DNA of 64,000 nt from Acetobacter sicerae (GTDB lineage: Bacteria; Pseudomonadota; Alphaproteobacteria; Acetobacterales; Acetobacteraceae): contig NZ_JAAABN010000004.1 of the NCBI RefSeq assembly GCF_011516765.1, positions 124,001-188,000 of the forward strand, given 5' to 3'. The position numbers were made by a program, and so were the translations under genes. This document shows, one piece after another, positions 1 to 64,000 of the stretch. The notes under the pieces are model-generated. The model did no database searches. It had not been told where the DNA came from and saw only the letters and a program-made list of their open reading frames with translations. Numbering within the stretch: position 1 is the first letter of the stretch; the number at the start of each line of letters is the position of its first letter.

Positions 1-9
1 CTGACGAAC

Positions 10-29
10 ACCCTGTCACCCGACAGGGT
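10..29. terminator. Hairpin at left edge
   Basis: Perfect 8 bp inverted repeat (ACCCTGTC / GACAGGGT) with a 4 nt loop lies just beyond the stop of the minus-strand DUF2934 gene. There is no clear T-run on either strand, so it is a weak candidate for an intrinsic terminator. Confidence 0.3.
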
Positions 30-69
30 TCAGCCACGCAACCGCTGAAAGGTAGCGAGAAGCCTCCCG

Positions 70-411
70 TCAGGAGTCTTTCAGCGCCTTTTCTTCCTCT
101 TCACGGGTTCCAAACGGCACTTCCTGCCGGTCGTCCTGCTCGTCCATGCTGCCGCCGAGATTGCCCAGATTCTCCTGAATCTTCGCATCCTCGATCGGCT
201 CGCCATTGGGCGCCAGCGGCACAGGAGACTCGACCGGAATTTCTCCGGCGTCTGGATTGATCTCCATCCCGATCAGATCGGTCGCCGCTTCCATATAGCC
301 TTCCGGACCACAGGTCGGTTTGCCATCGGCAATCCACATTTCCCTGGCTTTGGCCTTGATCCTGGCGTCGCGCTGCGGCGAGTCTTCCAGTGGGTTTTCC
401 ATATCATGCAC
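70..411 (-). CDS. DUF2934 domain-containing protein
   Basis: Small, acidic, soluble protein of 113 aa. Residues about 16-45 (RIKAKAREMWIADGKP followed by GPEGYMEAATDLI) match the DUF2934 pattern of a short helical segment with an R-x-R-A-x-E-x-W core and a following amphipathic helix. No enzymatic residues or membrane segments are seen. A GAGGAG sequence precedes the chosen ATG. It is transcribed alone, convergent with whatever lies left of the window. The function of DUF2934 proteins is not known, and the acidic C-terminal tail gives no further clue. Confidence 0.7.
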   Translation of the reverse strand: MHDMENPLEDSPQRDARIKAKAREMWIADGKPTCGPEGYMEAATDLIGMEINPDAGEIPVESPVPLAPNGEPIEDAKIQENLGNLGGSMDEQDDRQEVPFGTREEEEKALKDS

Positions 412-544
412 TCCTCAGATGACCGTCACTGTACGGAGACAAACCCCGCTTCCCCATCAGAACGACCTGATCGGGAGGCAGTTTCGGTCCTGTCTGTCAT
501 GTTAGGCCAGCCATCACCGGAACACACCCCCTGCAGAAAGCACC

Positions 545-1591
545 TCAGGGAGCCGGATTGTTATGGATCTGATGAATGGCGTTGATACGGCTTTCCAGTT
601 CCGGCGTGATCTCAACGTCCACAGACCCGAGAATGGTCTGCAACTGGGCAATACTGGTCGCTCCGATGATGTTGGAGGTGACAAAGGACCGCGACGTCAC
701 AAACGCAACAGCAAGCTGCACCGGATCGATTCCAAACTCCTGAGCCAGAGCAAGATAGGCCCGGATGGCGTCATCCACGCCCGGCTTTTCATAGCGCTGT
801 CCCCGGTTGAACAGGGTTGTGCGTGCGCCAGCAGGCCGCGCGCCATCCAGATATTTTCCTGTCAGATACCCCTGCGCCAAGGGTGAATAGGCCAGCAGCC
901 CCACCTGTTCACGCAGTGCGAACTCGGCCAGTCCCAGTTCGAATGTCCGGTTGATCAGATTGTAGGCGTTCTGGATGGACACCACTCTCGGCGCACCCTG
1001 TCGGGACGCTTCCAGACATTTCGCAACACCCCATGGGGTTTCGTTGGACAGGCCGACATGCCGGATCTTCCCTTCCGTCACGAGATCGCCCAGTACACCC
1101 AGCGTTTCCTCAAGAGGCACTTCATCCTCAACGGGCGGCCTTTCGAACGTCGTGCCACCAGCGCCAAACAGATTCACCCGACGGTCCGGCCAGTGAAGCT
1201 GATAGAGATCGACATAATCCGTGCCGAGCCGTTTGAGCGATCCTTCCAGCGCATAGCGGATCTGGCGCGGTGTCAGGCGGGTCTCCTCGCCGCCGGGGCG
1301 AAACCACTCCATCGGACTGCGACCGACGACCTTCGTTGCAAGAATGATCTGATCACGACGTCCGGTCTTCGCCAGCCAGCTACCCACAATCCGTTCCGTT
1401 GCACCGTAGGTCTCTGCCTGCGGCGGGATGGAATAGAGTTCAGCCGTGTCTATGAAGTTGATGCCTTTTTCGATCGCAAGATCGAGTTGGGCATGCCCTT
1501 CCGCTTCCGTGTTCTGCTGACCGAATGTCATCGTGCCGAGACAGATTTCACTGACGAGGATGCCGGTTCGGCCGAGTTCACGTTGTTTCAT
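545..1591 (-). CDS. tas: Tas-type NADP(H)-dependent aldo/keto reductase
   Basis: 348 aa TIM-barrel aldo/keto reductase. The catalytic tetrad is visible: Asp48 and Tyr53 (FIDTAELY), Lys87 (ILATKV) and His133 (YQLHWPD). Similarity to E. coli Tas is strong over the full length, including GTMTFGQQN near the N-terminus and the NAYNLINRTFELGLAE stretch. The frame stays open 22 codons upstream, but the ATG at 1591 follows an AGGAGA sequence and gives the family N-terminus MKQRELGRTG. Physiological substrates of Tas enzymes are poorly defined; reduction of aldehydes or ketones is the family role. Monocistronic. Confidence 0.92.
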   Translation of the reverse strand: MKQRELGRTGILVSEICLGTMTFGQQNTEAEGHAQLDLAIEKGINFIDTAELYSIPPQAETYGATERIVGSWLAKTGRRDQIILATKVVGRSPMEWFRPGGEETRLTPRQIRYALEGSLKRLGTDYVDLYQLHWPDRRVNLFGAGGTTFERPPVEDEVPLEETLGVLGDLVTEGKIRHVGLSNETPWGVAKCLEASRQGAPRVVSIQNAYNLINRTFELGLAEFALREQVGLLAYSPLAQGYLTGKYLDGARPAGARTTLFNRGQRYEKPGVDDAIRAYLALAQEFGIDPVQLAVAFVTSRSFVTSNIIGATSIAQLQTILGSVDVEITPELESRINAIHQIHNNPAP

Positions 1592-1795
1592 GGTGTCTGT
1601 CTCCTGTCCGGATGAATGCCGGCCAGGAGATAAGCAGCGCTTTGAGGATTGTCGCAAGAGACAGACACGCAGCGCACATTATCGCTTCAGGTTTTGCGGG
1701 GGCGTGCGCAACGCGCAGTCTGCCGATTTCCATAACGTAGCCATCCGTCAGGCAACGCCCGGATTATAGTATTTGCTTCACGCTTTGCAGATACA

Positions 1796-3019
1796 GTGGA
1801 AGTCATGACTGCCTCTGCACCTTCAGGAAAACGACCTGCCAGTCTTCTGTTTTTTCTGGTCTGGTTCTGCATCCGTGTCTGGATGGTCTGTTCCTGCACC
1901 ATCCTCATCACCCACGGTCTCTCCCAGCTTCATGCCGGATGGACCGACGGCGCCGGACATCCGTTTTGCGAGGATTTTCTGAACCTGTGGTCGGCAGGAT
2001 TTCTGCTACTGCATCACCATCTGATGGTTGCTTACAGTTTCGAGGCATTTCACCATTTTCAGATCGGTATCGTTCATCACTCCATCAATCTGTATCATTA
2101 CAGTTATCCTCCTGTCACAGCCTTGCTGAGCCTTCCTTTCAGTCTGCTGCCCTACCCTCTCGCCTGCGTTCTGTGGCAGGGCGGTGGGTGGCTTGCCTTC
2201 GCTCTTGTCCTGAGGCGGATCATTCCGAAACACTGGGGCCTCGTTGCGCTCGCCTGGCCTGCCGTTTTCGTAAATACCCTGTCCGGGCAAACGGGTTGCT
2301 GGATTGCAGCCATTATTGGCTACGCACTGCTCGCCTTTCACAATAACCAAAAAATACGCGCCGGCCTTCTGCTTTCACTACTTGTCGCAAAACCGCAGCT
2401 TGGCTGGGTCGTTCCGCTTGCTCTTCTGAGTGGACGAGAATGGAAAACGCTGTTCGCAATGACGGCAGGCAGTGCGGGCCTTCTGGCTCTGAGCATCCTC
2501 GCGGCAGGTATTCAGCCCTGGCTTGCATGGCATGAAAGACTGGGCATTCTCCGTCGGTTTATTCTGGAGGACGGCTCAGGTGTCATGCAGCGGATGATGT
2601 CGATCTTCGTGCTGGTCCGTCATGCAGGTGCGAGCGTTGATACGGCGTGGCTAATGCAGGCAGCGGCAACCCTGATCAGTGTCCTGCTGCTCATGATGGT
2701 CTGGAACAAGACCCGTAACAACCACACACCTTTTCCAGTCAAGGCGTCCGTCCTCATCCTCGCCATTCTGACAGCAACGCCGTATGTCAGCGACTATGAC
2801 TGCGTCGTACTGGCGTTTCCCTGTGTCTGGCTCTGGCCTCTTGCTGACCGATGGGGCCGGAGCATTCTGTCGATGGCTGCCCTCTCCCCCCTCATGGCGG
2901 CCGGTATTGCTCTTTGCACCGGCATTCCGCTGGCCGCTGTCTTCCTGTGGACAGCCTATATCTGGGCCATAGCTCAGGTCACCGGCCAGAAAATTGACTT
3001 TCAATCATTGAAATACTGA
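1796..3019 (+). CDS. GT87-like polytopic membrane protein (DUF2029)
   Basis: 407 aa, strongly hydrophobic, about nine to ten predicted membrane spans. The segment YSYPPVTALLSLPFSLLPY (residues about 102-120) with an acidic residue in the first periplasmic loop (CEDFLNLW) is the arrangement seen in glycosyltransferase family 87 (DUF2029) enzymes, which use polyprenyl-phosphate sugars. The start is uncertain: a GTG at 1796 or the ATG at 1805, neither with a good ribosome binding site. The donor and acceptor cannot be inferred. Nearby trhO and the polysaccharide ABC exporter are on the other strand. Confidence 0.7.
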   Translation: MEVMTASAPSGKRPASLLFFLVWFCIRVWMVCSCTILITHGLSQLHAGWTDGAGHPFCEDFLNLWSAGFLLLHHHLMVAYSFEAFHHFQIGIVHHSINLYHYSYPPVTALLSLPFSLLPYPLACVLWQGGGWLAFALVLRRIIPKHWGLVALAWPAVFVNTLSGQTGCWIAAIIGYALLAFHNNQKIRAGLLLSLLVAKPQLGWVVPLALLSGREWKTLFAMTAGSAGLLALSILAAGIQPWLAWHERLGILRRFILEDGSGVMQRMMSIFVLVRHAGASVDTAWLMQAAATLISVLLLMMVWNKTRNNHTPFPVKASVLILAILTATPYVSDYDCVVLAFPCVWLWPLADRWGRSILSMAALSPLMAAGIALCTGIPLAAVFLWTAYIWAIAQVTGQKIDFQSLKY

Positions 3020-3039
3020 AGTTGTTACGAGCGGCTGCT

Positions 3040-3999
3040 TTACTCCGCCGGTCCCAGATGATGCGTGCCACGCTGCGCAGCCAGACGGGTCTGCTGTTCG
3101 CGGTCGGCGTACCGACGACGCTGCGCCTCCGTCCGCTCGTCATGACAGGCCGGGCAACTCACCCCTTCTTCGTAGAGGGGTGAAGCCTTGTCGCCGTCAC
3201 TGACCGGGCGACGGCAGGCGTGGCAGACGGAATACTGTCCCTGCTCAAGACCATGCTTTACCGTCACGCGCTGATCAAAAACGAAACATTCGCCTTCCCA
3301 CAGACTTTCATTCTCCGGGATGGTTTCGAGATATTTCAGAATGCCGCCCTTGAGATGGAAAACATCTTCCACTCCCTCCGCCTTGGCGAAAGCAGTGGAC
3401 TTCTCGCAACGGATGCCTCCGGTGCAGAACATCGCCACCTTCGGCGTGCGTCCCTGTGCGACCAGTTCATCGCGCCGGGCGCGAAACCAGTCGGGAAACT
3501 CACGGAATGTCGTAATCTGCGGGTCTATCGCGCCACGGAACGTCCCGACCGCGACTTCATAGTCATTGCGCGTATCAATGACGATCGTGTCCGGATCGGA
3601 AATCAGACCATTCCAGTCTGCGGGATCGACATAGGTTCCGACAATGGCGCGGGGATCGACACCCGGCACACCCATCGTGACGATCTCTTTCTTGATGCGC
3701 ACCTTCATCCGCAGGAACGGCAGTTCGGCAGCGCGGGATTCCTTGATTTCCAGATCGGCACAGCCCGGCAATGAGCGGATATGCTCCAGCACCTTGTCCA
3801 TGGCGTCGTCACTGCCTGCAATCGTCCCGTTGATGCCTTCATGCGCGAGAAGCAGAATACCCCGGATACCCAGCGAACAGCATAGCTTCGCCAGAGGGCC
3901 ACGGATCGCTTCACAGTCCTCGAAGGGCGTGAAACGATAGAGCGCGACAACCCGGACAGGCAGCGTGGTTTCGGACAGATTATGATCAGACATGAGCAT
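3040..3999 (-). CDS. trhO: tRNA uridine(34) hydroxylase TrhO (YceA), rhodanese-domain protein
   Basis: 319 aa. N-terminal UPF0176 domain ([11 protein letters not shown]) followed by a rhodanese domain; the active-site loop is [12 protein letters not shown] with Cys192. The C-terminal part has two CxxC pairs (CHAC, CPAC) that could bind zinc. TrhO forms 5-hydroxyuridine at position 34 of certain tRNAs, using oxygen and prephenate-independent chemistry. Its start overlaps the end of the upstream ABC ATPase gene (ATGs at 3999 and 3993, upstream stop at 3986), so it is translationally coupled to the exporter genes although functionally unrelated. Confidence 0.92.
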
Positions 4000-4810
4000 T
4001 CATCGCTTCCGCATAAGCCTTCAGCACGTCAGGAGCCGGGCCATCCATTTTCACACGCCCGCCTTCAAGCCAGATAATCCGCGAGCACCATTCTTCAAGA
4101 ACAGGCAGGGAATGGGACGTAATGACCAGAATTTCCGCCCCGTCCACGACATTGGCAAGACGGGCGCGGGCTTTGTCCTGAAACCGGGCGTCGCCGGCCA
4201 TGAACCACTCATCCATCAGCAGTATCTGCGGGGCAATCGCTGTCGCCAGTCCGAAACCGAGACGGATGGCCATGCCTGATGAGTAAAGCCTCAGAGGCAG
4301 GTCCATGAATTCACCAAGCTCGGCGAAAGATTCCACATCCTGCTCAAGCTGCTTGAGCTGGGCGGACCGGAGCGCCTTGTGCTGCGCGAGAAGGTAGATG
4401 TTCTCACGACCCGTCAGAGCCGGATTCATGCCCGAATTGGTGTCGATCAGCGTCTCGACAGAACCGCGCACCGTCACCATTCCGGGCTGCGCAAGGTAAA
4501 TCCCGCCCAGCACACGCAGGAGCGTGGACTTCCCTGCCCCGTTATGGCCGACCAGCCCGACACGCTCACCGCTGCGGATCGTCAGAGACAGGTCGCTGAT
4601 GGCCCGCACCTCAAGCACGCCGGGCGCGTTGTCGCTCATGCGGACTTCGCCACCCGTGCGGGAACCCCGGCCTAACTGAAGGGGCCGTTTAACCTTGCCG
4701 AACAGACTTTTCTTGAGCGAACGCGCGCCGCCGTGAAAAATCGGGAAATCGAGCGTCAGATGCTCAAGCCGGATGAACGCCTTTCGCTGTGCCGGTTTCC
4801 TGGCAGTCAT
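3986..4810 (-). CDS. ABC transporter ATP-binding protein, polysaccharide export (KpsT/Wzt type)
   Basis: 274 aa from the ATG at 4810. Walker [10 protein letters not shown] near residue 90, signature [13 protein letters not shown] and Walker B ILLMDEWF are present; the SSGM form of the signature is typical of KpsT/Wzt/TagH ATPases that energise export of capsule, O-antigen or teichoic acid chains. The frame is open further upstream to a TTG at 4885 inside the permease gene; a GTG near 4837 is also possible, so the start is unsure. It pairs with the permease directly upstream. No extended C-terminal carbohydrate-binding domain is seen, which argues for the KpsT-like rather than the long Wzt form. 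Confidence 0.88.
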
Positions 4811-4841
4811 GGCGGGAGCGGATGCGGAGCCTGTCACGTCG

Positions 4842-5870
4842 TCAGATCCAGAAGGCGAGTTGCGCCCGTGAGCGCGAAAACACAAAAAGACTACTGAGCC
4901 AGAGCAGAACGCTCAACCCGATTGCGACAGCCCAGACAGACAGCGTGGGCATCTCTCCCGTCAGAGGTTGCCGCACGATTTCAAGCAGCGGATAGAACGG
5001 GTTGAAAATCAGCCACCATCCCTTCGCGCCAAGCTGCCTGGCGCTCCAGATGATGGGCGTCACGTAGAATGCGACCTGCACAATACTGGCGACAATGGGC
5101 GGAATATCCCGATAACGGGCGGCGACCGAGCCCAGAAGCAGACAGAACGCAAAGGCGTTCAGCGCCCAGATGAACAGGCCCGGCAAGGCGAACAGGGCGA
5201 CCGGTCCGGGCAACAGACCAAAGATCAGATAGACCCCTATCGGCACGACAATGTTATAGCCGAACATCACGCCATTACGGACCAGAACGCGGAAAGCCTG
5301 TAGCGAGAACGGCAGGCGGGTCGCCCGGATCGAACTCGCAGCACTGATAAAACAGGAACAGGCATCCTGCGTCACGCCCGCGATCCCGATCTGCCAGAGG
5401 ATCATGGAGATCGCGAGATAGGGCAGATAATCCTTCAGGACTATATGGAAGAGATGGCTGTAAATGCCTCCCATCGAGCCGATCATCACTGCCGTGCCGA
5501 GCGTGAGCCAGAGCGGTCCGACGCGGGAGCCCCGGAACTGTAGCTTGATATCGAGCCAGCCGAGGGACACGGCCAGACGCCAGAGACGCAGTCCTTCCCC
5601 GATATCCATGAGCGCCAGCATCACGCGGGAGCGCCGACCATCCTGTTCATTATCAGGATCTCCCTGCTCGTCGGCATCCATATCGGCTGTCGCCCCGCTT
5701 TGCAGCGAGGGCGCGCGCTCCATGCTCTCCTGCACGGAGAGAGTGGGGAAATCCCCGGTGATCGGTGTCACAGCAGAAGGCAGGCCAGTCGAGGCAGTCA
5801 TGGTCCGATCGCGTAGCCCATCCGGCCCATCGGCGGCAACTCCCGTGAACGACCTGTCCGCCATTATCAA
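4842..5870 (-). CDS. ABC-2 type polysaccharide export permease (KpsM/Wzm type)
   Basis: 342 aa. After a hydrophilic N-terminal extension of about 85 residues comes a six-span ABC-2 membrane domain: an amphipathic segment DIKLQFRGSRVGPLWLTLG preceding TM1, as in KpsM/Wzm proteins, then hydrophobic segments to the C-terminus SRAQLAFWI. Partner ATPase follows immediately with overlap or near overlap. The long acidic N-terminal extension is unlike E. coli KpsM (about 258 aa) and may be cytoplasmic. The exported glycan cannot be identified because no glycan synthesis genes sit beside the pair. Confidence 0.87.
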   Translation of the reverse strand: MIMADRSFTGVAADGPDGLRDRTMTASTGLPSAVTPITGDFPTLSVQESMERAPSLQSGATADMDADEQGDPDNEQDGRRSRVMLALMDIGEGLRLWRLAVSLGWLDIKLQFRGSRVGPLWLTLGTAVMIGSMGGIYSHLFHIVLKDYLPYLAISMILWQIGIAGVTQDACSCFISAASSIRATRLPFSLQAFRVLVRNGVMFGYNIVVPIGVYLIFGLLPGPVALFALPGLFIWALNAFAFCLLLGSVAARYRDIPPIVASIVQVAFYVTPIIWSARQLGAKGWWLIFNPFYPLLEIVRQPLTGEMPTLSVWAVAIGLSVLLWLSSLFVFSRSRAQLAFWI

Positions 5871-6116
5871 ACCAGCGCAAAAGACGACTCCGCCAGCGCC
5901 ACGATAACGTCACAATTCGGAGCCAAAGGGGAGGTTCTCAGGATCAGGCTCGTATGCAAGGCGGATAAATCGCGTGCATCCTGCCGCATTGAGGGTTATT
6001 CCTGCGCTTTGAAAACACAGGGTGGAAAGGGGAGATACGCTTTGCGGACCGGGAACGAGAGACCGATGCACCATGCGCCCGGGTTTCCCCCGCGTCACGT
6101 CAGAACATCGCCCCCC

Positions 6117-7499
6117 ATGCACAAAGCAAAGCGCAAGCTTCCCCGTATCGCCCGCCAGCTTCAGGCTCCGGCAGTTCTTGGACTGTTGGCCCTGCTCTCT
6201 GCCTGTGCCGGACAGGGTCCGCAGTCCGACATGCAGATCCCCATCGCGCAGGAAGAAGCGCGCTACCGGGCGCATGCAAAATCCTATTACGCGCCGCCGG
6301 GCTCAAGCGATGACCCGTGGGGCCCCTACATCACGGAAGCATCCCAGCGCTTCGATATTCCGGAGATCTGGATTCGCAGCGTGATCCAGCGTGAATCCGG
6401 TGGTCGACTGTTCCATAACGGCGAATTGGTGACTTCCGCTCCCGGCGCAATGGGCCTGATGCAGCTGATGCCGCCGACCTACGACGCCATGCGCAGTCAG
6501 TATAATCTCGGCAACGACCCGTATGACCCGCATGACAATGTGCTCGCCGGAACAGCCTATATCCGCCAGATGTATGACATCTACGGATCACCGGGTTTTC
6601 TGGCCGCCTATAACGCAGGTCCGGGTCGTCTCGAGGATTTCATTTCCCGCAGCCGCACCCTGCCGCGTGAAACCCGGAACTATGTCGCCGCCATCGGCCG
6701 TGAGATCGCGGGGATTTACCCCAACAGCCGTTCGCAGGCCGATCTTCTCGTCGCCAGCCATACTTCTGGCCAGAGCGCTGAATATGCCGCAGCCGCCCTG
6801 CCGACTGGAACGGCCGCCAGCATCCGTAATGCATGGGCGCAACGCACAGGCGGCAACGCTCGTCCTGTAGAGGTCGCAGAAGCTCCAACCTCTTCCGGAG
6901 AGGACACGACGCCCGTCGTCCCATCCCCGACCTACACACGTCAGATGGCGCCGGTTTCAAACAACACCGAGTCTCCACAGGCCGTCAGTTCGGTCTGGGC
7001 TGCGCGTATGAAAGCCAGCGGCGCCAGCACGGAAACACAGGAAGAGCCGCAGGCTTCGGCCGAGCCGGTAGCCGCCCAGCCCGTCGTGATCAATGACAGC
7101 GCCATGCCTGCGGCACGTCCTGCCCGCAGCAACAGCCGGTTCGCACTGATCTCGTCGGCTTCCGCCGCCTCCGCTCCGCTCTCCTCCCGCACAACGACAA
7201 ACAGCCGGGTTGCAACAACGGCGGAGAGTGCGACCGTCACCAGTTCCCGCGCGTGGGCCATTCAGGTTGGCGCGTTCAGCACGCCCTCCCTCGCTCAGGC
7301 CGCTACCAGCCGTGCACGCTCCAAGGCAAGCAACGACCTGTCTTCGGCCAGAACCCAGATTGCCAGTGTTCGTCTGGCCAGAGGCCAGATCTACCGCGCA
7401 CGCCTGACCGGTCTTTCCCATTCGGAAGCGACAGCCGCCTGTCACCGTCTTGATATCGGTTCCGCCAACTGTGTGGTTGTTTCGCCTGAAGGTACCTGA
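6117..7499 (+). CDS. Lipoprotein lytic transglycosylase with SPOR domain
   Basis: 460 aa from the ATG at 6117. N-terminal basic region, hydrophobic core and lipobox LSAC (Cys at about residue 30) indicate an outer-membrane lipoprotein. The SLT domain follows: catalytic Glu in SVIQRESGG, then GAMGLMQLMPPTY and AAYNAGPGR, all hallmarks of family 1 lytic transglycosylases. A Ser/Thr/Ala-rich linker leads to a C-terminal SPOR domain (AWAIQVGAFSTPSLAQ). SPOR domains bind denuded septal glycan, so a cell-division role is likely. The frame is open to 6009, with an in-frame ATG at 6066; the start at 6117 was chosen because it places the signal peptide correctly. Confidence 0.88.
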   Translation: MHKAKRKLPRIARQLQAPAVLGLLALLSACAGQGPQSDMQIPIAQEEARYRAHAKSYYAPPGSSDDPWGPYITEASQRFDIPEIWIRSVIQRESGGRLFHNGELVTSAPGAMGLMQLMPPTYDAMRSQYNLGNDPYDPHDNVLAGTAYIRQMYDIYGSPGFLAAYNAGPGRLEDFISRSRTLPRETRNYVAAIGREIAGIYPNSRSQADLLVASHTSGQSAEYAAAALPTGTAASIRNAWAQRTGGNARPVEVAEAPTSSGEDTTPVVPSPTYTRQMAPVSNNTESPQAVSSVWAARMKASGASTETQEEPQASAEPVAAQPVVINDSAMPAARPARSNSRFALISSASAASAPLSSRTTTNSRVATTAESATVTSSRAWAIQVGAFSTPSLAQAATSRARSKASNDLSSARTQIASVRLARGQIYRARLTGLSHSEATAACHRLDIGSANCVVVSPEGT

Positions 7500-7543
7500 C
7501 CGACCGCGTTATCAATCCTATTCACCGGCAAGGAACGATCATT

Positions 7544-8092
7544 ATGGCCACACGCAAGCTTTTCGGCCTGATCCTTACGGCTGGCCTGACGCTCTCTGTA
7601 CAGGCCAACGCCGCCCTGCAACCGGGAAACAAGGCTCCTGCCTTCACGCTTCCGGCGAGTCTCGCCGGGCATGAATTCAGCTTTTCGCTGACGAAGGCTC
7701 TTAAGAAAGGTCCTGTCGTCCTGTATTTCTACCCTGCCGCCTTCACGCCCGGCTGCACGATAGAAGCGCATGACTTTGCAGAGGCGATGGATCAGTTTCA
7801 GGCCCTGAACGCAACCGTCATCGGCGTTTCGATGGATCAGTTCGATACACTGAAAAAATTCTCGGTCAGCGAATGTCGCAATCGCTTTGCCGTCGCTGCC
7901 GACGAGAGCGGTTCCGTTTCCGCACTTTATGACGCCAAGCAGTCCCATGACACTCACGCAGCACGTGTGTCCTATGTCATCGCGCCGGATGGGAAAATTC
8001 TGCTGAGTTACGAAAACCGCTCGCCTGACGAGCATGTCGCCCGCACTCTCGCCGCTCTCCAGAAGTGGAAAACTGAATCAGCGCGACACTGA
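7544..8092 (+). CDS. Secreted peroxiredoxin, AhpC/Tsa-BCP type
   Basis: 182 aa with a cleavable signal peptide (predicted cut after VQANA, residue about 23). The peroxidatic cysteine sits in YPAAFTPGCTIEAHDF, the typical PxxxTxxC motif of bacterioferritin-comigratory peroxiredoxins. A second Cys (SVSECRNRF) could be the resolving residue but is not in the canonical position. Expected to reduce peroxides in the periplasm, relevant for an organism with intense periplasmic oxidation. It starts 44 nt after the lytic transglycosylase gene and may be co-transcribed. Confidence 0.88.
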   Translation: MATRKLFGLILTAGLTLSVQANAALQPGNKAPAFTLPASLAGHEFSFSLTKALKKGPVVLYFYPAAFTPGCTIEAHDFAEAMDQFQALNATVIGVSMDQFDTLKKFSVSECRNRFAVAADESGSVSALYDAKQSHDTHAARVSYVIAPDGKILLSYENRSPDEHVARTLAALQKWKTESARH

Positions 8093-8123
8093 ATACTCTG
8101 AAGAAACCTTCAGAAAGCGCCGG

Positions 8124-8690
8124 TCAACCAGCTTCCCACTGAACCTTTCTGAGAAACCACTGGAGTTCCAGAACGCTGGTCAGGCGCGCGCCTTCCGACG
8201 TGTCGATCAGCGGTCCCGTGCGACTGCGAGGCTCGATCAGACCCCATTTCACCAGATCGCCGCGAATCTTGGCGTCGTCGTAATCGTAGCCTTCCCGCAC
8301 GACTTCCTTCAGCCGTTCGACAATAGTGGCCAACAGGGTGAGATCAGCCGCATGCCGCGCTAGCATGCCGCGCCTCACCTCCGCGACTGCCTGCATGGCG
8401 ACACGCGGCACCTCGCCTTCCTGAACGAGAGGCGTGATCGTATAGCCGAGATTGAGGTAGCGGTCCGGATAATCCGTGGTGAGCCATTTTTCACGTCCGG
8501 CCGCCTCGACAAGCCATGCTTCCACCTTTGCCTCGATCTGGGGCAAGGCGAAATTTCCGCTCAGAATTTCCTCGGGTGTCGGTGAATCTTTTCGCCCGGC
8601 AGACAGAGCTTCCACGGAAGAGTGCTGTTCCGCCCGATCTTCAGGCACATCCTTATTCAACAGGATCTTGCTCCTCCGTGGGCACCGCAA
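8124..8690 (-). CDS. Conserved-looking hypothetical protein
   Basis: Up to 188 aa, soluble, no signal peptide or membrane span. It is Glu/Arg-rich and probably helical in its centre (EVRRGMLARHAADLTLLATIVERLKEVV) with a C-terminal WFLRKVQWEAG. I do not recognise the family. The coding frame is well supported by length and codon use, but the start is not: the first codon of the open frame is TTG (8690), and GGAGGAG occurs just downstream of it, so initiation at a later TTG or GTG near 8650-8660 is possible. Convergent with the peroxiredoxin gene. Confidence 0.55.
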   Translation of the reverse strand: MRCPRRSKILLNKDVPEDRAEQHSSVEALSAGRKDSPTPEEILSGNFALPQIEAKVEAWLVEAAGREKWLTTDYPDRYLNLGYTITPLVQEGEVPRVAMQAVAEVRRGMLARHAADLTLLATIVERLKEVVREGYDYDDAKIRGDLVKWGLIEPRSRTGPLIDTSEGARLTSVLELQWFLRKVQWEAG

Positions 8691-9030
8691 GGGTCGCTCA
8701 TGACCAGGGTTATCGTTGATCAGACAGACGCTCTGTCAAAACAGCAGGACAAACCATTTTCCACGCAATTCAGTAACAGGAAAACAGCCTCGCCGCATTT
8801 TTCAGACGACTACTGACGTCTCAATACATAGTCCATTTCTATCGCCGACCATAGAGCCGAACATATCTCATCGTAGAGCAGGTTTCCGTTCCATAGAAAT
8901 CAACTGAACGAATGAAGAGGCCAAGAAAACAACAGACTACAGCGTTCCAGACACTGGGCGTCCATTCTGGCAAAAATCAGACTGAGCAGCGTCCTACAGA
9001 CAAGCCATCTTCCAATACAGATCAGATGGA
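8691..9030. other. Intergenic stretch without recognisable gene
   Basis: About 340 bases between the hypothetical gene and hemW, more AT-rich than its flanks. Short open frames are present but have neither ribosome binding sites nor codon bias. It presumably holds the promoter of the minus-strand gene ending at 8124. No repeat or RNA structure was recognised. Confidence 0.5.
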
Positions 9031-10227
9031 CTACAGCACCAGTCGCGGCAAAATCGCCTCCAATCTCACGCGACCTGACGGCGTCGCCACCAGCCCTCCC
9101 CCGGAAAGGTGCCGCAGATAGCCTTCTTCGAGACAGAGTTGCAGCACGCTGTCATCGAGCGCATCGGCGAAGGCACAGCCTGTACGCGCCTCAAAAGCCG
9201 CACTGGAGACACCTTCCGCCAGCCGCAGACCCATCAGCAGCATTTCCCGTGAACGATCCAGCCTGCCCAGCGGCTCAGCGCTGGTTTCACCCGAACCGGT
9301 CTGCTCGACCTTTTCAGCCCATATCTCCGGCGCACGATGGCGACGCGTCGCCAGCAACTGCCCGTCCAGCGTCAGCCGTCCATGCGCCCCAGCTCCGATG
9401 CCGAGGTAATCTCCATAACGCCAGTATGTCAGATTATGGCGACTTTCCGCGCCCGGCGCCGCGTAATTGGAGACTTCATAGGCCGACAGGCCGTGCCGTG
9501 CCGCCACGTCTGTCGTGTCGTCATACAGCGCCGCCGCCAGATCCTCGTCAGGCAGAACCAGCTTTCCCTGACGGAACAGCCCTTCAAACTTTGTACCGTC
9601 CTCAATGGTCAGCTGATAAAGCGAAACATGATCCGCAACGAGATCCAGCGCCTGAGCAAGTTCGGCGCGCCAGTCCTCACGTGACTGCTCTGGTCGCGCA
9701 TAGATCAGATCGAACGTGACGCGGGGGAAAATCTTCCGCGCCATTTCCAGCGCCCGCACTGCCTGCCCTGCCGAATGCTCGCGACCAAGCATCTTCAGGG
9801 CGTCATCACGCAGGGACTGCACACCCAGCGAGACCCGGTTCACACCGGCGTCACGGAATCCCTGCAACCGGGCGGCTTCCACACTGGTCGGATTGGCTTC
9901 CAGAGTAATCTCGATGTCCGGGTCCGCATCAAACAGCGTCCGGGCGTCCTCGATGAGCGCCGCCACACCTTCCGGCGGCATGAGGGATGGCGTTCCGCCC
10001 CCGAAGAAGATCGATGTCAGGGAGCGACGGCCAAGACGAGCGGCTTCATGCGCCAGCTCTTTTCTCAAAGCTGCGATAAAGCGTTCGGACGGAACGCGCT
10101 CCCGCACATGACTGTTGAAGTCACAGTAGGGACATTTGGCCAGACAGAACGGCCAGTGGATATAAAGCGCAAGAGGCCCGCCATCCAATGACGAGCCTCC
10201 TTGTGCGAGAGAGGGTGAAGGTGCCAC
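9031..10227 (-). CDS. hemW: Radical SAM heme chaperone HemW
   Basis: 398 aa. The CX3CX2C cluster-binding motif CLAKCPYC lies at about residue 28, followed by FNSH, the HemW-type continuation that has replaced the third CPDH cysteine. FFGGGTPS, EANPTS and the SLGVQS motifs follow, as does the HemN C-terminal domain. HemW proteins bind heme and transfer it to respiratory enzymes rather than acting as coproporphyrinogen dehydrogenases. The open frame begins with a GTG at 10227, 5 nt after the kup stop, so kup and hemW form an operon. No CNxxC motif is seen, in line with HemW rather than HemN. Confidence 0.92.
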   Translation of the reverse strand: MAPSPSLAQGGSSLDGGPLALYIHWPFCLAKCPYCDFNSHVRERVPSERFIAALRKELAHEAARLGRRSLTSIFFGGGTPSLMPPEGVAALIEDARTLFDADPDIEITLEANPTSVEAARLQGFRDAGVNRVSLGVQSLRDDALKMLGREHSAGQAVRALEMARKIFPRVTFDLIYARPEQSREDWRAELAQALDLVADHVSLYQLTIEDGTKFEGLFRQGKLVLPDEDLAAALYDDTTDVAARHGLSAYEVSNYAAPGAESRHNLTYWRYGDYLGIGAGAHGRLTLDGQLLATRRHRAPEIWAEKVEQTGSGETSAEPLGRLDRSREMLLMGLRLAEGVSSAAFEARTGCAFADALDDSVLQLCLEEGYLRHLSGGGLVATPSGRVRLEAILPRLVL

Positions 10228-10232
10228 GGCTC

Positions 10233-12224
10233 TCAGATGGCGACCTTCACGCCAAGTTCGACAACACGATCCATCGGAATCCGGAAGAATTCTGTAGCCG
10301 GCGTTGCGTTACGCGCCATGAACATGAACACCGCCATCCGCCAGCGCGCCATCTTCGGCACAGAAGAACGGGCAATCAGCTCACGCGAGATGAAGTAGGA
10401 AGCGAGCGTCGGATCGAAATCGATGCCGTTGGTTTTAAGCTCCTCCAGCGCGCGGGGAATGTTCGGGGTTTCCATGAAACCGTAGCGCAGGATCACCCGG
10501 TAGATGTCGTGAGCCAGTTCTTCCACCATCACACGGTGCCCGCGATCCGCTTCCGGCTGGTCAAGGTTCTGGATGGTTACGAACAGCACGTGATCGTGCA
10601 GAACCTTGTTATGCTTGAGGTTGTGCAGAAGACAGGGCGGCACAAAATCCGGCGTGGCCGTCAGAAACACAGCCATACCCGGCACGCGTATAGTGCGGGA
10701 CTGCGGCAGACGGGCGATGAACGACCCCATCGGCAGACTATCCTGCCCCTGTCGCGCGATGATGAGGCTGCGGCCCCGCTTCCAGGTCGTCATCATCAGG
10801 GTGAGTACACAGCCCAGCATCAGCGGCACCCAGCCACCATCCGGTATCTTCAGCGCATTGGCTGAAAAGAATGTGACGTCAATGAACAGGAACGGGATGA
10901 AGGTGGCGTAGACCGCCTGCGCGGACCAGTGGAAATGCTTGCGGAACACGATGAAGCACAGGACCGTCGTGCAGATGAACGTCCCGGTGACGGCAATACC
11001 GTATGCCGCGGCCAGCGCGTCGGAACTGCGGAACGCCACCACCAGCAGGATCGCCCCCACCATCAGGAAGCGGTTGAAGTCTGGAAGGTAGATCTGCCCT
11101 TCCTCTTCGGCGTTCGTATGCACGATGCGCATGCGCGGCAGATAGCCAAGCTGAATGAGCTGTCTGCACACCTGGAAACCGCCTGAAATTCCGGCCTGAC
11201 TGGCGATGACCGTGGCGAAGGTCGAGAGGATCACCAGCGGGACCTGCATGGAGTGCGGGGCCAGCATGAAGAACGGATTGGCCAGCGCGCTGGGGTCCGC
11301 CATCACGAGCGCGCCCTGCCCGAAGTAGTTCAGCACCAGCATCGGCAGGACAAAGAACAGCCAAGCATAACGGATCGGCTGACGCCCGAAGTGCCCCATG
11401 TCGGCGTACAGCGCCTCGGCTCCCGTCACACAGAGCACGACGGAACCGAGCGCCATGAAGGACAGGGCGCCATGATGGATGATGAACTGAAGCGCATAGA
11501 GCGGCGAGATGGCGAACAGCACGCCCGGATGATGCAGGATCTCAAACAGCCCCATCATGCCGAGAGACCCGAACCACAGCAGCATGACGGGTCCGAAGAT
11601 CGCTCCCACCTTGCCTGTGCCAATCCACTGGACGCTGAACAGGCCGATGATCACCGCGATGGCCATGGGGATGATGAAGTCCTGCGCCGCAGGAAAGCTC
11701 ACCTCCACACCTTCAATCGCGGAAAGGACCGAAATGGCGGGCGTGATGATGCCGTCGCCAAAGAACAGACAGGCCCCGACAATGCCGATCAGGCCGAGGA
11801 TGGTCCGCATCCGGGTGTCGGCCGTGACACGCTGGGCAAGGGAGGTCAGCGCGAGAATGCCGCCTTCCCCGTTATGGTCGGCCCGCATCACGAGAAGAAC
11901 GTATTTGACGGTCACAACGATGATGAGGGTCCAGAAGATCAGGCTTTCGATGCCCAGAACTTCCGCATCCTGCACCGGATGGTGACCGGAGACGACTTCA
12001 ATGGTGGAGCGGAGCGCGTAGAGCGGGCTGGTGCCGATATCGCCGTACACCACCCCGAGCACGCCGAGGAGCGCCGCGAAACCAACGGGCGGCGCCTCAT
12101 GCTGAGGCTGATCCGCACCGAATTCCGTCACTTTCGGACCCTGATGGGCAGCAGTCCCCGCACCCTTGTCCGCAGCCGCAGGCGGCGCACCGTTGCTGTC
12201 AGACGATGTCTCGTGTCCGGTCAT
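10233..12224 (-). CDS. kup: Low-affinity potassium uptake transporter Kup
   Basis: 663 aa, 12 predicted membrane spans followed by a cytoplasmic C-terminal domain. The hallmark VVYGDIGTSPLYALR occurs after an acidic hydrophilic N-terminal extension of about 45 residues, and GDGIITPAISVLSA follows. Kup proteins are K+/H+ symporters that bring in potassium at low pH, which fits an acid-producing bacterium. It lies between yggS (87 nt upstream) and hemW (5 nt downstream), all on the minus strand. Confidence 0.95.
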   Translation of the reverse strand: MTGHETSSDSNGAPPAAADKGAGTAAHQGPKVTEFGADQPQHEAPPVGFAALLGVLGVVYGDIGTSPLYALRSTIEVVSGHHPVQDAEVLGIESLIFWTLIIVVTVKYVLLVMRADHNGEGGILALTSLAQRVTADTRMRTILGLIGIVGACLFFGDGIITPAISVLSAIEGVEVSFPAAQDFIIPMAIAVIIGLFSVQWIGTGKVGAIFGPVMLLWFGSLGMMGLFEILHHPGVLFAISPLYALQFIIHHGALSFMALGSVVLCVTGAEALYADMGHFGRQPIRYAWLFFVLPMLVLNYFGQGALVMADPSALANPFFMLAPHSMQVPLVILSTFATVIASQAGISGGFQVCRQLIQLGYLPRMRIVHTNAEEEGQIYLPDFNRFLMVGAILLVVAFRSSDALAAAYGIAVTGTFICTTVLCFIVFRKHFHWSAQAVYATFIPFLFIDVTFFSANALKIPDGGWVPLMLGCVLTLMMTTWKRGRSLIIARQGQDSLPMGSFIARLPQSRTIRVPGMAVFLTATPDFVPPCLLHNLKHNKVLHDHVLFVTIQNLDQPEADRGHRVMVEELAHDIYRVILRYGFMETPNIPRALEELKTNGIDFDPTLASYFISRELIARSSVPKMARWRMAVFMFMARNATPATEFFRIPMDRVVELGVKVAI

Positions 12225-12311
12225 TCTTCGCGTTGCACTCCCTCACGCGGGCTTTCGCACTGAGAAATCCGCGTCCTCGAAAAATCGTTGCCGCAGACTT
12301 ACCGGCTCAGG

Positions 12312-13037
12312 TCAGTCTCCGGCAACCCCTGCGGGTCTCGCTCCGAAAATGGCTGTCCCTACACGCACGAGCGTCGCGCCTTCAGCAATCGCCAGCGGAT
12401 AGTCCGCCGACATCCCCATCGAACGCACGGGCAGACCGTGCTGATCCGCCAGCGAGCGCAGAAAACGAAAATGCGGAACAGGATCCTCGCCCGCAGGCGG
12501 AATACACATCAGTCCGCGCAGCTGTTCTCCAAACCGCATGCGGCTCTGGCGGATAAATTCATCGGCTTTTTCACGGGGAACACCGAATTTCTGCGGCTCA
12601 TCACCCGTATTCACCTCAACCAGCAGGTCCGGCATGCGTCCTTCCTGATCCGCCGCTTTCGCCAGCGCATCAGAAAGAGTGGGCCGGTCCAGACTTTCGA
12701 TCATGTCCGCAATGCGCACGGCTTCCCGCGCCTTGTTGGTCTGCAGGCCACCGATGAGATGCAGGCGAAGATGCGGATACTGCTCACGAAGCCGGGGGAA
12801 TTTCTCGGCGGCTTCCTGCACCCGGTTTTCTCCGAACACCCTCTGTCCTGCACGAAGAGCCGCTTCAACCGCTGCGGCCGGATGAAACTTGGACACAGCG
12901 ACCAGCGTGACAGCATCAGACGGCCGTCCGGCAGTCTGCACGGCTTTTTCAATCTGTCCGCGGACCTCATCCAGAGCCTCGCCAATATCTGTAGCAGCCA
13001 TTTCCATGGAAGATCCGTCAGAGTGTGGGAGTGTCAT
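12312..13037 (-). CDS. YggS family PLP homeostasis protein
   Basis: 241 aa. Alanine-racemase-like TIM barrel only, with the PLP-binding lysine in LVAVSKFHP and the family motifs FGENRVQEA, HLIGGLQTNK and SMGMSADY. These proteins (PLPHP, YggS, PROSC) bind pyridoxal phosphate, have no known catalytic activity and buffer cellular B6 vitamers. The open frame begins with a GTG at 13046, but the ATG at 13037 has an AAGG sequence eight bases upstream and was preferred. First gene of the yggS-kup-hemW group. Confidence 0.92.
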   Translation of the reverse strand: MTLPHSDGSSMEMAATDIGEALDEVRGQIEKAVQTAGRPSDAVTLVAVSKFHPAAAVEAALRAGQRVFGENRVQEAAEKFPRLREQYPHLRLHLIGGLQTNKAREAVRIADMIESLDRPTLSDALAKAADQEGRMPDLLVEVNTGDEPQKFGVPREKADEFIRQSRMRFGEQLRGLMCIPPAGEDPVPHFRFLRSLADQHGLPVRSMGMSADYPLAIAEGATLVRVGTAIFGARPAGVAGD

Positions 13038-13241
13038 GCCCTGCACCTTGCTCTTTTGTCATGTCCGGTCAAGAGTCCGCCCCGTTATTGCTACGTGCCC
13101 GTCTCAGGTCGCGGCTGTCCTTTCCTCCATGTGATGACGCCCGCTGGAGAGCTTCCGGTCATAAAGCAGTAACACGAGCGGGAGATATCGCATCCTGTTC
13201 TTCTGACCGATGATCCTTATTAAAAGTGAGGCGTATTTCTC

Positions 13242-14108
13242 ATGCTGGGCTCCAATCAGGAAAAACGGGTGATTGTGATTCTCGGCGCACGGAGCGGCAC
13301 CTCAGCTCTCAGCGGCACGCTGTCACTGCTTGGGGCCGGTCTGCCGCAGAACCTGATGCAGGCGAACTGGGCCAACCCGAAAGGATATTTCGAACCTCAG
13401 GACATAGCAGAACTGCATGACGAAATTCTCGCCTCCACGGGAAGCACCTGGTCCGACTGGCGTGAATTTCCCCGGGACTGGTTCCACTCCGAAGCCGCAG
13501 CCCATTACACGGCAAGACTGACGGAGATGTTTCTCAACGACTATAAGACCGCATCAGGTCTCTGCATTCTGAAAGAACCCCGGATCTGCCGCCTCCTCCC
13601 TCTGTGGGCGGAAGTCTTTCAGGCTGCGGGCGTCGTGCCGCTGTTCTGCTTCATCGACCGCGCGCCACGTGAGGTTGCCGCTTCACTGACAGCGCGGGAT
13701 GGCTCATCCATGGAGCAGGGGCTGCTCTATTACATCCGCAATCACATCGAATCAGAGCGGGACACACGCAGCGCCCGACGGGCTTTCGTTCAATATGACG
13801 CTCTTCTCAACAATTGGCGGGACGTTGTTGGCGGAATCAACCGGGCGCTCCGCACATCCTTCCCGCTCGCAGGGGCTGAAGCGGCGGAAGTGGATCAGTT
13901 TCTTGAACGGAATTTGAAAAACCAGAGTGCTGACAAGATGGAACCGGATGGCTGGATCGAGGTTCTGGCCAACTCAATCCACAAGGCGTTTTCAATGCTG
14001 ACGATCGATCCTTATGATCCCGTTGGCCTTGCCGCCATGGAGCATGCGCGGGCCGTCTTCGATATGCGCAGTCAGGAAATCAGGACCGTTCAGGATACAG
14101 ACGCCTGA
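13242..14108 (+). CDS. Sulfotransferase family protein
   Basis: 288 aa. P-loop-like PAPS-binding motif at the N-terminus (VIVILGARSGTSALSGTLS, residues about 10-28), then a 3'-phosphate-binding candidate region LFCFIDRAPREVAASL, matching the bacterial sulfotransferase fold. The protein lacks a signal or membrane segment and is probably cytoplasmic. The acceptor may be a cell-surface glycan, since the adjacent convergent gene is a (broken) glycosyltransferase. It stands alone on the plus strand. Confidence 0.75.
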   Translation: MLGSNQEKRVIVILGARSGTSALSGTLSLLGAGLPQNLMQANWANPKGYFEPQDIAELHDEILASTGSTWSDWREFPRDWFHSEAAAHYTARLTEMFLNDYKTASGLCILKEPRICRLLPLWAEVFQAAGVVPLFCFIDRAPREVAASLTARDGSSMEQGLLYYIRNHIESERDTRSARRAFVQYDALLNNWRDVVGGINRALRTSFPLAGAEAAEVDQFLERNLKNQSADKMEPDGWIEVLANSIHKAFSMLTIDPYDPVGLAAMEHARAVFDMRSQEIRTVQDTDA

Positions 14109-14128
14109 ACAGAATCTGTGCTGGCATT

Positions 14129-15130
14129 TCAGTCCAGACGCCGCTCTTCTCCCATGCCAAAGGCGAAATAATGGTAAAAGGCTTTCATGCCTGACGCGGC
14201 GACATCCGGATAAAGCTCCAGATATTTTCCGGCTTCGAACGCCCGGGTCTGCGTGATCCGGCCCTCTTCCACCATCACCAGCTCTGCAAGATCGGTAGGG
14301 GTTGCCGGTTCCGCCGGCTGCATCGTTCCAAAAAACTCCGAACGCACCCCGATCGCCCGGAAATGGTTCAGCGCACCGGGAAAGCGCAGATAGACCCCAT
14401 CCGCAAAGCGTCCGAGATATTCCTCCTCCGTCATGAAGAAATATTCGATCAGATGCATGCCGGCCCCCGAAAAGCTCCTCAGGGCTTCAGAATCCGTCAC
14501 GTCCACCCGGTCACGCAGCTTGCGGGAGGCATGCTCCACCAGCATGTCGAATGGCTTGTGGTGCATATGCAGATAGGCCAGCCGGGTCTCGACAAAGCCT
14601 TCCTCCACACGCGACGTAATCGCATGGTAACCAAGATCGACTGCGCCGACCGTGCCGCTCGCGACGAATTTCTTGGGAAAATCCATCGGCATGAAACAGC
14701 CGGGGACGCCGGGCACGTTGCCCGGACTGAACCGGATCTGCATCGCCCGTTTCTCACCAATCAGTTCGTCCAGACAGGCGTGAATCGCTTCCAGGGAACA
14801 ACTGAAACCGTCTTCCGTGTAGACGGAGAGAAATTCATCGCAATCAACCGGGATCGCAAAATCGTAGTCTTCCGTGGCGTCCCAGAACTGAATGATGCGT
14901 CGGGCATATTCCCCCTTGGCCTCGAAATCCTTGGCCTTGCCCAGCCCCCGGAAGACCCGGACACCCGCCTTTTCATAGGTGTCGAGTGTGGCGAGCACCG
15001 AAGGTTCGACAGAACCATTATCCAGAACAACAAGATTTTAGAAACCGAACAGGTATCCGTAATGCCTGAACCACGCTTCCAGCAGCAGGGTTTCATCCCG
15101 CTGCATCATCACACATTTCACACGCGCCAT
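14129..15130 (-). pseudogene. Family 2 glycosyltransferase (Glyco_tranf_2_4 type), interrupted by a nonsense codon
   Basis: The full frame runs from the ATG at 15130 (MARVKCVMMQRDETLLLEAW, the typical N-terminus of this group) through 333 codons to the stop at 14129. Codon 31 is TAA (15038-15040), between YLFGF and NLVVLDNGS; relatives would carry a sense codon, probably Glu, here. Downstream the sequence is intact, with VDCDEFL as the DxD-type metal site and a C-terminal YHYFAFGMGEERRLD. Translation restarting downstream could give at most 289 aa, lacking the nucleotide-binding N-terminus. It is a recent single-base inactivation, a sequencing error, or a suppressed codon. The last bases are convergent with the sulfotransferase gene. 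Confidence 0.85.
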
Positions 15131-15320
15131 TCGCGCAGCACCCCGTCCGGCCATGATTATGAAGGCAGCCTACAGTCGGGGTGGTTAAAACTCTATTCCT
15201 GCCGACACCGACAGTTTTGGCGGAGTGTTCACTCTATGGTAAACGCCGCATCGACCTTACACAAAAGCCGCCTCCCCGCGGCCTGAGCCCGGCATCCGGC
15301 CGGGCGACCCGGAGCATCAC

Positions 15321-16055
15321 ATGAACCTCGACCGGACTACGGACTTCGCAGCGAACGCCCCCGTCAACAGAGACGAGACGACGCACGCGACCCATCATCC
15401 GGACGACAGGCTGGTGCTGGCGCTCCCCAAGGGCCGCATTCTTAAAAGCGCCGGACCTCTCCTGAAAAAGGCGGGCATTATCCCGTCCTCCGACTGCCTT
15501 GACGAAAGCAGCCGCCGCCTGCGCTTCTCCACAAACAACCCGAACCTCGACGTCGTGCGTGTGCGCTCCTTCGACGTGGCCACCTTCGTGGCGCAGGGCG
15601 GCGCACATCTCGGCATCTGCGGCGCCGATGTCATCATGGAGTTCGATTACCCCGAGCTTTATGCGCCGCTGGATCTCGGTATCGGCGGCTGCCGCGTCTC
15701 CGTCGCGCAGCCTGTTTCCGATTCCCTTGAGGAAGATGAAACGCGCCTGTCGGAAATCCGCGTCGCCACCAAATATCCTTCCATCACCCGGCGTCATTTC
15801 GCGGCGCGCGGCATCAACGCCGACATCGTGCATCTGCATGGCGCCATGGAACTGGCCCCGATGCTCGGTCTGTCCCGCGTGATCGTCGATCTGGTCGATA
15901 CGGGCTCCACCCTCCGCGCCAACGGCCTGCGCGAAGTGGAGACCATCGCCCACATCACGAGCCGTCTGGTCGTCAACCGCACGGTGATGAAGACACGTCC
16001 GCAGGAAATCGCCCGTCTGATCGCCAGCTTCCGCGATGCTTTGGCCGCGCCCTGA
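15321..16055 (+). CDS. hisG: ATP phosphoribosyltransferase, short form
   Basis: 244 aa, first enzyme of histidine biosynthesis, joining ATP and PRPP. Motifs: LALPKGRI, DVVRVRSFDVATFV, GICGADVIMEF and the PRPP loop DLVDTGSTLRANGL. The length and lack of a C-terminal ACT-like domain mark the short HisGS form, which needs the regulatory subunit HisZ; hisZ is not in this window. About 30 N-terminal residues precede the conserved core. GGAG is six bases upstream of the ATG. hisD follows after 66 nt, so the two are co-transcribed. Confidence 0.95.
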   Translation: MNLDRTTDFAANAPVNRDETTHATHHPDDRLVLALPKGRILKSAGPLLKKAGIIPSSDCLDESSRRLRFSTNNPNLDVVRVRSFDVATFVAQGGAHLGICGADVIMEFDYPELYAPLDLGIGGCRVSVAQPVSDSLEEDETRLSEIRVATKYPSITRRHFAARGINADIVHLHGAMELAPMLGLSRVIVDLVDTGSTLRANGLREVETIAHITSRLVVNRTVMKTRPQEIARLIASFRDALAAP

Positions 16056-16121
16056 CCCCTCATCGCGAGTAAACGCATTTTATCCGGCCCGATTTCAACG
16101 GGCAGAAAGACAGAGAGCATC

Positions 16122-17414
16122 ATGAAACGTCTTGATACACGCTCCGCCGACTTTGAAGCCGGTTTTGTCGCGCTGCTGGCCGACCGTGAGACGGAAAGCG
16201 GCCGTGTCGACAAACCTGTCGCCGCCATTCTGGAAGATGTCCGCACCCGTGGCGACGCCGCTGTCTGCGAACTGACGTCAAAATTCGACAGACTCGCCCT
16301 TACGCCGGAACGGCTGCGCATCACCGCAGAAGAAATTGACGCCGAAACCGCGAAAGTCCCGCAGGACCAGATCGAGGCCCTGAACGTGGCGGCGTCCCGC
16401 ATTGAAGCCTTCCACCGCGCCCAGTTGCCGAAGGACATGGAGTTCACCGACGCCGATGGCGTGACTCTCGGCCAGCGCTGGAACGCGCTCGACGCCGTGG
16501 GGCTCTATGTTCCCGGCGGCAAGGCGGCCTACCCCTCTTCCGTGCTGATGAACGCCATTCCGGCCCATGTGGCTGGCGTGGAGCGTCTGGCCATGTGCGT
16601 GCCGACGCCGGATGGCGTGCTGAATCCGCTGGTTCTCGCCGCCGCGAAACGCGCCGGTGTGACCGAGATTTACCGCATCGGCGGCGCACAGGCCGTCGGT
16701 GCGATGGCGTTCGGCACGGAAACGATCCTTCCCGTGGACCGCATCGTCGGCCCCGGCAACGCCTATGTTGCGGAAGCCAAGCGGCAGGTGTTCGGACGCG
16801 TCGGCATCGACAGTATCGCCGGCCCTTCCGAAGTCGTCGTGGTGGCGGACAATCAGAACAATCCGCGCCTTGTCGCACTGGACCTGATGGCGCAGGCCGA
16901 GCATGACGAACTGGCGCAGTCGATTCTCATCACAAATGACGCCGCTTTCGGTGACGCTGTTGCCGCCGCCGTCGAAACCGAGCTGAAAACGTTGACCCGT
17001 TCGGCCATCGCATCCGCGAGCTGGCGTGATTTCGGCGCGATCATCACGGTCGCCGACTGGGATGAGGCGGCGAAGCTGGTGGACCGGATTGCACCCGAGC
17101 ATCTTGAACTGATGCTGGATGATCCCAAATCAGTGTTCGCAAAGGTGCGGCATGCCGGTGCAGCGTTCCTCGGACGCTTCTGTCCCGAGGCTGTCGGTGA
17201 TTATGTCGGTGGGCCTAACCACGTTCTGCCGACATCCCGCACGGCGCGGTTCGCCTCCGGCCTGTCGGTCTATGATTTCCTCAAGCGGACGACCTATATT
17301 GCCGCCGACAGGGAAGCACTGGAAAAGATCGGTCCCGCAGGCGTCACATTGGCCAATGCAGAAGGTCTCGAAGCCCACGCGCTGAGTATTTCGGCCCGTC
17401 TCGGCAATTCGTGA
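16122..17414 (+). CDS. hisD: Histidinol dehydrogenase
   Basis: 430 aa, NAD-dependent, zinc-containing, last two steps of histidine synthesis. Motifs visible: GLYVPGGKAAYPSSVLMN, VDRIVGPGNAYVAEAKR, GPSEVVVVAD, and the metal/catalytic segment QAEHDELAQS; the acid/base His pair lies in the segment APEHLEL and GPNHVLPT. Full length for the family. It follows hisG on the same strand, and the other his genes must lie elsewhere. Confidence 0.97.
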   Translation: MKRLDTRSADFEAGFVALLADRETESGRVDKPVAAILEDVRTRGDAAVCELTSKFDRLALTPERLRITAEEIDAETAKVPQDQIEALNVAASRIEAFHRAQLPKDMEFTDADGVTLGQRWNALDAVGLYVPGGKAAYPSSVLMNAIPAHVAGVERLAMCVPTPDGVLNPLVLAAAKRAGVTEIYRIGGAQAVGAMAFGTETILPVDRIVGPGNAYVAEAKRQVFGRVGIDSIAGPSEVVVVADNQNNPRLVALDLMAQAEHDELAQSILITNDAAFGDAVAAAVETELKTLTRSAIASASWRDFGAIITVADWDEAAKLVDRIAPEHLELMLDDPKSVFAKVRHAGAAFLGRFCPEAVGDYVGGPNHVLPTSRTARFASGLSVYDFLKRTTYIAADREALEKIGPAGVTLANAEGLEAHALSISARLGNS

Positions 17415-17544
17415 CTCGGCAAAAATCAGCCAGAACTTGACCCGGAGGCTCAGGCGCGGTCATAAGACCGCCCTTGATCCGTTCCTTTAAGCGGACGGGG
17501 TCACTACAGGAAAGTCGATAACCATATGATGAGTGGAAGCCACG

Positions 17545-17763
17545 ATGTCTAAAGAGGACATGATCGAGTTCAGCGGAACCGTAACGGAGCTGCTGCCTAA
17601 CGCCATGTTCCGCGTCAAGCTCGACAACGAGCACATGATTCTGGCCCATACGAGCGGAAAGATGCGCAAGAACCGCATCCGCGTGCTGGCTGGCGACCGT
17701 GTGAGCGTAGAGATGACGCCGTATGACCTGAGCAAAGGTCGCATCACATTCCGCTTCAAGTAA
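17545..17763 (+). CDS. infA: Translation initiation factor IF-1
   Basis: 72 aa, the canonical IF-1 length, with [13 protein letters not shown] at the start and the OB-fold sequence [24 protein letters not shown], and [11 protein letters not shown]. The frame is open to a GTG at 17533, but the ATG at 17545 has GGAAG five bases upstream and gives the standard N-terminus. First gene of the infA-maf-RNase G-yacG cluster. Confidence 0.97.
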
Positions 17764-17769
17764 GACCGG

Positions 17770-18417
17770 GTGCCGGGATTGCCTGATAACCCGGCTGGCG
17801 GACCGGGTGACGCCGCGCAGCAGCGGCCCCACCTGATCCTTGCCTCGGCTTCGCCACGCCGTCTGACTCTTCTCGGGCAGATCGGTCTGAAGCCGGATCG
17901 CATCGATGCTCCCGACATTGATGAAACACCCCGAAAAGATGAATTGCCGCGTGTCTATGCCCAGCGGCTGGCTCAGGAAAAGGCAGCGACCGTCGCCGCC
18001 CGCACGCCTGACCCGGCGCTGATTCTGGCGGCTGACACGGTCGTCGCACTTGGGCGTCGCATTCTGCCGAAAGCGGAAGACCGCAAGACCGCCGAGGCCT
18101 GCCTGCGTCTGCTTTCCGGGCGTCGCCACATCGTTCTCACAGCCGTCGCCATTCAGCCAAGCGCCGCATGGCGAGACGGCCGAGCCGGTCTGCGTGTGGT
18201 GGAAACGGGCGTGGTGTTTTCCCGTCTGACCGAAGCGCAGATTCAGGGACTGCTGGATGGCGGCGACTGGGAAGGCAAGGCCGGGGGCTACGCGCTTCAG
18301 GGTCAGGCCGCGGCCTGTATCCGCTTTGTCTCGGGCAGCCCGTCCGCCGTCATCGGCCTGCCGCTTTTTGAAACCGCCCAGCTTCTTCGAGGCCAGAAAG
18401 GCCAGTGGCTGCCGTGA
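17770..18417 (+). CDS. maf: Maf family nucleoside triphosphate pyrophosphatase
   Basis: 215 aa starting at a GTG six bases after the infA stop. Motifs: ILASASPRRLTLL, the metal-binding ILAADTVVALG, and GGYALQGQAA. Maf proteins hydrolyse dTTP/UTP or modified nucleotides and help limit misincorporation. The first 20 residues are poorly conserved, so a slightly later start is possible. The stop codon overlaps the next gene (GTGA). Confidence 0.93.
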   Translation: MPGLPDNPAGGPGDAAQQRPHLILASASPRRLTLLGQIGLKPDRIDAPDIDETPRKDELPRVYAQRLAQEKAATVAARTPDPALILAADTVVALGRRILPKAEDRKTAEACLRLLSGRRHIVLTAVAIQPSAAWRDGRAGLRVVETGVVFSRLTEAQIQGLLDGGDWEGKAGGYALQGQAAACIRFVSGSPSAVIGLPLFETAQLLRGQKGQWLP

Positions 18418-19511
18418 AAGGCACGCTACGCCTCGCCTGCTCACCGGGCGAGGCCCGGATCACCGTTTGCGAGAACGGAATACTTCAGGACTTCGGGATC
18501 TGGACGCCGGGTCATTCAGACCATCTTGGCTCTGTCTTCCTTGGACGTGTCACAGCCCTTGCTCCCGCACTGGGGGGAGCCTTCGTCCATCTCGGCCTCA
18601 GTGAAGCCGGCTTCATGCCTGTGCGGGACAACGATCCCGCCCTGCACGAGGGCGATGCCGTCCCCGTGCAGATCATCCGCTGCGGCATGGGCGGCAAAGG
18701 CCCCCGTCTGAAACGGGTGGAACTGCCGTCTCCCCCTTCCGATATCGGTTTGATACAGCCGGGACCATCGCCGCTGGAAGACATGGCGCAGCGATGGGAG
18801 GGCGATATTCTGGTCGATCATCCGACCTTCGCCGCCCGTATCCCGCCTTCCCTCCGTGATCGCGTTCGACTCGTCCAGCACGCATGGACCGATGACATTC
18901 ACGATGCCGTTGACGACTTGCTGGCATCCGATATTGCTCTGCCGGGCGGGATGCGGGCCAGCATTACGCCCACACCGGCTCTTGTCGCCATCGACATGGA
19001 TACAGCGTCAGCGTCCGGGATGGCAGGACTGAAGCAGACCGCACAGTTCGCCCTGAACCGGGATGCCTTTCCGGCTCTGGTGCGGCAGATCTGCCTGAGA
19101 AACCTTTCAGGAGCGATCCTGATCGACCCGGCAGGTCTTTCGACCCGCAAGAGGCAGGCGCTTCGTGACTCCATTGAAGAGGCTCTGAAATCAGATCCGC
19201 TGAGAGCACGGTGCCTCGGCATTACGGCGCTTGGGTTGGTAGAAATTGTCCGGACCAGAGTTCGTCCATCCCTGCATGAACAGACATTCAGCCCCCACGG
19301 TCGCGCCATGGCCGCCCTGCGGGATGTTGTGGCTTCCTGTGAGGACCAACCATTGTCTCGCCCGATTCTGGATGCGGGCGTCGGTCTCGTGGAAGCCCTG
19401 TCTGCTGATCCTCTGGCTGTCGAAGATGTTGCCGCATGGTGTGGCTATCCTCTGACCATTCGCAGCACCCCCAATCTTCCCCCTCTTTCATGGAGTATTG
19501 TCCGTGGCTGA
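18414..19511 (+). CDS. Ribonuclease E/G family protein, short form
   Basis: 365 aa from the GTG at 18414, which overlaps the maf stop as GTGA. The S1-like N-terminal region ([22 protein letters not shown]) and the catalytic region (VAIDMDTAS and [10 protein letters not shown], equivalent to the two metal-binding Asp sites of RNase E/G) are present. [16 protein letters not shown] is followed by a divergent tail. The zinc-link CPxCxG motif of RNase E/G is absent and the protein is over 100 residues shorter than E. coli RNase G. This short form in the infA-maf-yacG context is usual in alphaproteobacteria. Activity is probable but unproven. Confidence 0.85.
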
Positions 19512-19689
19512 GCCCGTTCCCTGCCCGATCTGCAAGAAGCCTTCGACGCCGGAGTTTCGTCCGTTCTGCTCACGCCGTTGCGCCGACATTGATCTCGGCC
19601 GCTGGTTTTCCGAGGATTATCGCGTCCCGGCAGAACCAGCTTCCGAGGATGGAAAAATTTCTGACACAGAAGACGACCTCCCCGCTTGA
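19504..19689 (+). CDS. yacG: DNA gyrase inhibitor YacG
   Basis: 61 aa zinc-finger protein: CPIC, then 15 residues, then CSRRC. The following [16 protein letters not shown] is the family signature. An acidic C-terminal tail completes it. GTG start at 19504 overlaps the stop of the RNase G-like gene by eight bases. YacG binds GyrB and blocks DNA binding in E. coli. Confidence 0.93.
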
Positions 19690-19750
19690 TCTTCGTGGCA
19701 AGGCGGGTTAAATGCTCCCCCACACCAGCCGGTTAAACCGCTGGCCAGGT

Positions 19751-19826
19751 GCCCAAGTAGCTCAGTTGGTAGAGCATGCGACTGAAAATCGCAGTGTCAC
19801 TGGTTCGATCCCGGTCTTGGGCACCA
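19751..19826 (+). tRNA. tRNA-Phe (GAA)
   Basis: 76 nt with encoded CCA end. Acceptor stem GCCCAAG / CTTGGGC, D-loop AGCTCAGTTGGTAGAGC, anticodon stem TGCGA/TCGCA around loop CTGAAAA giving anticodon GAA, T-loop GGTTCGATCCC. All stems pair. It lies 61 nt after yacG. Confidence 0.97.
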
Positions 19827-20476
19827 TTTTTCCCGAAATCGATAATAACCAAGTCGTAGAACAAAAGCTGTTTGGCCTGTTCAGACTTTCTTGTGCAGAG
19901 CACCTCCTGTAACAACTCAGTTCCTGTCTCACACAGGTTAATGCTGCATGTTTGTCGTGAGGGGCATGCTCACACAATACGTCCGCAAACACGGCTCCCG
20001 CCAACATCACAGTGAATCAGAGCAGTGGTTGCAATCGTGTCAGTGTGAGACGGACATCCCCGCGCAGGCGGGGAACACGGAGACCGGAGCGCAATGGGAC
20101 GGAAACACTAAGGTTCATCCCCGCGCAGGCGGGGAACACTCTTCCTGGAACCTACTGATTCAAAAACATTTTTTTGATATCAAAGATCCTACCGATTGAA
20201 AACAGCCGTTCTGACCGGTTTCTCTGGGGGCAACTTATACGGATTCAAGACTGTACAAATCAATCGTCATCCGCTGAGTGTCACCACTGACCGATAACGC
20301 CTAACCCTCATCTGCGTTACCGACCACAACGACATCGCAGCTTCCGGGTGGCGCAGACAACGCCTGTTATCAGAACTTCTCTGTAAATCGGCAGGACACT
20401 GATTTTACCCAAAAGCCGTTTTCAGAGCATCGATGACATCATGATCACCGACTCATCGAATGGACTTACTCTTGTA
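19827..20476. other. Intergenic stretch with CRISPR remnant only
   Basis: 650 bases between tRNA-Phe and moaC. The only recognisable structure is the two-repeat CRISPR-like element at 20051-20139. The open frames in it are short and unsupported, and no cas gene or attachment-site repeat of the tRNA 3' end was seen. Confidence 0.6.
20051..20139 (-). CRISPR. Two-repeat type I-E-like CRISPR remnant
   Basis: Two copies of a 24 nt core (CATCCCCGCGCAGGCGGGGAAC plus AC) at 20055-20078 and 20116-20139, each with an inner palindrome CCCCGC...GCGGGG. Extended to 28 nt (20051-20078 and 20112-20139) they differ only at the first four bases. The spacer, 20079-20111, is 33 nt. Repeat sequence and spacing match type I-E. 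Read on the minus strand in the conventional orientation (GTGTTCCCC first), the copy at 20051-20078 is the leader-distal one with a degenerate 3' end, and the AT-rich stretch right of 20140 would be the leader side. No cas genes are in the window. Confidence 0.8.
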
Positions 20477-21004
20477 TTATTGTTGTTCTGCAGTCGTCTG
20501 TCCGGCAGCACGGTCCAGAAGCGTGCCAAAATCCCGCTTCCCGCCGACCTTACCCAGCAATCCCACGCTATGAATCACCATGTCGTGGCTTAACGCCTTG
20601 CACATGTCATAGATGGTCAAGGCTGCGACAGTCGCGCCTGTCAGCGCTTCCATCTCCACGCCCGTCTGCCCGACACAGGCGACACGACAATCAATGACGG
20701 CATCCTGATCCTCAATCGTGATATCGATCTTGCAGCCGCTAATGGAAAGAGGGTGACACATCGGGATCAGGGTGGAGGTCGCCTTGACGCCCATGATCCC
20801 GGCGATCTGAGCGACCGTCAGCACGGCCCCTTTTTTTGTGACAAATCCGGCTTCACGCAGGGTTGCAATGACAGCTTCCGGAAAACGAAGACGAGCCTGA
20901 GCGTGCGCTTCCCTCTTTGTCACCGCCTTGTCGCTGACTTCCACCATACGCGGCTGTTCGCCCGTTTCATCGACGTGAGAAAGGATCGGCGCGGTTTCGG
21001 TCAT
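20477..21004 (-). CDS. moaC: Cyclic pyranopterin monophosphate synthase MoaC
   Basis: 175 aa. Motifs: MVEVSDKAVTKREAHA, AGIMGVKATSTLIPMCHPL and GVEMEALTGATVAALTIYDMCKA with the conserved KVGGKRDF near the C-terminus. It acts with MoaA to turn GTP into cPMP, the first step of molybdopterin synthesis. The cofactor is required by the molybdenum aldehyde dehydrogenase encoded about 6 kb to the right. Single gene on the minus strand; moaB is at 56560. Confidence 0.96.
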   Translation of the reverse strand: MTETAPILSHVDETGEQPRMVEVSDKAVTKREAHAQARLRFPEAVIATLREAGFVTKKGAVLTVAQIAGIMGVKATSTLIPMCHPLSISGCKIDITIEDQDAVIDCRVACVGQTGVEMEALTGATVAALTIYDMCKALSHDMVIHSVGLLGKVGGKRDFGTLLDRAAGQTTAEQQ

Positions 21005-21397
21005 GATAAGTCCAGATCAGTAAAAAGCTCACACTCTGTTAGGACAGATATCCCGGACCACACCAGTGGAAATCAGTTCATGAACGCCTAGCGATTTCGC
21101 AAAAGCCGAAGCAACCGTCAGCATCGTGAGACCTGACCAGTTTCACCTCTCCTGCATGACACCAGCACACACCGAACACTCCTGCCGACTGACCCGGTCT
21201 TGCGGATCACGCTGTCATTCTCATGGTCCTAACGGTTTTCAGTTCTTCATCTGCTTCATGACTGACGCCCGATCACCAGTTTTCAGCATCTCAAACTGCG
21301 TTTTTATTCAAACACATGTCTTTTCCGTAACAACATGCTAGTCTGATGGTAATGTGCAACCATAAATAGGCCTGAACGTGCATTCTGGATTTCCGTC
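21005..21397. other. Divergent promoter region moaC / petB
   Basis: 393 bases between the divergently transcribed moaC and bc1 operon. It must contain both promoters, but I cannot place reliable -35/-10 elements. A 71-codon open frame (21126-21341, plus) has no ribosome binding site or family resemblance and was not called. Confidence 0.5.
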
Positions 21398-22639
21398 ATG
21401 AAAATACCCGAAAATACGGGCGACCATTCTGCGAATACGCCACCAGCTACCGGACTCGCAGGCTGGATCGATCAGCGTCTTCCAGTCATTTCAGCCTTTC
21501 GCGCCGAATATGTTGATTTCCGCCTCCCCCGCAATCTCAACTGGTTGTGGAACTTCGGTGCGATCCTGACGGTCGTGCTGGTGCTGATGCTGGCGACCGG
21601 CATCTTCCTCGCCATGAACTACACGGCGACGGACGCTGGTGCCTTCCTTTCGGTTGAGGCGATAGACCGACAACTGTCAGGCGGCTGGCTCCTGCGGGCC
21701 ATGCACATGACAGGAGCAAACCTGTTTCTGGCAGCGCTCTACATCCATCTTTTTCGCGGCCTGTATTACGGCTCCTACAAGGCTCCACGTGAGATTCTCT
21801 GGCTGACCGGCCTCGTCCTGCTTGTGATGGTCATGGCTACCGCCTTTGCAGGCTACATGCTGCCTTGGGGCCAGATGTCCTACTGGGGCGCAGATGTCAT
21901 TACCAAGGCTGTCGGCGCGGTCCCTGTGATCGGTGGTGCGCTTGAACATATCATGACCGGCAGCGATCATCTGGGCGACGTGTTCCTGCATCGCTTCTTT
22001 GTGCTGCATTTTCTCATGGCGTTTCTTGTCGTGGCTGTTGTCGGCCTGCATGTGACGGCCGTGCATATCAGCGGCTCCAACAACCCGCTGGGCATCGAGC
22101 CGAAGAGCAGGAAAGACACGCTGACCTTTCATCCTTACTACACCACGAAGGATCTGGTCGGGCTGATCATCTTTGCGCTGATTTTCACGGCTCTGATGTT
22201 CTTCTGGCCCAACCTACTGGCCGAACCGGCGAACTATGCGCCCGCCGACCCGATGCACACGCCCGCCGATATTGAACCGGAATGGTATTTCCTGCCGTTC
22301 TACGGCCTCCTTCAGTCAGTGCCGTCCAAGTTCGGCGGTCTCCTCGCCGCTGCCGGATCGATTGTCGTGCTGTTCTTCCTACCCTGGCTGGACCGCTCGT
22401 CCATCCGTTCGGCACGGTTCCGTCCGATGTGTCGTGTGGGTCTGCTCGGTCTTGTTGTGGCCTTCGTGCTGCTGGCCGTTGCGGGCAAGCACCATGCGGA
22501 AGGTGTTTGGATGATCGTCGCCCGTCTGGCTGGTCTCTACTACTTCGGCTATTTCCTCGTGCTGCTCCCACTGGCCGCCCGCATGGAAAAGACGCGCCCC
22601 CTGCCCTCATCCATTGCTGCCGCAGAGGGAGACGCATGA
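21398..22639 (+). CDS. petB: Cytochrome b subunit of the cytochrome bc1 complex
   Basis: 413 aa, eight or nine membrane spans. The heme-ligand histidines lie in MHMTGANLFLAALYIHLFRG and HRFFVLHFLMAF...GLHVTAVH; the Qo-site motif PEWY (EPEWYFLPFYGLL) is present. It oxidises ubiquinol and recycles electrons through two b hemes. Together with petC and petA it forms a complete bc1 complex. The stop codon overlaps the petC start (ATGA). Confidence 0.96.
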   Translation: MKIPENTGDHSANTPPATGLAGWIDQRLPVISAFRAEYVDFRLPRNLNWLWNFGAILTVVLVLMLATGIFLAMNYTATDAGAFLSVEAIDRQLSGGWLLRAMHMTGANLFLAALYIHLFRGLYYGSYKAPREILWLTGLVLLVMVMATAFAGYMLPWGQMSYWGADVITKAVGAVPVIGGALEHIMTGSDHLGDVFLHRFFVLHFLMAFLVVAVVGLHVTAVHISGSNNPLGIEPKSRKDTLTFHPYYTTKDLVGLIIFALIFTALMFFWPNLLAEPANYAPADPMHTPADIEPEWYFLPFYGLLQSVPSKFGGLLAAAGSIVVLFFLPWLDRSSIRSARFRPMCRVGLLGLVVAFVLLAVAGKHHAEGVWMIVARLAGLYYFGYFLVLLPLAARMEKTRPLPSSIAAAEGDA

Positions 22640-23415
22640 TGCAAAACACACGTTTCCTCGCGCTCGCTGCTGCTGTTTTTCTTTCCGCTCCACTGACTGC
22701 TCTGGCGGCTGTTCCGGAACCGCTGGTTCCACCGCACCAGAAATGGGATTTCGACGGGCCATTCGGGCAGTTTGACCAGAAAGCGTTGCAACGCGGTTTC
22801 ATGGTTTATGACCGGATCTGCTCCACATGCCACGGCATGAAGGCGCTGACCTACAATGACCTCAACGGCATCGGGATGAGCGAGCAAGCCATCCTTGATC
22901 TGGCGCATTCCAAGATGATTGCCGGCCCACCCGATGTGTCTGGTCAGCCGACGTCCCGCCCCGGTCGTCCTGACGATCATTTCCGTTCGCCTTTCCCGAG
23001 TGACGAGGCCGCAGCCGCGATGATGGGTGGCGTTGCGCCACCGGATCAGTCGCGTCTGGCTGTCATTCAGCCGCACGGTGCGGACTGGCTCTACGCCTTC
23101 CTGACCGGCTACAGGATGCCGCCACCAGCAGACGCGCCGGTCGTGCCGGGCAAGTTCTACAATGACTGGGTGGATGGGCACCTGATCGGCATGCCGCCTC
23201 CGCTGATGAACGGCATGATCCAGTATCCGGACGGCACGCCCGCGACTGTCGAACAGCAGGCGCGCGACGTGACCAGCTTTCTGGTCTGGGCCGCCGACCC
23301 GCATCGCAACGCCCGTCATCGGACGGGGTTGTGGGTGGTACTTTATCTTATCGGGCTTCTTGTTCTGGCGATCGCATGGAAGAAGAAGACATGGAAACGC
23401 GTGAAGTCGCAGTAA
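22636..23415 (+). CDS. petC: Cytochrome c1
   Basis: 259 aa from the ATG at 22636, which overlaps the petB stop; a second ATG follows at 22639. Signal peptide to about LAALA, single heme site CSTCH, axial Met candidates in GMPPPLMNG, and a C-terminal membrane anchor WVVLYLIGLLVLAIAW with a basic tail. It takes electrons from the Rieske protein and passes them to soluble or membrane cytochrome c. The open frame extends far upstream inside petB, which is a shadow. Confidence 0.95.
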   Translation: MMQNTRFLALAAAVFLSAPLTALAAVPEPLVPPHQKWDFDGPFGQFDQKALQRGFMVYDRICSTCHGMKALTYNDLNGIGMSEQAILDLAHSKMIAGPPDVSGQPTSRPGRPDDHFRSPFPSDEAAAAMMGGVAPPDQSRLAVIQPHGADWLYAFLTGYRMPPPADAPVVPGKFYNDWVDGHLIGMPPPLMNGMIQYPDGTPATVEQQARDVTSFLVWAADPHRNARHRTGLWVVLYLIGLLVLAIAWKKKTWKRVKSQ

Positions 23416-23431
23416 ACGGGACGTGCAATCA

Positions 23432-24058
23432 ATGACCGATCATTCTGATACCACGGACAGCACGGAACCCGGTCGTAGGGACTTCCTTGGCATGGTGACG
23501 ACGGCGGGTGTGGCGGCGGGCGCCTGCGCCTGCGCCGTTCCCTTCGTGCAGAGCCTTGCGCCTCAGGACGGCGCCTCCGCGCATCTGCCTGTGGACGTGG
23601 ACATTTCCAAACTCGCGCCCGGTCAGCAGATGACCGCCGTGTGGCAGGGCAAGCCGGTGTTCATCCTGCGTCGCACGCCGGAAGACCTGAAGCAGCTTCA
23701 GGACGCCGCTCTGGTGGCCGATCTCCGCGACCCGGATTCTGCTGTATTGCAGCAGCCTTCCTACGCCAGAAACTGGCATCGCTCGCTTGTGCCGGAATAT
23801 GGCGTGTATGTCGGTGTCTGCACGCATCTGGGCTGTGTGCCGGTTTACGAAGCCACCACGGGCGGCGACAACAAAGGCCGCTATAACTGCCCGTGTCATG
23901 GCTCGAAGTTCGATCTGGCCGGACGGGTGCGTAAAGGGGTTCCGGCTCCTTACAATCTGCCGGTTCCGCCGCATGTGCTGGTCAGTCCGACCCAGCTTCG
24001 GCTGGGGGAAAGCCCCAAAGGCGAGAGCTTCGATTTTTCGAGTATTGTGCAGATTTGA
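23432..24058 (+). CDS. petA: Rieske iron-sulfur subunit of the bc1 complex
   Basis: 208 aa from the ATG at 23432 (a GTG nine bases upstream is in frame). Twin-arginine type N-terminal anchor (GRRDFLGMVTTAGVAAG). The 2Fe-2S ligands are CTHLGC and CPCHGS, each giving one Cys and one His plus the bridging disulfide. Third gene of the bc1 operon, 16 nt after petC, followed by a strong terminator. The classic order in alphaproteobacteria puts petA first, so the order here is rearranged. Confidence 0.95.
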   Translation: MTDHSDTTDSTEPGRRDFLGMVTTAGVAAGACACAVPFVQSLAPQDGASAHLPVDVDISKLAPGQQMTAVWQGKPVFILRRTPEDLKQLQDAALVADLRDPDSAVLQQPSYARNWHRSLVPEYGVYVGVCTHLGCVPVYEATTGGDNKGRYNCPCHGSKFDLAGRVRKGVPAPYNLPVPPHVLVSPTQLRLGESPKGESFDFSSIVQI

Positions 24059-24060
24059 TG

Positions 24061-24088
24061 AAAAGCCCCGTTAATAGCGGGGCTTTTT
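24061..24088 (+). terminator. Rho-independent terminator of bc1 operon
   Basis: Stem AAAAGCCCCG / CGGGGCTTTT of 10 bp with a 7 nt loop, ending in a T-run, two bases after the petA stop codon. Confidence 0.92.
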
Positions 24089-24153
24089 ATAATGGAATAA
24101 GAATACTATCTAGAACGACGGCTATTATATTCTGCATGTCGGATTTTGTCTTA

Positions 24154-24540
24154 CTAAGATATTTCCGAACGATCCGCCGACTGCTTGGCTTCTTTTGCTT
24201 CTCTATGTTTTTTGTCGATCTCTGAGAATTTTTCTTCCAAAACGGACAAAGCAAATTGAGGCTGTTTATTAAACGGATTAACTTCAAGTGCTCGCGCGCT
24301 TTTAAGGCAAGCATCTATCAATTCGCTACCTGTCATTGTGTCCGAGATATCAATACCCAGATTAGATGGAAATTCATGATCCTGATCAAATATGTAAGGA
24401 AGGGCTATGATGAGCTTTGTCAATTTATCAAATATTGGATTTCTAACGAGGCGCCCCTTGTCTGACTCTATGAAGCAATTTTCTTGTATCTGCGCATCTT
24501 CAAGAATTTTTCTTATTTCTGAAACCTTCATGGCCTGCAT
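24154..24540 (-). CDS. Hypothetical protein, AT-rich gene
   Basis: 128 aa, soluble, charged, with a probably helical C-terminal half ending in a Lys/Glu-rich segment (EIDKKHREAKEAKQSADRSE). No family recognised. An AGGA lies eight bases upstream of the ATG. The base composition is clearly more AT-rich than the flanking operons, which suggests acquired DNA. A second open frame on the same strand (24087-24314) overlaps in another frame and was not called. Confidence 0.55.
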   Translation of the reverse strand: MQAMKVSEIRKILEDAQIQENCFIESDKGRLVRNPIFDKLTKLIIALPYIFDQDHEFPSNLGIDISDTMTGSELIDACLKSARALEVNPFNKQPQFALSVLEEKFSEIDKKHREAKEAKQSADRSEIS

Positions 24541-24759
24541 ATCGCATTCCTAACCGTAAGATTTATCTATAGGCTCATGAAGTCTTAGTAGCATACCACA
24601 AAATAAAAGATCGCACTTTTTTGATTTATTCCTAGATACATTGGGGATCTTCAGATGCATATTTTTTTATGAAACCCATACAGAAAAAGTATAGATTATT
24701 ATCTAAGGTATTTAGTTGAAAACAGCAGAAGCGACGATCAAATCACATCCACAAAACCC

Positions 24760-26298
24760 TTACCCCTTCCTTCCCACCCGCGCCTGCCGGATCACCAACC
24801 CCAAAATCATCAGAAACGCCAGAAACATGAAGCTGCTACTCACACTGAGACTGGCGCTGATCGCTCCCTTGTAAGCTTCCGTCACTTCCACATGGACTTC
24901 CGGCGAAACAGTCCTGATCGCAGCCATTCCTTTTTCCAGAAAAGCCGCAATATCGATTTTTTCGGTCAGATCACTCAGGTTTTTCTGCAAGGTCAGCGCC
25001 ATGACGCCGCCGGAAAGCGCCACACCAAGTGAGCCACCCAACGAGCGGATGAATGACATCATGGCCGTCGCAATGCCGAGCCTGCTGCCGGGCACGGAAT
25101 TCTGGATGAGGACCGTCGCATTCGGCATGCCAATGCCCATGCCCATCCCCAAAGCGCCCAGACTCAGCAGAAAGAACAGGGCCGGAGCCCCATGATGCGC
25201 ACAGAACGCGATCAGACTGAGACCGGTAAATTCAATCCCCACACCAATAACCAGCAGCAGTTCATAACGCTGCGTCTTTGAGGAGATATATCCACCCAGC
25301 ACCGAACTGATCATCATGGTGCCGACCTGTGGCAGCATCATCAGACCGGAGACTTCAGGCGTCTCGCCAAGAACAAGCTGATAATACAGCGGCAGGAAAA
25401 TCATTGACCCCATCATGGCGAATGACATGATACCAGTCGCCGCGACACACACGGAGAAATCCAGAATCCGCAGCAAATCAAGACTGACCAGAGGCTCAGG
25501 CGCGCGCTTCTCCTGTCGTATGAACAGCACCAGAAAGAGCAAGCTGACACCAAAAAGCAGGCCAGCCAGCGGAGAGGTCCATGAGAGCGTTGTGCCGATG
25601 GAATTGAACAGCAGCAGAAAGCCTGCCGTGGCGATACTCAGCAGAGCCGCCCCAAGATAATCAATCTGCGGTTTTCTCCCTGCTTTTCCCGCAGGCAACC
25701 CCAGCATGATCAGGGCGAAGGCGAGCAGACCAACGGGCAGATTGACGAGAAACACCCAGCGCCAGGAAAATGAACTTGTCAGCACACCGCCCAGAAACGG
25801 CCCAGTGACACTGCTGACGGCAAAGGCTCCGGTGAACAGACCCTGATACCGCCCCCTCTGCTGTGGCGGCACGATATCGCCGATGACCGTTTGAGACAGC
25901 GTCATCAGTCCGCCAGCGCCGATCCCCTGAAGCCCCCGGAAGAACACCAGTTGCCACATGCTCTGCGCCACGCCGCACAGAAGTGAGGCAAACAGGAAAG
26001 CGCCGATGCTGAAGGCAAGCAGCGGCCTGCGCCCGAACATGTCCGACAGCTTGCCGTACATGGGGGTGGCGATGGTGGAGGTCAGCATGAACGCCGTGAC
26101 AATCCACGAGATATGCGCCAGCCCACCCAGATCGCTCACGATGGTTGGGAGCGCTGTCGAGACGATGCTCTGATCCAGCGCCGCCATGATCATCGTGAGG
26201 ATAAGGCCAGTAAAGACAAAGACTCGGGTCACAGGTCGGCTGGGGGCTGTGGTCAATGTGTCGGAAGCGGGCTGCACGAAAATTTCCCAGACAGTCAA
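24760..26298 (-). CDS. MFS transporter, DHA2 (EmrB/QacA) family
   Basis: 512 aa with about 14 membrane spans, the number typical of the DHA2 group. Motif A appears as GKLSDMFGRRPLL and motif C-like GPFLGGVL after span 5; the N-terminal MAALDQSIVSTALPTI segment is the family mark. Predicted drug/H+ antiporter exporting toxic compounds; the substrate cannot be inferred. Divergent from the aldehyde dehydrogenase operon with 244 bases between them. Confidence 0.9.
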   Translation of the reverse strand: MTVWEIFVQPASDTLTTAPSRPVTRVFVFTGLILTMIMAALDQSIVSTALPTIVSDLGGLAHISWIVTAFMLTSTIATPMYGKLSDMFGRRPLLAFSIGAFLFASLLCGVAQSMWQLVFFRGLQGIGAGGLMTLSQTVIGDIVPPQQRGRYQGLFTGAFAVSSVTGPFLGGVLTSSFSWRWVFLVNLPVGLLAFALIMLGLPAGKAGRKPQIDYLGAALLSIATAGFLLLFNSIGTTLSWTSPLAGLLFGVSLLFLVLFIRQEKRAPEPLVSLDLLRILDFSVCVAATGIMSFAMMGSMIFLPLYYQLVLGETPEVSGLMMLPQVGTMMISSVLGGYISSKTQRYELLLVIGVGIEFTGLSLIAFCAHHGAPALFFLLSLGALGMGMGIGMPNATVLIQNSVPGSRLGIATAMMSFIRSLGGSLGVALSGGVMALTLQKNLSDLTEKIDIAAFLEKGMAAIRTVSPEVHVEVTEAYKGAISASLSVSSSFMFLAFLMILGLVIRQARVGRKG

Positions 26299-26542
26299 AA
26301 TTCGGCGGCAGACTTACACATAATCCCTTGTGAGAACAGGATCAGGGAAAATCGGACAGGGCGTATTCTGGACGTGTATCTGGCGATGTATCTATCCCGC
26401 TGAAAACAGTTCTCACCAAGAATACCCCTATCTATATTTCAATATATACAGACAAACACAAATAATTTTCCAATAATGAAGCCAGATCGTTTTTCAGGTG
26501 TTATGGTTGATTGGTGCAGCCACAACACTCAAGAGGACTCAC

Positions 26543-27004
26543 ATGCAGACAGTGCGCGTGAATGGGCAGACACATTCGATCGATGTCGATCCCGACACGC
26601 CTCTGCTGTGGGTATTGCGCGACATATTGGGACTGAACGGCACGAAATTCGGATGCGGCATCGCCCAGTGCGGCGTCTGCACTATCCATCTGGATGGTCA
26701 CCCCGTTCGCGCCTGTAACCTGCCTGTCGGCATGATCGGGGAGCGTTCTGTCACCACCATCGAAGGTTTGGACAGTGCCGACCCCATCGTTCACGCCGTA
26801 AAGAAAGCCTGGACAGATCTGGATGTCGTGCAGTGCGGTTACTGCCAGCCCGGACAGGTGATGGCGGCGGTCGGACTGCTGAAAACTGTCCCGGACCCCA
26901 CGGATGAGCAGATCGACAGCGCCATGTCCGGCAATATGTGTCGGTGCGGCACCTACATGCGCATCCGCAAGGCCATCCATCTGGCAGCGGGAGAAACAGC
27001 ATGA
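26543..27004 (+). CDS. 2Fe-2S subunit of periplasmic molybdenum aldehyde dehydrogenase
   Basis: 153 aa from the ATG at 26543, preceded by AGAGGA. Two ferredoxin-type clusters: plant-type ligands in [17 protein letters not shown] and a second domain with QCGYCQPGQ and NMCRCGTY. Small subunit of the xanthine oxidase family of the bipartite IorA/AldF type. It has no signal and would be carried out by the Tat signal of the large subunit. The stop overlaps the next ATG. Counterpart of the small subunit (AldF) of the Acetobacter membrane aldehyde dehydrogenase complex. Confidence 0.92.
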
Positions 27005-29157
27005 CCCGTATGCCCCTCACTACCCGCCGCGCCGCGCTTTTCGGCGGGGGTGGACTGCTGCTGGCGACACTCTGGCCTTCGGCCTCTCCACGCGCGTCCA
27101 CAGGGATGCTGGTGGAAAACGCCACGGCTCCCTTTGCGCCCAATGCCTATATTCGCATTATGCCCGACAACAGCATCACCCTGATCCTGCCCAACATTGA
27201 AATGGGCCAGGGCATTTACACGTCATCCGTGATGCTGATCGCCGAAGAACTCTGCGTCGATCTGGCGCAGATCGAGATCGAGGCGGCACCTCCCGGCAGC
27301 GCCGAAATCACCGGCGGTTCGATGTCGATCATGACCGAGTGGAAGCCCCTGCGTGAAGCCGGAGCAGCGGCAAGAACGGTTCTGATTCAGACCGCCGCCA
27401 CGCGATGGGGTGTTCCGCCTGCAAGCTGCACCGCTGCGTCTGGTGTCGTCACACACACGACGTCCGGTCGGACCTTCACGTTTGGCGAACTGGCGACGGA
27501 TGCCGCAAAACTCCCGCTCCCCAAGGAACCGACACTCAAGGCAGCCTCCGATTACAGTCTGATCGGCAAATCCCAGCATCGTGTCGATAGCGCCATCAAG
27601 GTGAACGGCACTGCAGTTTTCGGCATCGACATAAATATCCCGGATCAGAAAATCGGAACGGTGTCTGCCAGCCCGGTGATAGGCGGCACTCTCCGTAGTC
27701 TGGATCGTGACGCCGCCATGGCCGTTCGGGGCGTTGTGGCTGTTCTGGTCAATGAGCCGCGAGATGCTGTCTGTGTTGTCGGTGACCATTACTGGGCTGC
27801 CCACAAGGGACTACAGGCTCTGCGTCCTGTGTGGAATGAAAACGACAATGCTCACGTCAGCACACAGACGATTTATGATCAGTTGCATGACGGTCTGAAA
27901 GGACCGGCGATCATTCCCAGCCCGAAAGGGGATGCTGACGCCGTCATTGCGAAATCCCATGCCACCTACAGCGCTGTTTACCAGCAGCCCATGCTGGCGC
28001 ATGCGACCATGGAGCCCATCAATTGCACGGCTCATGTTCGCCCGGACGGCTGCGATGTCTGGGTCGGCACGCAGGTCGCTGATCGTGCGCAGGAAACGGC
28101 GGCAGACGTCACCGGCCTGCCCAAGGAAAAGATTGCGGTTCACAGCCAGTATATCGGTGGAGGTTTCGGCCGACGACTGGAACATGAATACATCACGCAG
28201 TGTGTGCAGTTTGCGAAACAGACCAATTATCCTCTGAAGATTGTCTGGAGTCGTGAGGAAGACATCACACGCGACCGCTATCGGCCTGCCTATGTCGATG
28301 AAGTCACAGCCGGTCTTGATGAAAAAGGCCATGTCACGGCCATGAAACATCGCATTGTCGGTCCTGCCGTCGTGGCCCGCTGGGATCCACCGGAGCTGAC
28401 AAAAGATGGATATGACGAGGATCTTTCCGTCGCTACATTGATCACCCCTTACACTTACGATGCCTACAGGCTTGAATTCGCAAGACGGGAAGCGCCGGGT
28501 GTCATCACCGCGTGGTGGCGTGGGGTTGGCGGCACGCGCGGTCTGTTTGTCGTGGAAAATTTCATTGATGAACTTGCTTTAAAAGCCGGGGTTGATCCGG
28601 TTGCCTACCGCCGGGAGCTTGCAAAAGAGAATGCCCGTGCCGTCGCTGTTCTGGACAGAGTGGCCAAGGATTCCGGCTGGAACGACCCTGTGCCGAAAGG
28701 GCGGGCGCGGGGCGTCGCACTTCAGTTCGCCTTTGGCTCCTACATGGCCACTGTTGCGGAAATCGAAATGCCGACACCGGATACAGTCATCATCCATCGC
28801 GTCACGGCTGCAGTGGATTGTGGCCAGGTCGTCAATCCGGATCAGGTGATTTCCCAGATCGAAGGCGGCCTGATCTTTGGGTTCAGCGCGGCGCTCTACA
28901 ACGAGATCACTCTGGAACATGGCCGCGTGCAGGAAAACAATTTCAACACATGGCGTGTGATGCGCATGAACGAAGCCCCACGACGCATTGATGTTCACCT
29001 GATCGCCAGCACGGAAGATCCCGGCGGTATCGGAGAGGTCGGAACAGCGGCAGCCGCTCCGGCGCTGGCCAATGCCATGGCTTCTGCGCAGGGACACCGT
29101 TATCGGACACTCCCTCTGCTTTCCAGCAGGAATCAGGAAAAGGAGACGGCACGATGA
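27001..29157 (+). CDS. Molybdopterin subunit of periplasmic aldehyde dehydrogenase (AldH/IorB type)
   Basis: 718 aa, starting ATG overlapping the previous stop (ATGA). Tat signal [11 protein letters not shown] followed by a hydrophobic stretch. Xanthine-oxidase family large subunit of the cytosine-dinucleotide bicistronic group: [43 protein letters not shown], and the catalytic glutamate in [10 protein letters not shown] (about residue 679). In acetic acid bacteria such enzymes oxidise acetaldehyde and other aldehydes at the periplasmic face; isoquinoline or nicotinate oxidation are alternatives seen elsewhere in the family. The neighbouring amine dehydrogenase favours an aldehyde substrate here. 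Confidence 0.9.
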
Positions 29158-30398
29158 GTCACCACACTGTCTCGCGTTCCTGTTTCGCACTTGCGCTGCT
29201 TGCCGGAACCAGCCTCTTCTCGACTTCCTATGCCGCCCCGGCCTCCTCACTTGAACGGGGTGAATATCTCGCACGCGCCGCAGACTGCGAGGCCTGTCAT
29301 ACGGCGCCGGGTGGCGCGCCTTTCGCTGGCGGTCGTGCTTTCAACGTGCCGGGTATAGGGGTCATCTACTCCCCGAACATCACGCCGGATCCGGAACACG
29401 GAATTGGCCGGTGGACGGACGATGAATTCGTAAAGTCCGTACGAGATGGCGTCTCTCCCAGCTGGAAACATCTCTATCCCGCCATGCCTTATCCGGCCTA
29501 TTCCCGTATGAGCGTGGACGAGGTTAAAGATATGCGAGCATGGCTCGCTACGGTTCCGAAGTCCGCCAATGGTGTTCCAGCCAATCAGGTGAAATTTCCG
29601 TTCTCCATCAGAACTCTGATGGTCGGCTGGAATCTGCTCAATGGTCCGGCCTCGTCCTATCCTGACGATCCACAGAAGTCGCCCGAATGGAACCGGGGAC
29701 GCTATTTGGTCGAAGGGCCCGGACACTGTGCTGACTGCCATTCGCCGCGCACAATGACTTTTGGTCTATCAAAAAGTCAGGCGTTTGCAGGGAATGTCGT
29801 CAACGGCCAGCGCGCCTATAACATCACTTCAGACAAAAACAGCGGTCTGGGCACATGGACCGATCAGGCGCTCTCTGACTATCTCGCAACCGGCCATGCC
29901 GATGGTCACGGCACAGCGTCGGGTGATATGGCGGAAGTCATCAGCTATAGCCTGCGTCATCTGAAACCGGAGGATATTCACGCCATGATTGTCTATCTGC
30001 GTGATGTAAAACCCCAGTCATCCAGCGATGGCGCAGCGCCGGTGCGCCAGCCCACCTCCGGCGATAGCTCCCTGCCCCAGCAGACAAACGGAGCGAAACT
30101 GTTCGCATCGGCCTGTAGCGGCTGTCATCTGCCTGACGGCAGCGGTCGCCAGTCCGCTTTCGCCAGCATTGCCGGAGCCCGCAGTCTGAGCGCCGATAAT
30201 GGCCGTAACCTGCTCCACGTCATCATGAATGGCTCGACCCTGATGACAGACAAGGGAAACCAGCCCATGCCCGCTTTCTCGGGAGGCAATTACAGCCAGA
30301 AAGACCTGAATGACATTGCTGCTTTTGTCATGACGCATTTTACGGAGGCCACACCCTCGGAACACGCCTTCAGCGAGTTTGCAAAGAAACCAGACTGA
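29154..30398 (+). CDS. Tri-haem cytochrome c subunit of aldehyde dehydrogenase
   Basis: 414 aa with a signal peptide (cut near SYA, residue 27). Three haem sites: CEACH (45-49), CADCH (about 191) and CSGCH (about 321). This AldG/AdhB-like cytochrome accepts electrons from the 2Fe-2S subunit and delivers them to ubiquinone or to the cytochrome chain. ATG overlaps the stop of the molybdenum subunit gene, so all three subunits are translationally coupled. The gene converges on the amine dehydrogenase operon with a shared terminator. Confidence 0.93.
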   Translation: MSHHTVSRSCFALALLAGTSLFSTSYAAPASSLERGEYLARAADCEACHTAPGGAPFAGGRAFNVPGIGVIYSPNITPDPEHGIGRWTDDEFVKSVRDGVSPSWKHLYPAMPYPAYSRMSVDEVKDMRAWLATVPKSANGVPANQVKFPFSIRTLMVGWNLLNGPASSYPDDPQKSPEWNRGRYLVEGPGHCADCHSPRTMTFGLSKSQAFAGNVVNGQRAYNITSDKNSGLGTWTDQALSDYLATGHADGHGTASGDMAEVISYSLRHLKPEDIHAMIVYLRDVKPQSSSDGAAPVRQPTSGDSSLPQQTNGAKLFASACSGCHLPDGSGRQSAFASIAGARSLSADNGRNLLHVIMNGSTLMTDKGNQPMPAFSGGNYSQKDLNDIAAFVMTHFTEATPSEHAFSEFAKKPD

Positions 30399-30403
30399 GA
30401 CTT

Positions 30404-30445
30404 TCGGCTCTCTGGAAGTTACTCTTCCGGAGAGCCGATTTCTGT
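30404..30445. terminator. Bidirectional terminator between the two dehydrogenase operons
   Basis: Near-perfect 15 bp stem TCGGCTCTCTGGAAG / CTTCCGGAGAGCCGA (one G-T pair) with a 5 nt loop and a T-rich tail on the plus strand; it sits between the converging tri-haem cytochrome and second MauD-like genes. Confidence 0.85.
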
Positions 30446-30477
30446 TTCTGAAAAGAACTGTTGGCTGAAAGCAGCTA

Positions 30478-31077
30478 TCAGGCTGCCTGAACTTTCTGGC
30501 GCTTACGGTGCGTGATGTAATCCTGCACCGTTGTAAAACCGCTTTCCCAGGCGTTGAGCAGACTTTCAAGATGCTCGCGGCTGTTCACCAGCCCCCGGGA
30601 CAGTATGACGCCTTCTGAAGAAAGCAGGAACGCGGCAGGCAGTTTGTCGACCTCCAGCACGCGCCCAATGGTCGGATCATTGACAAAGTGATCCGCCTTT
30701 ATCCCTGACTGCTGAACAAAACGCTGCTGGACTTCGGGCGCATCATCCCCTGCGAAAACCAGATCCACATGCTCTTTCCGGCAGAAATCCTGTGCAATCG
30801 GAATGATCTTGCGAGAAATAGGGCATGTTGCGGAGACAAACAGCATAAGCGTCGTCTCTCGACTACCTGCCGGACTGAAAGCCGCTCCATTCAGCAAACG
30901 GAACGGGCCAGACGGACAGACGTCGCCCGGCTGGGGGCCTTTCGACCCCGTCAGCGCCCCCGCCGGTGCGATCTCCCTAAAAAGCTGTCTGACCTGACGT
31001 GTCAGACGCCAGGTCACAAAGAGCGTCGCCAGCAGAACCACCGTCAGAAGCACATTGACGCAGATCAGCGCTGTCAT
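30478..31077 (-). CDS. MauD-like thioredoxin-fold protein with CxxS motif
   Basis: 199 aa. N-terminal membrane anchor (VNVLLTVVLLATLFVTW) followed by a periplasmic thioredoxin-like domain. It parallels MauD encoded 3 kb upstream in the same operon (FVSATCPISRKIIPIA versus FVAPECPVCKRVIPIA; VDKLPAAFLLSSEGVI versus INRLPALVLLDERGVI). The active site is CPIS, so the second cysteine is missing. A one-cysteine thioredoxin fold suits an isomerase or a holding role rather than dithiol oxidase/reductase. Last gene of the operon, 24 nt after the porin gene. I infer a part in disulfide maturation of the amine dehydrogenase or its cytochromes. Confidence 0.85.
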   Translation of the reverse strand: MTALICVNVLLTVVLLATLFVTWRLTRQVRQLFREIAPAGALTGSKGPQPGDVCPSGPFRLLNGAAFSPAGSRETTLMLFVSATCPISRKIIPIAQDFCRKEHVDLVFAGDDAPEVQQRFVQQSGIKADHFVNDPTIGRVLEVDKLPAAFLLSSEGVILSRGLVNSREHLESLLNAWESGFTTVQDYITHRKRQKVQAA

Positions 31078-31101
31078 CGTCCGGGCTCCTGTCTGTAGGC
31101 T

Positions 31102-32463
31102 TCAGAATGCCCAGATTGCGTCACAGCTGAACCAGAACATGTTGTTGGTGCCATTGTTCGCATAATTGATGGTCGGATCGTCCGTGGGAGACACACGGTT
31201 GAAAGGCCTTGTTCCATTCAGCGACTTATCCAGACGCAGTTCCGGACGGATGGTCAGACTGCCTTTCGGCAGATGCAGAAACTGCGGACGATAGGCCACA
31301 CCGACCGTCAGTTCACCATAGGTGGTTCCGGCGGCGTAATCGTAAGGATAGGGCCGACCACGCAACTCGTTCACATAAGACATTGTCGAAGTATTGTTGC
31401 CGACCACGCCGCCATTATTGTCGCGGAAGATCTCGCCTCGGACGTTGAGCGTCAACCAGGGATAGAAGTCATGGGCGAAATAGGCCGTGACGCCGTAAAC
31501 ATCGTCCTGAAGATAGTCGTCGTGAAAATACGTGCCGTTGAGAGTAAATGTCGTCGCGTCATTGATTTTGTAGGACGCGATGATGTCGCCGATATATTCC
31601 ATCTCATGATTGGCGTCTCTGCCGATGGCGTACACGCTCTGCTGTGGTCCGACATAGGCAAGAGCGGAAATATCCAGCTTTCCATCCAGAAGGCCGTTGG
31701 ACTGGAAACCGAAATATCCTTTCGGACGACTGTTGTTTTTCGCACCGCCGAATGACGTCGAGTTACCGGCGTTCACACCAAGAATCCAGTCGAAATGGTC
31801 CGCCAGATGGACCGTGGCAGTCACACCGATGACTTCGAACGGCACGATGAAGTCAGACGAGTAATTATAGCTGTAGAAAGGACGCTCCAGCGCATCTGTC
31901 CCTTCCACGCCCTGCATGCCGTACATCTGCCCGATCTGGAGATCGACACCATCCTTTGTGAACCACGGAAGATGCGCATCAACATGCGCCTGCGTGGGCG
32001 CAAACTGGTACATGCCGGTGATGGCCCCGTCAGCCATACCGATGGTCGGATTGAAGCGCGCGTCCGAGCCATACAGGACTTCAAACGTGAAACCGAGCCC
32101 GTATCCGGCGCCGATATCGGAAACCGGATGGGACAGCGTGCCAGTGATCTGGTTAAGGGTCGCGGTATTGGCGCGATCGACATAGGACTGCGCCCAGTTA
32201 CGCCCTGTGTGGGTCCAGGGGTTACCGTTGACACCGGCTTCGACAACAATATGGCCTTCAAGATCGTCAAACCAGCTATGGCTTCCGGGCGGTTGAAGAT
32301 TCACGTCCACCTTGGCTGCATCAGCTTTTTCGGCTTCTGTTTCCTCACCAACCAGCGGACGTCCCGACTCTTCCGGTGTGAGTCTCTCCTGTGCAAAAGC
32401 TGGCAGAGAAACAAGCTGGAGCGCAAAATACGCACCAATGGAAAGACGGGGACGAAAAACCAT
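31102..32463 (-). CDS. Outer membrane beta-barrel porin (BBP2/OmpL-like)
   Basis: 453 aa with signal peptide (cut after PAFA, residue 24), a 35-residue charged linker, and a long series of alternating-hydrophobic strands ending in a C-terminal Phe (DAIWAF), the usual outer-membrane barrel signal. PFYSYNYSSDFIVPFEVIGVTA resembles the putative beta-barrel porin-2 family (the segment around the family QPYYS-type motif). It lies in the amine dehydrogenase operon, 90 nt after a cytochrome c gene. I infer substrate entry for amines; a different ligand is possible. Confidence 0.75.
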   Translation of the reverse strand: MVFRPRLSIGAYFALQLVSLPAFAQERLTPEESGRPLVGEETEAEKADAAKVDVNLQPPGSHSWFDDLEGHIVVEAGVNGNPWTHTGRNWAQSYVDRANTATLNQITGTLSHPVSDIGAGYGLGFTFEVLYGSDARFNPTIGMADGAITGMYQFAPTQAHVDAHLPWFTKDGVDLQIGQMYGMQGVEGTDALERPFYSYNYSSDFIVPFEVIGVTATVHLADHFDWILGVNAGNSTSFGGAKNNSRPKGYFGFQSNGLLDGKLDISALAYVGPQQSVYAIGRDANHEMEYIGDIIASYKINDATTFTLNGTYFHDDYLQDDVYGVTAYFAHDFYPWLTLNVRGEIFRDNNGGVVGNNTSTMSYVNELRGRPYPYDYAAGTTYGELTVGVAYRPQFLHLPKGSLTIRPELRLDKSLNGTRPFNRVSPTDDPTINYANNGTNNMFWFSCDAIWAF

Positions 32464-32553
32464 ACGCGGAACACTCCTTGTCTGACATCATACTGGCTGG
32501 TCAGCGACGTCCCGGTATCAAGAAGATTACAGAGATGAGCGACCGTTTTGTTT

Positions 32554-33048
32554 TTACAGTTTCTTTGCAGTCTTCTGTGCACAGGCCGCCAGAGACCGCT
32601 CGAGGGTCTGACCACGCTGCGCCATGAAATCCGGAACGGACAAAGGTTCTCCCCGCCATTGATGAATCTCGGCTGCCGTATAAGGTCGAAATCCTTTTGG
32701 CAGACTGGTTCCCGCCAGACGGAACATGACAAAATTCATGACATCGGCGAGCGTCTGATCGTCACGGATGAGCGACATCGACACCCCTGGCACGCGGATC
32801 AGGTAGGCGCGTCCTTCATCCGTGCAGGCGAACCCACCGACAGCGTTGCGCAGGGTTGGAACGAAACTGTTCCCTGACACACCCTCAATGCCATGACATC
32901 CGCCACAATGAGACAGATAGGTCACGCTGGTGTGGTCAAGCACAGTGGCGTGCTCCACGGAATCCGCAGCATGGGAAATACCGGACAGGAAGAACCCGCT
33001 TCCTGCAATCAGCATCAGAACCGGAACAGCCCGCATCATGAGAGCCAT
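32554..33048 (-). CDS. Mono-haem cytochrome c with C-terminal extension
   Basis: 164 aa from the ATG at 33048; the frame is open to 33102 and several ATGs compete. Signal peptide ends near GISHA. One haem site, CGGCH, close to the mature N-terminus. Met residues in GVSMSLIRDD and FVMFRLAGTSL are axial-ligand candidates. About 50 residues after the cytochrome core (PYTAAEIHQWRGEPLSVPDF) are not typical of small class I cytochromes. Sixth gene of the amine dehydrogenase operon. Likely redox partner of the dehydrogenase or of the next cytochrome. Confidence 0.8.
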   Translation of the reverse strand: MALMMRAVPVLMLIAGSGFFLSGISHAADSVEHATVLDHTSVTYLSHCGGCHGIEGVSGNSFVPTLRNAVGGFACTDEGRAYLIRVPGVSMSLIRDDQTLADVMNFVMFRLAGTSLPKGFRPYTAAEIHQWRGEPLSVPDFMAQRGQTLERSLAACAQKTAKKL

Positions 33049-33079
33049 TCCGAAAACTGAACGCCGTTGCCCTGCTTTT

Positions 33080-33556
33080 TCAGGGAACAGGATGCGCAGC
33101 ATTCAACTTGTTTCGCTCTTCAAGAACAGCCGCAGGCGTCAGGGAAGACGCACGTTCCTTCTTCACCTCATCGGCGGTGAAGGTCGGCGCAGGCTTTACG
33201 TCGCTGAGAGACGCAACATAGGTCAGAATGGCCGCAATATTCTCGTCACTCTGCGCGCCGAAAGCCGGCATGTAACCCATATACGGATTACCACCCGCCT
33301 TGATCATACCCGACAGACCATTGAGCAGCACGTGCATCACGTAAGCCTTGCCTTCCGGCGTGGAAGCAATGGCGCCGATACGTCCCTTGAGCGGTGGGAA
33401 CTGACCGACAACACCCGCAGCGCTGGCCTGATGGCAAAGGCTGCAATTACCTGTGTAAAGCTGCTGTCCGTCGGCCGCGGCATGCGCCGGACCGGAGACG
33501 GCCACGCCCCCGGCAAGAAGGGCTGCCGCACTCAGGGAAAAGAGAATTTTCTTCAT
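33080..33556 (-). CDS. Mono-haem cytochrome c
   Basis: 158 aa. MKKILFSLSAAALLAGG begins a clear signal peptide (cut near AHA-AA). Single haem site CSLCH and Met ligand candidate in MGYMPAFGAQSDENIAAILTYV, the usual class I cytochrome C-terminal pattern. The open frame runs upstream to 33652 but the ATG at 33556 gives the signal peptide. It follows mauA by 26 nt. The aromatic amine dehydrogenase cluster of Alcaligenes faecalis also has a small periplasmic cytochrome gene right after aauA, so this protein is the best candidate for direct electron acceptor in place of amicyanin. Confidence 0.88.
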   Translation of the reverse strand: MKKILFSLSAAALLAGGVAVSGPAHAAADGQQLYTGNCSLCHQASAAGVVGQFPPLKGRIGAIASTPEGKAYVMHVLLNGLSGMIKAGGNPYMGYMPAFGAQSDENIAAILTYVASLSDVKPAPTFTADEVKKERASSLTPAAVLEERNKLNAAHPVP

Positions 33557-33582
33557 TATCACTACAATCTGCTTCTGGGGTC

Positions 33583-34143
33583 TTACGATGCCTTGCCGAC
33601 CACGGCTGCGGTCGAGCAGTTGTACATCTCCGATGTTCCCGTTCCGAAACACCAGATGATGTCGTTGTTGGCCATCGGGCGATAGGACGGCTGATCGCCA
33701 TCCGTATTGAGGCAGGTCACCTCGTTACAGGAGTCCTGACCACAGCAGTCACGATAGGCAATCATGTAGGAATTGCCATCCTGCGGATTGTAACAGCTGC
33801 CGATCCACGAGGTAGGGGACGGCGCGGTTCCCGGCGGGCATGTATGGGTGCCACCACCGCAGGAAGTGCAGAGATTGCCGTCGATGGCGCAGTAACGCCA
33901 GTAATCGCAGGCCAGATCATCCTTGGCCTGTGCTTTCGCAGCAAACGGTGACTGAGGTCTGGGCTTCGCGGTCGCCGCATCAGCACGGCTGACTGGCAGC
34001 AGCATGAATGCCGGAGCCGCCGCAACAGCGCCACCGACCTTTGTCAGCACATCGCGGCGCGAGGTACGCCCAGCGATCCGCCGAAGAACGCTTTCTGTCA
34101 GACGATCCAGCATTGAACCCTGTTTCTTTTCAGACGGCAGCAT
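33583..34143 (-). CDS. mauA: Amine dehydrogenase light (TTQ) subunit
   Basis: 186 aa with a long twin-arginine type leader (RTSRRDVLTKVGGAV). All key residues of the methylamine dehydrogenase light chain align: Trp113 (SWIGSCYNP) and Trp164 (NDIIWCFG) would form tryptophan tryptophylquinone; Asp132 (AYRDCCG) and Asp88 (AIDG) match Asp76 and Asp32 of the Paracoccus enzyme. Twelve cysteines lie in the mature part, enough for the six disulfides of the family. Sequence is nearer to methylamine than to aromatic amine dehydrogenase (LNTDGDQPSYRP, CYNPQDG). CAGGAG lies eight bases upstream of the ATG at 34143, which overlaps the mauD end by 14 nt. Confidence 0.95.
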   Translation of the reverse strand: MLPSEKKQGSMLDRLTESVLRRIAGRTSRRDVLTKVGGAVAAAPAFMLLPVSRADAATAKPRPQSPFAAKAQAKDDLACDYWRYCAIDGNLCTSCGGGTHTCPPGTAPSPTSWIGSCYNPQDGNSYMIAYRDCCGQDSCNEVTCLNTDGDQPSYRPMANNDIIWCFGTGTSEMYNCSTAAVVGKAS

Positions 34144-34735
34144 GAGAAATCACTCCTGTCTCCACCCGCTCGACTTTCGGAGCTACCGGAACAGTGTCCA
34201 GCAGGTCCTCGATCTGACGGCGTGTATTCACAATATCCTTGACCCGGATGACGCCGCGCTCATCAAGCAGCACCAAAGCAGGCAGACGGTTGATTTGCAG
34301 GACCAGCCCAAGCTCCACTCCCGTCAGAAGCGGAACACCCTGCATCTCAGGGCGGCTGGCCACCATGTCCTGAAGTTCGGGAACAGGACCGTCCCCTACA
34401 AACAAAAACTCGAACCCTCTGGTCGCGGCCACATCACGCGCAATGGGAATAACGCGTTTGCAGACGGGGCATTCGGGCGCCACGAACAGGAGCATCTGGT
34501 AATGCCCCGGTTGCAGGGCGTCTCCGATCATGACCGGCCTGTCTTCCAGCGTGTGCAGAACCAGTCTCGGGACAGTTTGTCCGACATCCAGTCCCGGACG
34601 CGCTTCCTGATCGCCAATCGGCGCGGTCCGTTCATGAAGAACACCAATCTGGCGTGCGAGCGCGAGCAGCGTCACAGCAAGGATCAGCACCAGAACCGTC
34701 AGAAAGCCCTGCCAGATGAGAAGAGCGATCATCAT
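34130..34735 (-). CDS. mauD: MauD, thioredoxin-like maturation protein
   Basis: 201 aa. N-terminal membrane span, then a periplasmic thioredoxin-fold domain with the dithiol motif CPVC (APECPVCKRVIPIA). MauD is needed with MauE for stable, disulfide-bonded light subunit; mutants degrade it. ATG overlaps the mauE stop (ATGA). A paralogue lacking the second cysteine sits at the end of the operon. Confidence 0.93.
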   Translation of the reverse strand: MMIALLIWQGFLTVLVLILAVTLLALARQIGVLHERTAPIGDQEARPGLDVGQTVPRLVLHTLEDRPVMIGDALQPGHYQMLLFVAPECPVCKRVIPIARDVAATRGFEFLFVGDGPVPELQDMVASRPEMQGVPLLTGVELGLVLQINRLPALVLLDERGVIRVKDIVNTRRQIEDLLDTVPVAPKVERVETGVISHAAV

Positions 34736-35277
34736 GCCCGTTCTCCTGTCGCATCACTGAGAGACATATCCGGCAGCACACGCAGCGCCTGCCAGAGCAC
34801 CCACAGAGCCACGCCACAGGCGACGCCCTCAAGCTGGACACTGACTGAAGGCGCCGCTCCAGCCACCGCAGGCAGCAGGGCAGGCACACCACAAACCAGT
34901 GTTCGTAAAACCAGTGACCAGGAAAGCGTCTCGCCTTTCTGACCTGGCGTGCAACCACAGGACAGATCAGTACGCCCCCGCATGACGTTGATACCCATCG
35001 CCAGAGCGAAGACCACCATCAGACCTGCAGCGACGACACCTCCGACGCCCAGTCCAACACCGGACAGCAACATCAGGCCGACAAGCACCTCCGTCACACC
35101 GAGCCCCCATGCCACGGCCTCAAGAGACCACGCAGGCAGAAGCCGGTAGGACGATAGCGTCCCCAGAAAGAGGTCATGTTCCCGGAGCTTGGATACCCCG
35201 GCAACCAGAAACATGATCCCCACACCTCCGGCGCAGAGAGCTGACACTCCACCCATCACGAGAGAGGCGGCATTCAT
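34732..35277 (-). CDS. mauE: MauE, membrane protein for light-subunit maturation
   Basis: 181 aa, DoxX/MauE-like four- or five-span membrane protein. N-terminal FLVAGVSKLREHDLFLGTLSSYRLLP and the cysteine pair in RTDLSCGCTPG after the third span are characteristic of MauE. It is thought to supply or shuttle reducing/oxidising equivalents for MauD. Both ends overlap neighbours by four bases (ATGA with mauB and with mauD). Confidence 0.92.
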   Translation of the reverse strand: MNAASLVMGGVSALCAGGVGIMFLVAGVSKLREHDLFLGTLSSYRLLPAWSLEAVAWGLGVTEVLVGLMLLSGVGLGVGGVVAAGLMVVFALAMGINVMRGRTDLSCGCTPGQKGETLSWSLVLRTLVCGVPALLPAVAGAAPSVSVQLEGVACGVALWVLWQALRVLPDMSLSDATGERA

Positions 35278-36503
35278 CCTTCACCGGGCGCAACCGTGAA
35301 GATCAGCGAACCGCCCAGGGCCTTCATCTTGTGTACCTGTTTGCCGGTTTTCGCATCAAGGATGTAAAAATCGCCCGTATCTTCGTCAGTTGTGAACATC
35401 AGCGGGTGATCATCCTGTGTCACACCAACCATCGGACTAGGCGTTGGCAGGGACATACGGCGAACGCGTTTGTGCGTTTCCGTATCGTAAACCCAGACTT
35501 CCGAACCGCCGTCCTTGTGGCTCCAGAACGGTCCCTTGTGCATCAGCACATACAGTTCATGATTGCTTTTGTGCAGCGCTGACATCTGCCAGCCACCCGG
35601 ACGCCAGGTCACCTCGAAAGGCTTCGACGAGTCCGGCGCCGCCTTCATGCCGGCACCTTCCTGAAGGGACCATGGCTTGCTGACAACAGCATCCGCACCG
35701 AGCTTCGTTTCGTAAACCTTGCCGGTATAGCTGATGAACCAGGCCATACCGTCCTTGGTCACGGACGGGCTCTGTTCAAAGATACCGTCGTGATCGGGCT
35801 CGAAGAAAGCCGCGCTATGCGTCATGGACGGCTTGCCGTCAGCGCCGATGCTGACATTGGCCAGCGTACCGTCAGCGCAGAGCGATGAAAAACCGCTGTT
35901 GCCCCAAGGGTAAATCAACGCGCAACCCGGCACATCAACCGTCTGCGTGACCTTATGGGACGCGGTATCCACCACTTCGACCGCACTGCCCGGGCTCATC
36001 TGGTAAACATAGACATGAGACCCGTCCGCGCTGATCGCGAGGTTATTGCGCTTGGGCGTGACCAGCGCACGGGATGGAAGCTTTTCGTCAGCGACGATCT
36101 TCAGCGTGCTGCTTTCATATTCAGCCAGCAGGTCGTTGCGCTCACCGCGATTACCGCGTTCCCACGTTGTTTCACCAACAAAGAAATGGCTGGCGTCAGG
36201 CGACAGAACGACATTGGGGTTGTAGGCGGCCTGCACCATTCCCAGCAGACGTCCCTTATCGGCGTCCACCACGTAGGCGCGGCCATCCTTGCCATGCTGA
36301 TACGCCGCATCCACAACCAGAAGCGTATGGGGCGACCAGGGAGCAAGCGTTGCAATATCGCTTTGTTCCGTCTGGGGAATGGGTTCGTCTGCCCGCGCCG
36401 AGGCTGTTACTGCAAGAAGAGCGACCCCGCCCAGTAAAGAGCGGAGAATAGCAGCGCGACTGCTCTTCGTATTACGCGAATGCGGGAACGTCATGAGACT
36501 CAT
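35274..36503 (-). CDS. mauB: Amine dehydrogenase heavy (beta-propeller) subunit
   Basis: 409 aa with an N-terminal signal (RAAILRSLLGGVALLAVTASARA). The remainder is a seven-bladed propeller of the Me-amine-dh_H type: ADKGRLLGMVQAAYNPNVVLSPD, LVTPKRNNLAISADGSHVYVY, and the disulfide candidate DVPGCALIYPWGNSGFSSLC. It caps the light subunit in the periplasmic heterotetramer and helps bind the electron acceptor. First gene of the operon; ATG at 36503 or 36494. Upstream lie 192 AT-rich bases, then an IS5-family element, so the native promoter may be partly displaced. Confidence 0.92.
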   Translation of the reverse strand: MSLMTFPHSRNTKSSRAAILRSLLGGVALLAVTASARADEPIPQTEQSDIATLAPWSPHTLLVVDAAYQHGKDGRAYVVDADKGRLLGMVQAAYNPNVVLSPDASHFFVGETTWERGNRGERNDLLAEYESSTLKIVADEKLPSRALVTPKRNNLAISADGSHVYVYQMSPGSAVEVVDTASHKVTQTVDVPGCALIYPWGNSGFSSLCADGTLANVSIGADGKPSMTHSAAFFEPDHDGIFEQSPSVTKDGMAWFISYTGKVYETKLGADAVVSKPWSLQEGAGMKAAPDSSKPFEVTWRPGGWQMSALHKSNHELYVLMHKGPFWSHKDGGSEVWVYDTETHKRVRRMSLPTPSPMVGVTQDDHPLMFTTDEDTGDFYILDAKTGKQVHKMKALGGSLIFTVAPGEG

Positions 36504-36695
36504 TTCTATCGGTTTCGCAATGATTCAGATATGCCTCGCCCGTCGCATTTCCGCAAGACCAATCGTCGTTATCTCCAATTATTTTCGCCAGAGAAACAGA
36601 AACGCCACATCTATAGGTTAATCTGTACAGGTAATATCGAAATATCCGATAGCAACGCCAACATGATCATTTCCCAAGAAAAACCGCCCTTCCTA

Positions 36696-37558
36696 GGGCG
36701 TGTCGTCAGTTAAGCGGGAGGATTATGCCGCTTGTACTCCTGCCTGATGTGTGATGTTTTTTCCCTGTTTCTGGAACAGGGAGAGTGTAAATGCGACGGT
36801 ATGGTCTGAGCGACGGTCAGTGGGAGCGGATAAAAGATCTTCTCCCGGGTCGCGAAGGTCATGTCGGCGGGACGGCTGCTGATAACCGTCTGTTTATCGA
36901 AGCCGTGCTGTATCGTTATCGTGCAGGCATTCCCCGGCGTGACCTGCCTGTCCGCTTTGGGGACTGGAAGAACATGCACCGACGGCTGCATCGCTGGTGT
37001 GAAAGCGGTGTGATTGAACAGATTTTCCGGCATCTGGCTGCTGACCATGACAACGAATACATGATGGTCGACAGCACGATTGTCCGCGTTCACCAGCATA
37101 GCGCAGGCGCCTAAAAAAAAAGGGGGGGGCGGATCAGGCCATCGGCCGATCCCGTGGCGGACTGACTACCAAAACCCATGCCATTGTCGATGCTGCGGGA
37201 AAGGCTGTGGCTCTTTCCCTGACACCCGGGCAAAGGGCGGACATCACAGAAGCAGAGCCATTGCTCGATGAAGTCGATCCCGAGGCCTTCATCGCCGACA
37301 GGGCTTACAACGCTGCTTCCCTCATCGAAAAGCTTGAAGAGCGCGGGATCACACCGGTTGTTCCGTCAAAGAAAAACCGTATCTTTCCACGAAAAACCCG
37401 TTTTTCAATTTATAAAAAACGAAACATCATTGAACGGTTCTTTGCCACACTGAAGCAGTTCAGAGGCATAGCGACACGCTACGATAAGCTGAAATCAACC
37501 TTCATCGCAGCAGTGCAACTCGTCTCCGCTGTCATCGGAGCTAACTGATGACACGCCC
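36696..37558 (+). mobile_element. IS5-family insertion sequence, copy 1
   Basis: 863 bp bounded by imperfect terminal inverted repeats: GGGCGTGTCGTCAGTTAA at the left and the complement of GGGCGTGTCATCAGTTAG at the right. It carries a split transposase gene on the plus strand. Left flank ends in TA, right flank begins with CA, so no direct target duplication borders this copy. Its first approximately 100 bp are identical to the outer end of copy 2 (39162-39973), which is inverted. Confidence 0.9.
36791..37548 (+). pseudogene. IS5-family transposase, frameshifted
   Basis: The first frame (36791-37114) encodes 107 aa: the MRRYGLSDGQWERIKDLLPGR start and first catalytic Asp in MVDSTIVRVHQH, then hits TAA at 37112-37114. 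The rest continues in the -1 frame with the second Asp (FIADRAYN) and the Glu (NIIERFFATLKQF). The junction is a run of nine A and eight G. Several IS5 groups use a programmed -1 frameshift at such a site, but here the stop codon precedes the A-run, so the copy is probably inactive. Confidence 0.85.
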
Positions 37559-37948
37559 CAGGTCTTGCGAATCTGTCTCTGATGTAAACAAAGCGCCGCT
37601 CGAAGTGGTTAATGCTTTGTTCACTCCTTCCACCATCGCTGGTGTAATCGCAGAGCTGCCTCCTTTTACACCAATGTTTTGTTCAATCGTATTGACTTGA
37701 GATTCTGCAAGACCAGATTCGCTTCGTGTGTTTTCGAGCAGTGAATTAAATTCGCTTCTAACGGTTTGGGCATCAGTTCCCGCAGCGGCTCCGGATGCAT
37801 CGCTATGTGCCCCAAAATCATACTGTGTGAGTCCGACTGAATAACCGCTTGTGCCTGCATTGGCCAAACTCAATTCGTTTGCTGGTGTGTTTTCATTGAG
37901 TTCGATGGCGTTTGACACCATTTCTCGAAGAGTCAGGATCGTCGCCAT
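37541..37948 (-). CDS. Truncated putative type I secretion cargo, lysozyme-like N-terminal part
   Basis: 135 aa, of which the last five (GRVIS) are encoded by the terminal repeat of IS copy 1; the native 3' end is lost. No signal peptide. Gly/Ser/Thr/Ala-rich, acidic, with SLANAGTSGYSVGLTQYDFGAH near residues 27-48; this SGYSxGxxQxDxG pattern reminds me of lysozyme-like secreted effectors, but that is recalled resemblance only. It begins two bases after the secreted 297 aa gene and, with the HlyD fragment before that, forms a type I secretion-type operon. It may therefore be the exported substrate. Confidence 0.5.
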   Translation of the reverse strand: MATILTLREMVSNAIELNENTPANELSLANAGTSGYSVGLTQYDFGAHSDASGAAAGTDAQTVRSEFNSLLENTRSESGLAESQVNTIEQNIGVKGGSSAITPAMVEGVNKALTTSSGALFTSETDSQDLGRVIS

Positions 37949-37950
37949 AA

Positions 37951-38844
37951 TTACTCGCCCTTTCCAGAAAGGATATTTTTATTTGCTTCCGAAATTGCTT
38001 GTTGAGGAGATAAAATTCCTTTCGTCAGGTATTTGAACGGTAGTGCCACATCTTTTTCAGGAATTGGAAGCAGAGCTCCATAGCGTCTCCACTCGCTTTT
38101 CATGTCAATCTTTCCAGACAGTCCGGAGTAGAAATAATTTTTTTTCATCACGATGATTTCTGATGGGTCGTTATTCTTGACAATGACCTTATCTCCAACG
38201 ACTATGAATTCAGGGACAGCTGAAGTTAAGTCGCTTGTGTATGTTGACACTGTTGAAGTTATACCACAAGAGAACTCAGCATCGTTGAATTTCTTTCCCG
38301 GGGTCCAGGTTGAGAATGTAAAATAGATTCCAAGATTTTTGTTGTCTTTAAAAAAAACTTCTGGCTGAAACGGCCATGCGCACCGCCGCGAATAAGAACT
38401 ATTGAATGTAATGACCGCATCATTGTAACTTACAGTGTGAACCGGAGAAAAAATGGACTCAATGGGTTCAGAGCGAGTAAGTTTATTTTTATTTAAAAAA
38501 TGAAGCTCTTCTTTGTTTGAGTTGATTAAAATCTTTGTCATTCCTTTATTTAATAATTTTCCTGTTTCGAGATCAATGTAGAAACCCTGCATTTGGGCGA
38601 TTGTAGCTCCTTCCATAATAAGTGCGACTGCCTGATGTGCTGGTCCTTCGTAGATTGATAATATGCGACCTTTGGGATCGGTCGAGTGGTAAAAAGTTGC
38701 TCTCTCACAATCTGGACCGAGAGCAGCTCCAACCTTGCGGATAATGGCCGCATGTGTCGGATGCGCTTGTAGAATAAAAAATGTTGTGTAAAATAAACAA
38801 ATATTATTTATTTTTCGTCTAGTGTTTTTTATGTTATAATTCAT
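37951..38844 (-). CDS. Secreted hypothetical protein, AT-rich island
   Basis: 297 aa with a signal peptide (LFYTTFFILQAHPTHA, cut near residue 32). Mature part is soluble, with no recognised domain; four cysteines (DCERA, RRCAWP, FSCGIT and the preprotein) could form disulfides. Much more AT-rich than the chromosome around it. It lies 37 nt after a HlyD-type adaptor gene end and 2 nt before the cargo-like gene. A periplasmic partner or immunity factor for the cargo is a guess from position only. Confidence 0.65.
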   Translation of the reverse strand: MNYNIKNTRRKINNICLFYTTFFILQAHPTHAAIIRKVGAALGPDCERATFYHSTDPKGRILSIYEGPAHQAVALIMEGATIAQMQGFYIDLETGKLLNKGMTKILINSNKEELHFLNKNKLTRSEPIESIFSPVHTVSYNDAVITFNSSYSRRCAWPFQPEVFFKDNKNLGIYFTFSTWTPGKKFNDAEFSCGITSTVSTYTSDLTSAVPEFIVVGDKVIVKNNDPSEIIVMKKNYFYSGLSGKIDMKSEWRRYGALLPIPEKDVALPFKYLTKGILSPQQAISEANKNILSGKGE

Positions 38845-38881
38845 TGTTTATTCCAAACAAATAAATGTTCGCACTTCATAA

Positions 38882-39161
38882 TTATCTTTCTCTCCCCGTA
38901 TCTTGCACATATCTCTGGATTGGCGACAGGAGATAGAAGATCACTCTGCGCTTTCCGATTGCAATTCCGGCGGTGACGGCCATGCCCGGTCGCAAAGGAG
39001 CGACGCCGACCTCGATGGGAATATCCGTTTTGTCCAGTGTGACCTGCGCAACATAACCACTACCTTCTCCTCCATCGAGATCTTCCTCAGACCCGGCACC
39101 ATTCTGCTTTCCGCCACTTCTGCTTACGGCGTCTGGATCATTGAGCGCCTCAACAGTTTCA
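38882..39161 (-). pseudogene. HlyD-family type I secretion adaptor, C-terminal fragment
   Basis: Open frame of 92 codons, entering from IS copy 2 at 39161 and ending with TAA at 38882-38884. The peptide contains GYVAQVTLDKTDIPIEVG, LRPGMAVTAGIAIGKRR and then VIFYLLSPIQRYVQDTGRER, the characteristic C-terminus of HlyD/PrtE-type periplasmic adaptor subunits (PGMxVTAxIxxGxRxxxxYLLSP). The N-terminal three quarters, including the membrane anchor and coiled coil, are missing. The matching ABC transporter is not in the window. Confidence 0.88.
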
Positions 39162-39973
39162 GGGTGTGTCGTCAGTTAATTCCAATGATGGCGGAGACAA
39201 ATTGCCCGGCTGCGAGGAAAGTTGACTTCAGCTTGTCATATCATGTTGCAATACCTCCAAACTGTTTAAGTCTGGCGAAGAAGCGTTCGATGATTTTCCT
39301 TTTTTTATAAAGCGAGGAGAGGATTTTCCTTGGATGGCGTCGGTTTCTCCTTGATGGAATAACCGGTGTGATCTGCCGTTCTTCAAGCTTTTCGATAAGC
39401 GGATCAGCATCATACGCCTTGTCGGCGATAAAGGTTTCGGGATCGACTTCATCCAGAAGGGTATCTGCTTCGGTGATGTCGGCGCTTTGTCCTGGTGTCA
39501 GCGAAAGAGTCACGACCTTTCCCGCAGCATCGACAGTGGCATGGATTTTCGTGGTCAGGCCGCCCCGGGACCGTCCGATAGCCTGATCCGCACTCCTTTT
39601 TTACGGGCACCCGCGCTGTGCTGGTGAGCCCGGACAATCGTGCTGTCGATCATCATGTATTCATTGTCGCGATCGGCGGCCAGATGCCGGTGCACGTTCT
39701 TCCAGTCCCCAAAGGAGACAGGCAGGTCACGCCAGGGAATGCCTGCGCGATAACGATACAGCACGGCTTCGATAAACAGACGGTTATCCGCAGCAGTCCC
39801 GCCGACATGACCTTCGCGACCCGGGAGAAGATCTTTTATCCGCTCCCACTGACCATCGCTCAGACCATACCGTCGCATTTACACTCTCCCTGTTCCAGAA
39901 ACAGGGAAAAAACATCACACATCAGGCAGGAGTACAAGCGGCATAATCCTCCCGCTTAACTGACGACACGCCC
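39162..39973 (-). mobile_element. IS5-family insertion sequence, copy 2 (inverted, degenerate)
   Basis: 812 bp in opposite orientation to copy 1. Right end is the complement of GGGCGTGTCGTCAGTTAA, identical to the left end of copy 1 for about 100 bp; left end GGGTGTGTCGTCAGTTAA has one change from it. 51 bp shorter than copy 1, explained by a 17-codon gap in the transposase. Inner flank ends CA, outer flank begins TA. Confidence 0.9.
39172..39878 (-). pseudogene. IS5-family transposase, degenerate
   Basis: First frame from the ATG at 39878 reads MRRYGLSDGQWERIKDLLPG as in copy 1. Then 17 codons between KNVHR and HLAAD are deleted. The slippery site is CGT followed by six A and GG, without the early stop of copy 1, allowing a -1 frameshift. 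In the second frame the codon after GGIAT is TGA where copy 1 has Arg, cutting off the last 23 or so residues. Three defects make it almost certainly inactive. Confidence 0.85.
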
Positions 39974-41313
<1,340 letters not shown>

Positions 41314-41337
41314 TCGGGCTTATGTAATCGGGGCAAC

Positions 41338-41370
41338 GTATCGGCAGCCGCAATTCCGTCTGCCGATACT
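41338..41370 (+). terminator. Likely hemB terminator
   Basis: 10 bp inverted repeat GTATCGGCAG / CTGCCGATAC around a 12 nt loop, 25 nt after the hemB stop, followed by TGTCATTTTA. Probable intrinsic terminator with a weak T-run. Confidence 0.6.
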
Positions 41371-41513
41371 GTCATTTTACAGTGATGAAATCGCAACACT
41401 CCAAAAATATAAACACAACCAAAAACACATAATGCAAACAAAATCAGTCACTTAAAAATACACAACCTCTGTGACGCTTTTAATCACAATGTAACTACGC
41501 TGATACATGTGGC

Positions 41514-42479
41514 ATGCAGTTCACCAACGTTCCAACGCTGGTGAAAGCCCTGAACCTGATGATTCGCAAGACCGCTCTTCTGACCTGCCTGACAACCGCA
41601 ACACTTACATTTTCAATGATCGACGCAGCCTGCGCGGCTCCTCCCGCAGTCGTCGCCGTCAACAGGGAAATCGGTCTGTCTGTGACGGGTAATTTTCAGG
41701 ACGTGATCGCCAAGGGCAATCGACAGTACAACAGCACATATCAAGGTTATCATTATACTGACACCTATCAGTCAAATAGTAGCTACCGTGACCACGCCAC
41801 TGGCTGGACACCCGGCTTTCGGGCCGATGCCCAGTATATGTTTGATACAAGCATTCTGAAGCATCTGTATGTGGCGTCGTCATTCACTCTGGACAGCGGG
41901 AACATCAACGAAAACTATCATTATCATGAGACCGCCATCAGAAGCGGATCTTCCCCCAACCACTATGGAGCCCGCGACAATGTGGGCTTCAACCGATCGG
42001 GCATCAACGTGACGGGTGAGATCGGAAAAGGCTTTCTGCTTCTGAACGACCGACTGCTTATCACACCAGTCGTACAGGGTGGTTATAGCGCCGGAGGCTA
42101 TGATACATATACAGCTTACGGAAAAGGCTATGTAGGACTGGCGCTTCACGTCGACTACGCCATCACTTCCAGACTTGTCATTCGCGGGCGCGCTGGCTGG
42201 GCGCAGTATCTCAAGGTAGGCACCCACTATAATAGCAATGGATACTACTCTGACAAAGGATCCCGTCCTGAATGGAGTGGTGATATTGCACTCGATTACC
42301 GCATGACAGACTGTTTTCACCTGACGGGCGGAGTACGCTACACCTACCTCAATTATGGGCACGCAAACTATTTCAATTCCACCTCCAGTTCCTACGGAAG
42401 TGCCTACTCCTACTCAAACAACGAAACCGCCTGGCGCAACGGCGTCCAGCTCCGTCTTGGCGTAGCCTATCAACTCTGA
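41514..42479 (+). CDS. Outer membrane beta-barrel protein
   Basis: 321 aa, or 306 from the ATG at 41559. Signal peptide MIRKTALLTCLTTATLTFSM ending near ACA. The mature part is Tyr/Ser/Asn/Gly-rich with alternating strands and ends LRLGVAYQL; YNSTYQGYHYTDTYQSNSSYRDH is an extended polar loop. This fits an outer membrane barrel of about 8-12 strands (OmpW/omptin-like in architecture). No specific family recognised. AT-rich promoter region of 140 bases upstream. Choice of start is uncertain because neither ATG has a clear ribosome binding site. Confidence 0.65.
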   Translation: MQFTNVPTLVKALNLMIRKTALLTCLTTATLTFSMIDAACAAPPAVVAVNREIGLSVTGNFQDVIAKGNRQYNSTYQGYHYTDTYQSNSSYRDHATGWTPGFRADAQYMFDTSILKHLYVASSFTLDSGNINENYHYHETAIRSGSSPNHYGARDNVGFNRSGINVTGEIGKGFLLLNDRLLITPVVQGGYSAGGYDTYTAYGKGYVGLALHVDYAITSRLVIRGRAGWAQYLKVGTHYNSNGYYSDKGSRPEWSGDIALDYRMTDCFHLTGGVRYTYLNYGHANYFNSTSSSYGSAYSYSNNETAWRNGVQLRLGVAYQL

Positions 42480-42546
42480 GAAAAGAATGAGGACATACCC
42501 GGTCTTCAATTGACTGACGGCATGACTGTTCGTCATTATCCGCAGT

Positions 42547-42570
42547 CTGCCGGATGAAATCGTCCGGCAG
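42547..42570. terminator. Hairpin between barrel gene and bpt
   Basis: 8 bp stem CTGCCGGA / TCCGGCAG with an 8 nt loop, no T-run. It may end transcription of the preceding gene or be a leader element of bpt. Confidence 0.35.
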
Positions 42571-42604
42571 AGAATGACACAGCAGTGCGGGAGGCAGAAG
42601 ACTG

Positions 42605-43336
42605 ATGACTTTTTCGTCTCGCCACCCGCAGTTTTTCTATACGACCGCTCCCCAGCCCTGCCCCTATCTGCCCGACAGGATGGAGCGGAAGGTCGTCACC
42701 GATCTTTCCGGCCCCAATGCGGAAGCGCTGCACGACCGGCTGTCACGCGCCGGCTTCCGTCGCAGTCACGCCATTGCCTACGCACCGGTCTGCAACGGCT
42801 GTAACGCCTGCGTGCCGATCCGTATTCCCGTTCAGCGATTTACTCCCAGCCGCACGCAGAAACGCGTCTTTAAAGCCAGTTCTGATCTGCAGGGCTTTCA
42901 GGTGCCTGCAAAGGCAACCGCCGAGCAATTCGTGCTGTTCCGTCAGTATCAGCTTGCCCGCCATGCGACCGGCGACATGGCCAGCATGAATTTCGCCGAT
43001 TATCGCTCCATGGTGGAGGATACCCCCATCGACACTTTCATGGTGGAGTTCCGATCGCCGGAAAATCATCTCATGGCGGTCAGTCTGGTGGATACCCTCT
43101 CCGACGGACTATCCGCAGTCTACAGTTTTTACGACACGACCGACAGCGCACGTTCTCTCGGCAGTTTTGCGGTCCTCTGGCTGATCGAGCACGCCAGACG
43201 ACGACGCCTGCCCTACGTCTATCTCGGCTACTGGATCGCGCAGAGCCGCAAGATGGCCTACAAGACCAACTTCCGCCCCGCCGAGATCCTGTCCCGTGGC
43301 AGTTGGCGTGATCTCGACGAGCATGACCTCGCCTGA
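42605..43336 (+). CDS. bpt: Aspartate/glutamate leucyl(arginyl)-tRNA-protein transferase
   Basis: 243 aa. N-terminal FFYTTAPQPCPYLPDRMER and the cysteine motif CNGCNACVPIRIPV, then FxxY-type core VYSFYDTT and GYWIAQSRKMAYKTNFRP, all hallmarks of the Bpt/Ate family. It adds a destabilising amino acid to acidic N-termini, sending proteins to ClpS/ClpAP. GGGAGG precedes the ATG by about ten bases. Confidence 0.93.
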   Translation: MTFSSRHPQFFYTTAPQPCPYLPDRMERKVVTDLSGPNAEALHDRLSRAGFRRSHAIAYAPVCNGCNACVPIRIPVQRFTPSRTQKRVFKASSDLQGFQVPAKATAEQFVLFRQYQLARHATGDMASMNFADYRSMVEDTPIDTFMVEFRSPENHLMAVSLVDTLSDGLSAVYSFYDTTDSARSLGSFAVLWLIEHARRRRLPYVYLGYWIAQSRKMAYKTNFRPAEILSRGSWRDLDEHDLA

Positions 43337-43530
43337 AATCCACTGAAGTCGGTGCATGAAGGCAACCTCGCCGTTACATGAATAACACCTCATGTAAGGC
43401 TACTTTTCCGCAGGAAACCGGGAGAGAGGCAAACAGCGGCGTAGCCCCTCACGTGACAGAAGCGGCAACTCTCTCTAATCTTTCGCTTAATTCAGTATGC
43501 GACCCGTCGCAGCATCGGAGATCAGGTTTT

Positions 43531-44211
43531 ATGCGCATACTTCTCGTTGAGGATGATCCGACAGTCCGTGGTTTCGTCGCCAAGGGACTGACCGAGACAG
43601 GCCACCTCGTCGAGCAGGCCGACAATGGCAAGGATGGCCTGTTCCTTGCCGTCAGCGAAAAATTCGATGTGATCATCCTTGATCGCATGCTGCCCGGCGG
43701 CATTGATGGACTTCGCATCCTTGAGACGCTCCGCTCGCAGGCCAACGCGACTCCGGTATTGATCCTTTCCGCGCTGGCGGACGTGGACGATCGCGTTGCC
43801 GGCCTCAAGGCCGGTGGTGATGATTATCTGACCAAGCCCTTCGCCTTCTCGGAGCTTCTGGCCCGTGTCGAGGCGCTCGGACGGCGGGGCCGCAACGAGT
43901 CAGCGCCCCAGACCAAGCTGGAAATCAACGGTCTTGAAATGGACCTGCTTTCCCGGACGGTGAAACGCGAAGGCCAGAAGATCGACCTCCAGCCACGAGA
44001 GTTTCGTCTGCTTGAGTTTCTGATGCGTCATGCCGGACAGGTCGTCACCCGTACGATGCTGCTTGAAGGCGTGTGGGATTATCACTTCGACCCACAGACG
44101 AACGTGATTGACGTCCATGTGTCCCGCCTGAGACAGAAAGTGGATAAACCGTTCGAACAACCGCTGATCCATACTGTCCGGAACGCAGGCTATATGCTCC
44201 GGGCTGACTGA
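43531..44211 (+). CDS. OmpR-family response regulator
   Basis: 226 aa from the ATG at 43531 (MRILLVEDDPTVRG); the frame is open 51 codons upstream without receiver-domain similarity. Receiver domain: acidic EDD pocket, phosphoacceptor Asp in VIILDRMLPG, Lys in YLTKPF. C-terminal winged helix with RTMLLEGVWDYHFDPQTNVIDVHVSRLRQKV. Pairs with the histidine kinase 128 nt downstream. Confidence 0.94.
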   Translation: MRILLVEDDPTVRGFVAKGLTETGHLVEQADNGKDGLFLAVSEKFDVIILDRMLPGGIDGLRILETLRSQANATPVLILSALADVDDRVAGLKAGGDDYLTKPFAFSELLARVEALGRRGRNESAPQTKLEINGLEMDLLSRTVKREGQKIDLQPREFRLLEFLMRHAGQVVTRTMLLEGVWDYHFDPQTNVIDVHVSRLRQKVDKPFEQPLIHTVRNAGYMLRAD

Positions 44212-44339
44212 CCTTTTTCAGTGATGCGATGAAAGACTGTGGCTTTTTCAGCCCTCTTTCATCGGTTTTCGCCAGTCGGGATACTGATCGTGCGCGATGG
44301 TCTCTTTCCATTCTCCTGCCAGTTCGTGGTGGCTGACTT

Positions 44340-45914
44340 ATGATACCCGCCCCCACTGAACCTGATGAGCAGGACCTTCCCGAACGTCGTCGTGGATTCA
44401 GGCTCCCTCGCCTCTCACTCAAAGCGCTGCGTTACCATATCGGCGGCCTGAGATCGGCTGGGGTGCGCTTTGCCCTTGGCTATGCCGTTCTGTTCTGGGT
44501 GTCCGCAGGACTGTTTCTCTCGGTCATCTGGTGGGGAACCGCCAGCCTCCTGCAACGACAGGTCGAAGCCTCCGTTGCAGCCGATGCGCGCGCCCTTTCC
44601 GAGCGATGGTCGGATGGTGGTCTTTCGGCGCTGGCGCTCACCATTGAGGACCGGCTGGAAGACAATGTCGATGATGACGCGCTGTATCTGCTGGTGGACC
44701 CGCATGGCGAGCGCATAGCGGGTAATCTGCCCTCTTGGCCGGAAGCCGTGGCCATGAGCAACGTCTGGTACCAACTCACCATCAAGCGTGCCGGAATCCG
44801 GGGTGTCGCCGAAGTCCAGTCTTTCGATCTTCCCAAGAATTATCGACTGCTTGTCGGAAGAGACGTCCGCGGACGCTCGACGCTGCGGCACCTGCTCACT
44901 GACACCCTGTTCTGGGCATGGGGCATCATTACCATCCTGACATTCGTCGGCGCCTTTTTCGTCCGAAGCATGTTCAGGCGCATGATTTCCTCAATTGCGC
45001 GCACAACCTCAGCCATTGCACACGGCGATATGGACCGCCGCGTCCCCCTCTCCGGACGAGGCGACGAAATTGATGAAGTTGCTGAAGCCATCAACGAGAT
45101 GCTTGATCGCATCAAGCGTCTGATGGACGGCGTGAAGCAGGTCTCGAACGCGATCGCCCATGATCTGCGCACGCCCATCACGCGTGCTCGCGCCCAGCTC
45201 GAATATGCAGCGCTGCATGCCAAGGATGAAACCACCCTGCGGGCCGCCATTGAAGAAGGCGTCAGTGACCTCGACAATATTACGGCCGTGTTTGAGGCGC
45301 TTCTGAGAATTGCCCAGATTGAAGCCGGCTCAAGACGATCAGCGTTCGCCACATTCGACCTCATGCCGGTGCTCAGTGATATTGTGGAGCTCTACGAACC
45401 GCTGGCGGACGAGCAGGGCAGCAGGATCGTGCTTCGGGCGCCGGATCATCTTCAGTTCTACGGTGATCGTTCGATGATCCAGCAGGCTGTTTCAAACCTT
45501 ATTGATAACGCCATCAAATTTTCACCACACAATGGCACCATCACAGTCGCGGTCGCCACTGGCTTCAACCCCGCCCCTGGTGATCGGGCCGGTGGACGCA
45601 TCATCACGATTGACGTCAGCGACCAGGGACAGGGCATGACGGAAGCCGACATGGAAAGAGCATCCGAGCGCTTCTTCCGTGCCGACGCCGCCCGAAATAC
45701 ACCGGGGTCAGGTCTCGGACTTTCGCTTGTTCAGGCCATCGTCCAGCTCCATGGAGGCGTGCTCCAGTTTTATTCGCGTAGCCCCGGTCTCTGTGTCCGC
45801 ATGTATCTGCCGCTTCCAGAAGATGATGGCAAAAAGCAGGGTACTGATATGACGGAGGATTCACAGACTTACCATCTGCAAGACAGGCCCGATCTGTTAT
45901 TGTCTCAATCATGA
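44340..45914 (+). CDS. Sensor histidine kinase (HAMP, HisKA, HATPase)
   Basis: 524 aa. Two membrane spans (FALGYAVLFWVSAGLFLSVIWW and FWAWGIITILTFVGAFFV) enclose a periplasmic sensor region of about 130 residues, followed by HAMP, the phosphoacceptor His in AIAHDLRTPITRARAQ, and the ATPase boxes NLIDNAIKFS, DQGQGM and GSGLGLSLV. Cognate of the upstream OmpR regulator. The signal is unknown. The stop overlaps the next ATG (ATGA), linking it to two envelope proteins. Confidence 0.93.
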   Translation: MIPAPTEPDEQDLPERRRGFRLPRLSLKALRYHIGGLRSAGVRFALGYAVLFWVSAGLFLSVIWWGTASLLQRQVEASVAADARALSERWSDGGLSALALTIEDRLEDNVDDDALYLLVDPHGERIAGNLPSWPEAVAMSNVWYQLTIKRAGIRGVAEVQSFDLPKNYRLLVGRDVRGRSTLRHLLTDTLFWAWGIITILTFVGAFFVRSMFRRMISSIARTTSAIAHGDMDRRVPLSGRGDEIDEVAEAINEMLDRIKRLMDGVKQVSNAIAHDLRTPITRARAQLEYAALHAKDETTLRAAIEEGVSDLDNITAVFEALLRIAQIEAGSRRSAFATFDLMPVLSDIVELYEPLADEQGSRIVLRAPDHLQFYGDRSMIQQAVSNLIDNAIKFSPHNGTITVAVATGFNPAPGDRAGGRIITIDVSDQGQGMTEADMERASERFFRADAARNTPGSGLGLSLVQAIVQLHGGVLQFYSRSPGLCVRMYLPLPEDDGKKQGTDMTEDSQTYHLQDRPDLLLSQS

Positions 45915-46318
45915 TACGCATCGCACTTTTAATCGCAGCGCCGATTCTGATTATCGGTCTGTGTGGAGCAGCGGCAGCGCAGACCGGAGATCAGTCCGTT
46001 CGCACGCTTTTTGCCGACAAGCCCGTCAACGAGGGAGAGATGCGTCATGATACGGAAGTTGCCTCCATGGTTCAGGCGGCAGAGCGAAGTGAAGCGTCGC
46101 CTACTGAAATCGGCATGGAAGTCACATCCGACAGCCGGGACTACTGTTCCCGCCTGATGCGCACGATTGACGAATACAATGCGCAGTCACGCCCTGAAAA
46201 TGTCATAGAGCTGAGAAAAGAAGGGCAGCGCCTTTGCACTCAAGGCTATGTCAGACTCGGCGTTATGCGGCTGAGAGAAGCTCTCGCCATTCTTAAGGGC
46301 AGGAATATTCGTCAATGA
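45911..46318 (+). CDS. Periplasmic hypothetical protein coupled to the two-component system
   Basis: 135 aa with a signal peptide (IAAPILIIGLCGAAAAQ). Mature part is charged and probably helical; two cysteines (YCSRLM and RLCTQG) may form a disulfide. Family not recognised. It overlaps the kinase stop upstream and the SIMPL gene start downstream by four bases each, so it is made in step with both and could modulate the sensor domain. Confidence 0.75.
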   Translation: MIRIALLIAAPILIIGLCGAAAAQTGDQSVRTLFADKPVNEGEMRHDTEVASMVQAAERSEASPTEIGMEVTSDSRDYCSRLMRTIDEYNAQSRPENVIELRKEGQRLCTQGYVRLGVMRLREALAILKGRNIRQ

Positions 46319-47019
46319 TTCATTCAAAACCATTATATATTGCAGCTGGCAGTATCGCTCTGCTTGGCAGCGTCATCGGCGGAACGTCCCATGCCGCATC
46401 CCCTGCTGAGCCTGACGGCGCAACCCGTCTGAGCGTAACCGGTTCCGGATCAGTCGATGCCGCTCCTGATCGGGTGACAGCGACTCTGCTTGTGCAGAAT
46501 GAGGCGGCAAAGGCTGTCGACGCTCAGGCCAAAACCAATGATGCTGCGCATAATGCAGTAGCAAAAGCTGAAAAAATCTCAGGCGTTACAGTCCTGACCG
46601 ATTCCTACGATGTGTCGGAAAATCGCAAGGACAATAAACCCTCAAGCTGGACAGCCCGACAGACCATTCAGATCAGAGCCAGGGACGCCTCCGCTCTTCT
46701 GGATCTGGTCGGCAAGCTTCAGGCAAGCGGACTGCTGCTGGAAGGCGTGTCTTGGTCTCTCTCGCCTGAGCATCAGAAAGAACTGTATCGGCAGGCAGAA
46801 AAGAAGGCGGTGGACGATCTACGCAGTCGCTCCAGTGAAATTGCTGATGACCTCGGTCTGAAAGTTTCCTCAATCGCGTCGATCTCGGTAGGAGAACCGC
46901 TTACAGTGCGCCCCGTGGCCTTTATGGCGCGTGCCGCGATGGCTGCTCCGACCATGCGTTCAGAAGACCAGACGGTCAGCGCCACTATTCGGGCAACAGT
47001 CATCCTCAAACCGCAATAA
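46315..47019 (+). CDS. SIMPL domain (DUF541/YggE-like) periplasmic protein
   Basis: 234 aa with a signal peptide (IAAGSIALLGSVIGGTSHA). The rest is one SIMPL domain: TRLSVTGSGSVDAAPDRVTA at the start, the central helix EKISGVTVLTDSYDVSE, and the C-terminal VSATIRATVILKP. Such proteins are periplasmic and linked to oxidative or envelope stress. Last gene of the kinase-135 aa-SIMPL coupled unit. Confidence 0.88.
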   Translation: MIHSKPLYIAAGSIALLGSVIGGTSHAASPAEPDGATRLSVTGSGSVDAAPDRVTATLLVQNEAAKAVDAQAKTNDAAHNAVAKAEKISGVTVLTDSYDVSENRKDNKPSSWTARQTIQIRARDASALLDLVGKLQASGLLLEGVSWSLSPEHQKELYRQAEKKAVDDLRSRSSEIADDLGLKVSSIASISVGEPLTVRPVAFMARAAMAAPTMRSEDQTVSATIRATVILKPQ

Positions 47020-47158
47020 ACACAGAGGGTTTATTTTCCTCCACTGTCAGGTTCTTTTTCGCAGGCATCCAGAACCGTCTTTCGTGATCTCGTGCAATCT
47101 CCAAACCATCCAATCTTTCAGTTGATCGGATCCGTGATGGAGCGTCACAGTTCACTGT

Positions 47159-48223
47159 TCAGCCAGGCAAATTCAGGCTCTGGAGTGTTGGCGGCGTGAC
47201 CATGCCGCTCTCCTCCAGCCCGGAAATGATGGGGTCGCGCGTTGCCGAGGCATCGCTAACGCTGTCGGCCTCTACCGATGCCCTTTTCCCCAGCCCAAGA
47301 AGAGCCATCTCGGTACCTGCTATGGCTCGAAGCTGCTCAGGGCGGTATCCTGCTTTGGTAAATGCCCAGACTACCAGCCAAAGCGATTTAAAGGCTGTTC
47401 TCCCCGGGTGTTGCATACCTGGTGCAATCCGCAAAAGCGCGATCGCATTGCGAATACGCGTTTCAAAATCACCCACCCGCCGACCATTGGTCAACCAGCC
47501 TCCGTAGACATGCTTGAACTTCGGATAGTTGTCGAAGCAACCCGTCAGGAAACGCACTTCCTGACGCGGATCGATTCCGTCCTTGGCGAAACTCGCATAG
47601 ATAGGACCGCTATACAGCGGGCGGACATGCACCATAGGCACTTCATCGACGATTGCCGCACGGAAGGCCGGGTCCTCCATCAGCATTGTCCAGATGAGAT
47701 CAGTTCCCCATCCCGTGAAATGCCGCTCGAACATCGGCAGGAGCGTGCGCAGATACGACGACTTGATGCAGCAGGCCATTGATTCGAGAAAATTACTGTA
47801 TCGCAACCGAAAGCCGGGCACGCGCAAGACAATCTCGTGGGAGACATAGCTATCGTGTGTCATGGCAGGCTGCGCCATGGTCAGATCGTGTTCCACCGCA
47901 ATATCAAACAGCCTGCTTATATCAGCGGACTTCATACGCAAGTCATCATCCGGCAGCATGATATAGTCATAATGATCAAGCAGCTCAGGATTTGCTTTAA
48001 AATGACGCGCTATACTGTCCCATTTCGTTCCATAGTCGAATACGGTAGGCAGATCGCCATCGAAAGAGAGCGAATGGTCTTTTGCATAGACATTCAGCTG
48101 AAGATCCCAGTTACGTGGCGTTGTATCATCTCCAATCCATTCTCGATGAAATGAATCCTCTCCGACACGTGCGAGAACCAGAAAACGTCTTTTTCCAGAC
48201 TGGAACCCTTCTTCGTTTTTCAT
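47159..48223 (-). CDS. DUF707 family protein, probable glycan-modifying enzyme
   Basis: 354 aa. DUF707 features: YDYIMLPDDDLRM (a DxD-like acidic site), AQPAMTHDSYVSHEIVLR, NFLESMACC and HFTGWGTDLIWTMLM. Members occur in polysaccharide loci and share features with glycosyltransferases, but the reaction is not established. No membrane span. Last gene of the CDP-sugar-type cluster, 183 nt after rfbC. Confidence 0.8.
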   Translation of the reverse strand: MKNEEGFQSGKRRFLVLARVGEDSFHREWIGDDTTPRNWDLQLNVYAKDHSLSFDGDLPTVFDYGTKWDSIARHFKANPELLDHYDYIMLPDDDLRMKSADISRLFDIAVEHDLTMAQPAMTHDSYVSHEIVLRVPGFRLRYSNFLESMACCIKSSYLRTLLPMFERHFTGWGTDLIWTMLMEDPAFRAAIVDEVPMVHVRPLYSGPIYASFAKDGIDPRQEVRFLTGCFDNYPKFKHVYGGWLTNGRRVGDFETRIRNAIALLRIAPGMQHPGRTAFKSLWLVVWAFTKAGYRPEQLRAIAGTEMALLGLGKRASVEADSVSDASATRDPIISGLEESGMVTPPTLQSLNLPG

Positions 48224-48406
48224 CAGAAACTCCCGGCATCAGGAACAGAAGACATTCCGAGGCTTCATCTCCTGAAACTAACGTATATTTAAACCGAAGC
48301 GGCTTACGAGAAATTATAGCAGAAACAGGAAGTATTCAGGTTATTCACATCACCGTGTTCCCGTCAGATTCCTCACAGAGCAAGAGTCTCCTTTACAGGA
48401 AATACA

Positions 48407-48961
48407 TTAGAAAATTGGAGACTGACCCTTCTTCAAAAACGGCCATGATGCGTCTTTTATTGATAAATCAATGACTTCCAGAGGCCATGCGATCCCTAGC
48501 AGTGGATCGTTATAGCACAACCCTCCTTCCGCGCTGGGCGTATAGGCCGCACTCACAGGATAAAAAACCTCTGTATTATCAGTAAGTGTCTGAAATCCGT
48601 GAGCGAATCCGGGCGGAACGTACAGCATATGATGATTTTCTGCACTCAGGACAAAAGACTCGTGCTTCAGATAAGTCACGGAATCTCCACGAAGATCCAC
48701 GATTATGTCGGCAATACTGCCTCTGGTGCATCGTATGAGTTTGGCTTCGGCGTGAACGCCACGTTGAAAATGAAGTCCCCGAACCGTGCCTTTATTCCGT
48801 GAAAATGACATATTATGTTGTACAAAATCGGAAATCAGACCATGTTGCGTGAACTCATCCCGACACATCATCCGGGAGAAAAATCCACGATTATCCTCTA
48901 TCAGTTGTGGCTCAATGATCATGGCATCTTTCAGCATGGTTTCATGAAAGATCACAGGCAT
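48407..48961 (-). CDS. rfbC: dTDP-4-dehydrorhamnose 3,5-epimerase family protein
   Basis: 184 aa from the ATG at 48961, which directly follows GGAGG and lies 20 bases inside the upstream gene. Cupin fold: EDNRGFFSR, the catalytic His in VRGLHFQ, KLIRCTRGSIADIIVDLR, and the Tyr-containing LYVPPGFAHGF. Because its neighbour is RfbF rather than RfbA, the natural substrate may be a CDP- instead of dTDP-linked 4-keto sugar. Confidence 0.85.
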   Translation of the reverse strand: MPVIFHETMLKDAMIIEPQLIEDNRGFFSRMMCRDEFTQHGLISDFVQHNMSFSRNKGTVRGLHFQRGVHAEAKLIRCTRGSIADIIVDLRGDSVTYLKHESFVLSAENHHMLYVPPGFAHGFQTLTDNTEVFYPVSAAYTPSAEGGLCYNDPLLGIAWPLEVIDLSIKDASWPFLKKGQSPIF

Positions 48962-50300
48962 CCTCCATGATCGTCTCGCATGGTGCAAACTCCCTCTCCT
49001 GCTCGGCATAAAGACGGTCGATGGTCCTTCCTTCCGGCAGATCAATATCTGCAAAGGTCAAGGGACGGTCACGAGGAACGTGTCTATTAACCGTAGAACC
49101 TATGGCAAGACCGAGAGGAATAAGCTTTTCCGCTCTTATGGTTTCGATATTTTCAATCATTCCATAGACTTCGAAACCACCGAGTTCGGCGATTGTCTCA
49201 CCCGGGACCAGGTCTTTCTTGGCCAGAGCGATAACGCCGACAACCGGGCCATCCTGCGGCGCAAGCGTCGCGTCGCCGAACAGAACGGCGCGCGCCACAG
49301 ACCCTGGAACTTCAAAATGACACAGATGAAACGGGGTGTAGAAGCAATAATAGGGACCCGGTCCCATCTTGTAATAATTCAGAAAATGACGCTGCTTTAC
49401 GTCATCCATCGTCCCAAGCACAAAAACACCCGGCCCCGGTCGTGCCCCGATCACGTAATCGACCACTCCAGGTCCCCCCGCTGCAAGATGCGCGTCCAGA
49501 AGTGGAGAAAAAGCTTTTGCAACATCTTCCAGCGGCACCAAAGGCGTATCAGGATTGCCACCAGAAAAATCGGGGCCAAGCATGCCGCGCTGGGCTACTT
49601 TCATACCTGTGCCATTGGCAATCACTGTCTGCTCAAAGGAGATCTTGGTTCCATCAGCAAAGGACGCCGCCATGGCAGGCTGCAGACCCCATTTTTCCGC
49701 AAAGGATATCTGCGTGTCCGGAGTGCGATAAGGATCGTATAGTCCCTTGATGCTACCGCACAAAACCGGACGCACCCCGATCCCCTTCATGAAGCGAACC
49801 AGATTCATCATGACGCCCGGCTGGTCACCATCGCCAGCGGTATAGACGACGTTGGCGAGGTCAGCTTTCTTTTTCAGAATAGGGCCAACCGTTCCATCAA
49901 GCTCCGCATTCACCTGAATCAGATGTTTGCCGCCTTCGATCGCTGCCAGCGCTGCTCTGGCAGCGTATTCCATGGAACCAGTCGCCTCGATGATCGCATC
50001 GATTCCACTGCCCTGAGCCAGAAGCAGCGGATCGCTGGTGACTACCCGCTGCCCTGACGCAAAAGCACGTTCAAGCGACTGAGCGTCCGGACACCACACC
50101 GGCTCAAGTCCCAGTTCTTCAAACAGGGCTTCACCATGGGCGCGTGTGCGGTTGCAAACAGCCACTACGCGCATCCCGGGTGTGGCTGTTTCAATGGTGC
50201 GCGCGATGGCCTTCGCCTGTGTCCCCGCACCAATCAGGGCTACAGTCACTGGCCGACCTTCGGCTTCGCGACGCTTCAATGCCTTATCGACAATAATCAT
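48942..50300 (-). CDS. NAD(P)-dependent oxidoreductase with C-terminal SAF domain
   Basis: 452 aa. N-terminal Rossmann fold GAGTQAKAIARTIE, EATGSMEYAARAALAAIEGGKH in the middle as in homoserine dehydrogenase-like proteins, and a C-terminal SAF-type segment (LAKKDLVPGETIAELGGFEVYG). Proteins of this make-up occur in sugar nucleotide clusters but their reaction is poorly known. 62 nt after rfbF, overlapping rfbC. Confidence 0.82.
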   Translation of the reverse strand: MIIVDKALKRREAEGRPVTVALIGAGTQAKAIARTIETATPGMRVVAVCNRTRAHGEALFEELGLEPVWCPDAQSLERAFASGQRVVTSDPLLLAQGSGIDAIIEATGSMEYAARAALAAIEGGKHLIQVNAELDGTVGPILKKKADLANVVYTAGDGDQPGVMMNLVRFMKGIGVRPVLCGSIKGLYDPYRTPDTQISFAEKWGLQPAMAASFADGTKISFEQTVIANGTGMKVAQRGMLGPDFSGGNPDTPLVPLEDVAKAFSPLLDAHLAAGGPGVVDYVIGARPGPGVFVLGTMDDVKQRHFLNYYKMGPGPYYCFYTPFHLCHFEVPGSVARAVLFGDATLAPQDGPVVGVIALAKKDLVPGETIAELGGFEVYGMIENIETIRAEKLIPLGLAIGSTVNRHVPRDRPLTFADIDLPEGRTIDRLYAEQEREFAPCETIMEDACDLS

Positions 50301-50362
50301 GTTCCGGCTCCAGATTCATTACCATGAAGTTCTAGGACACAGTCGTTTTCGTCAGGACAATC

Positions 50363-51142
50363 TCAGTCAGACCAGACTTTCCACGGGGCAGCCCCCGTCG
50401 CCCATGTGGCTTCCAGAACCTGCTTGTCGCGCAGGGTGTCCATATTTTGCCAGTACCGGTCATGCACAAAGCTCGACAGCTTGCCTCGCTCAATCAACCG
50501 GCTCATCGGTTCCGCCTCCCATGTCGTCAGATCATCATCGATCAGATCGAGAACTTGTGGTTCGCATACGAAGAAACCGCCATTGATCAATCCACCATCA
50601 CCGGCCCGCTTCTCACCAAAGCCGCTTACGGACATCGCATTATCAGTAAGCTCCAGCGCGCCAAAACGACCAGGCTGCACTACGGCTGTCAGTGTGCACC
50701 AGGCCGCACGCGACCGATGAAACGCCAAAAGATCTGCTATATTCACGTCACTTACACCGTCGCCGTAAGTGAGACAGAACGTGCTGTCCTCAAGATAACG
50801 ACGCGCACGGAGAATGCGCCCACCTGTCAGGGACTCCAGTCCTGTATCCAGGACTGTGACGCGCCAGTTGTCGGTCTGGGCTTCCAGCCAGCGCACATCC
50901 CCCGTACCGAGATCTATGGTGAAATCGCTGCGCGAATAGCGATAACGCATGAAATAATCTCGTATGAAATCGATACGATAACCGCCGAGAATGACAAAAT
51001 CAGAGAACCCATAATGGGAATATATCTTCATGATATGCCAGAGTATTGGTCGTCCGCCGATTTCAGCCATAGGCTTGGGGCGGACCATTGTCTCTTCACT
51101 GAGCCTTGTACCAAAACCACCAGCAAGAATTGCGACCTTCAT
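50363..51142 (-). CDS. rfbF: Glucose-1-phosphate cytidylyltransferase
   Basis: 259 aa. Nucleotidyl transferase signature AILAGGFGTRLSEETMVRPKPM, metal-binding Asp in LTYGDGVSDVN, and GLINGGFFVCEPQVLD; the VRPKPMAEIGGRPILWHIMK form is that of RfbF rather than RfbA. Makes CDP-glucose, the entry to CDP-dideoxy or branched sugars. Full length. The usual next enzyme, CDP-glucose 4,6-dehydratase (RfbG), is not in the window. Confidence 0.93.
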   Translation of the reverse strand: MKVAILAGGFGTRLSEETMVRPKPMAEIGGRPILWHIMKIYSHYGFSDFVILGGYRIDFIRDYFMRYRYSRSDFTIDLGTGDVRWLEAQTDNWRVTVLDTGLESLTGGRILRARRYLEDSTFCLTYGDGVSDVNIADLLAFHRSRAAWCTLTAVVQPGRFGALELTDNAMSVSGFGEKRAGDGGLINGGFFVCEPQVLDLIDDDLTTWEAEPMSRLIERGKLSSFVHDRYWQNMDTLRDKQVLEATWATGAAPWKVWSD

Positions 51143-51238
51143 CTATTTTTTCCTTTTGCCGCAAAACATTTTTAAAGCGATTACCTTGGAGACAGAGCTG
51201 TTTTCAGCTGGTGACTATCAAGGGCAGGATATTCAAAT

Positions 51239-52306
51239 TCAGTAATTACATCGGGGTTGCTCCTCGCATCGCCAGACGAGAGAACGATTGAGTCGTCCGG
51301 CAGCCATATGGCTCTCCAGAACTTTCAGTCGTATCAGTCTTGAATCGCGAAATTCCTTGTCCTCAAAGCCCATCCCGACCAGACCGGATTTAAGATGAGC
51401 AATCGAATCCTCAAGAGTCATCCGGGGCTGGTGATTGGGCGCCAATGACTTGTACAAGCCGAAATCAACCTGATACGATCGGCTATCCACTGCTGAATTT
51501 GTATTTATGTTTAGCGCTGTGCCCGGCAAGGCTTTGGCTACGGCCTCAGCAATCTGACGGACCTGATAATTCCGCTCATCGCTACCTACGTTCACGACCA
51601 GATAACGTCCGCCATTATCTGGCGAACGGCTCACCGCCCAGTCCACCGCCCGAGCCATATCGAGCGTGTCAATCAGCGGTCTCCAGGGCGTTCCGTCCGA
51701 AAGAATGCTGATTTTTCCAGTAACCATCGCAGAAGCGACAAAGTCGTTCAGCACAAGATCCAGTCGAAGGCGATCCGACATACCACAGGCTGTAGCGAAA
51801 CGCAGACAGGTGACTGTCATGGCGCTGTCAATCTGCTCCAGTGCTTTTTCCGCACCGATCTTGGATTGTGCGTAAGTAGTGACCGGATTGAGCGGATCCA
51901 TCTCCCTGCGGGGACCACCCTCGGCAATTCCATAAATACTGCAACTGGATGCAAAGACGAAGTGTTTTACACCGGCCGCAGATGCAGCCCGAGCCAGAGC
52001 TACCGTTGAATTTTGATTGATGTCGAGTGTGACATCCTGAAATCTGTCCCCCATGGGATCATTCGAAATTGCGGCAAGCTGGACGACAGCATCGTAACCA
52101 GCAAGCAATCCATCAGAAAAATCCCTGACATCTCCAAAAAACTGAGTATCAAGAGCTCTCTCGGGCAGACGCGCAACTCCTGTGAGGCAATGGGCAAAGT
52201 AAGCATTGTCAAAACCATGTAATACACTTTGAGACCGTGTCCGCCTTAACTGCGCCGAGACGGCAGGCCCCACGTAACCCATATTTCCGACGATCAGAAC
52301 TCGCAT
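51239..52306 (-). CDS. NAD-dependent epimerase/dehydratase (extended SDR)
   Basis: 355 aa. NAD-binding GNMGYVG at the N-terminus, acidic FFGDVRD, catalytic pair YAQSK with FASSCSIYG upstream. Typical extended SDR for nucleotide-sugar 4-epimerisation, dehydration or reduction. It is the first gene of the cluster, 96 nt before rfbF, and may replace the absent RfbG or act as the final 4-keto reductase. Confidence 0.88.
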   Translation of the reverse strand: MRVLIVGNMGYVGPAVSAQLRRTRSQSVLHGFDNAYFAHCLTGVARLPERALDTQFFGDVRDFSDGLLAGYDAVVQLAAISNDPMGDRFQDVTLDINQNSTVALARAASAAGVKHFVFASSCSIYGIAEGGPRREMDPLNPVTTYAQSKIGAEKALEQIDSAMTVTCLRFATACGMSDRLRLDLVLNDFVASAMVTGKISILSDGTPWRPLIDTLDMARAVDWAVSRSPDNGGRYLVVNVGSDERNYQVRQIAEAVAKALPGTALNINTNSAVDSRSYQVDFGLYKSLAPNHQPRMTLEDSIAHLKSGLVGMGFEDKEFRDSRLIRLKVLESHMAAGRLNRSLVWRCEEQPRCNY

Positions 52307-53883
52307 GTTCGCCTTCTCTCACTCGTATAAAAAGAGCCAAATTTCAATCAGTTACGTCAGAAGATCTACGGTCTTGTAGCGGCATTATTGAACTCGCAGA
52401 AAATATGCTTGTGACGGCACATAAAAATTTACAGAACAGTGTTCTGGATACACAGATTCCTGAAAGAAATACCTATTTTTTCTCTATAGACTGAAATTAA
52501 ACATAAATAAGAATAAAATTTATTTTTTAGAAATCCATTCCACCCAAACCATAATCAACCGAAACAGAAAAAAATAACCCCGATACAATCACTTTAGAAA
52601 GACACGCAAAAACTCACAAACTATCTAATACGATCAGAAACTGACATCAGTTTCCATCATATTATTTTCGTTTATTCCTCACCTCAGACCACTGATCCGG
52701 GTCTTCTTCACCTTTACCTGTTTTTATTTATTTTTAAGAATAACCGGATATGCGGCTACATTACACATAAAATAGAAAGCATGTCATCAAAAATGTAGCG
52801 AATAACACTATAGAGTGGCGTCGCATAGCAGGCTGCAACGCTCCGCAACTTATTAATTTTATTGAATAAAAACCATAAATTAATTGATTTTAACAAATAA
52901 TGAAGCCCGTTTTTTACAGAATTTACCTGAAGTTCAGCACGGATTCTTGTGATCACACTCTCTATTTCGTGATCGCCCGACCACCTTATCGACATTCCTT
53001 TTTTAATATAACTACGCAACTGTATGGTATAACGTCTGAATGGAATTGTTGTTCTTGCAGCGTGGACTGGCTATTCTTCTTTCTTTGAAAGAAAGGCGAT
53101 CATGATGATGGCCATGCACGACGCGATCTGTCATGTGTTTGCCTTATATTTGATCTCGCCTTTTTTGTAATAACACCTCATCTGAAGACAATAATGATCG
53201 CTCTCATGGTGAGAATAAGAACATGCGTGCAGGCAAGAGCAATGCCCCCCTGCCACGCATCCTATGGCTGCGGTTCCTGTGACTATCGGATCGGTATCGT
53301 GGATTTCGCTGTGGGTATTTTGAAGATCGCGCTTGCCGTCATGCGACGCTCCAACGTTTATAGCGTTGTGCGGCTCCTGCGCTGTGGATGCACTGGCCAC
53401 TAAGGACTAGCGCGTATTACGTAAAAAGCTTTTCACTCACGGATTGTTTTAACATCGAGCTTTGGATTTCTGAGGACTTCTGTCATCTTGGTCTTTATCT
53501 GGATGAGCAATCACGATGGTAGGATTCAGCACTGCCAGACTGATGACCAAAACAGGAATGTTCGAATCGACATTAAGAAAACAGTGCAGGATGGGATGAC
53601 ATGACGACAGACATCGCTATCGTTCGACTGTATATTACCTGTAAATATGTACCCTTTTCTGATACTGGCATTCCCGTCGGTCGCGCCACCTGCCATCAGA
53701 CTGAAAGGCATTTGAGAATCGATTTCTCTGCTGCAGGTGTCGCAACATGATAGCGTTCGGTCTGTCGAAGGCAGGCGAGACCAAACCATGCCGTCATCAG
53801 CATCAGACCTTCGTCGTTGGAAGGAATGAGGCAAAAGCAATCCTGATAGCCCGCCGCAGTCGGGTTATACGGTTTATCAACCC
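52307..53883. other. AT-rich gene-poor stretch
   Basis: 1577 bases, strikingly AT-rich up to about 53000, with no recognised gene. Open frames at 52756-53019, 53131-53400 (minus), 53194-53403 (plus) and 53526-53840 (minus) have unusual amino acid composition and no family resemblance. A perfect palindrome CTTTCTTTGAAAGAAAG lies near 53078-53094. The promoter of the CDP-sugar cluster should be just right of 52306. Confidence 0.5.
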
Positions 53884-54933
53884 ATGATAGCTGCAGATAT
53901 TTCGTTAGTGAACGAAAAAGATAGAAGCTATCCGATGCTTCAACTGCTACGCATGCTGGTCGCGCTCAGTATTTTCACCGGTCACTGGGGAGAACCCTAT
54001 GTGGGACGGTTGTGGCCTCAGGGACAGATCGCCATCGACATCTTTTTCATGATCGAAGGCTTTCTCGCAATGGGCTTTCTATCACAGCCCGCTGTTATCA
54101 GTATGAGCAAGCGGCAGATTATCGGCAGTCGCCTCGCTCATATCTATCCGGTTTACGCCATCGCACTCGTAGTCAGCTTCTGCTCCTTCGCTCCGCAGGC
54201 ACTCGCCAATACAGGAGGATGGACGATCACAAACTGGGTCGGCGCTTTCATTTCCGGTCTTGCCCTGCTGCCTTTCTTCTCCACGCTCGTTTACGGCTCG
54301 GTCTTCCCGCTCAATCCACCCAGCTGGGCTATCGTGCTGGAGCTGTTCGGCTTTGCCCTTCTGGTCTGTCTACGGGTTCATGATGCTCCCAGACGGTTGT
54401 TCGTCCTATGGATTGGCGCGGCTTTCATCTACTTCACGCTGAGCATGATGTGGCGCGATCTCAATGCGGGCTGGGCGTCTGTGCATTACTGGGGTGGATG
54501 GCCGCGTATGATTCTGAGTTTCGCCGGAGGCGCGTGGTTGCGCCATCTGCACGGGGAGTATGGAGCACGCACCCCGAAAATCCATCCAGTCATCGTTCTC
54601 GCGCTATTCGTTGGCATGCACCTGCCGAAAATTCACCTCATCGGCGCGCCATTACTGGGCGTCGGCGTACCTGTGCTGGTGTGGCTGGGAGCTTCATGCC
54701 CGTGTCCCGCCTGGCTCGAAACCGTCGCAGCCTTTGCCAAAAGGAACACCCTCTCGATCTATCTGCTTGGCTATCCCGTCATGATGATCTGGCGATACGC
54801 CAATACCATCTTCATGGTGCCCCCTTCTTTCGCCGGAAGTTTCGCAGGACTTGCCCTGGTTCTTGGCAGTTTGCTGGTTGCAGGTATGGTTCTAACTTAC
54901 ACAATGAAGAACATGAATCATGGGGATACATAG
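53884..54933 (+). CDS. Acyltransferase 3 (OafA/YrhL-like) membrane protein
   Basis: 349 aa with about ten membrane spans. LQLLRMLVALSIFTGHW near residue 20 holds the conserved His of the acyltransferase-3 family, and FFMIEGFLAMGFL the second conserved segment. These enzymes O-acetylate or otherwise acylate surface polysaccharides. Located beside the divergent CDP-sugar cluster, it may decorate the same glycan. GC content returns to normal in this gene. Confidence 0.88.
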   Translation: MIAADISLVNEKDRSYPMLQLLRMLVALSIFTGHWGEPYVGRLWPQGQIAIDIFFMIEGFLAMGFLSQPAVISMSKRQIIGSRLAHIYPVYAIALVVSFCSFAPQALANTGGWTITNWVGAFISGLALLPFFSTLVYGSVFPLNPPSWAIVLELFGFALLVCLRVHDAPRRLFVLWIGAAFIYFTLSMMWRDLNAGWASVHYWGGWPRMILSFAGGAWLRHLHGEYGARTPKIHPVIVLALFVGMHLPKIHLIGAPLLGVGVPVLVWLGASCPCPAWLETVAAFAKRNTLSIYLLGYPVMMIWRYANTIFMVPPSFAGSFAGLALVLGSLLVAGMVLTYTMKNMNHGDT

Positions 54934-55303
54934 ATTCAGAACTCACCATCAAATGCAGCTGTAGTGCCGGAGAAATCGGCCAATCGTGCTGCTGAACAGC
55001 ACACCTTCATTAGTAATGATCAATACTCAGATCCATTAAATAACACAGATTTCGCACAGGCACACAAACGCTGGCTACCTTTTTCCACTACCGAAGCGGG
55101 CAGGAAAAAACCTTTATCTACTTGTTACACAAACCAGATTGATGCCTACACCCGCCCAAAAACAGTCAGAACAGCAAAAATAAAGCATATATATTTATTC
55201 GATTATGCAAAAACAAATAAATACAACAAAATCCCCCACCAACAGAGAGCGAAAAATAAAAAATTAATATTTTTAATATATTGCGATTTTCAGGAGAAAA
55301 GCC
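54934..55303. other. AT-rich intergenic stretch
   Basis: 370 bases, very AT-rich from about 55170. No gene, repeat or RNA recognised; presumably promoter of the PIN-like gene. Confidence 0.5.
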
Positions 55304-55909
55304 GTGATATCAGAAGAAATTACATTATCTAAGGTTTATATTCTGATTGATTATGAAAACATTCAACCTAAAACACTTCCTTCCCTGAAAGACGAAAACG
55401 TCAATATTCTTGTTTTTGTCGGAAAGACACAGGATAAAATCAACTTCAATATAGCTCGTTCTTTGCAGCTTATAGGGAAAAGAGCCCGCTACATAAAAAT
55501 CCATGCCACCGGCAACAACGCGCTCGACTTTCATATCGCCTATTATATCGGGCTGCTTGCTGGCGTGGATAAGACCGCCCGTTTCCATATCATTTCAAAA
55601 GACACCGGCTTTGATCCGCTCATCGCGCATTTGAAGGCAACAGGAATACAGTGTACGCGATCAGACAGTTTTCCCGGTAGCCGCAAACCCGAAGAGACTA
55701 CGGATAAAACCTTGGAAACCAAAGTAATTGAGCATTTGGAAAAGATAAAAAAAAGCCGTCCCGGCACAGAAGAAAAACTCAGGAATATGATCACTGCAGT
55801 ATTTAAACAGGAAGTCTCTCTTCAGAAGGTCTCGCCACTTATCACAACTCTGAAAGCGCAAAAGATCATACAGATTGATGAGAATAAGAAAGTTTCTTAT
55901 TTATCATAA
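55304..55909 (+). CDS. PIN-like domain protein (PIN_7/NYN-type)
   Basis: 201 aa starting at a GTG with CAGGAG eight bases upstream. Acidic residues of a PIN/NYN nuclease are present: YILIDYEN (Asp-x-x-Asn), NALDFHIAYYIGLLA and SKDTGFDPLIAHL. The C-terminal 70 residues form a separate, Lys-rich helical segment that could bind RNA. Predicted ribonuclease; there is no neighbouring antitoxin, so it is not a classic VapC. AT-rich relative to the genome. Confidence 0.8.
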   Translation: MISEEITLSKVYILIDYENIQPKTLPSLKDENVNILVFVGKTQDKINFNIARSLQLIGKRARYIKIHATGNNALDFHIAYYIGLLAGVDKTARFHIISKDTGFDPLIAHLKATGIQCTRSDSFPGSRKPEETTDKTLETKVIEHLEKIKKSRPGTEEKLRNMITAVFKQEVSLQKVSPLITTLKAQKIIQIDENKKVSYLS

Positions 55910-55911
55910 AG

Positions 55912-55943
55912 AAAAGGCGACTCCTCATAAAGAGCCGCCTTTC
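55912..55943. terminator. Hairpin between PIN-like and DJ-1 genes
   Basis: Interrupted stem AAAGGCG-A-CTC / GAG-C-CGCCTTT between two convergent genes, with T-rich tails; likely bidirectional terminator. Confidence 0.7.
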
Positions 55944-55967
55944 AATCCGTTCTTCGACAGTCAGAAA

Positions 55968-56546
55968 TCAGGGAGAAACATTCGCTCCCAGAACCTTCAG
56001 AAACTGGGACAGCCACGCCGGATGGGCTGGCCACGCTGGAGCCGTCACCAGTTCCCCATCCGTAACCGCCTCCGTCACCGGAATATCGACATATGTCCCA
56101 CCAGCCATCTCGACTTCAGGGCGGCAGGCTGGATAAGCCGAGACCTTGCGACCTTTCACAATTCCAGCCGCTGTGAGAATCTGGATGCCATGACAGATAC
56201 AGGCAATCGGCCGATCTGAAAATTCTCTGACGATATCAAGAACTCTCTGATCAAGGCGCAGATATTCCGGCATCCGCCCACCCGGCACGATCAGGCCGAC
56301 ATAATCATCCAGAACAATCGTGTCGAAGTCTGCCGTCAGCTCGAAGTGATGACCGGGCTTCTCGCTGTAGGTCTGGGCCCCTTCAAAATCATGAATGGCC
56401 GTAATGACCTTGTCGCCTTTCTTCTTCCCCGGCGACACGACATCGACAGTGTAACCCACCATGGTCATAGCCTGATACGGCACCATGATTTCGTAATCTT
56501 CGACATAATCACCAGCAAGCATCAGAAGTTTGATATCATCGGCCAT
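55968..56546 (-). CDS. DJ-1/PfpI family protein
   Basis: 192 aa class I glutamine amidotransferase-like fold. Nucleophile elbow [11 protein letters not shown] with the reactive Cys, and Glu in the first strand region ([10 protein letters not shown]). Members include glyoxalase III/deglycases, PfpI-type peptidases and sugar-modifying enzymes; the exact activity is open. 13 nt after moaB in the odc-moaB-DJ-1 operon. Confidence 0.88.
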
Positions 56547-56559
56547 ATCATCGTTTCCT

Positions 56560-57090
56560 TTATCGTTCCTGAAGGCGGGGCATCAGCTCTACAAAATTGC
56601 AGGGCATGTGGCGGCTGTCGAGCTGGAACACCAGAATGTCGTCCCAGCCATCTTTCGCCGCTCCCGTCGAGCCGGGAAGAGCAAACAGATATGTACCGCG
56701 CGCCACCCCGGCCAGTGCGCGTGACTGGATCGTGGAGGTTCCGATCTTCTGATAGGACAGCATCCGGAACAGTTCACCAAAGCCTTCGATGCGTTTTTCC
56801 ATGACGCGCTCGAACGCTTCGGGTGTGACATCACGACCGGTGACGCCGGTGCCACCGCTTGTAATCACCACATCAATCTGAGGATCAGCAATCCATTCTT
56901 CCAGACGCGCGACAATCCTGTCAGCATCATCGGGTTCAATCGATCGGGCCGCCAGCACATGCCCGGCAGCCTGAAGGCGATCGACAAGAATCTGGCCGGA
57001 TTTGTCCGTTTCCAGAGTGCGTGTATCGGAGACCGTCATCACGGCAATCCGGACAGGCAGAAAGGGTTTTGTTGTATCAATGCGCGTCAT
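56560..57090 (-). CDS. moaB: Molybdenum cofactor biosynthesis protein MoaB
   Basis: 176 aa from the ATG at 57090 (one two codons upstream is also possible). MogA/MoaB fold: [27 protein letters not shown], and [14 protein letters not shown]. Adenylates molybdopterin or supports metal insertion. Complements moaC at 20477. Second gene of the odc-moaB-DJ-1 group, 58 nt after odc. Confidence 0.92.
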
Positions 57091-57148
57091 GCGCACAGCA
57101 TATCTTCAGAGAACGGCAGGGCGTCAACAACCGCCCTGCCATACCGGA

Positions 57149-58279
57149 TCAGATGTAATGTTCCGCCAGTGGTGCGAAGCCGTTGAAACGGGTCGCGCAG
57201 TAGGTCGAAACATAGGCGCCGGTGCCCAGAAGCTCGACACGATCGCCGGACTCGAGGGCAAGCGGCAGTTCGTAGTACGTCTTCTCGTACATGATGTCCG
57301 CGCCGTCACAGGTCGGACCAGCCAGAGCCACCGCCCCTGTCTGACCGCCATCACGCGGCGTGCGAATCGCGTAACGGATCGCCTCGCCTTCCGTCTCGGC
57401 CAGACCACCGAAGCGGCCGATGTCGAGATAGACCCAGCGAGGACCACCTTCGCGTCCGCGCTGGCTGACAAGCACGACTTCAGCCGAAACCACGCCAGCA
57501 GCACCGACAATAAAGCGGCCCGGCTCGATCAGCATTTCAGGCAGAGCGTTGCCGAAATGCTTTTTCATTGCCGTCGAGATCGCCTCGCCGAAATCGTCGA
57601 TGTGCGGCACATCCTCGCGATAACGGATGGGGAATCCGCCGCCGAGATTGACCATACGCAGATCGAGACCAGCTTCGGACAGATCGGACACCAGAGCGGC
57701 GACACGGCTGATCGCCATCTCGTAGCTACCGGTTTCAACCTGCTGACTTCCCACATGGAAAGACAGACCATACGGATCAAGACCAAGATCACGCGCCTTG
57801 AGCATCAGCTCACGAGCGCTTTCGACTGTCGTGCCAAATTTGCGGGACAGCGGCCATTCAGCGCCGTAATTGTCCACGAGAAGACGGCAATAAACCTTCG
57901 AGCCGGGCGCATGCCGTGCGAGCTTGTTCAGCTCTTCCTCGCAGTCGAAGACGAAGAGACGGACACCAGCGGCATAGGCAGCCTTGATGGCGCTGACCTT
58001 TTTCACGGTATTGCCGAAGGAAATGTCATCAGCGTCCGCGCCTGCGTTCAGGCACATCTCGACCTCTTCCCATGACGCAGCATCGAAGCTGGAACCAAGG
58101 GAAACCAGCCGGCTCAGGATCGCCTCGGCCGGATTGGCTTTCACGGCATAATAGATGCGGGCCAGAGGGAGCGCGACCTGAAGGGCGCGATAACGGTTTT
58201 CGACCTCATCGACATCGACGACGAGGCAAGGGGTGGCGGGAATATTTTCCGCAAGAAATTTAGAGATTTTGGGTGTCAT
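57149..58279 (-). CDS. odc: Ornithine (or lysine/ornithine) decarboxylase, fold-III PLP enzyme
   Basis: 376 aa from the ATG at 58279. PLP lysine in YYAVKANP, GGGFPIRY, EPGRFIVG, and the substrate-side Cys/Asp in GPTCDGAD (Cys-Asp as in eukaryotic-type ODC). Makes putrescine from ornithine. The frame is open upstream to 58360, but the ATG at 58279 has AGG in place and gives the family N-terminus MTPKISKFL. The leader has several hairpins (see leader entry). Confidence 0.93.
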   Translation of the reverse strand: MTPKISKFLAENIPATPCLVVDVDEVENRYRALQVALPLARIYYAVKANPAEAILSRLVSLGSSFDAASWEEVEMCLNAGADADDISFGNTVKKVSAIKAAYAAGVRLFVFDCEEELNKLARHAPGSKVYCRLLVDNYGAEWPLSRKFGTTVESARELMLKARDLGLDPYGLSFHVGSQQVETGSYEMAISRVAALVSDLSEAGLDLRMVNLGGGFPIRYREDVPHIDDFGEAISTAMKKHFGNALPEMLIEPGRFIVGAAGVVSAEVVLVSQRGREGGPRWVYLDIGRFGGLAETEGEAIRYAIRTPRDGGQTGAVALAGPTCDGADIMYEKTYYELPLALESGDRVELLGTGAYVSTYCATRFNGFAPLAEHYI

Positions 58280-58440
58280 CGCACCTATCCCTTGCTGGCC
58301 TGCCAGATAAGGAGCCATGGCAGGCTGTGTTGCGAAACGGTCTAACGGACCAGCGACCAAGACTGAATCCCGAAGGATCCCAGTTGCCAGAACGCTTGAC
58401 GTCGTTGCGTAACCTCAGTGGGCCAGTGGCACGTGCGTTG
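58280..58440 (-). promoter_or_regulatory. Structured 5' leader of odc, possibly speF-type RNA
   Basis: On the minus strand, a perfect 8 bp stem GCCTGCCA / TGGCAGGC (58325-58318 with 58305-58298) ends 18 bases before the odc ATG; its loop contains CTCCTTATC, which is partly complementary to the GGGATAGG ribosome binding region. A second hairpin with a TTCG loop lies at 58383-58363. Alphaproteobacterial ornithine decarboxylase genes often carry the speF leader motif; I cannot confirm the match by eye. Confidence 0.35.
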
Positions 58441-58707
58441 CTGCGTGAGGGGGCATATGGGGCGTTTCATGCCCGAATGCAACAGATTTTTTTATTACAC
58501 CGAAAAAACTGGAAAACCTCTTCTCTCTTCCTTTAAGACATTCAATAACTGTCTTTCACGAAACAGAAACTTTCGCAGTAGAATCTTCTGATTCTGGTGG
58601 GCCTTTCGTCCACCCACTCTCCGAGCGCCTCCTCAACTCAGGCGCGCCCTGCACCCCGATGATCGCTGCAGGCTTCACCGAACACAGTTTGAGGTTGACG
58701 ACACCCT
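58441..58707. other. Remaining intergenic region odc / yihY
   Basis: With the odc leader this makes 428 bases between divergent genes. It must hold both promoters. No other element recognised. Confidence 0.45.
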
Positions 58708-59700
58708 ATGAGTTCCTCCCTGTCCAATGTTCCGCTTGAACCCCAGCTTGAAACGGCGACGTCTTCAGGCGATCCCGGTGCTGAACAGAAAGACAAGCCC
58801 CACCTTCTGTCTTCCCCTTTCGCCCTGACCAAGGCGGACTGGAAAGCCGTCTGCAAATCGACGGTGACATCCATCATTGCCGGACCGACAACGCTGATTG
58901 CCGCAGGGTGCGCATTCTACGCCACGCTGGCGCTGTTTCCCGCCATCAGCACCCTGATTTCCATTTATGGACTCGCTTTTGACGTGCAGAGCGTCGCCAC
59001 ACAGCTGAATTCCATCAGACAACTGCTGCCACCCGCCGCTTTTTCGATCATTGAAAACAGGGTCAACGAACTCGTCTCGGTGCCTCACAGCTCCCTGACC
59101 ATGAATCTGGCCATCTCGACATCCATCGCGCTCTGGTCCGCATCCGCAGGCATCAAATCCATTCTATCGGCCCTGAACATCGCCTATGGAACCACTGAAA
59201 CACGCAGCTTCATCGCGTTTCAGGCGCTGGCCCTCGCATTGACGCTGTCCGCGATTCTGGAAATCTGCCTTGGGGTGGCGATCATGGTCGCCGTTCCCAT
59301 CCTGTTTCAGCTCCTGCCGGTCATCCTCCGCATTGATCCCCCTCCCGGTTCCATCGAACTGGGCGTCCGGCTGGCGGGGCTCAGCATCATGGCCGTTCTG
59401 ATCATCCTCGCCTACATGCTGCTCTACCGCGTCGGTCCGAGCGGTCATCACGCCAAATGGCGCTGGGTCATTCCGGGCGCCGTCGCCGCGACATTCATCT
59501 GGATTCTCGCGGCTTCCGGCTTTTCCTATTACGTCGCCAACATCGCGAGCTATGGCTCGACCTACGGACCTCTGGGCGCGGTCATCGCCATTATGATGTG
59601 GTTCTTTGTCAGCGCCTGGGTCGTTCTGCTCGGCGCCGAATTTAACGCTGAACTGGAAGCCCGGGCGCAATCCACCACGCGGGAAATTCTGAGAGTCTAG
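58708..59700 (+). CDS. YihY/BrkB family inner membrane protein
   Basis: 330 aa, six membrane spans. After a 45-residue hydrophilic N-terminus come AAGCAFYATLALFPAISTLISIYGL and IALWSASAGIKSILSALNIAYGTTETRSF, both highly characteristic, and YGSTYGPLGAVIAIMMWFFVSAWVVLLGAEFNAEL at the end. Family once named ribonuclease BN by mistake; function uncertain (transport or envelope). Ends at a strong terminator. Confidence 0.93.
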   Translation: MSSSLSNVPLEPQLETATSSGDPGAEQKDKPHLLSSPFALTKADWKAVCKSTVTSIIAGPTTLIAAGCAFYATLALFPAISTLISIYGLAFDVQSVATQLNSIRQLLPPAAFSIIENRVNELVSVPHSSLTMNLAISTSIALWSASAGIKSILSALNIAYGTTETRSFIAFQALALALTLSAILEICLGVAIMVAVPILFQLLPVILRIDPPPGSIELGVRLAGLSIMAVLIILAYMLLYRVGPSGHHAKWRWVIPGAVAATFIWILAASGFSYYVANIASYGSTYGPLGAVIAIMMWFFVSAWVVLLGAEFNAELEARAQSTTREILRV

Positions 59701-59728
59701 CCGGAACGCCCGGTCAGAACCTCAACAA

Positions 59729-59764
59729 AAAGGCCGGACACGTATAGGAGCGTGTCCGGCCTTT
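59729..59764. terminator. Bidirectional terminator yihY / rlpA
   Basis: Perfect 14 bp stem AAAGGCCGGACACG / CGTGTCCGGCCTTT with an 8 nt loop between two convergent genes; T-runs on both sides. Confidence 0.93.
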
Positions 59765-59803
59765 CATCAAAGAACTACAGATCCAAAAGAATGAGGCGGA
59801 GAT

Positions 59804-60331
59804 TTACTCGGGCGCCTGCGCAACCTCGAGCGCCTCTTCTTCGGTCAGAGGGCTGACCGCCACATGCGCAACACCCTTGCGCAACATTCCCAGTTGCGCA
59901 GCGGCTGCGTGGGACAGATCAATTACGCGCCCACCTTTGTATGGACCACGATCATTGACTGTAACGACGATCTGTCGCCCGGTTTCCTCGGAGCGCACCA
60001 GAAGCTTGCTGCCAAGCGGCGCGGAAGGATGAGCGGCTGTCATTTTGGAAGGGTCAAACTGCTCACCGTTCGCTGTGCCACGGTGCGCAAAACGACCGCC
60101 ATACCAGCTCGCCATACCATGCTGGATATGATGTGCCAGCGACGTGGCCCCAGAGGCCCGTTTCGCAAGCGCTTCCTTTACCGACGCCGCCCAGCTTGTA
60201 GAAGCGGGCGATACGGAAAGGGCCGGATCATGCGTCTGCGTGGCCGCTCTGGCCTCGGCAACACCGACTGTCCATGACAGCGCCAGCATAGCGAAAAGCC
60301 CGGAGCCCTTTTTTCCACGCGAAGACAGCAC
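59804..60331 (-). CDS. rlpA: RlpA-like septal ring lytic transglycosylase
   Basis: 175 aa with signal peptide (LFAMLALSWTVGVAEARA). Double-psi beta-barrel domain: GMASWYGGRFAHRGTANGEQFD, MTAAHPSAPLGSKLLV, VTVNDRGPYKGGRVIDLSHAAAAQLGM, with the catalytic Asp. No lipobox and no SPOR domain, so a short periplasmic form. Cleaves denuded glycan strands during daughter cell separation. Confidence 0.9.
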   Translation of the reverse strand: MLSSRGKKGSGLFAMLALSWTVGVAEARAATQTHDPALSVSPASTSWAASVKEALAKRASGATSLAHHIQHGMASWYGGRFAHRGTANGEQFDPSKMTAAHPSAPLGSKLLVRSEETGRQIVVTVNDRGPYKGGRVIDLSHAAAAQLGMLRKGVAHVAVSPLTEEEALEVAQAPE

Positions 60332-60665
60332 GCATTCACCAGATTTCTGTTGATACTGCGGACAGTAGAACTGATTTTTCTGAGAAATTCAACCCTGATA
60401 AACAGACCAGGGCATCGATCCGTCATAATTACAATGCCCACAGACTGGCATGAAATGTTCCTGCAAAAATTTTTACTTCTGTAAAATCAACGCAAACCAC
60501 ACAAGTTACTACAGTAATTTACAAGACAAACCCGCAAGCGATGAATCTACACCAGTATTCCGCCATTTATTTTCCACAAAGAGATTACATTACGAAACAT
60601 ATCATGCAAAAAATGACCGCCGGACTCTTGGAGTTGAGGAAGGGGCGTGCTAACGGCGCGCAATT
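60332..60665. other. Divergent promoter region rlpA / aroQ
   Basis: 334 AT-rich bases between divergent genes; no gene or structured RNA recognised. A 67-codon frame (60450-60653) was not called. Confidence 0.5.
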
Positions 60666-61121
60666 ATGGAACGTCCCCTCATCTCCGTTCTCAACGGTCC
60701 CAACCTGAACATGCTCGGCCTCCGCCAGCCGGAGGTCTACGGCAGAACGACGCTTGACGACGTCGAGCAGCTCTGCGCGCAGAATGCGGAAAAGCTGGAT
60801 GTCGGCATCGACTTCCGGCAGACCAATGGGGAAGGAGAGCTGATTTCCTGGGTACAGGAATGTCGGGGACGCGCTCAGGGCATCATCATCAATCCGGCAG
60901 GCTACACACACACTTCCATCGCCCTGCTCGATGCGCTGCTGGCTGTCGATCTGCCGGTGATCGAGGTCCATATCTCCAATATCCATCGCCGTGAGCCATT
61001 CAGACATCATTCCTATGTGTCGCGCGCTGCGGTGGGCGTCATCTGTGGTCTGGGTGTACAGGGCTACGCGCTCGCACTTCAGGCAATGACCGACATTCTT
61101 TTGAACGAGGAAACGCAATGA
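60666..61121 (+). CDS. aroQ: Type II 3-dehydroquinate dehydratase
   Basis: 151 aa. LNGPNLNMLGLRQPEVYG with the catalytic Tyr, QTNGEGELISWVQ, NPAGYTHTSIALLDAL, and EVHISNIHRREPFRHHSY with the catalytic His. Third step of the shikimate pathway. Stop overlaps accB start (ATGA); the aroQ-accB-accC arrangement is common in proteobacteria. Confidence 0.96.
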   Translation: MERPLISVLNGPNLNMLGLRQPEVYGRTTLDDVEQLCAQNAEKLDVGIDFRQTNGEGELISWVQECRGRAQGIIINPAGYTHTSIALLDALLAVDLPVIEVHISNIHRREPFRHHSYVSRAAVGVICGLGVQGYALALQAMTDILLNEETQ

Positions 61122-61579
61122 GCCGACTGCTCGTAGACGCAGATGCCATACGGGCACTGGCCGATATCCTGACGGACACCGGACTGACCGAGATTGAAGT
61201 CGCCGAAAAAGACAGCCGTATCCGTGTTGTCCGCGCCGCTTCCACGGTCGCCACGGCGCCGGTTCAGGCGCAGGCCCCCGTCATTTCGGCTCCCGCAGTC
61301 GCCACGTCGCCGGTTGCAGCCGCGCCGGCCGACCTGTCCAAACACCCGGGCGCCGTTAACAGCCCGATGGTCGGGGTCGCCTATCTCAGCCCTGACCCGT
61401 CTTCTCCGCCGTTCGTCACGGACGGCCAGACCGTGACAGCCGGGCAGACCCTGATGCTGATAGAGGCGATGAAGACCTTCAACCAGATCAAGGCGCCAAA
61501 AGCCGGCACGATCAGGCAGATCCTCATCGCTTCCGGCGATCCCGTTGAATTCGGCCAGCCGCTCGTCATTATTGAATGA
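61118..61579 (+). CDS. accB: Biotin carboxyl carrier protein of acetyl-CoA carboxylase
   Basis: 153 aa. N-terminal helical region, Ala/Pro-rich linker (residues about 45-75) and biotinyl domain with the biotinylated lysine in [10 protein letters not shown]. Subunit of acetyl-CoA carboxylase, first step of fatty acid synthesis. Overlaps both neighbours by four bases. Confidence 0.96.
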
Positions 61580-62922
61580 TGTTTTCCAAAATTCTCATCG
61601 CCAATCGCGGCGAAATCGCACTGCGCGTCCTGCGGGCCTGCCGGGAAATGGGCATCCGCACGGTCGCGGTCCATTCAACCGCCGATGCGGACGCAATGCA
61701 TGTGCGCCTTGCTGATGAAGCCGTCTGCATCGGACCACCCGCAGCCCGCGACTCCTATCTGAATGTAGCGGCGATTCTCTCCGCAGCGACGATCACAGGA
61801 GCGGAAGCCATCCATCCCGGTTACGGCTTCCTGTCGGAAAACGCCGATTTCGCCGAAACCGTCGAAGCGCATGGCCTCGCCTTCATCGGCCCGACCGCCG
61901 AACACATCCGCACCATGGGCGACAAGATCAGCGCCAAGACCACGATGGAAGCCCTTGGCGTTCCTCTGGTTCCGGGTTCGGACGGCGAACTGCTCAGCAT
62001 CGACGAAGCCTACGAAGTTGCTGACCGTGTCGGCTATCCGGTCCTGATCAAGGCCGCCGCCGGTGGCGGTGGTCGCGGCATGAAAGTCGCCCAGACACGC
62101 GAGGAACTTCCCGAGGCATGGAGCGTCGCCCGCACCGAGTCCCTCGCGGCCTTCGGTAATGACGCGGTCTATCTCGAGAAATATCTCGACAAGCCACGCC
62201 ATATCGAATTGCAGATTCTGGGCGATACGCACGGTAACGTCGTGCACTTCGGTGAGCGTGACTGCTCGCTTCAGCGTCGTCACCAGAAACTGCTGGAAGA
62301 GGCCGGCTCCCCTGCCCTCACCGCGGAAGAGCGTGACGCCATTGGCGCGACGGCGACAGCGGCTCTCTCCAAGATGGGCTACCGCAATGCGGGCACGCTG
62401 GAGTTCCTGTATCAGGACGGACAGTTCTGCTTCATCGAGATGAACACCCGTCTTCAGGTCGAGCATCCGGTCACGGAAATGGTCTGTGACGTGGACCTCG
62501 TCCGTGAGCAGATCCGCATTGCTGCCGGTGAGCCGCTTGGCTACAGCCAGAAGGACATCACGTTCTCCGGTCATGCCATCGAATGCCGTATCAATGCGGA
62601 AGACCCGGACACGTTCATCCCCAGCCCCGGCACAATTACGGTCTATCATCCGCCGGGTGGACTCGGCGTGCGCATCGACAGCGCCGTCTATGCCGGCTAC
62701 CGCGTGCCGCCCTACTACGACAGCATGATCGCCAAGCTGATCGTCCATGCGCCGACCCGCGAAGCCGCCATCGCCCGCATGAGCCGGGCGCTGGATGAAC
62801 TGGTGGTCGAAGGTGTGAACACCGTCGTCCCTCTGCACCGCCGTATCCTTGCGGATCCGGAGTTCCAGAAGGGCGACTACACGATCCACTGGCTGGAAAA
62901 CTTCACAGCCCGCGGAAAATAA
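61576..62922 (+). CDS. accC: Biotin carboxylase subunit of acetyl-CoA carboxylase
   Basis: 448 aa, full length. [13 protein letters not shown], the glycine-rich ATP loop [13 protein letters not shown], catalytic [28 protein letters not shown]. Carboxylates the biotin of AccB with ATP and bicarbonate. Start overlaps the accB stop; followed by a terminator. Confidence 0.97.
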
Positions 62923-62930
62923 AGCCAGGA

Positions 62931-62967
62931 GTGCAGCGTCCGACAGCAGGACGCTGCACCTTTGTTT
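62931..62967 (+). terminator. Terminator of aroQ-accB-accC
   Basis: Perfect 11 bp stem GTGCAGCGTCC / GGACGCTGCAC with a 7 nt loop and CTTTGTTT tail, eight bases after the accC stop. Confidence 0.9.
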
Positions 62968-63141
62968 CTACAGGCAGATTCAGAAAACCAGCATCTTTTC
63001 GCGTCCGGGTCATTCCCGGACTTTTTCCCGTTGCGGTTGCCACATCGCAACCACTTCACTAAGCACGCCGCCAACGACGCCTGACCGACGTTTTGCCAGA
63101 CCGCCGTTTTGATGGACTCCTTCGCGAAAGACTCGACTTCG

Positions 63142-64000
63142 ATGAGCCAGACCAGCCTGTTGCCTGTAAAGCGCGCCCTTCTCTCCGTCTCCGACAAGAC
63201 CGGATTGATCGAATTGGGTCGCGCCCTTGTTGCTCAGGGAGCAGAAATCCTGTCCACCGGCGGTTCCGCAAAAGCCCTGCGCGATGCCGGACTGCCTGTC
63301 GTCGAAGTATCCGACCATACCGGTTTTCCCGAAATCCTCGACGGGCGCGTCAAGACGCTGGTGCCGCAGATTCATGGCGGGATCCTCGGTCGTCGCGACC
63401 TTCCCGCCCATGTCGCCCAGATGGAAGAACACAAGATCGCGCCGATCGACCTGGTCGCCGTCAATCTTTATCCGTTTGAGGCGACCGTCGCTTCCGGCGC
63501 TTCCGCTGACGACTGCATCGAGAACATCGATATCGGCGGTCCTGCCCTGATCCGCGCCGCCGCCAAGAACCACGGTCATGTCGCCGTGCTGACCAGCCCG
63601 GACCAGTATGGCGCCATCATCGAGGCGCTTCAGGCTGGCGGCACAACGCTGGAAGCACGCCGTGCGCTGGCTGGCGCGGCCTACGCCCGCACGGCCGCCT
63701 ACGATTCCGCTATCGCCGCATGGTTCGCCAAGGAGCGCCATGACACTTTCCCGGAACGCTTCACCCTATCGGGCATGCGTCAGGAAGTCCTGCGTTATGG
63801 CGAGAACCCGCACCAGAAAGCGGCTTTCTATACCGACGGCAGCAATCGCCCCGGCGTAGCCACAGCGCGTCAGGTGCAGGGCAAGTCCCTGTCCTACAAC
63901 AACCTCAACGACACGGACGCCGCTTTCGAAGCTGTCGCCGAGTTCAAGGAACCGGCTGTCGTTATCGTCAAGCACGCCAATCCATGTGGCGTGGCGACGG
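63142..64000 (+). CDS. purH: Bifunctional AICAR transformylase/IMP cyclohydrolase, partial
   Basis: First 286 codons; the gene runs off the right edge. N-terminal IMP cyclohydrolase domain: [78 protein letters not shown]. The transformylase domain begins with [13 protein letters not shown] and [13 protein letters not shown]. Completes purine synthesis to IMP. Start at the ATG at 63142. Confidence 0.96.

Follow-up and report, generated by a model that had tools for sequence, protein, structure and literature searches.

Gene composition of the operon

The minus strand of the window (the whole stretch of 64,000 nucleotides of the Acetobacter sicerae genome analysed here) carries, from position 36503 down to 30478, the genes mauB, mauE, mauD and mauA, two cytochrome c genes designated here cytA and cytB, a BBP2 porin gene, and a gene for a MauD paralogue, mauD2 (Table 1). 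According to the coordinates, the reading frames of mauB and mauE, mauE and mauD, and mauD and mauA overlap. The first-pass annotation of this DNA had described the same arrangement; its order and coordinates are right, and the family models agree with it, with cytB matching none of them. Both mauD and mauD2 score below the TIGR02661 MauD cut-off of 188.6. The mechanical ORF of cytA extends to position 33652, and we took the ATG at 33556 as the likelier start. The hairpin that lies between the two convergent operons has the longest stem of six such sites, 6.3 being expected by chance. A promoter scan found no site 5' of mauB.

Table 1. Features of the amine dehydrogenase operon and of the convergent operon, in window coordinates.
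Feature	Description	Length	Position	Strand	Family model or basis
mauB	mauB-like heavy chain	409 aa	35274..36503	-	PF06433 Me-amine-dh_H, 192 bits
mauE	membrane protein for light-chain maturation	181 aa	34732..35277	-	PF07291, 84 bits
mauD	thioredoxin-like, CPVC motif	201 aa	34130..34735	-	TIGR02661, 129.5 bits
mauA	mauA-like light chain, both TTQ tryptophans	186 aa	33583..34143	-	PF02975 Me-amine-dh_L, 167 bits
cytA	c552-type class I cytochrome c		33080..33556	-	PF00034 Cytochrom_C, 46 bits
cytB	c552-like mono-haem cytochrome c without the Met-ligand loop; adjoins mauA		32554..33102	-	
Porin	BBP2-type beta-barrel porin	453 aa	31102..32463	-	PF07642, 144 bits
mauD2	MauD paralogue, CPIS replacing CXXC	199 aa	30478..31077	-	TIGR02661, 118.8 bits
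Hairpin	terminator-like, between two convergent operons	15 pairs	30404..30438	+	
2Fe-2S subunit	convergent Mo-type aldehyde dehydrogenase		26498..27004	+	our reading of the translation
Molybdopterin subunit	Mo-type aldehyde dehydrogenase		26938..29157	+	PF02738/PF20256
Cytochrome c subunit	tri-haem, Mo-type aldehyde dehydrogenase		29154..30398	+	PF00034, 73 bits; three CXXCH

No mauG, mauF, mauJ or amicyanin gene was found among the ORFs of positions 26000-42000, ten of which were searched with Pfam/NCBIfam models, in agreement with the earlier claim that the operon is devoid of mauG, mauF and amicyanin. Linked copies of these four genes are also absent in the near relatives L004-L007. The whole genome contains one PF02975 light-chain gene.

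The enzyme and the gene plans of its relatives

The light chain lies narrowly above the TIGR02659 cut-off of NCBIfam (197.5 vs. 196.85), and the heavy chain fails the TIGR02658 equivalog for methylamine dehydrogenase of the amicyanin type (198.4, with a cut-off of 454.45). The first-pass reading of the light chain, with its two TTQ tryptophans, a catalytic Asp and twelve Cys, is correct: the chain has 12 Cys, of which Cys 95 and 139 are kept in 85 of the 97 aligned light chains, and W113, W164 and D132 (window numbering), which we take to be beta-Trp57, beta-Trp108 and Asp76 of methylamine dehydrogenase (MADH), are invariant in all 97. By its sequence, the window light chain would carry TTQ. 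Its similarity to MADH (180 bits for the precursor, 142-144 bits for five mature chains) is higher than that to aromatic amine dehydrogenase, or AADH (at most 127.5 bits), and the same is true of the heavy chain (157-162.5 vs. at most 141.7 bits); two MADH entries score below AADH, namely the 1mda light chain (121) and the 1mae heavy chain (85.5). A light-chain tree with MADH and AADH also puts the window chain on the MADH side. Judged by these comparisons, the enzyme is nearer to methylamine than to aromatic amine dehydrogenase, as the first-pass annotation held for the light chain. In the heavy-chain alignment, Tyr takes the position of the Phe in the 'gFlPN' of MADH, which presumably plays a role in substrate specificity.

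Among 96 classified mauA genes, 83 are accompanied by cytB, ten by mauF/G/J, three by neither and none by both; cytB is thus present in 83 of the 86 clusters lacking mauF/G/J. It was also found in all 18 further clusters, which we picked from 61 positive genomes and which stand outside the tree and the loop count given below. The three mauBA pairs with neither are second copies in genomes G615 and G866, both of which have a cytB cluster elsewhere. Three mauA entries had been dropped before counting: those of L068 and L163, the matches of which (48 and 112 bits) are below the limit of 150, and the contig-cut first mauA of L023, downstream of which lie cytA and cytB. The mauF/G/J type forms a single clade of the light-chain tree, so the change of plan amounts to one evolutionary switch, and the mutual exclusivity of the plans to one event rather than 93 independent ones. 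In three evenly drawn genome samples with 38 loci, mauF was found in four (L114, L160, L162 and L163), cytB in 31 and neither in three, suggesting that the textbook MauG plan is less common in genomes than the cytB plan. Plasmid records lean the opposite way, 15 of 30 bearing the label of an amicyanin-type mauA. The cytB plan includes AADH-like enzymes; the light chain of G1211 is nearest to AADH (156 bits), yet not identical to it. The Alcaligenes faecalis cluster itself did not turn up under a name.

In 38 thinned loci, selected for the presence of cytB, mauA occurs 38 times, mauD 37, mauB 36 and mauE 34, and all four are common to the MauG plan. No other plan-specific gene family was found in more than 10 of these 38 loci. 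Two unlabelled groups (32/38 and 30/38) were rejected as plan-specific, being present in all ten mauF/G/J loci as well; they are taken for antisense ORFs of mau genes. The cytochrome group of this comparison also has members in three of the ten mauF/G/J loci, which we take for other cytochromes or overlong ORFs. Linked cytA is missing from many cytB clusters, and six Acetobacteraceae loci contain second mauB-mauA-cytB units without their own mauE and mauD.

The genes downstream of cytB and the convergent operon have relatives near other mau clusters. Porin relatives were found in 14 of the 37 Acetobacteraceae/Novosphingobium loci and in none of the 59 other cytB-plan or ten mauF/G/J loci. All 18 mauD2-class proteins of Acetobacteraceae loci have CXXS. 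A relative of the molybdopterin subunit lies near mau in 31/37, 1/59 and 0/10 of the same three sets, and this subunit may oxidise the aldehyde product of the amine dehydrogenase.

Two unlike cytochromes and the formation of TTQ

The two cytochromes differ from each other, a feature that the first-pass annotation missed. CytA has a CXXCH and the Met-ligand motif YMPAFG of a c552-type class I cytochrome c, and it aligns with Thermus c552 over almost the full length (96 bits). For cytB, no Pfam or NCBIfam model matched at E 0.001, and neither the CCP_MauG family nor MauG structures gave a match. The nearest relative of the cytB profile is again Thermus c552, and the best Foldseek matches of a structure model built without haem are c552 proteins, with weak E-values (the best 5e-3); cytB looks to share the fold of cytA and c552. 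The Met-ligand loop typical of c552-type class I cytochromes c is lacking: in the alignment, seven residues are found at its place in all 81 cytB, against 24-25 residues in 24 cytA, and the Met ligand, present in 24/24 cytA, falls in a gap in 81/81 cytB. This count omits two cytB ORFs in which CXXCH is incomplete (the second copy in L014, and L134). The remnant loop contains some Met in 29 of the 81 proteins and reads PGVSMSL in Acetobacter, so cytB may still have a ligand there. Loss of the Met-ligand loop is expected to lower the redox potential.

A role of cytB as a general cytochrome was not supported. When 240 genomes were searched with the cytB profile, nine matches of 135-177 bits were found, all adjoining mauA, and after these no match exceeded 37 bits; seven of the nine come from genomes whose own cytB built the profile.

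The first-pass annotation proposed that TTQ comes from a factor that is either unlinked or different. The window genome has two unlinked di-haem-peroxidase-like genes of the CCP_MauG family (PF03150): the first encodes a tri-haem peroxidase (best PDB match 9qdt, 432 bits), the second a BthA-like protein (best PDB match 6nx0, 199 bits). They contradict the first-pass reading only in part: a MauG hidden elsewhere in the genome was held to be improbable in view of their identities, which amount to 24-32% with seven of eight mau-linked di-haem proteins, although the tri-haem peroxidase reaches 45% with a linked peroxidase-like protein of L160. A Paracoccus MauF query of the window genome gave no match, a weak negative, as an empty answer is uninformative.

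We consider it quite improbable that one of these two proteins does the job of MauG. Both genes are present in the window genome, and the BthA-like protein aligns best to BthA, which, in passages of one paper (PMC6405878), is described as having Tyr ligation like that of MauG and a bis-Fe(IV) state that is stable; according to the same passages, the BthA gene neighbours a phosphatase and belongs to no mau operon, which counts against such a role. A PF03150 gene of some kind occurs in 37 of the 56 cytB-plan genomes, and in G204 and G386 unlinked proteins are 53% and 59% identical to Paracoccus MauG. However, PF03150 was undetected in the other 19 (5/19, 7/19 and 7/18 in three sets), four of which are single-contig, by a search that recovered the mau-linked genes of G691 and G819; an unlinked di-haem MauG is therefore unlikely as a general answer. 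Moreover, the tri-haem peroxidase is the sole member of this family in three species with the operon, A. pomorum, A. syzygii and A. peroxydans, and a relative of it is encoded in G295 as well, a genome in which the light-chain gene was found only in broken form. The operon is present in A. pasteurianus, too. The earlier proposal is narrowed by these results, cytB being the linked candidate.

Flavoproteins of the Trp_halogenase family, which we take to be the family of QhpG/LodB, were rejected as a substitute in the form of close relatives only, as this membership is our assumption; matches above 100 bits were found in three of 20 genomes (G259, G649 and G406). Weak matches (at most 45 bits) exceed the Pfam cut-off in nine more of the 20, so a remote flavoprotein may still serve. 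Such matches agree with the improbable case in which TTQ self-assembles or needs some other kind of unlinked factor, cytB having a different task, for instance light-chain redox housekeeping. Passages of PMC7876137 point the same way, the first hydroxylation in MADH being thought autocatalytic there; this case would not, however, explain why cytB is linked so closely and exclusively to mauA.

We propose, with a probability of slightly below one half, that cytA takes the electrons and that the completion of TTQ falls to cytB, perhaps a cytochrome with an open haem, in place of MauG. A periplasmic TTQ amine dehydrogenase would convert a primary amine to an aldehyde and ammonia, MauE and MauD assisting the exported light chain in folding and disulfide formation. 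From TTQ, the electrons would pass to the Met-ligated cytA, the likely acceptor and one that suits the cytochrome acceptor proposed in the first pass, and further to an oxidase, and the aldehyde would be oxidised to the acid, probably by the convergently encoded Mo-type aldehyde dehydrogenase. The MauG step, oxygenation and cross-linking of two Trp, would be performed by cytB. Since the loop carrying the Met ligand is lost, cytB may hold an open haem, one reactive with peroxide or oxygen.

The exclusivity of the two plans, the missing Met loop and the 19 of 56 genomes without detected CCP_MauG proteins argue for cytB as the maturase; the three mauBA pairs without their own cytB argue against it, as does its one haem, MauG requiring two. 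The main rival is that cytB is a dedicated electron partner of the enzyme and TTQ forms otherwise, which we hold to be unlikely. A class I-like cytochrome c adjoining a dehydrogenase would suit such a partner, and so would the many cytB clusters without linked cytA; the second mauB-mauA-cytB units, which keep cytB without their own E and D, are as compatible with a specific electron partner as with a maturase. Nevertheless, the Met-ligand loop has been lost in every cytB aligned, and where a Met-bearing cytA is present, it is the obvious acceptor. AADH uses azurin, yet AADH-like clusters keep cytB.

AADH carries TTQ, too. More tentatively than for the window operon, cytB can be viewed as a new kind of TTQ-forming enzyme, mono-haem and with the Met loop removed, which would complete TTQ in most sampled TTQ amine dehydrogenases, AADHs included; MauF/J/G would then be a single alternative that replaced cytB, or was replaced by it, once.

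Relation to known TTQ systems

In the textbook case, MauG finishes TTQ. An aau cluster without mauG has reportedly been described, and TTQ formation without MauG is said to have been a question since; it is narrowed here to one linked gene, cytB. No proposal of a cytochrome as a MauG substitute was found in the literature searched, most subscription papers lying outside the search. If cytB does this job, a small protein with a single haem would carry out a multi-electron oxidation that in MauG takes a pair of coupled haems. If the whole scheme is true, acetic acid bacteria gain a periplasmic amine-to-acid route.

The aau cluster of Alcaligenes faecalis reportedly consists of BEDA and a small cytochrome, with no mauG. 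The window operon resembles the aau plan in having BEDA followed by small cytochromes and no mauG/F/J, and the order BEDA-cytA-cytB recurs in the P. aeruginosa RW109 plasmid cluster annotated as aau. In that cluster, the light chain is nearest to AADH, whereas the window enzyme is nearer to MADH, so an aau-like plan with a mau-like enzyme, as noted in the first pass, is an apt description; the window also adds the porin, the CXXS MauD and the neighbouring Mo aldehyde dehydrogenase. With the Paracoccus/Methylobacterium mau cluster it shares homologous B, E, D and A genes, and its light chain falls in the same supported clade of 57 rows; unlike that cluster, it has no mauF, J, G, M, N or amicyanin and contains two cytochromes instead. 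Among solved structures, cytochrome c552 of Thermus thermophilus is the nearest relative for cytA and for cytB alike, but cytB is devoid of the stretch of 17-18 residues that bears Met in the alignment of cytA and c552. As for the di-haem enzymes MauG and BthA, cytB would share with MauG the task of oxidising light-chain Trp, whereas it is mono-haem and unmatched by their family and by MauG structures.

The mau operon of the window and its enzyme

The mau operon and the operon of a Mo-type aldehyde-dehydrogenase-like complex that faces it are separated by a long terminator-like hairpin. The light chain is 98% identical to its nearest record, Acetobacter sp. UBA5411, and the window is Acetobacter-like. 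The light-chain alignment confirmed what had been noted in the first-pass annotation: the two tryptophans of the tryptophan-tryptophylquinone (TTQ) cofactor, the active-site Asp and twelve Cys are all kept. The same annotation described a mau-like enzyme in an aau-like gene plan, and this was borne out by gene order, sequence scores and a light-chain tree with methylamine (MADH) and aromatic amine (AADH) dehydrogenases. In scores and tree the enzyme groups with the methylamine type, with the exception that two MADH entries (1mda light chain, 1mae heavy chain) score under AADH against the window chains.

In the window, a mauD with the CXXC motif is retained alongside mauD2, a MauD paralogue that has lost the second Cys of the motif and is itself conserved; CXXS replaces CXXC in 18/18 mauD2-class proteins of Acetobacteraceae loci. 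Upstream of mauB, apparently one insertion sequence is present in two copies of opposite orientation, both with the transposase split into two ORFs; in the first copy the break coincides with a long stretch of A and G.

Coordinates of the features in the window and at surveyed loci (L)
Feature	Location	Position	Strand	Basis or remark
mauB-mauE-mauD-mauA-cytA-cytB-porin-mauD2	window	36503 down to 30478	minus	ORFs and family models
cytA, Met-ligated c552-type cytochrome c	window	33080-33556	minus	
cytB, c552-like mono-haem cytochrome without Met-ligand loop	window	32554-33102	minus	
mauD2	window	30478-31077		
molybdopterin aldehyde-dehydrogenase-like complex operon	window	26498-30398	plus	facing mau operon from left
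apparent insertion sequence, first copy	window	36700-37560		
apparent insertion sequence, second copy	window	39241-39878		
second mauB-mauA-cytB unit	L011	17339-19706		
second mauB-mauA-cytB unit	L014	2870-5410		
second mauB-mauA-cytB unit	L018	3023-5452		
second mauB-mauA-cytB unit	L019, L020, L023			
light chain	L240 (G1127)	9813-10379		
MauG-like and second di-haem genes	L204 (G204)	8528-14300		
BthA-like di-haem gene	L003	G000:C1:94817		

Two gene plans around mauA

The light-chain family PF02975 was searched in 398 genomes of the phylum and 385 of the class (12 over the cut-off in each), as well as in 369 genomes of the class of G058, a cytB-plan genome (13 over the cut-off), and 298 of its family (61 over the cut-off); some genomes recur across these samples, and both the phylum and the class sample include the window's own genome. 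Additional sources were 38 loci found in genome contigs by similarity and 30 plasmid records, 16 of which were taken in (6/15 labelled as amicyanin-type mauA and 10/15 others). The 96 mauA genes above 150 bits, from 93 loci, were sorted by their neighbouring genes. cytB accompanies 83 of them, mauF, mauG or mauJ 10, neither 3, and both none, so that cytB is found in 83 of the 86 mauA genes without mauF/G/J. The three "neither" cases come from two genomes, each of which has a cytB cluster as well, and all are additional mauB-mauA pairs. cytB was also present in 18 more clusters of the G058 family, selected from the 61 positive genomes. One genome, G691, has a cluster of each plan, and two of the ten mauF/G/J loci (L040 and L162) carry mauF and mauJ with no mauG seen on the contig.

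A quick light-chain tree, built with no bootstrap and no inferred root, places the mauF/G/J type in one clade (SH-aLRT 100). The plan switch therefore happened once, and its direction is not given by the tree.

Four mauF clusters (L040, L160, L162 and L163) contain a gene for a seven-CXXCH cytochrome; in L163, too, no mauG was seen on the contig, which is cut within mauA. Four Komagataeibacter and two Acetobacter loci have a second divergent mauB-mauA-cytB unit without its own mauE and mauD, less than 10 kb from the main operon. The light chains of G1127 and of the aau cluster on the P. aeruginosa RW109 plasmid share 99% identity, which suggests recent transfer.

cytB as a candidate for the missing TTQ step

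The cytA alignment covers nearly the whole Thermus cytochrome c552, including the Met loop, which is absent from cytB. No Pfam or NCBIfam model matched cytB at E 0.001; a 38-member cytB profile matches Thermus c552 in two pieces (E 2e-23), skipping that loop. The AlphaFold2 model of cytB has a mean pLDDT of 85 (121/182 residues at 90 or above), and its best Foldseek matches are c552 with weak E-values. When cytA and cytB were aligned together, 24/24 cytA had the Met ligand, whereas the same column is a gap in 81/81 cytB, and the ligand loop has 24-25 residues in cytA versus 7 in cytB. The remnant loop is variable and contains some Met in 29/81 sequences, Acetobacter included, so it may supply an alternative ligand. 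The conserved positions of cytB, Arg98 and Asn123 for example, are shared with the c552 sequence; their conservation is therefore no proof of catalysis.

Neighbour clustering covered ORFs less than 7.5 kb from mauA in 10 mauF/G/J loci and in a thinned set of 38 loci selected because they have cytB. mauA, mauB, mauD and mauE are common to both plans; of the other families specific to one plan, none was found in over 10 of the 38 cytB loci. Among 240 genomes, the cytB profile gave nine strong matches, all adjoining mauA, after which the scores drop from 135 to 37 bits; the profile itself included sequences from seven of these nine genomes. A Trp_halogenase-family flavoprotein exceeded 100 bits in 3 of 20 genomes tested, and weak matches passed the cut-off in nine more. 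By elimination and linkage, cytB is a candidate TTQ maturase in place of MauG, the di-haem protein that finishes TTQ. The main weakness of this argument is that the mauF/G/J type is a single clade. In the literature search no paper was found that puts a cytochrome in the role of MauG; the dichotomy of cytB versus mauF/G/J and the Met-less cytochrome appear to be new to the literature searched.

In the proposed scheme, the light chain would be folded by MauE and MauD in the periplasm, and its two Trp would then be oxidised by cytB, whose haem would be accessible and would draw on peroxide or oxygen. The mature enzyme would hand electrons to cytA, and the aldehyde product would be processed further by the Mo-type complex. 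A homologous Mo subunit lies near mau in 31/37 Acetobacteraceae and Novosphingobium loci, 1/59 other cytB-plan loci and 0/10 mauF/G/J loci; in Novosphingobium the copies share only 32-34% identity and are located upstream of mauB instead. That cytB is merely the electron acceptor of the enzyme is a real alternative. However, in a high-potential carrier the loss of the Met loop would be odd, and the Met-bearing cytA adjoins cytB in some clusters, the window's among them.

MauG-family genes and known systems

A search with PF03150 (CCP_MauG) detected none in 5/19, 7/19 and 7/18 cytB-plan genomes (19/56 in total), four of them single-contig (G190, G058, G416 and G1248) and two with no completeness figure given (G404 and G406). 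In G691 and G819, the same search recovered the mau-linked genes. The remaining 37 genomes have at least one PF03150 gene each. The first-pass annotation had proposed that TTQ is made by an unlinked or different factor. The window's genome does have two unlinked di-haem-peroxidase-like (PF03150) genes; one product is a tri-haem peroxidase, the other is BthA-like (best match 6nx0). Unlinked proteins of two cytB-plan genomes are 53% (G204) and 59% (G386) identical to Paracoccus MauG. Taken with the 19 genomes, this makes an unlinked MauG-like enzyme possible in some species and unlikely as the general route.

Mau-linked di-haem proteins (L122-L125, L136, L137, L114 and L160) split into separate lineages: the Paracoccus type (72-85% identical among themselves), the Methylobacterium/Indioceanicola/L114 type (40-56% mutual identity, about 30% to the Paracoccus type) and the L160 protein, which is nearer to peroxidases. 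The G204 MauG-like gene is in one same-strand run with a second di-haem gene and, judged from translation, an apparent imelysin-family gene.

BthA of Burkholderia is described as showing MauG-like Tyr ligation, with its gene located away from mau operons and next to a phosphatase (PMC6405878). This arrangement resembles that of L003, where a BthA-like gene stands at the end of an apparent phosphoesterase ORF.

The aau plan of Alcaligenes faecalis reportedly lacks mauG as well. The window operon has this mauG-less plan in common with the aau cluster, whereas its enzyme is mau-like.
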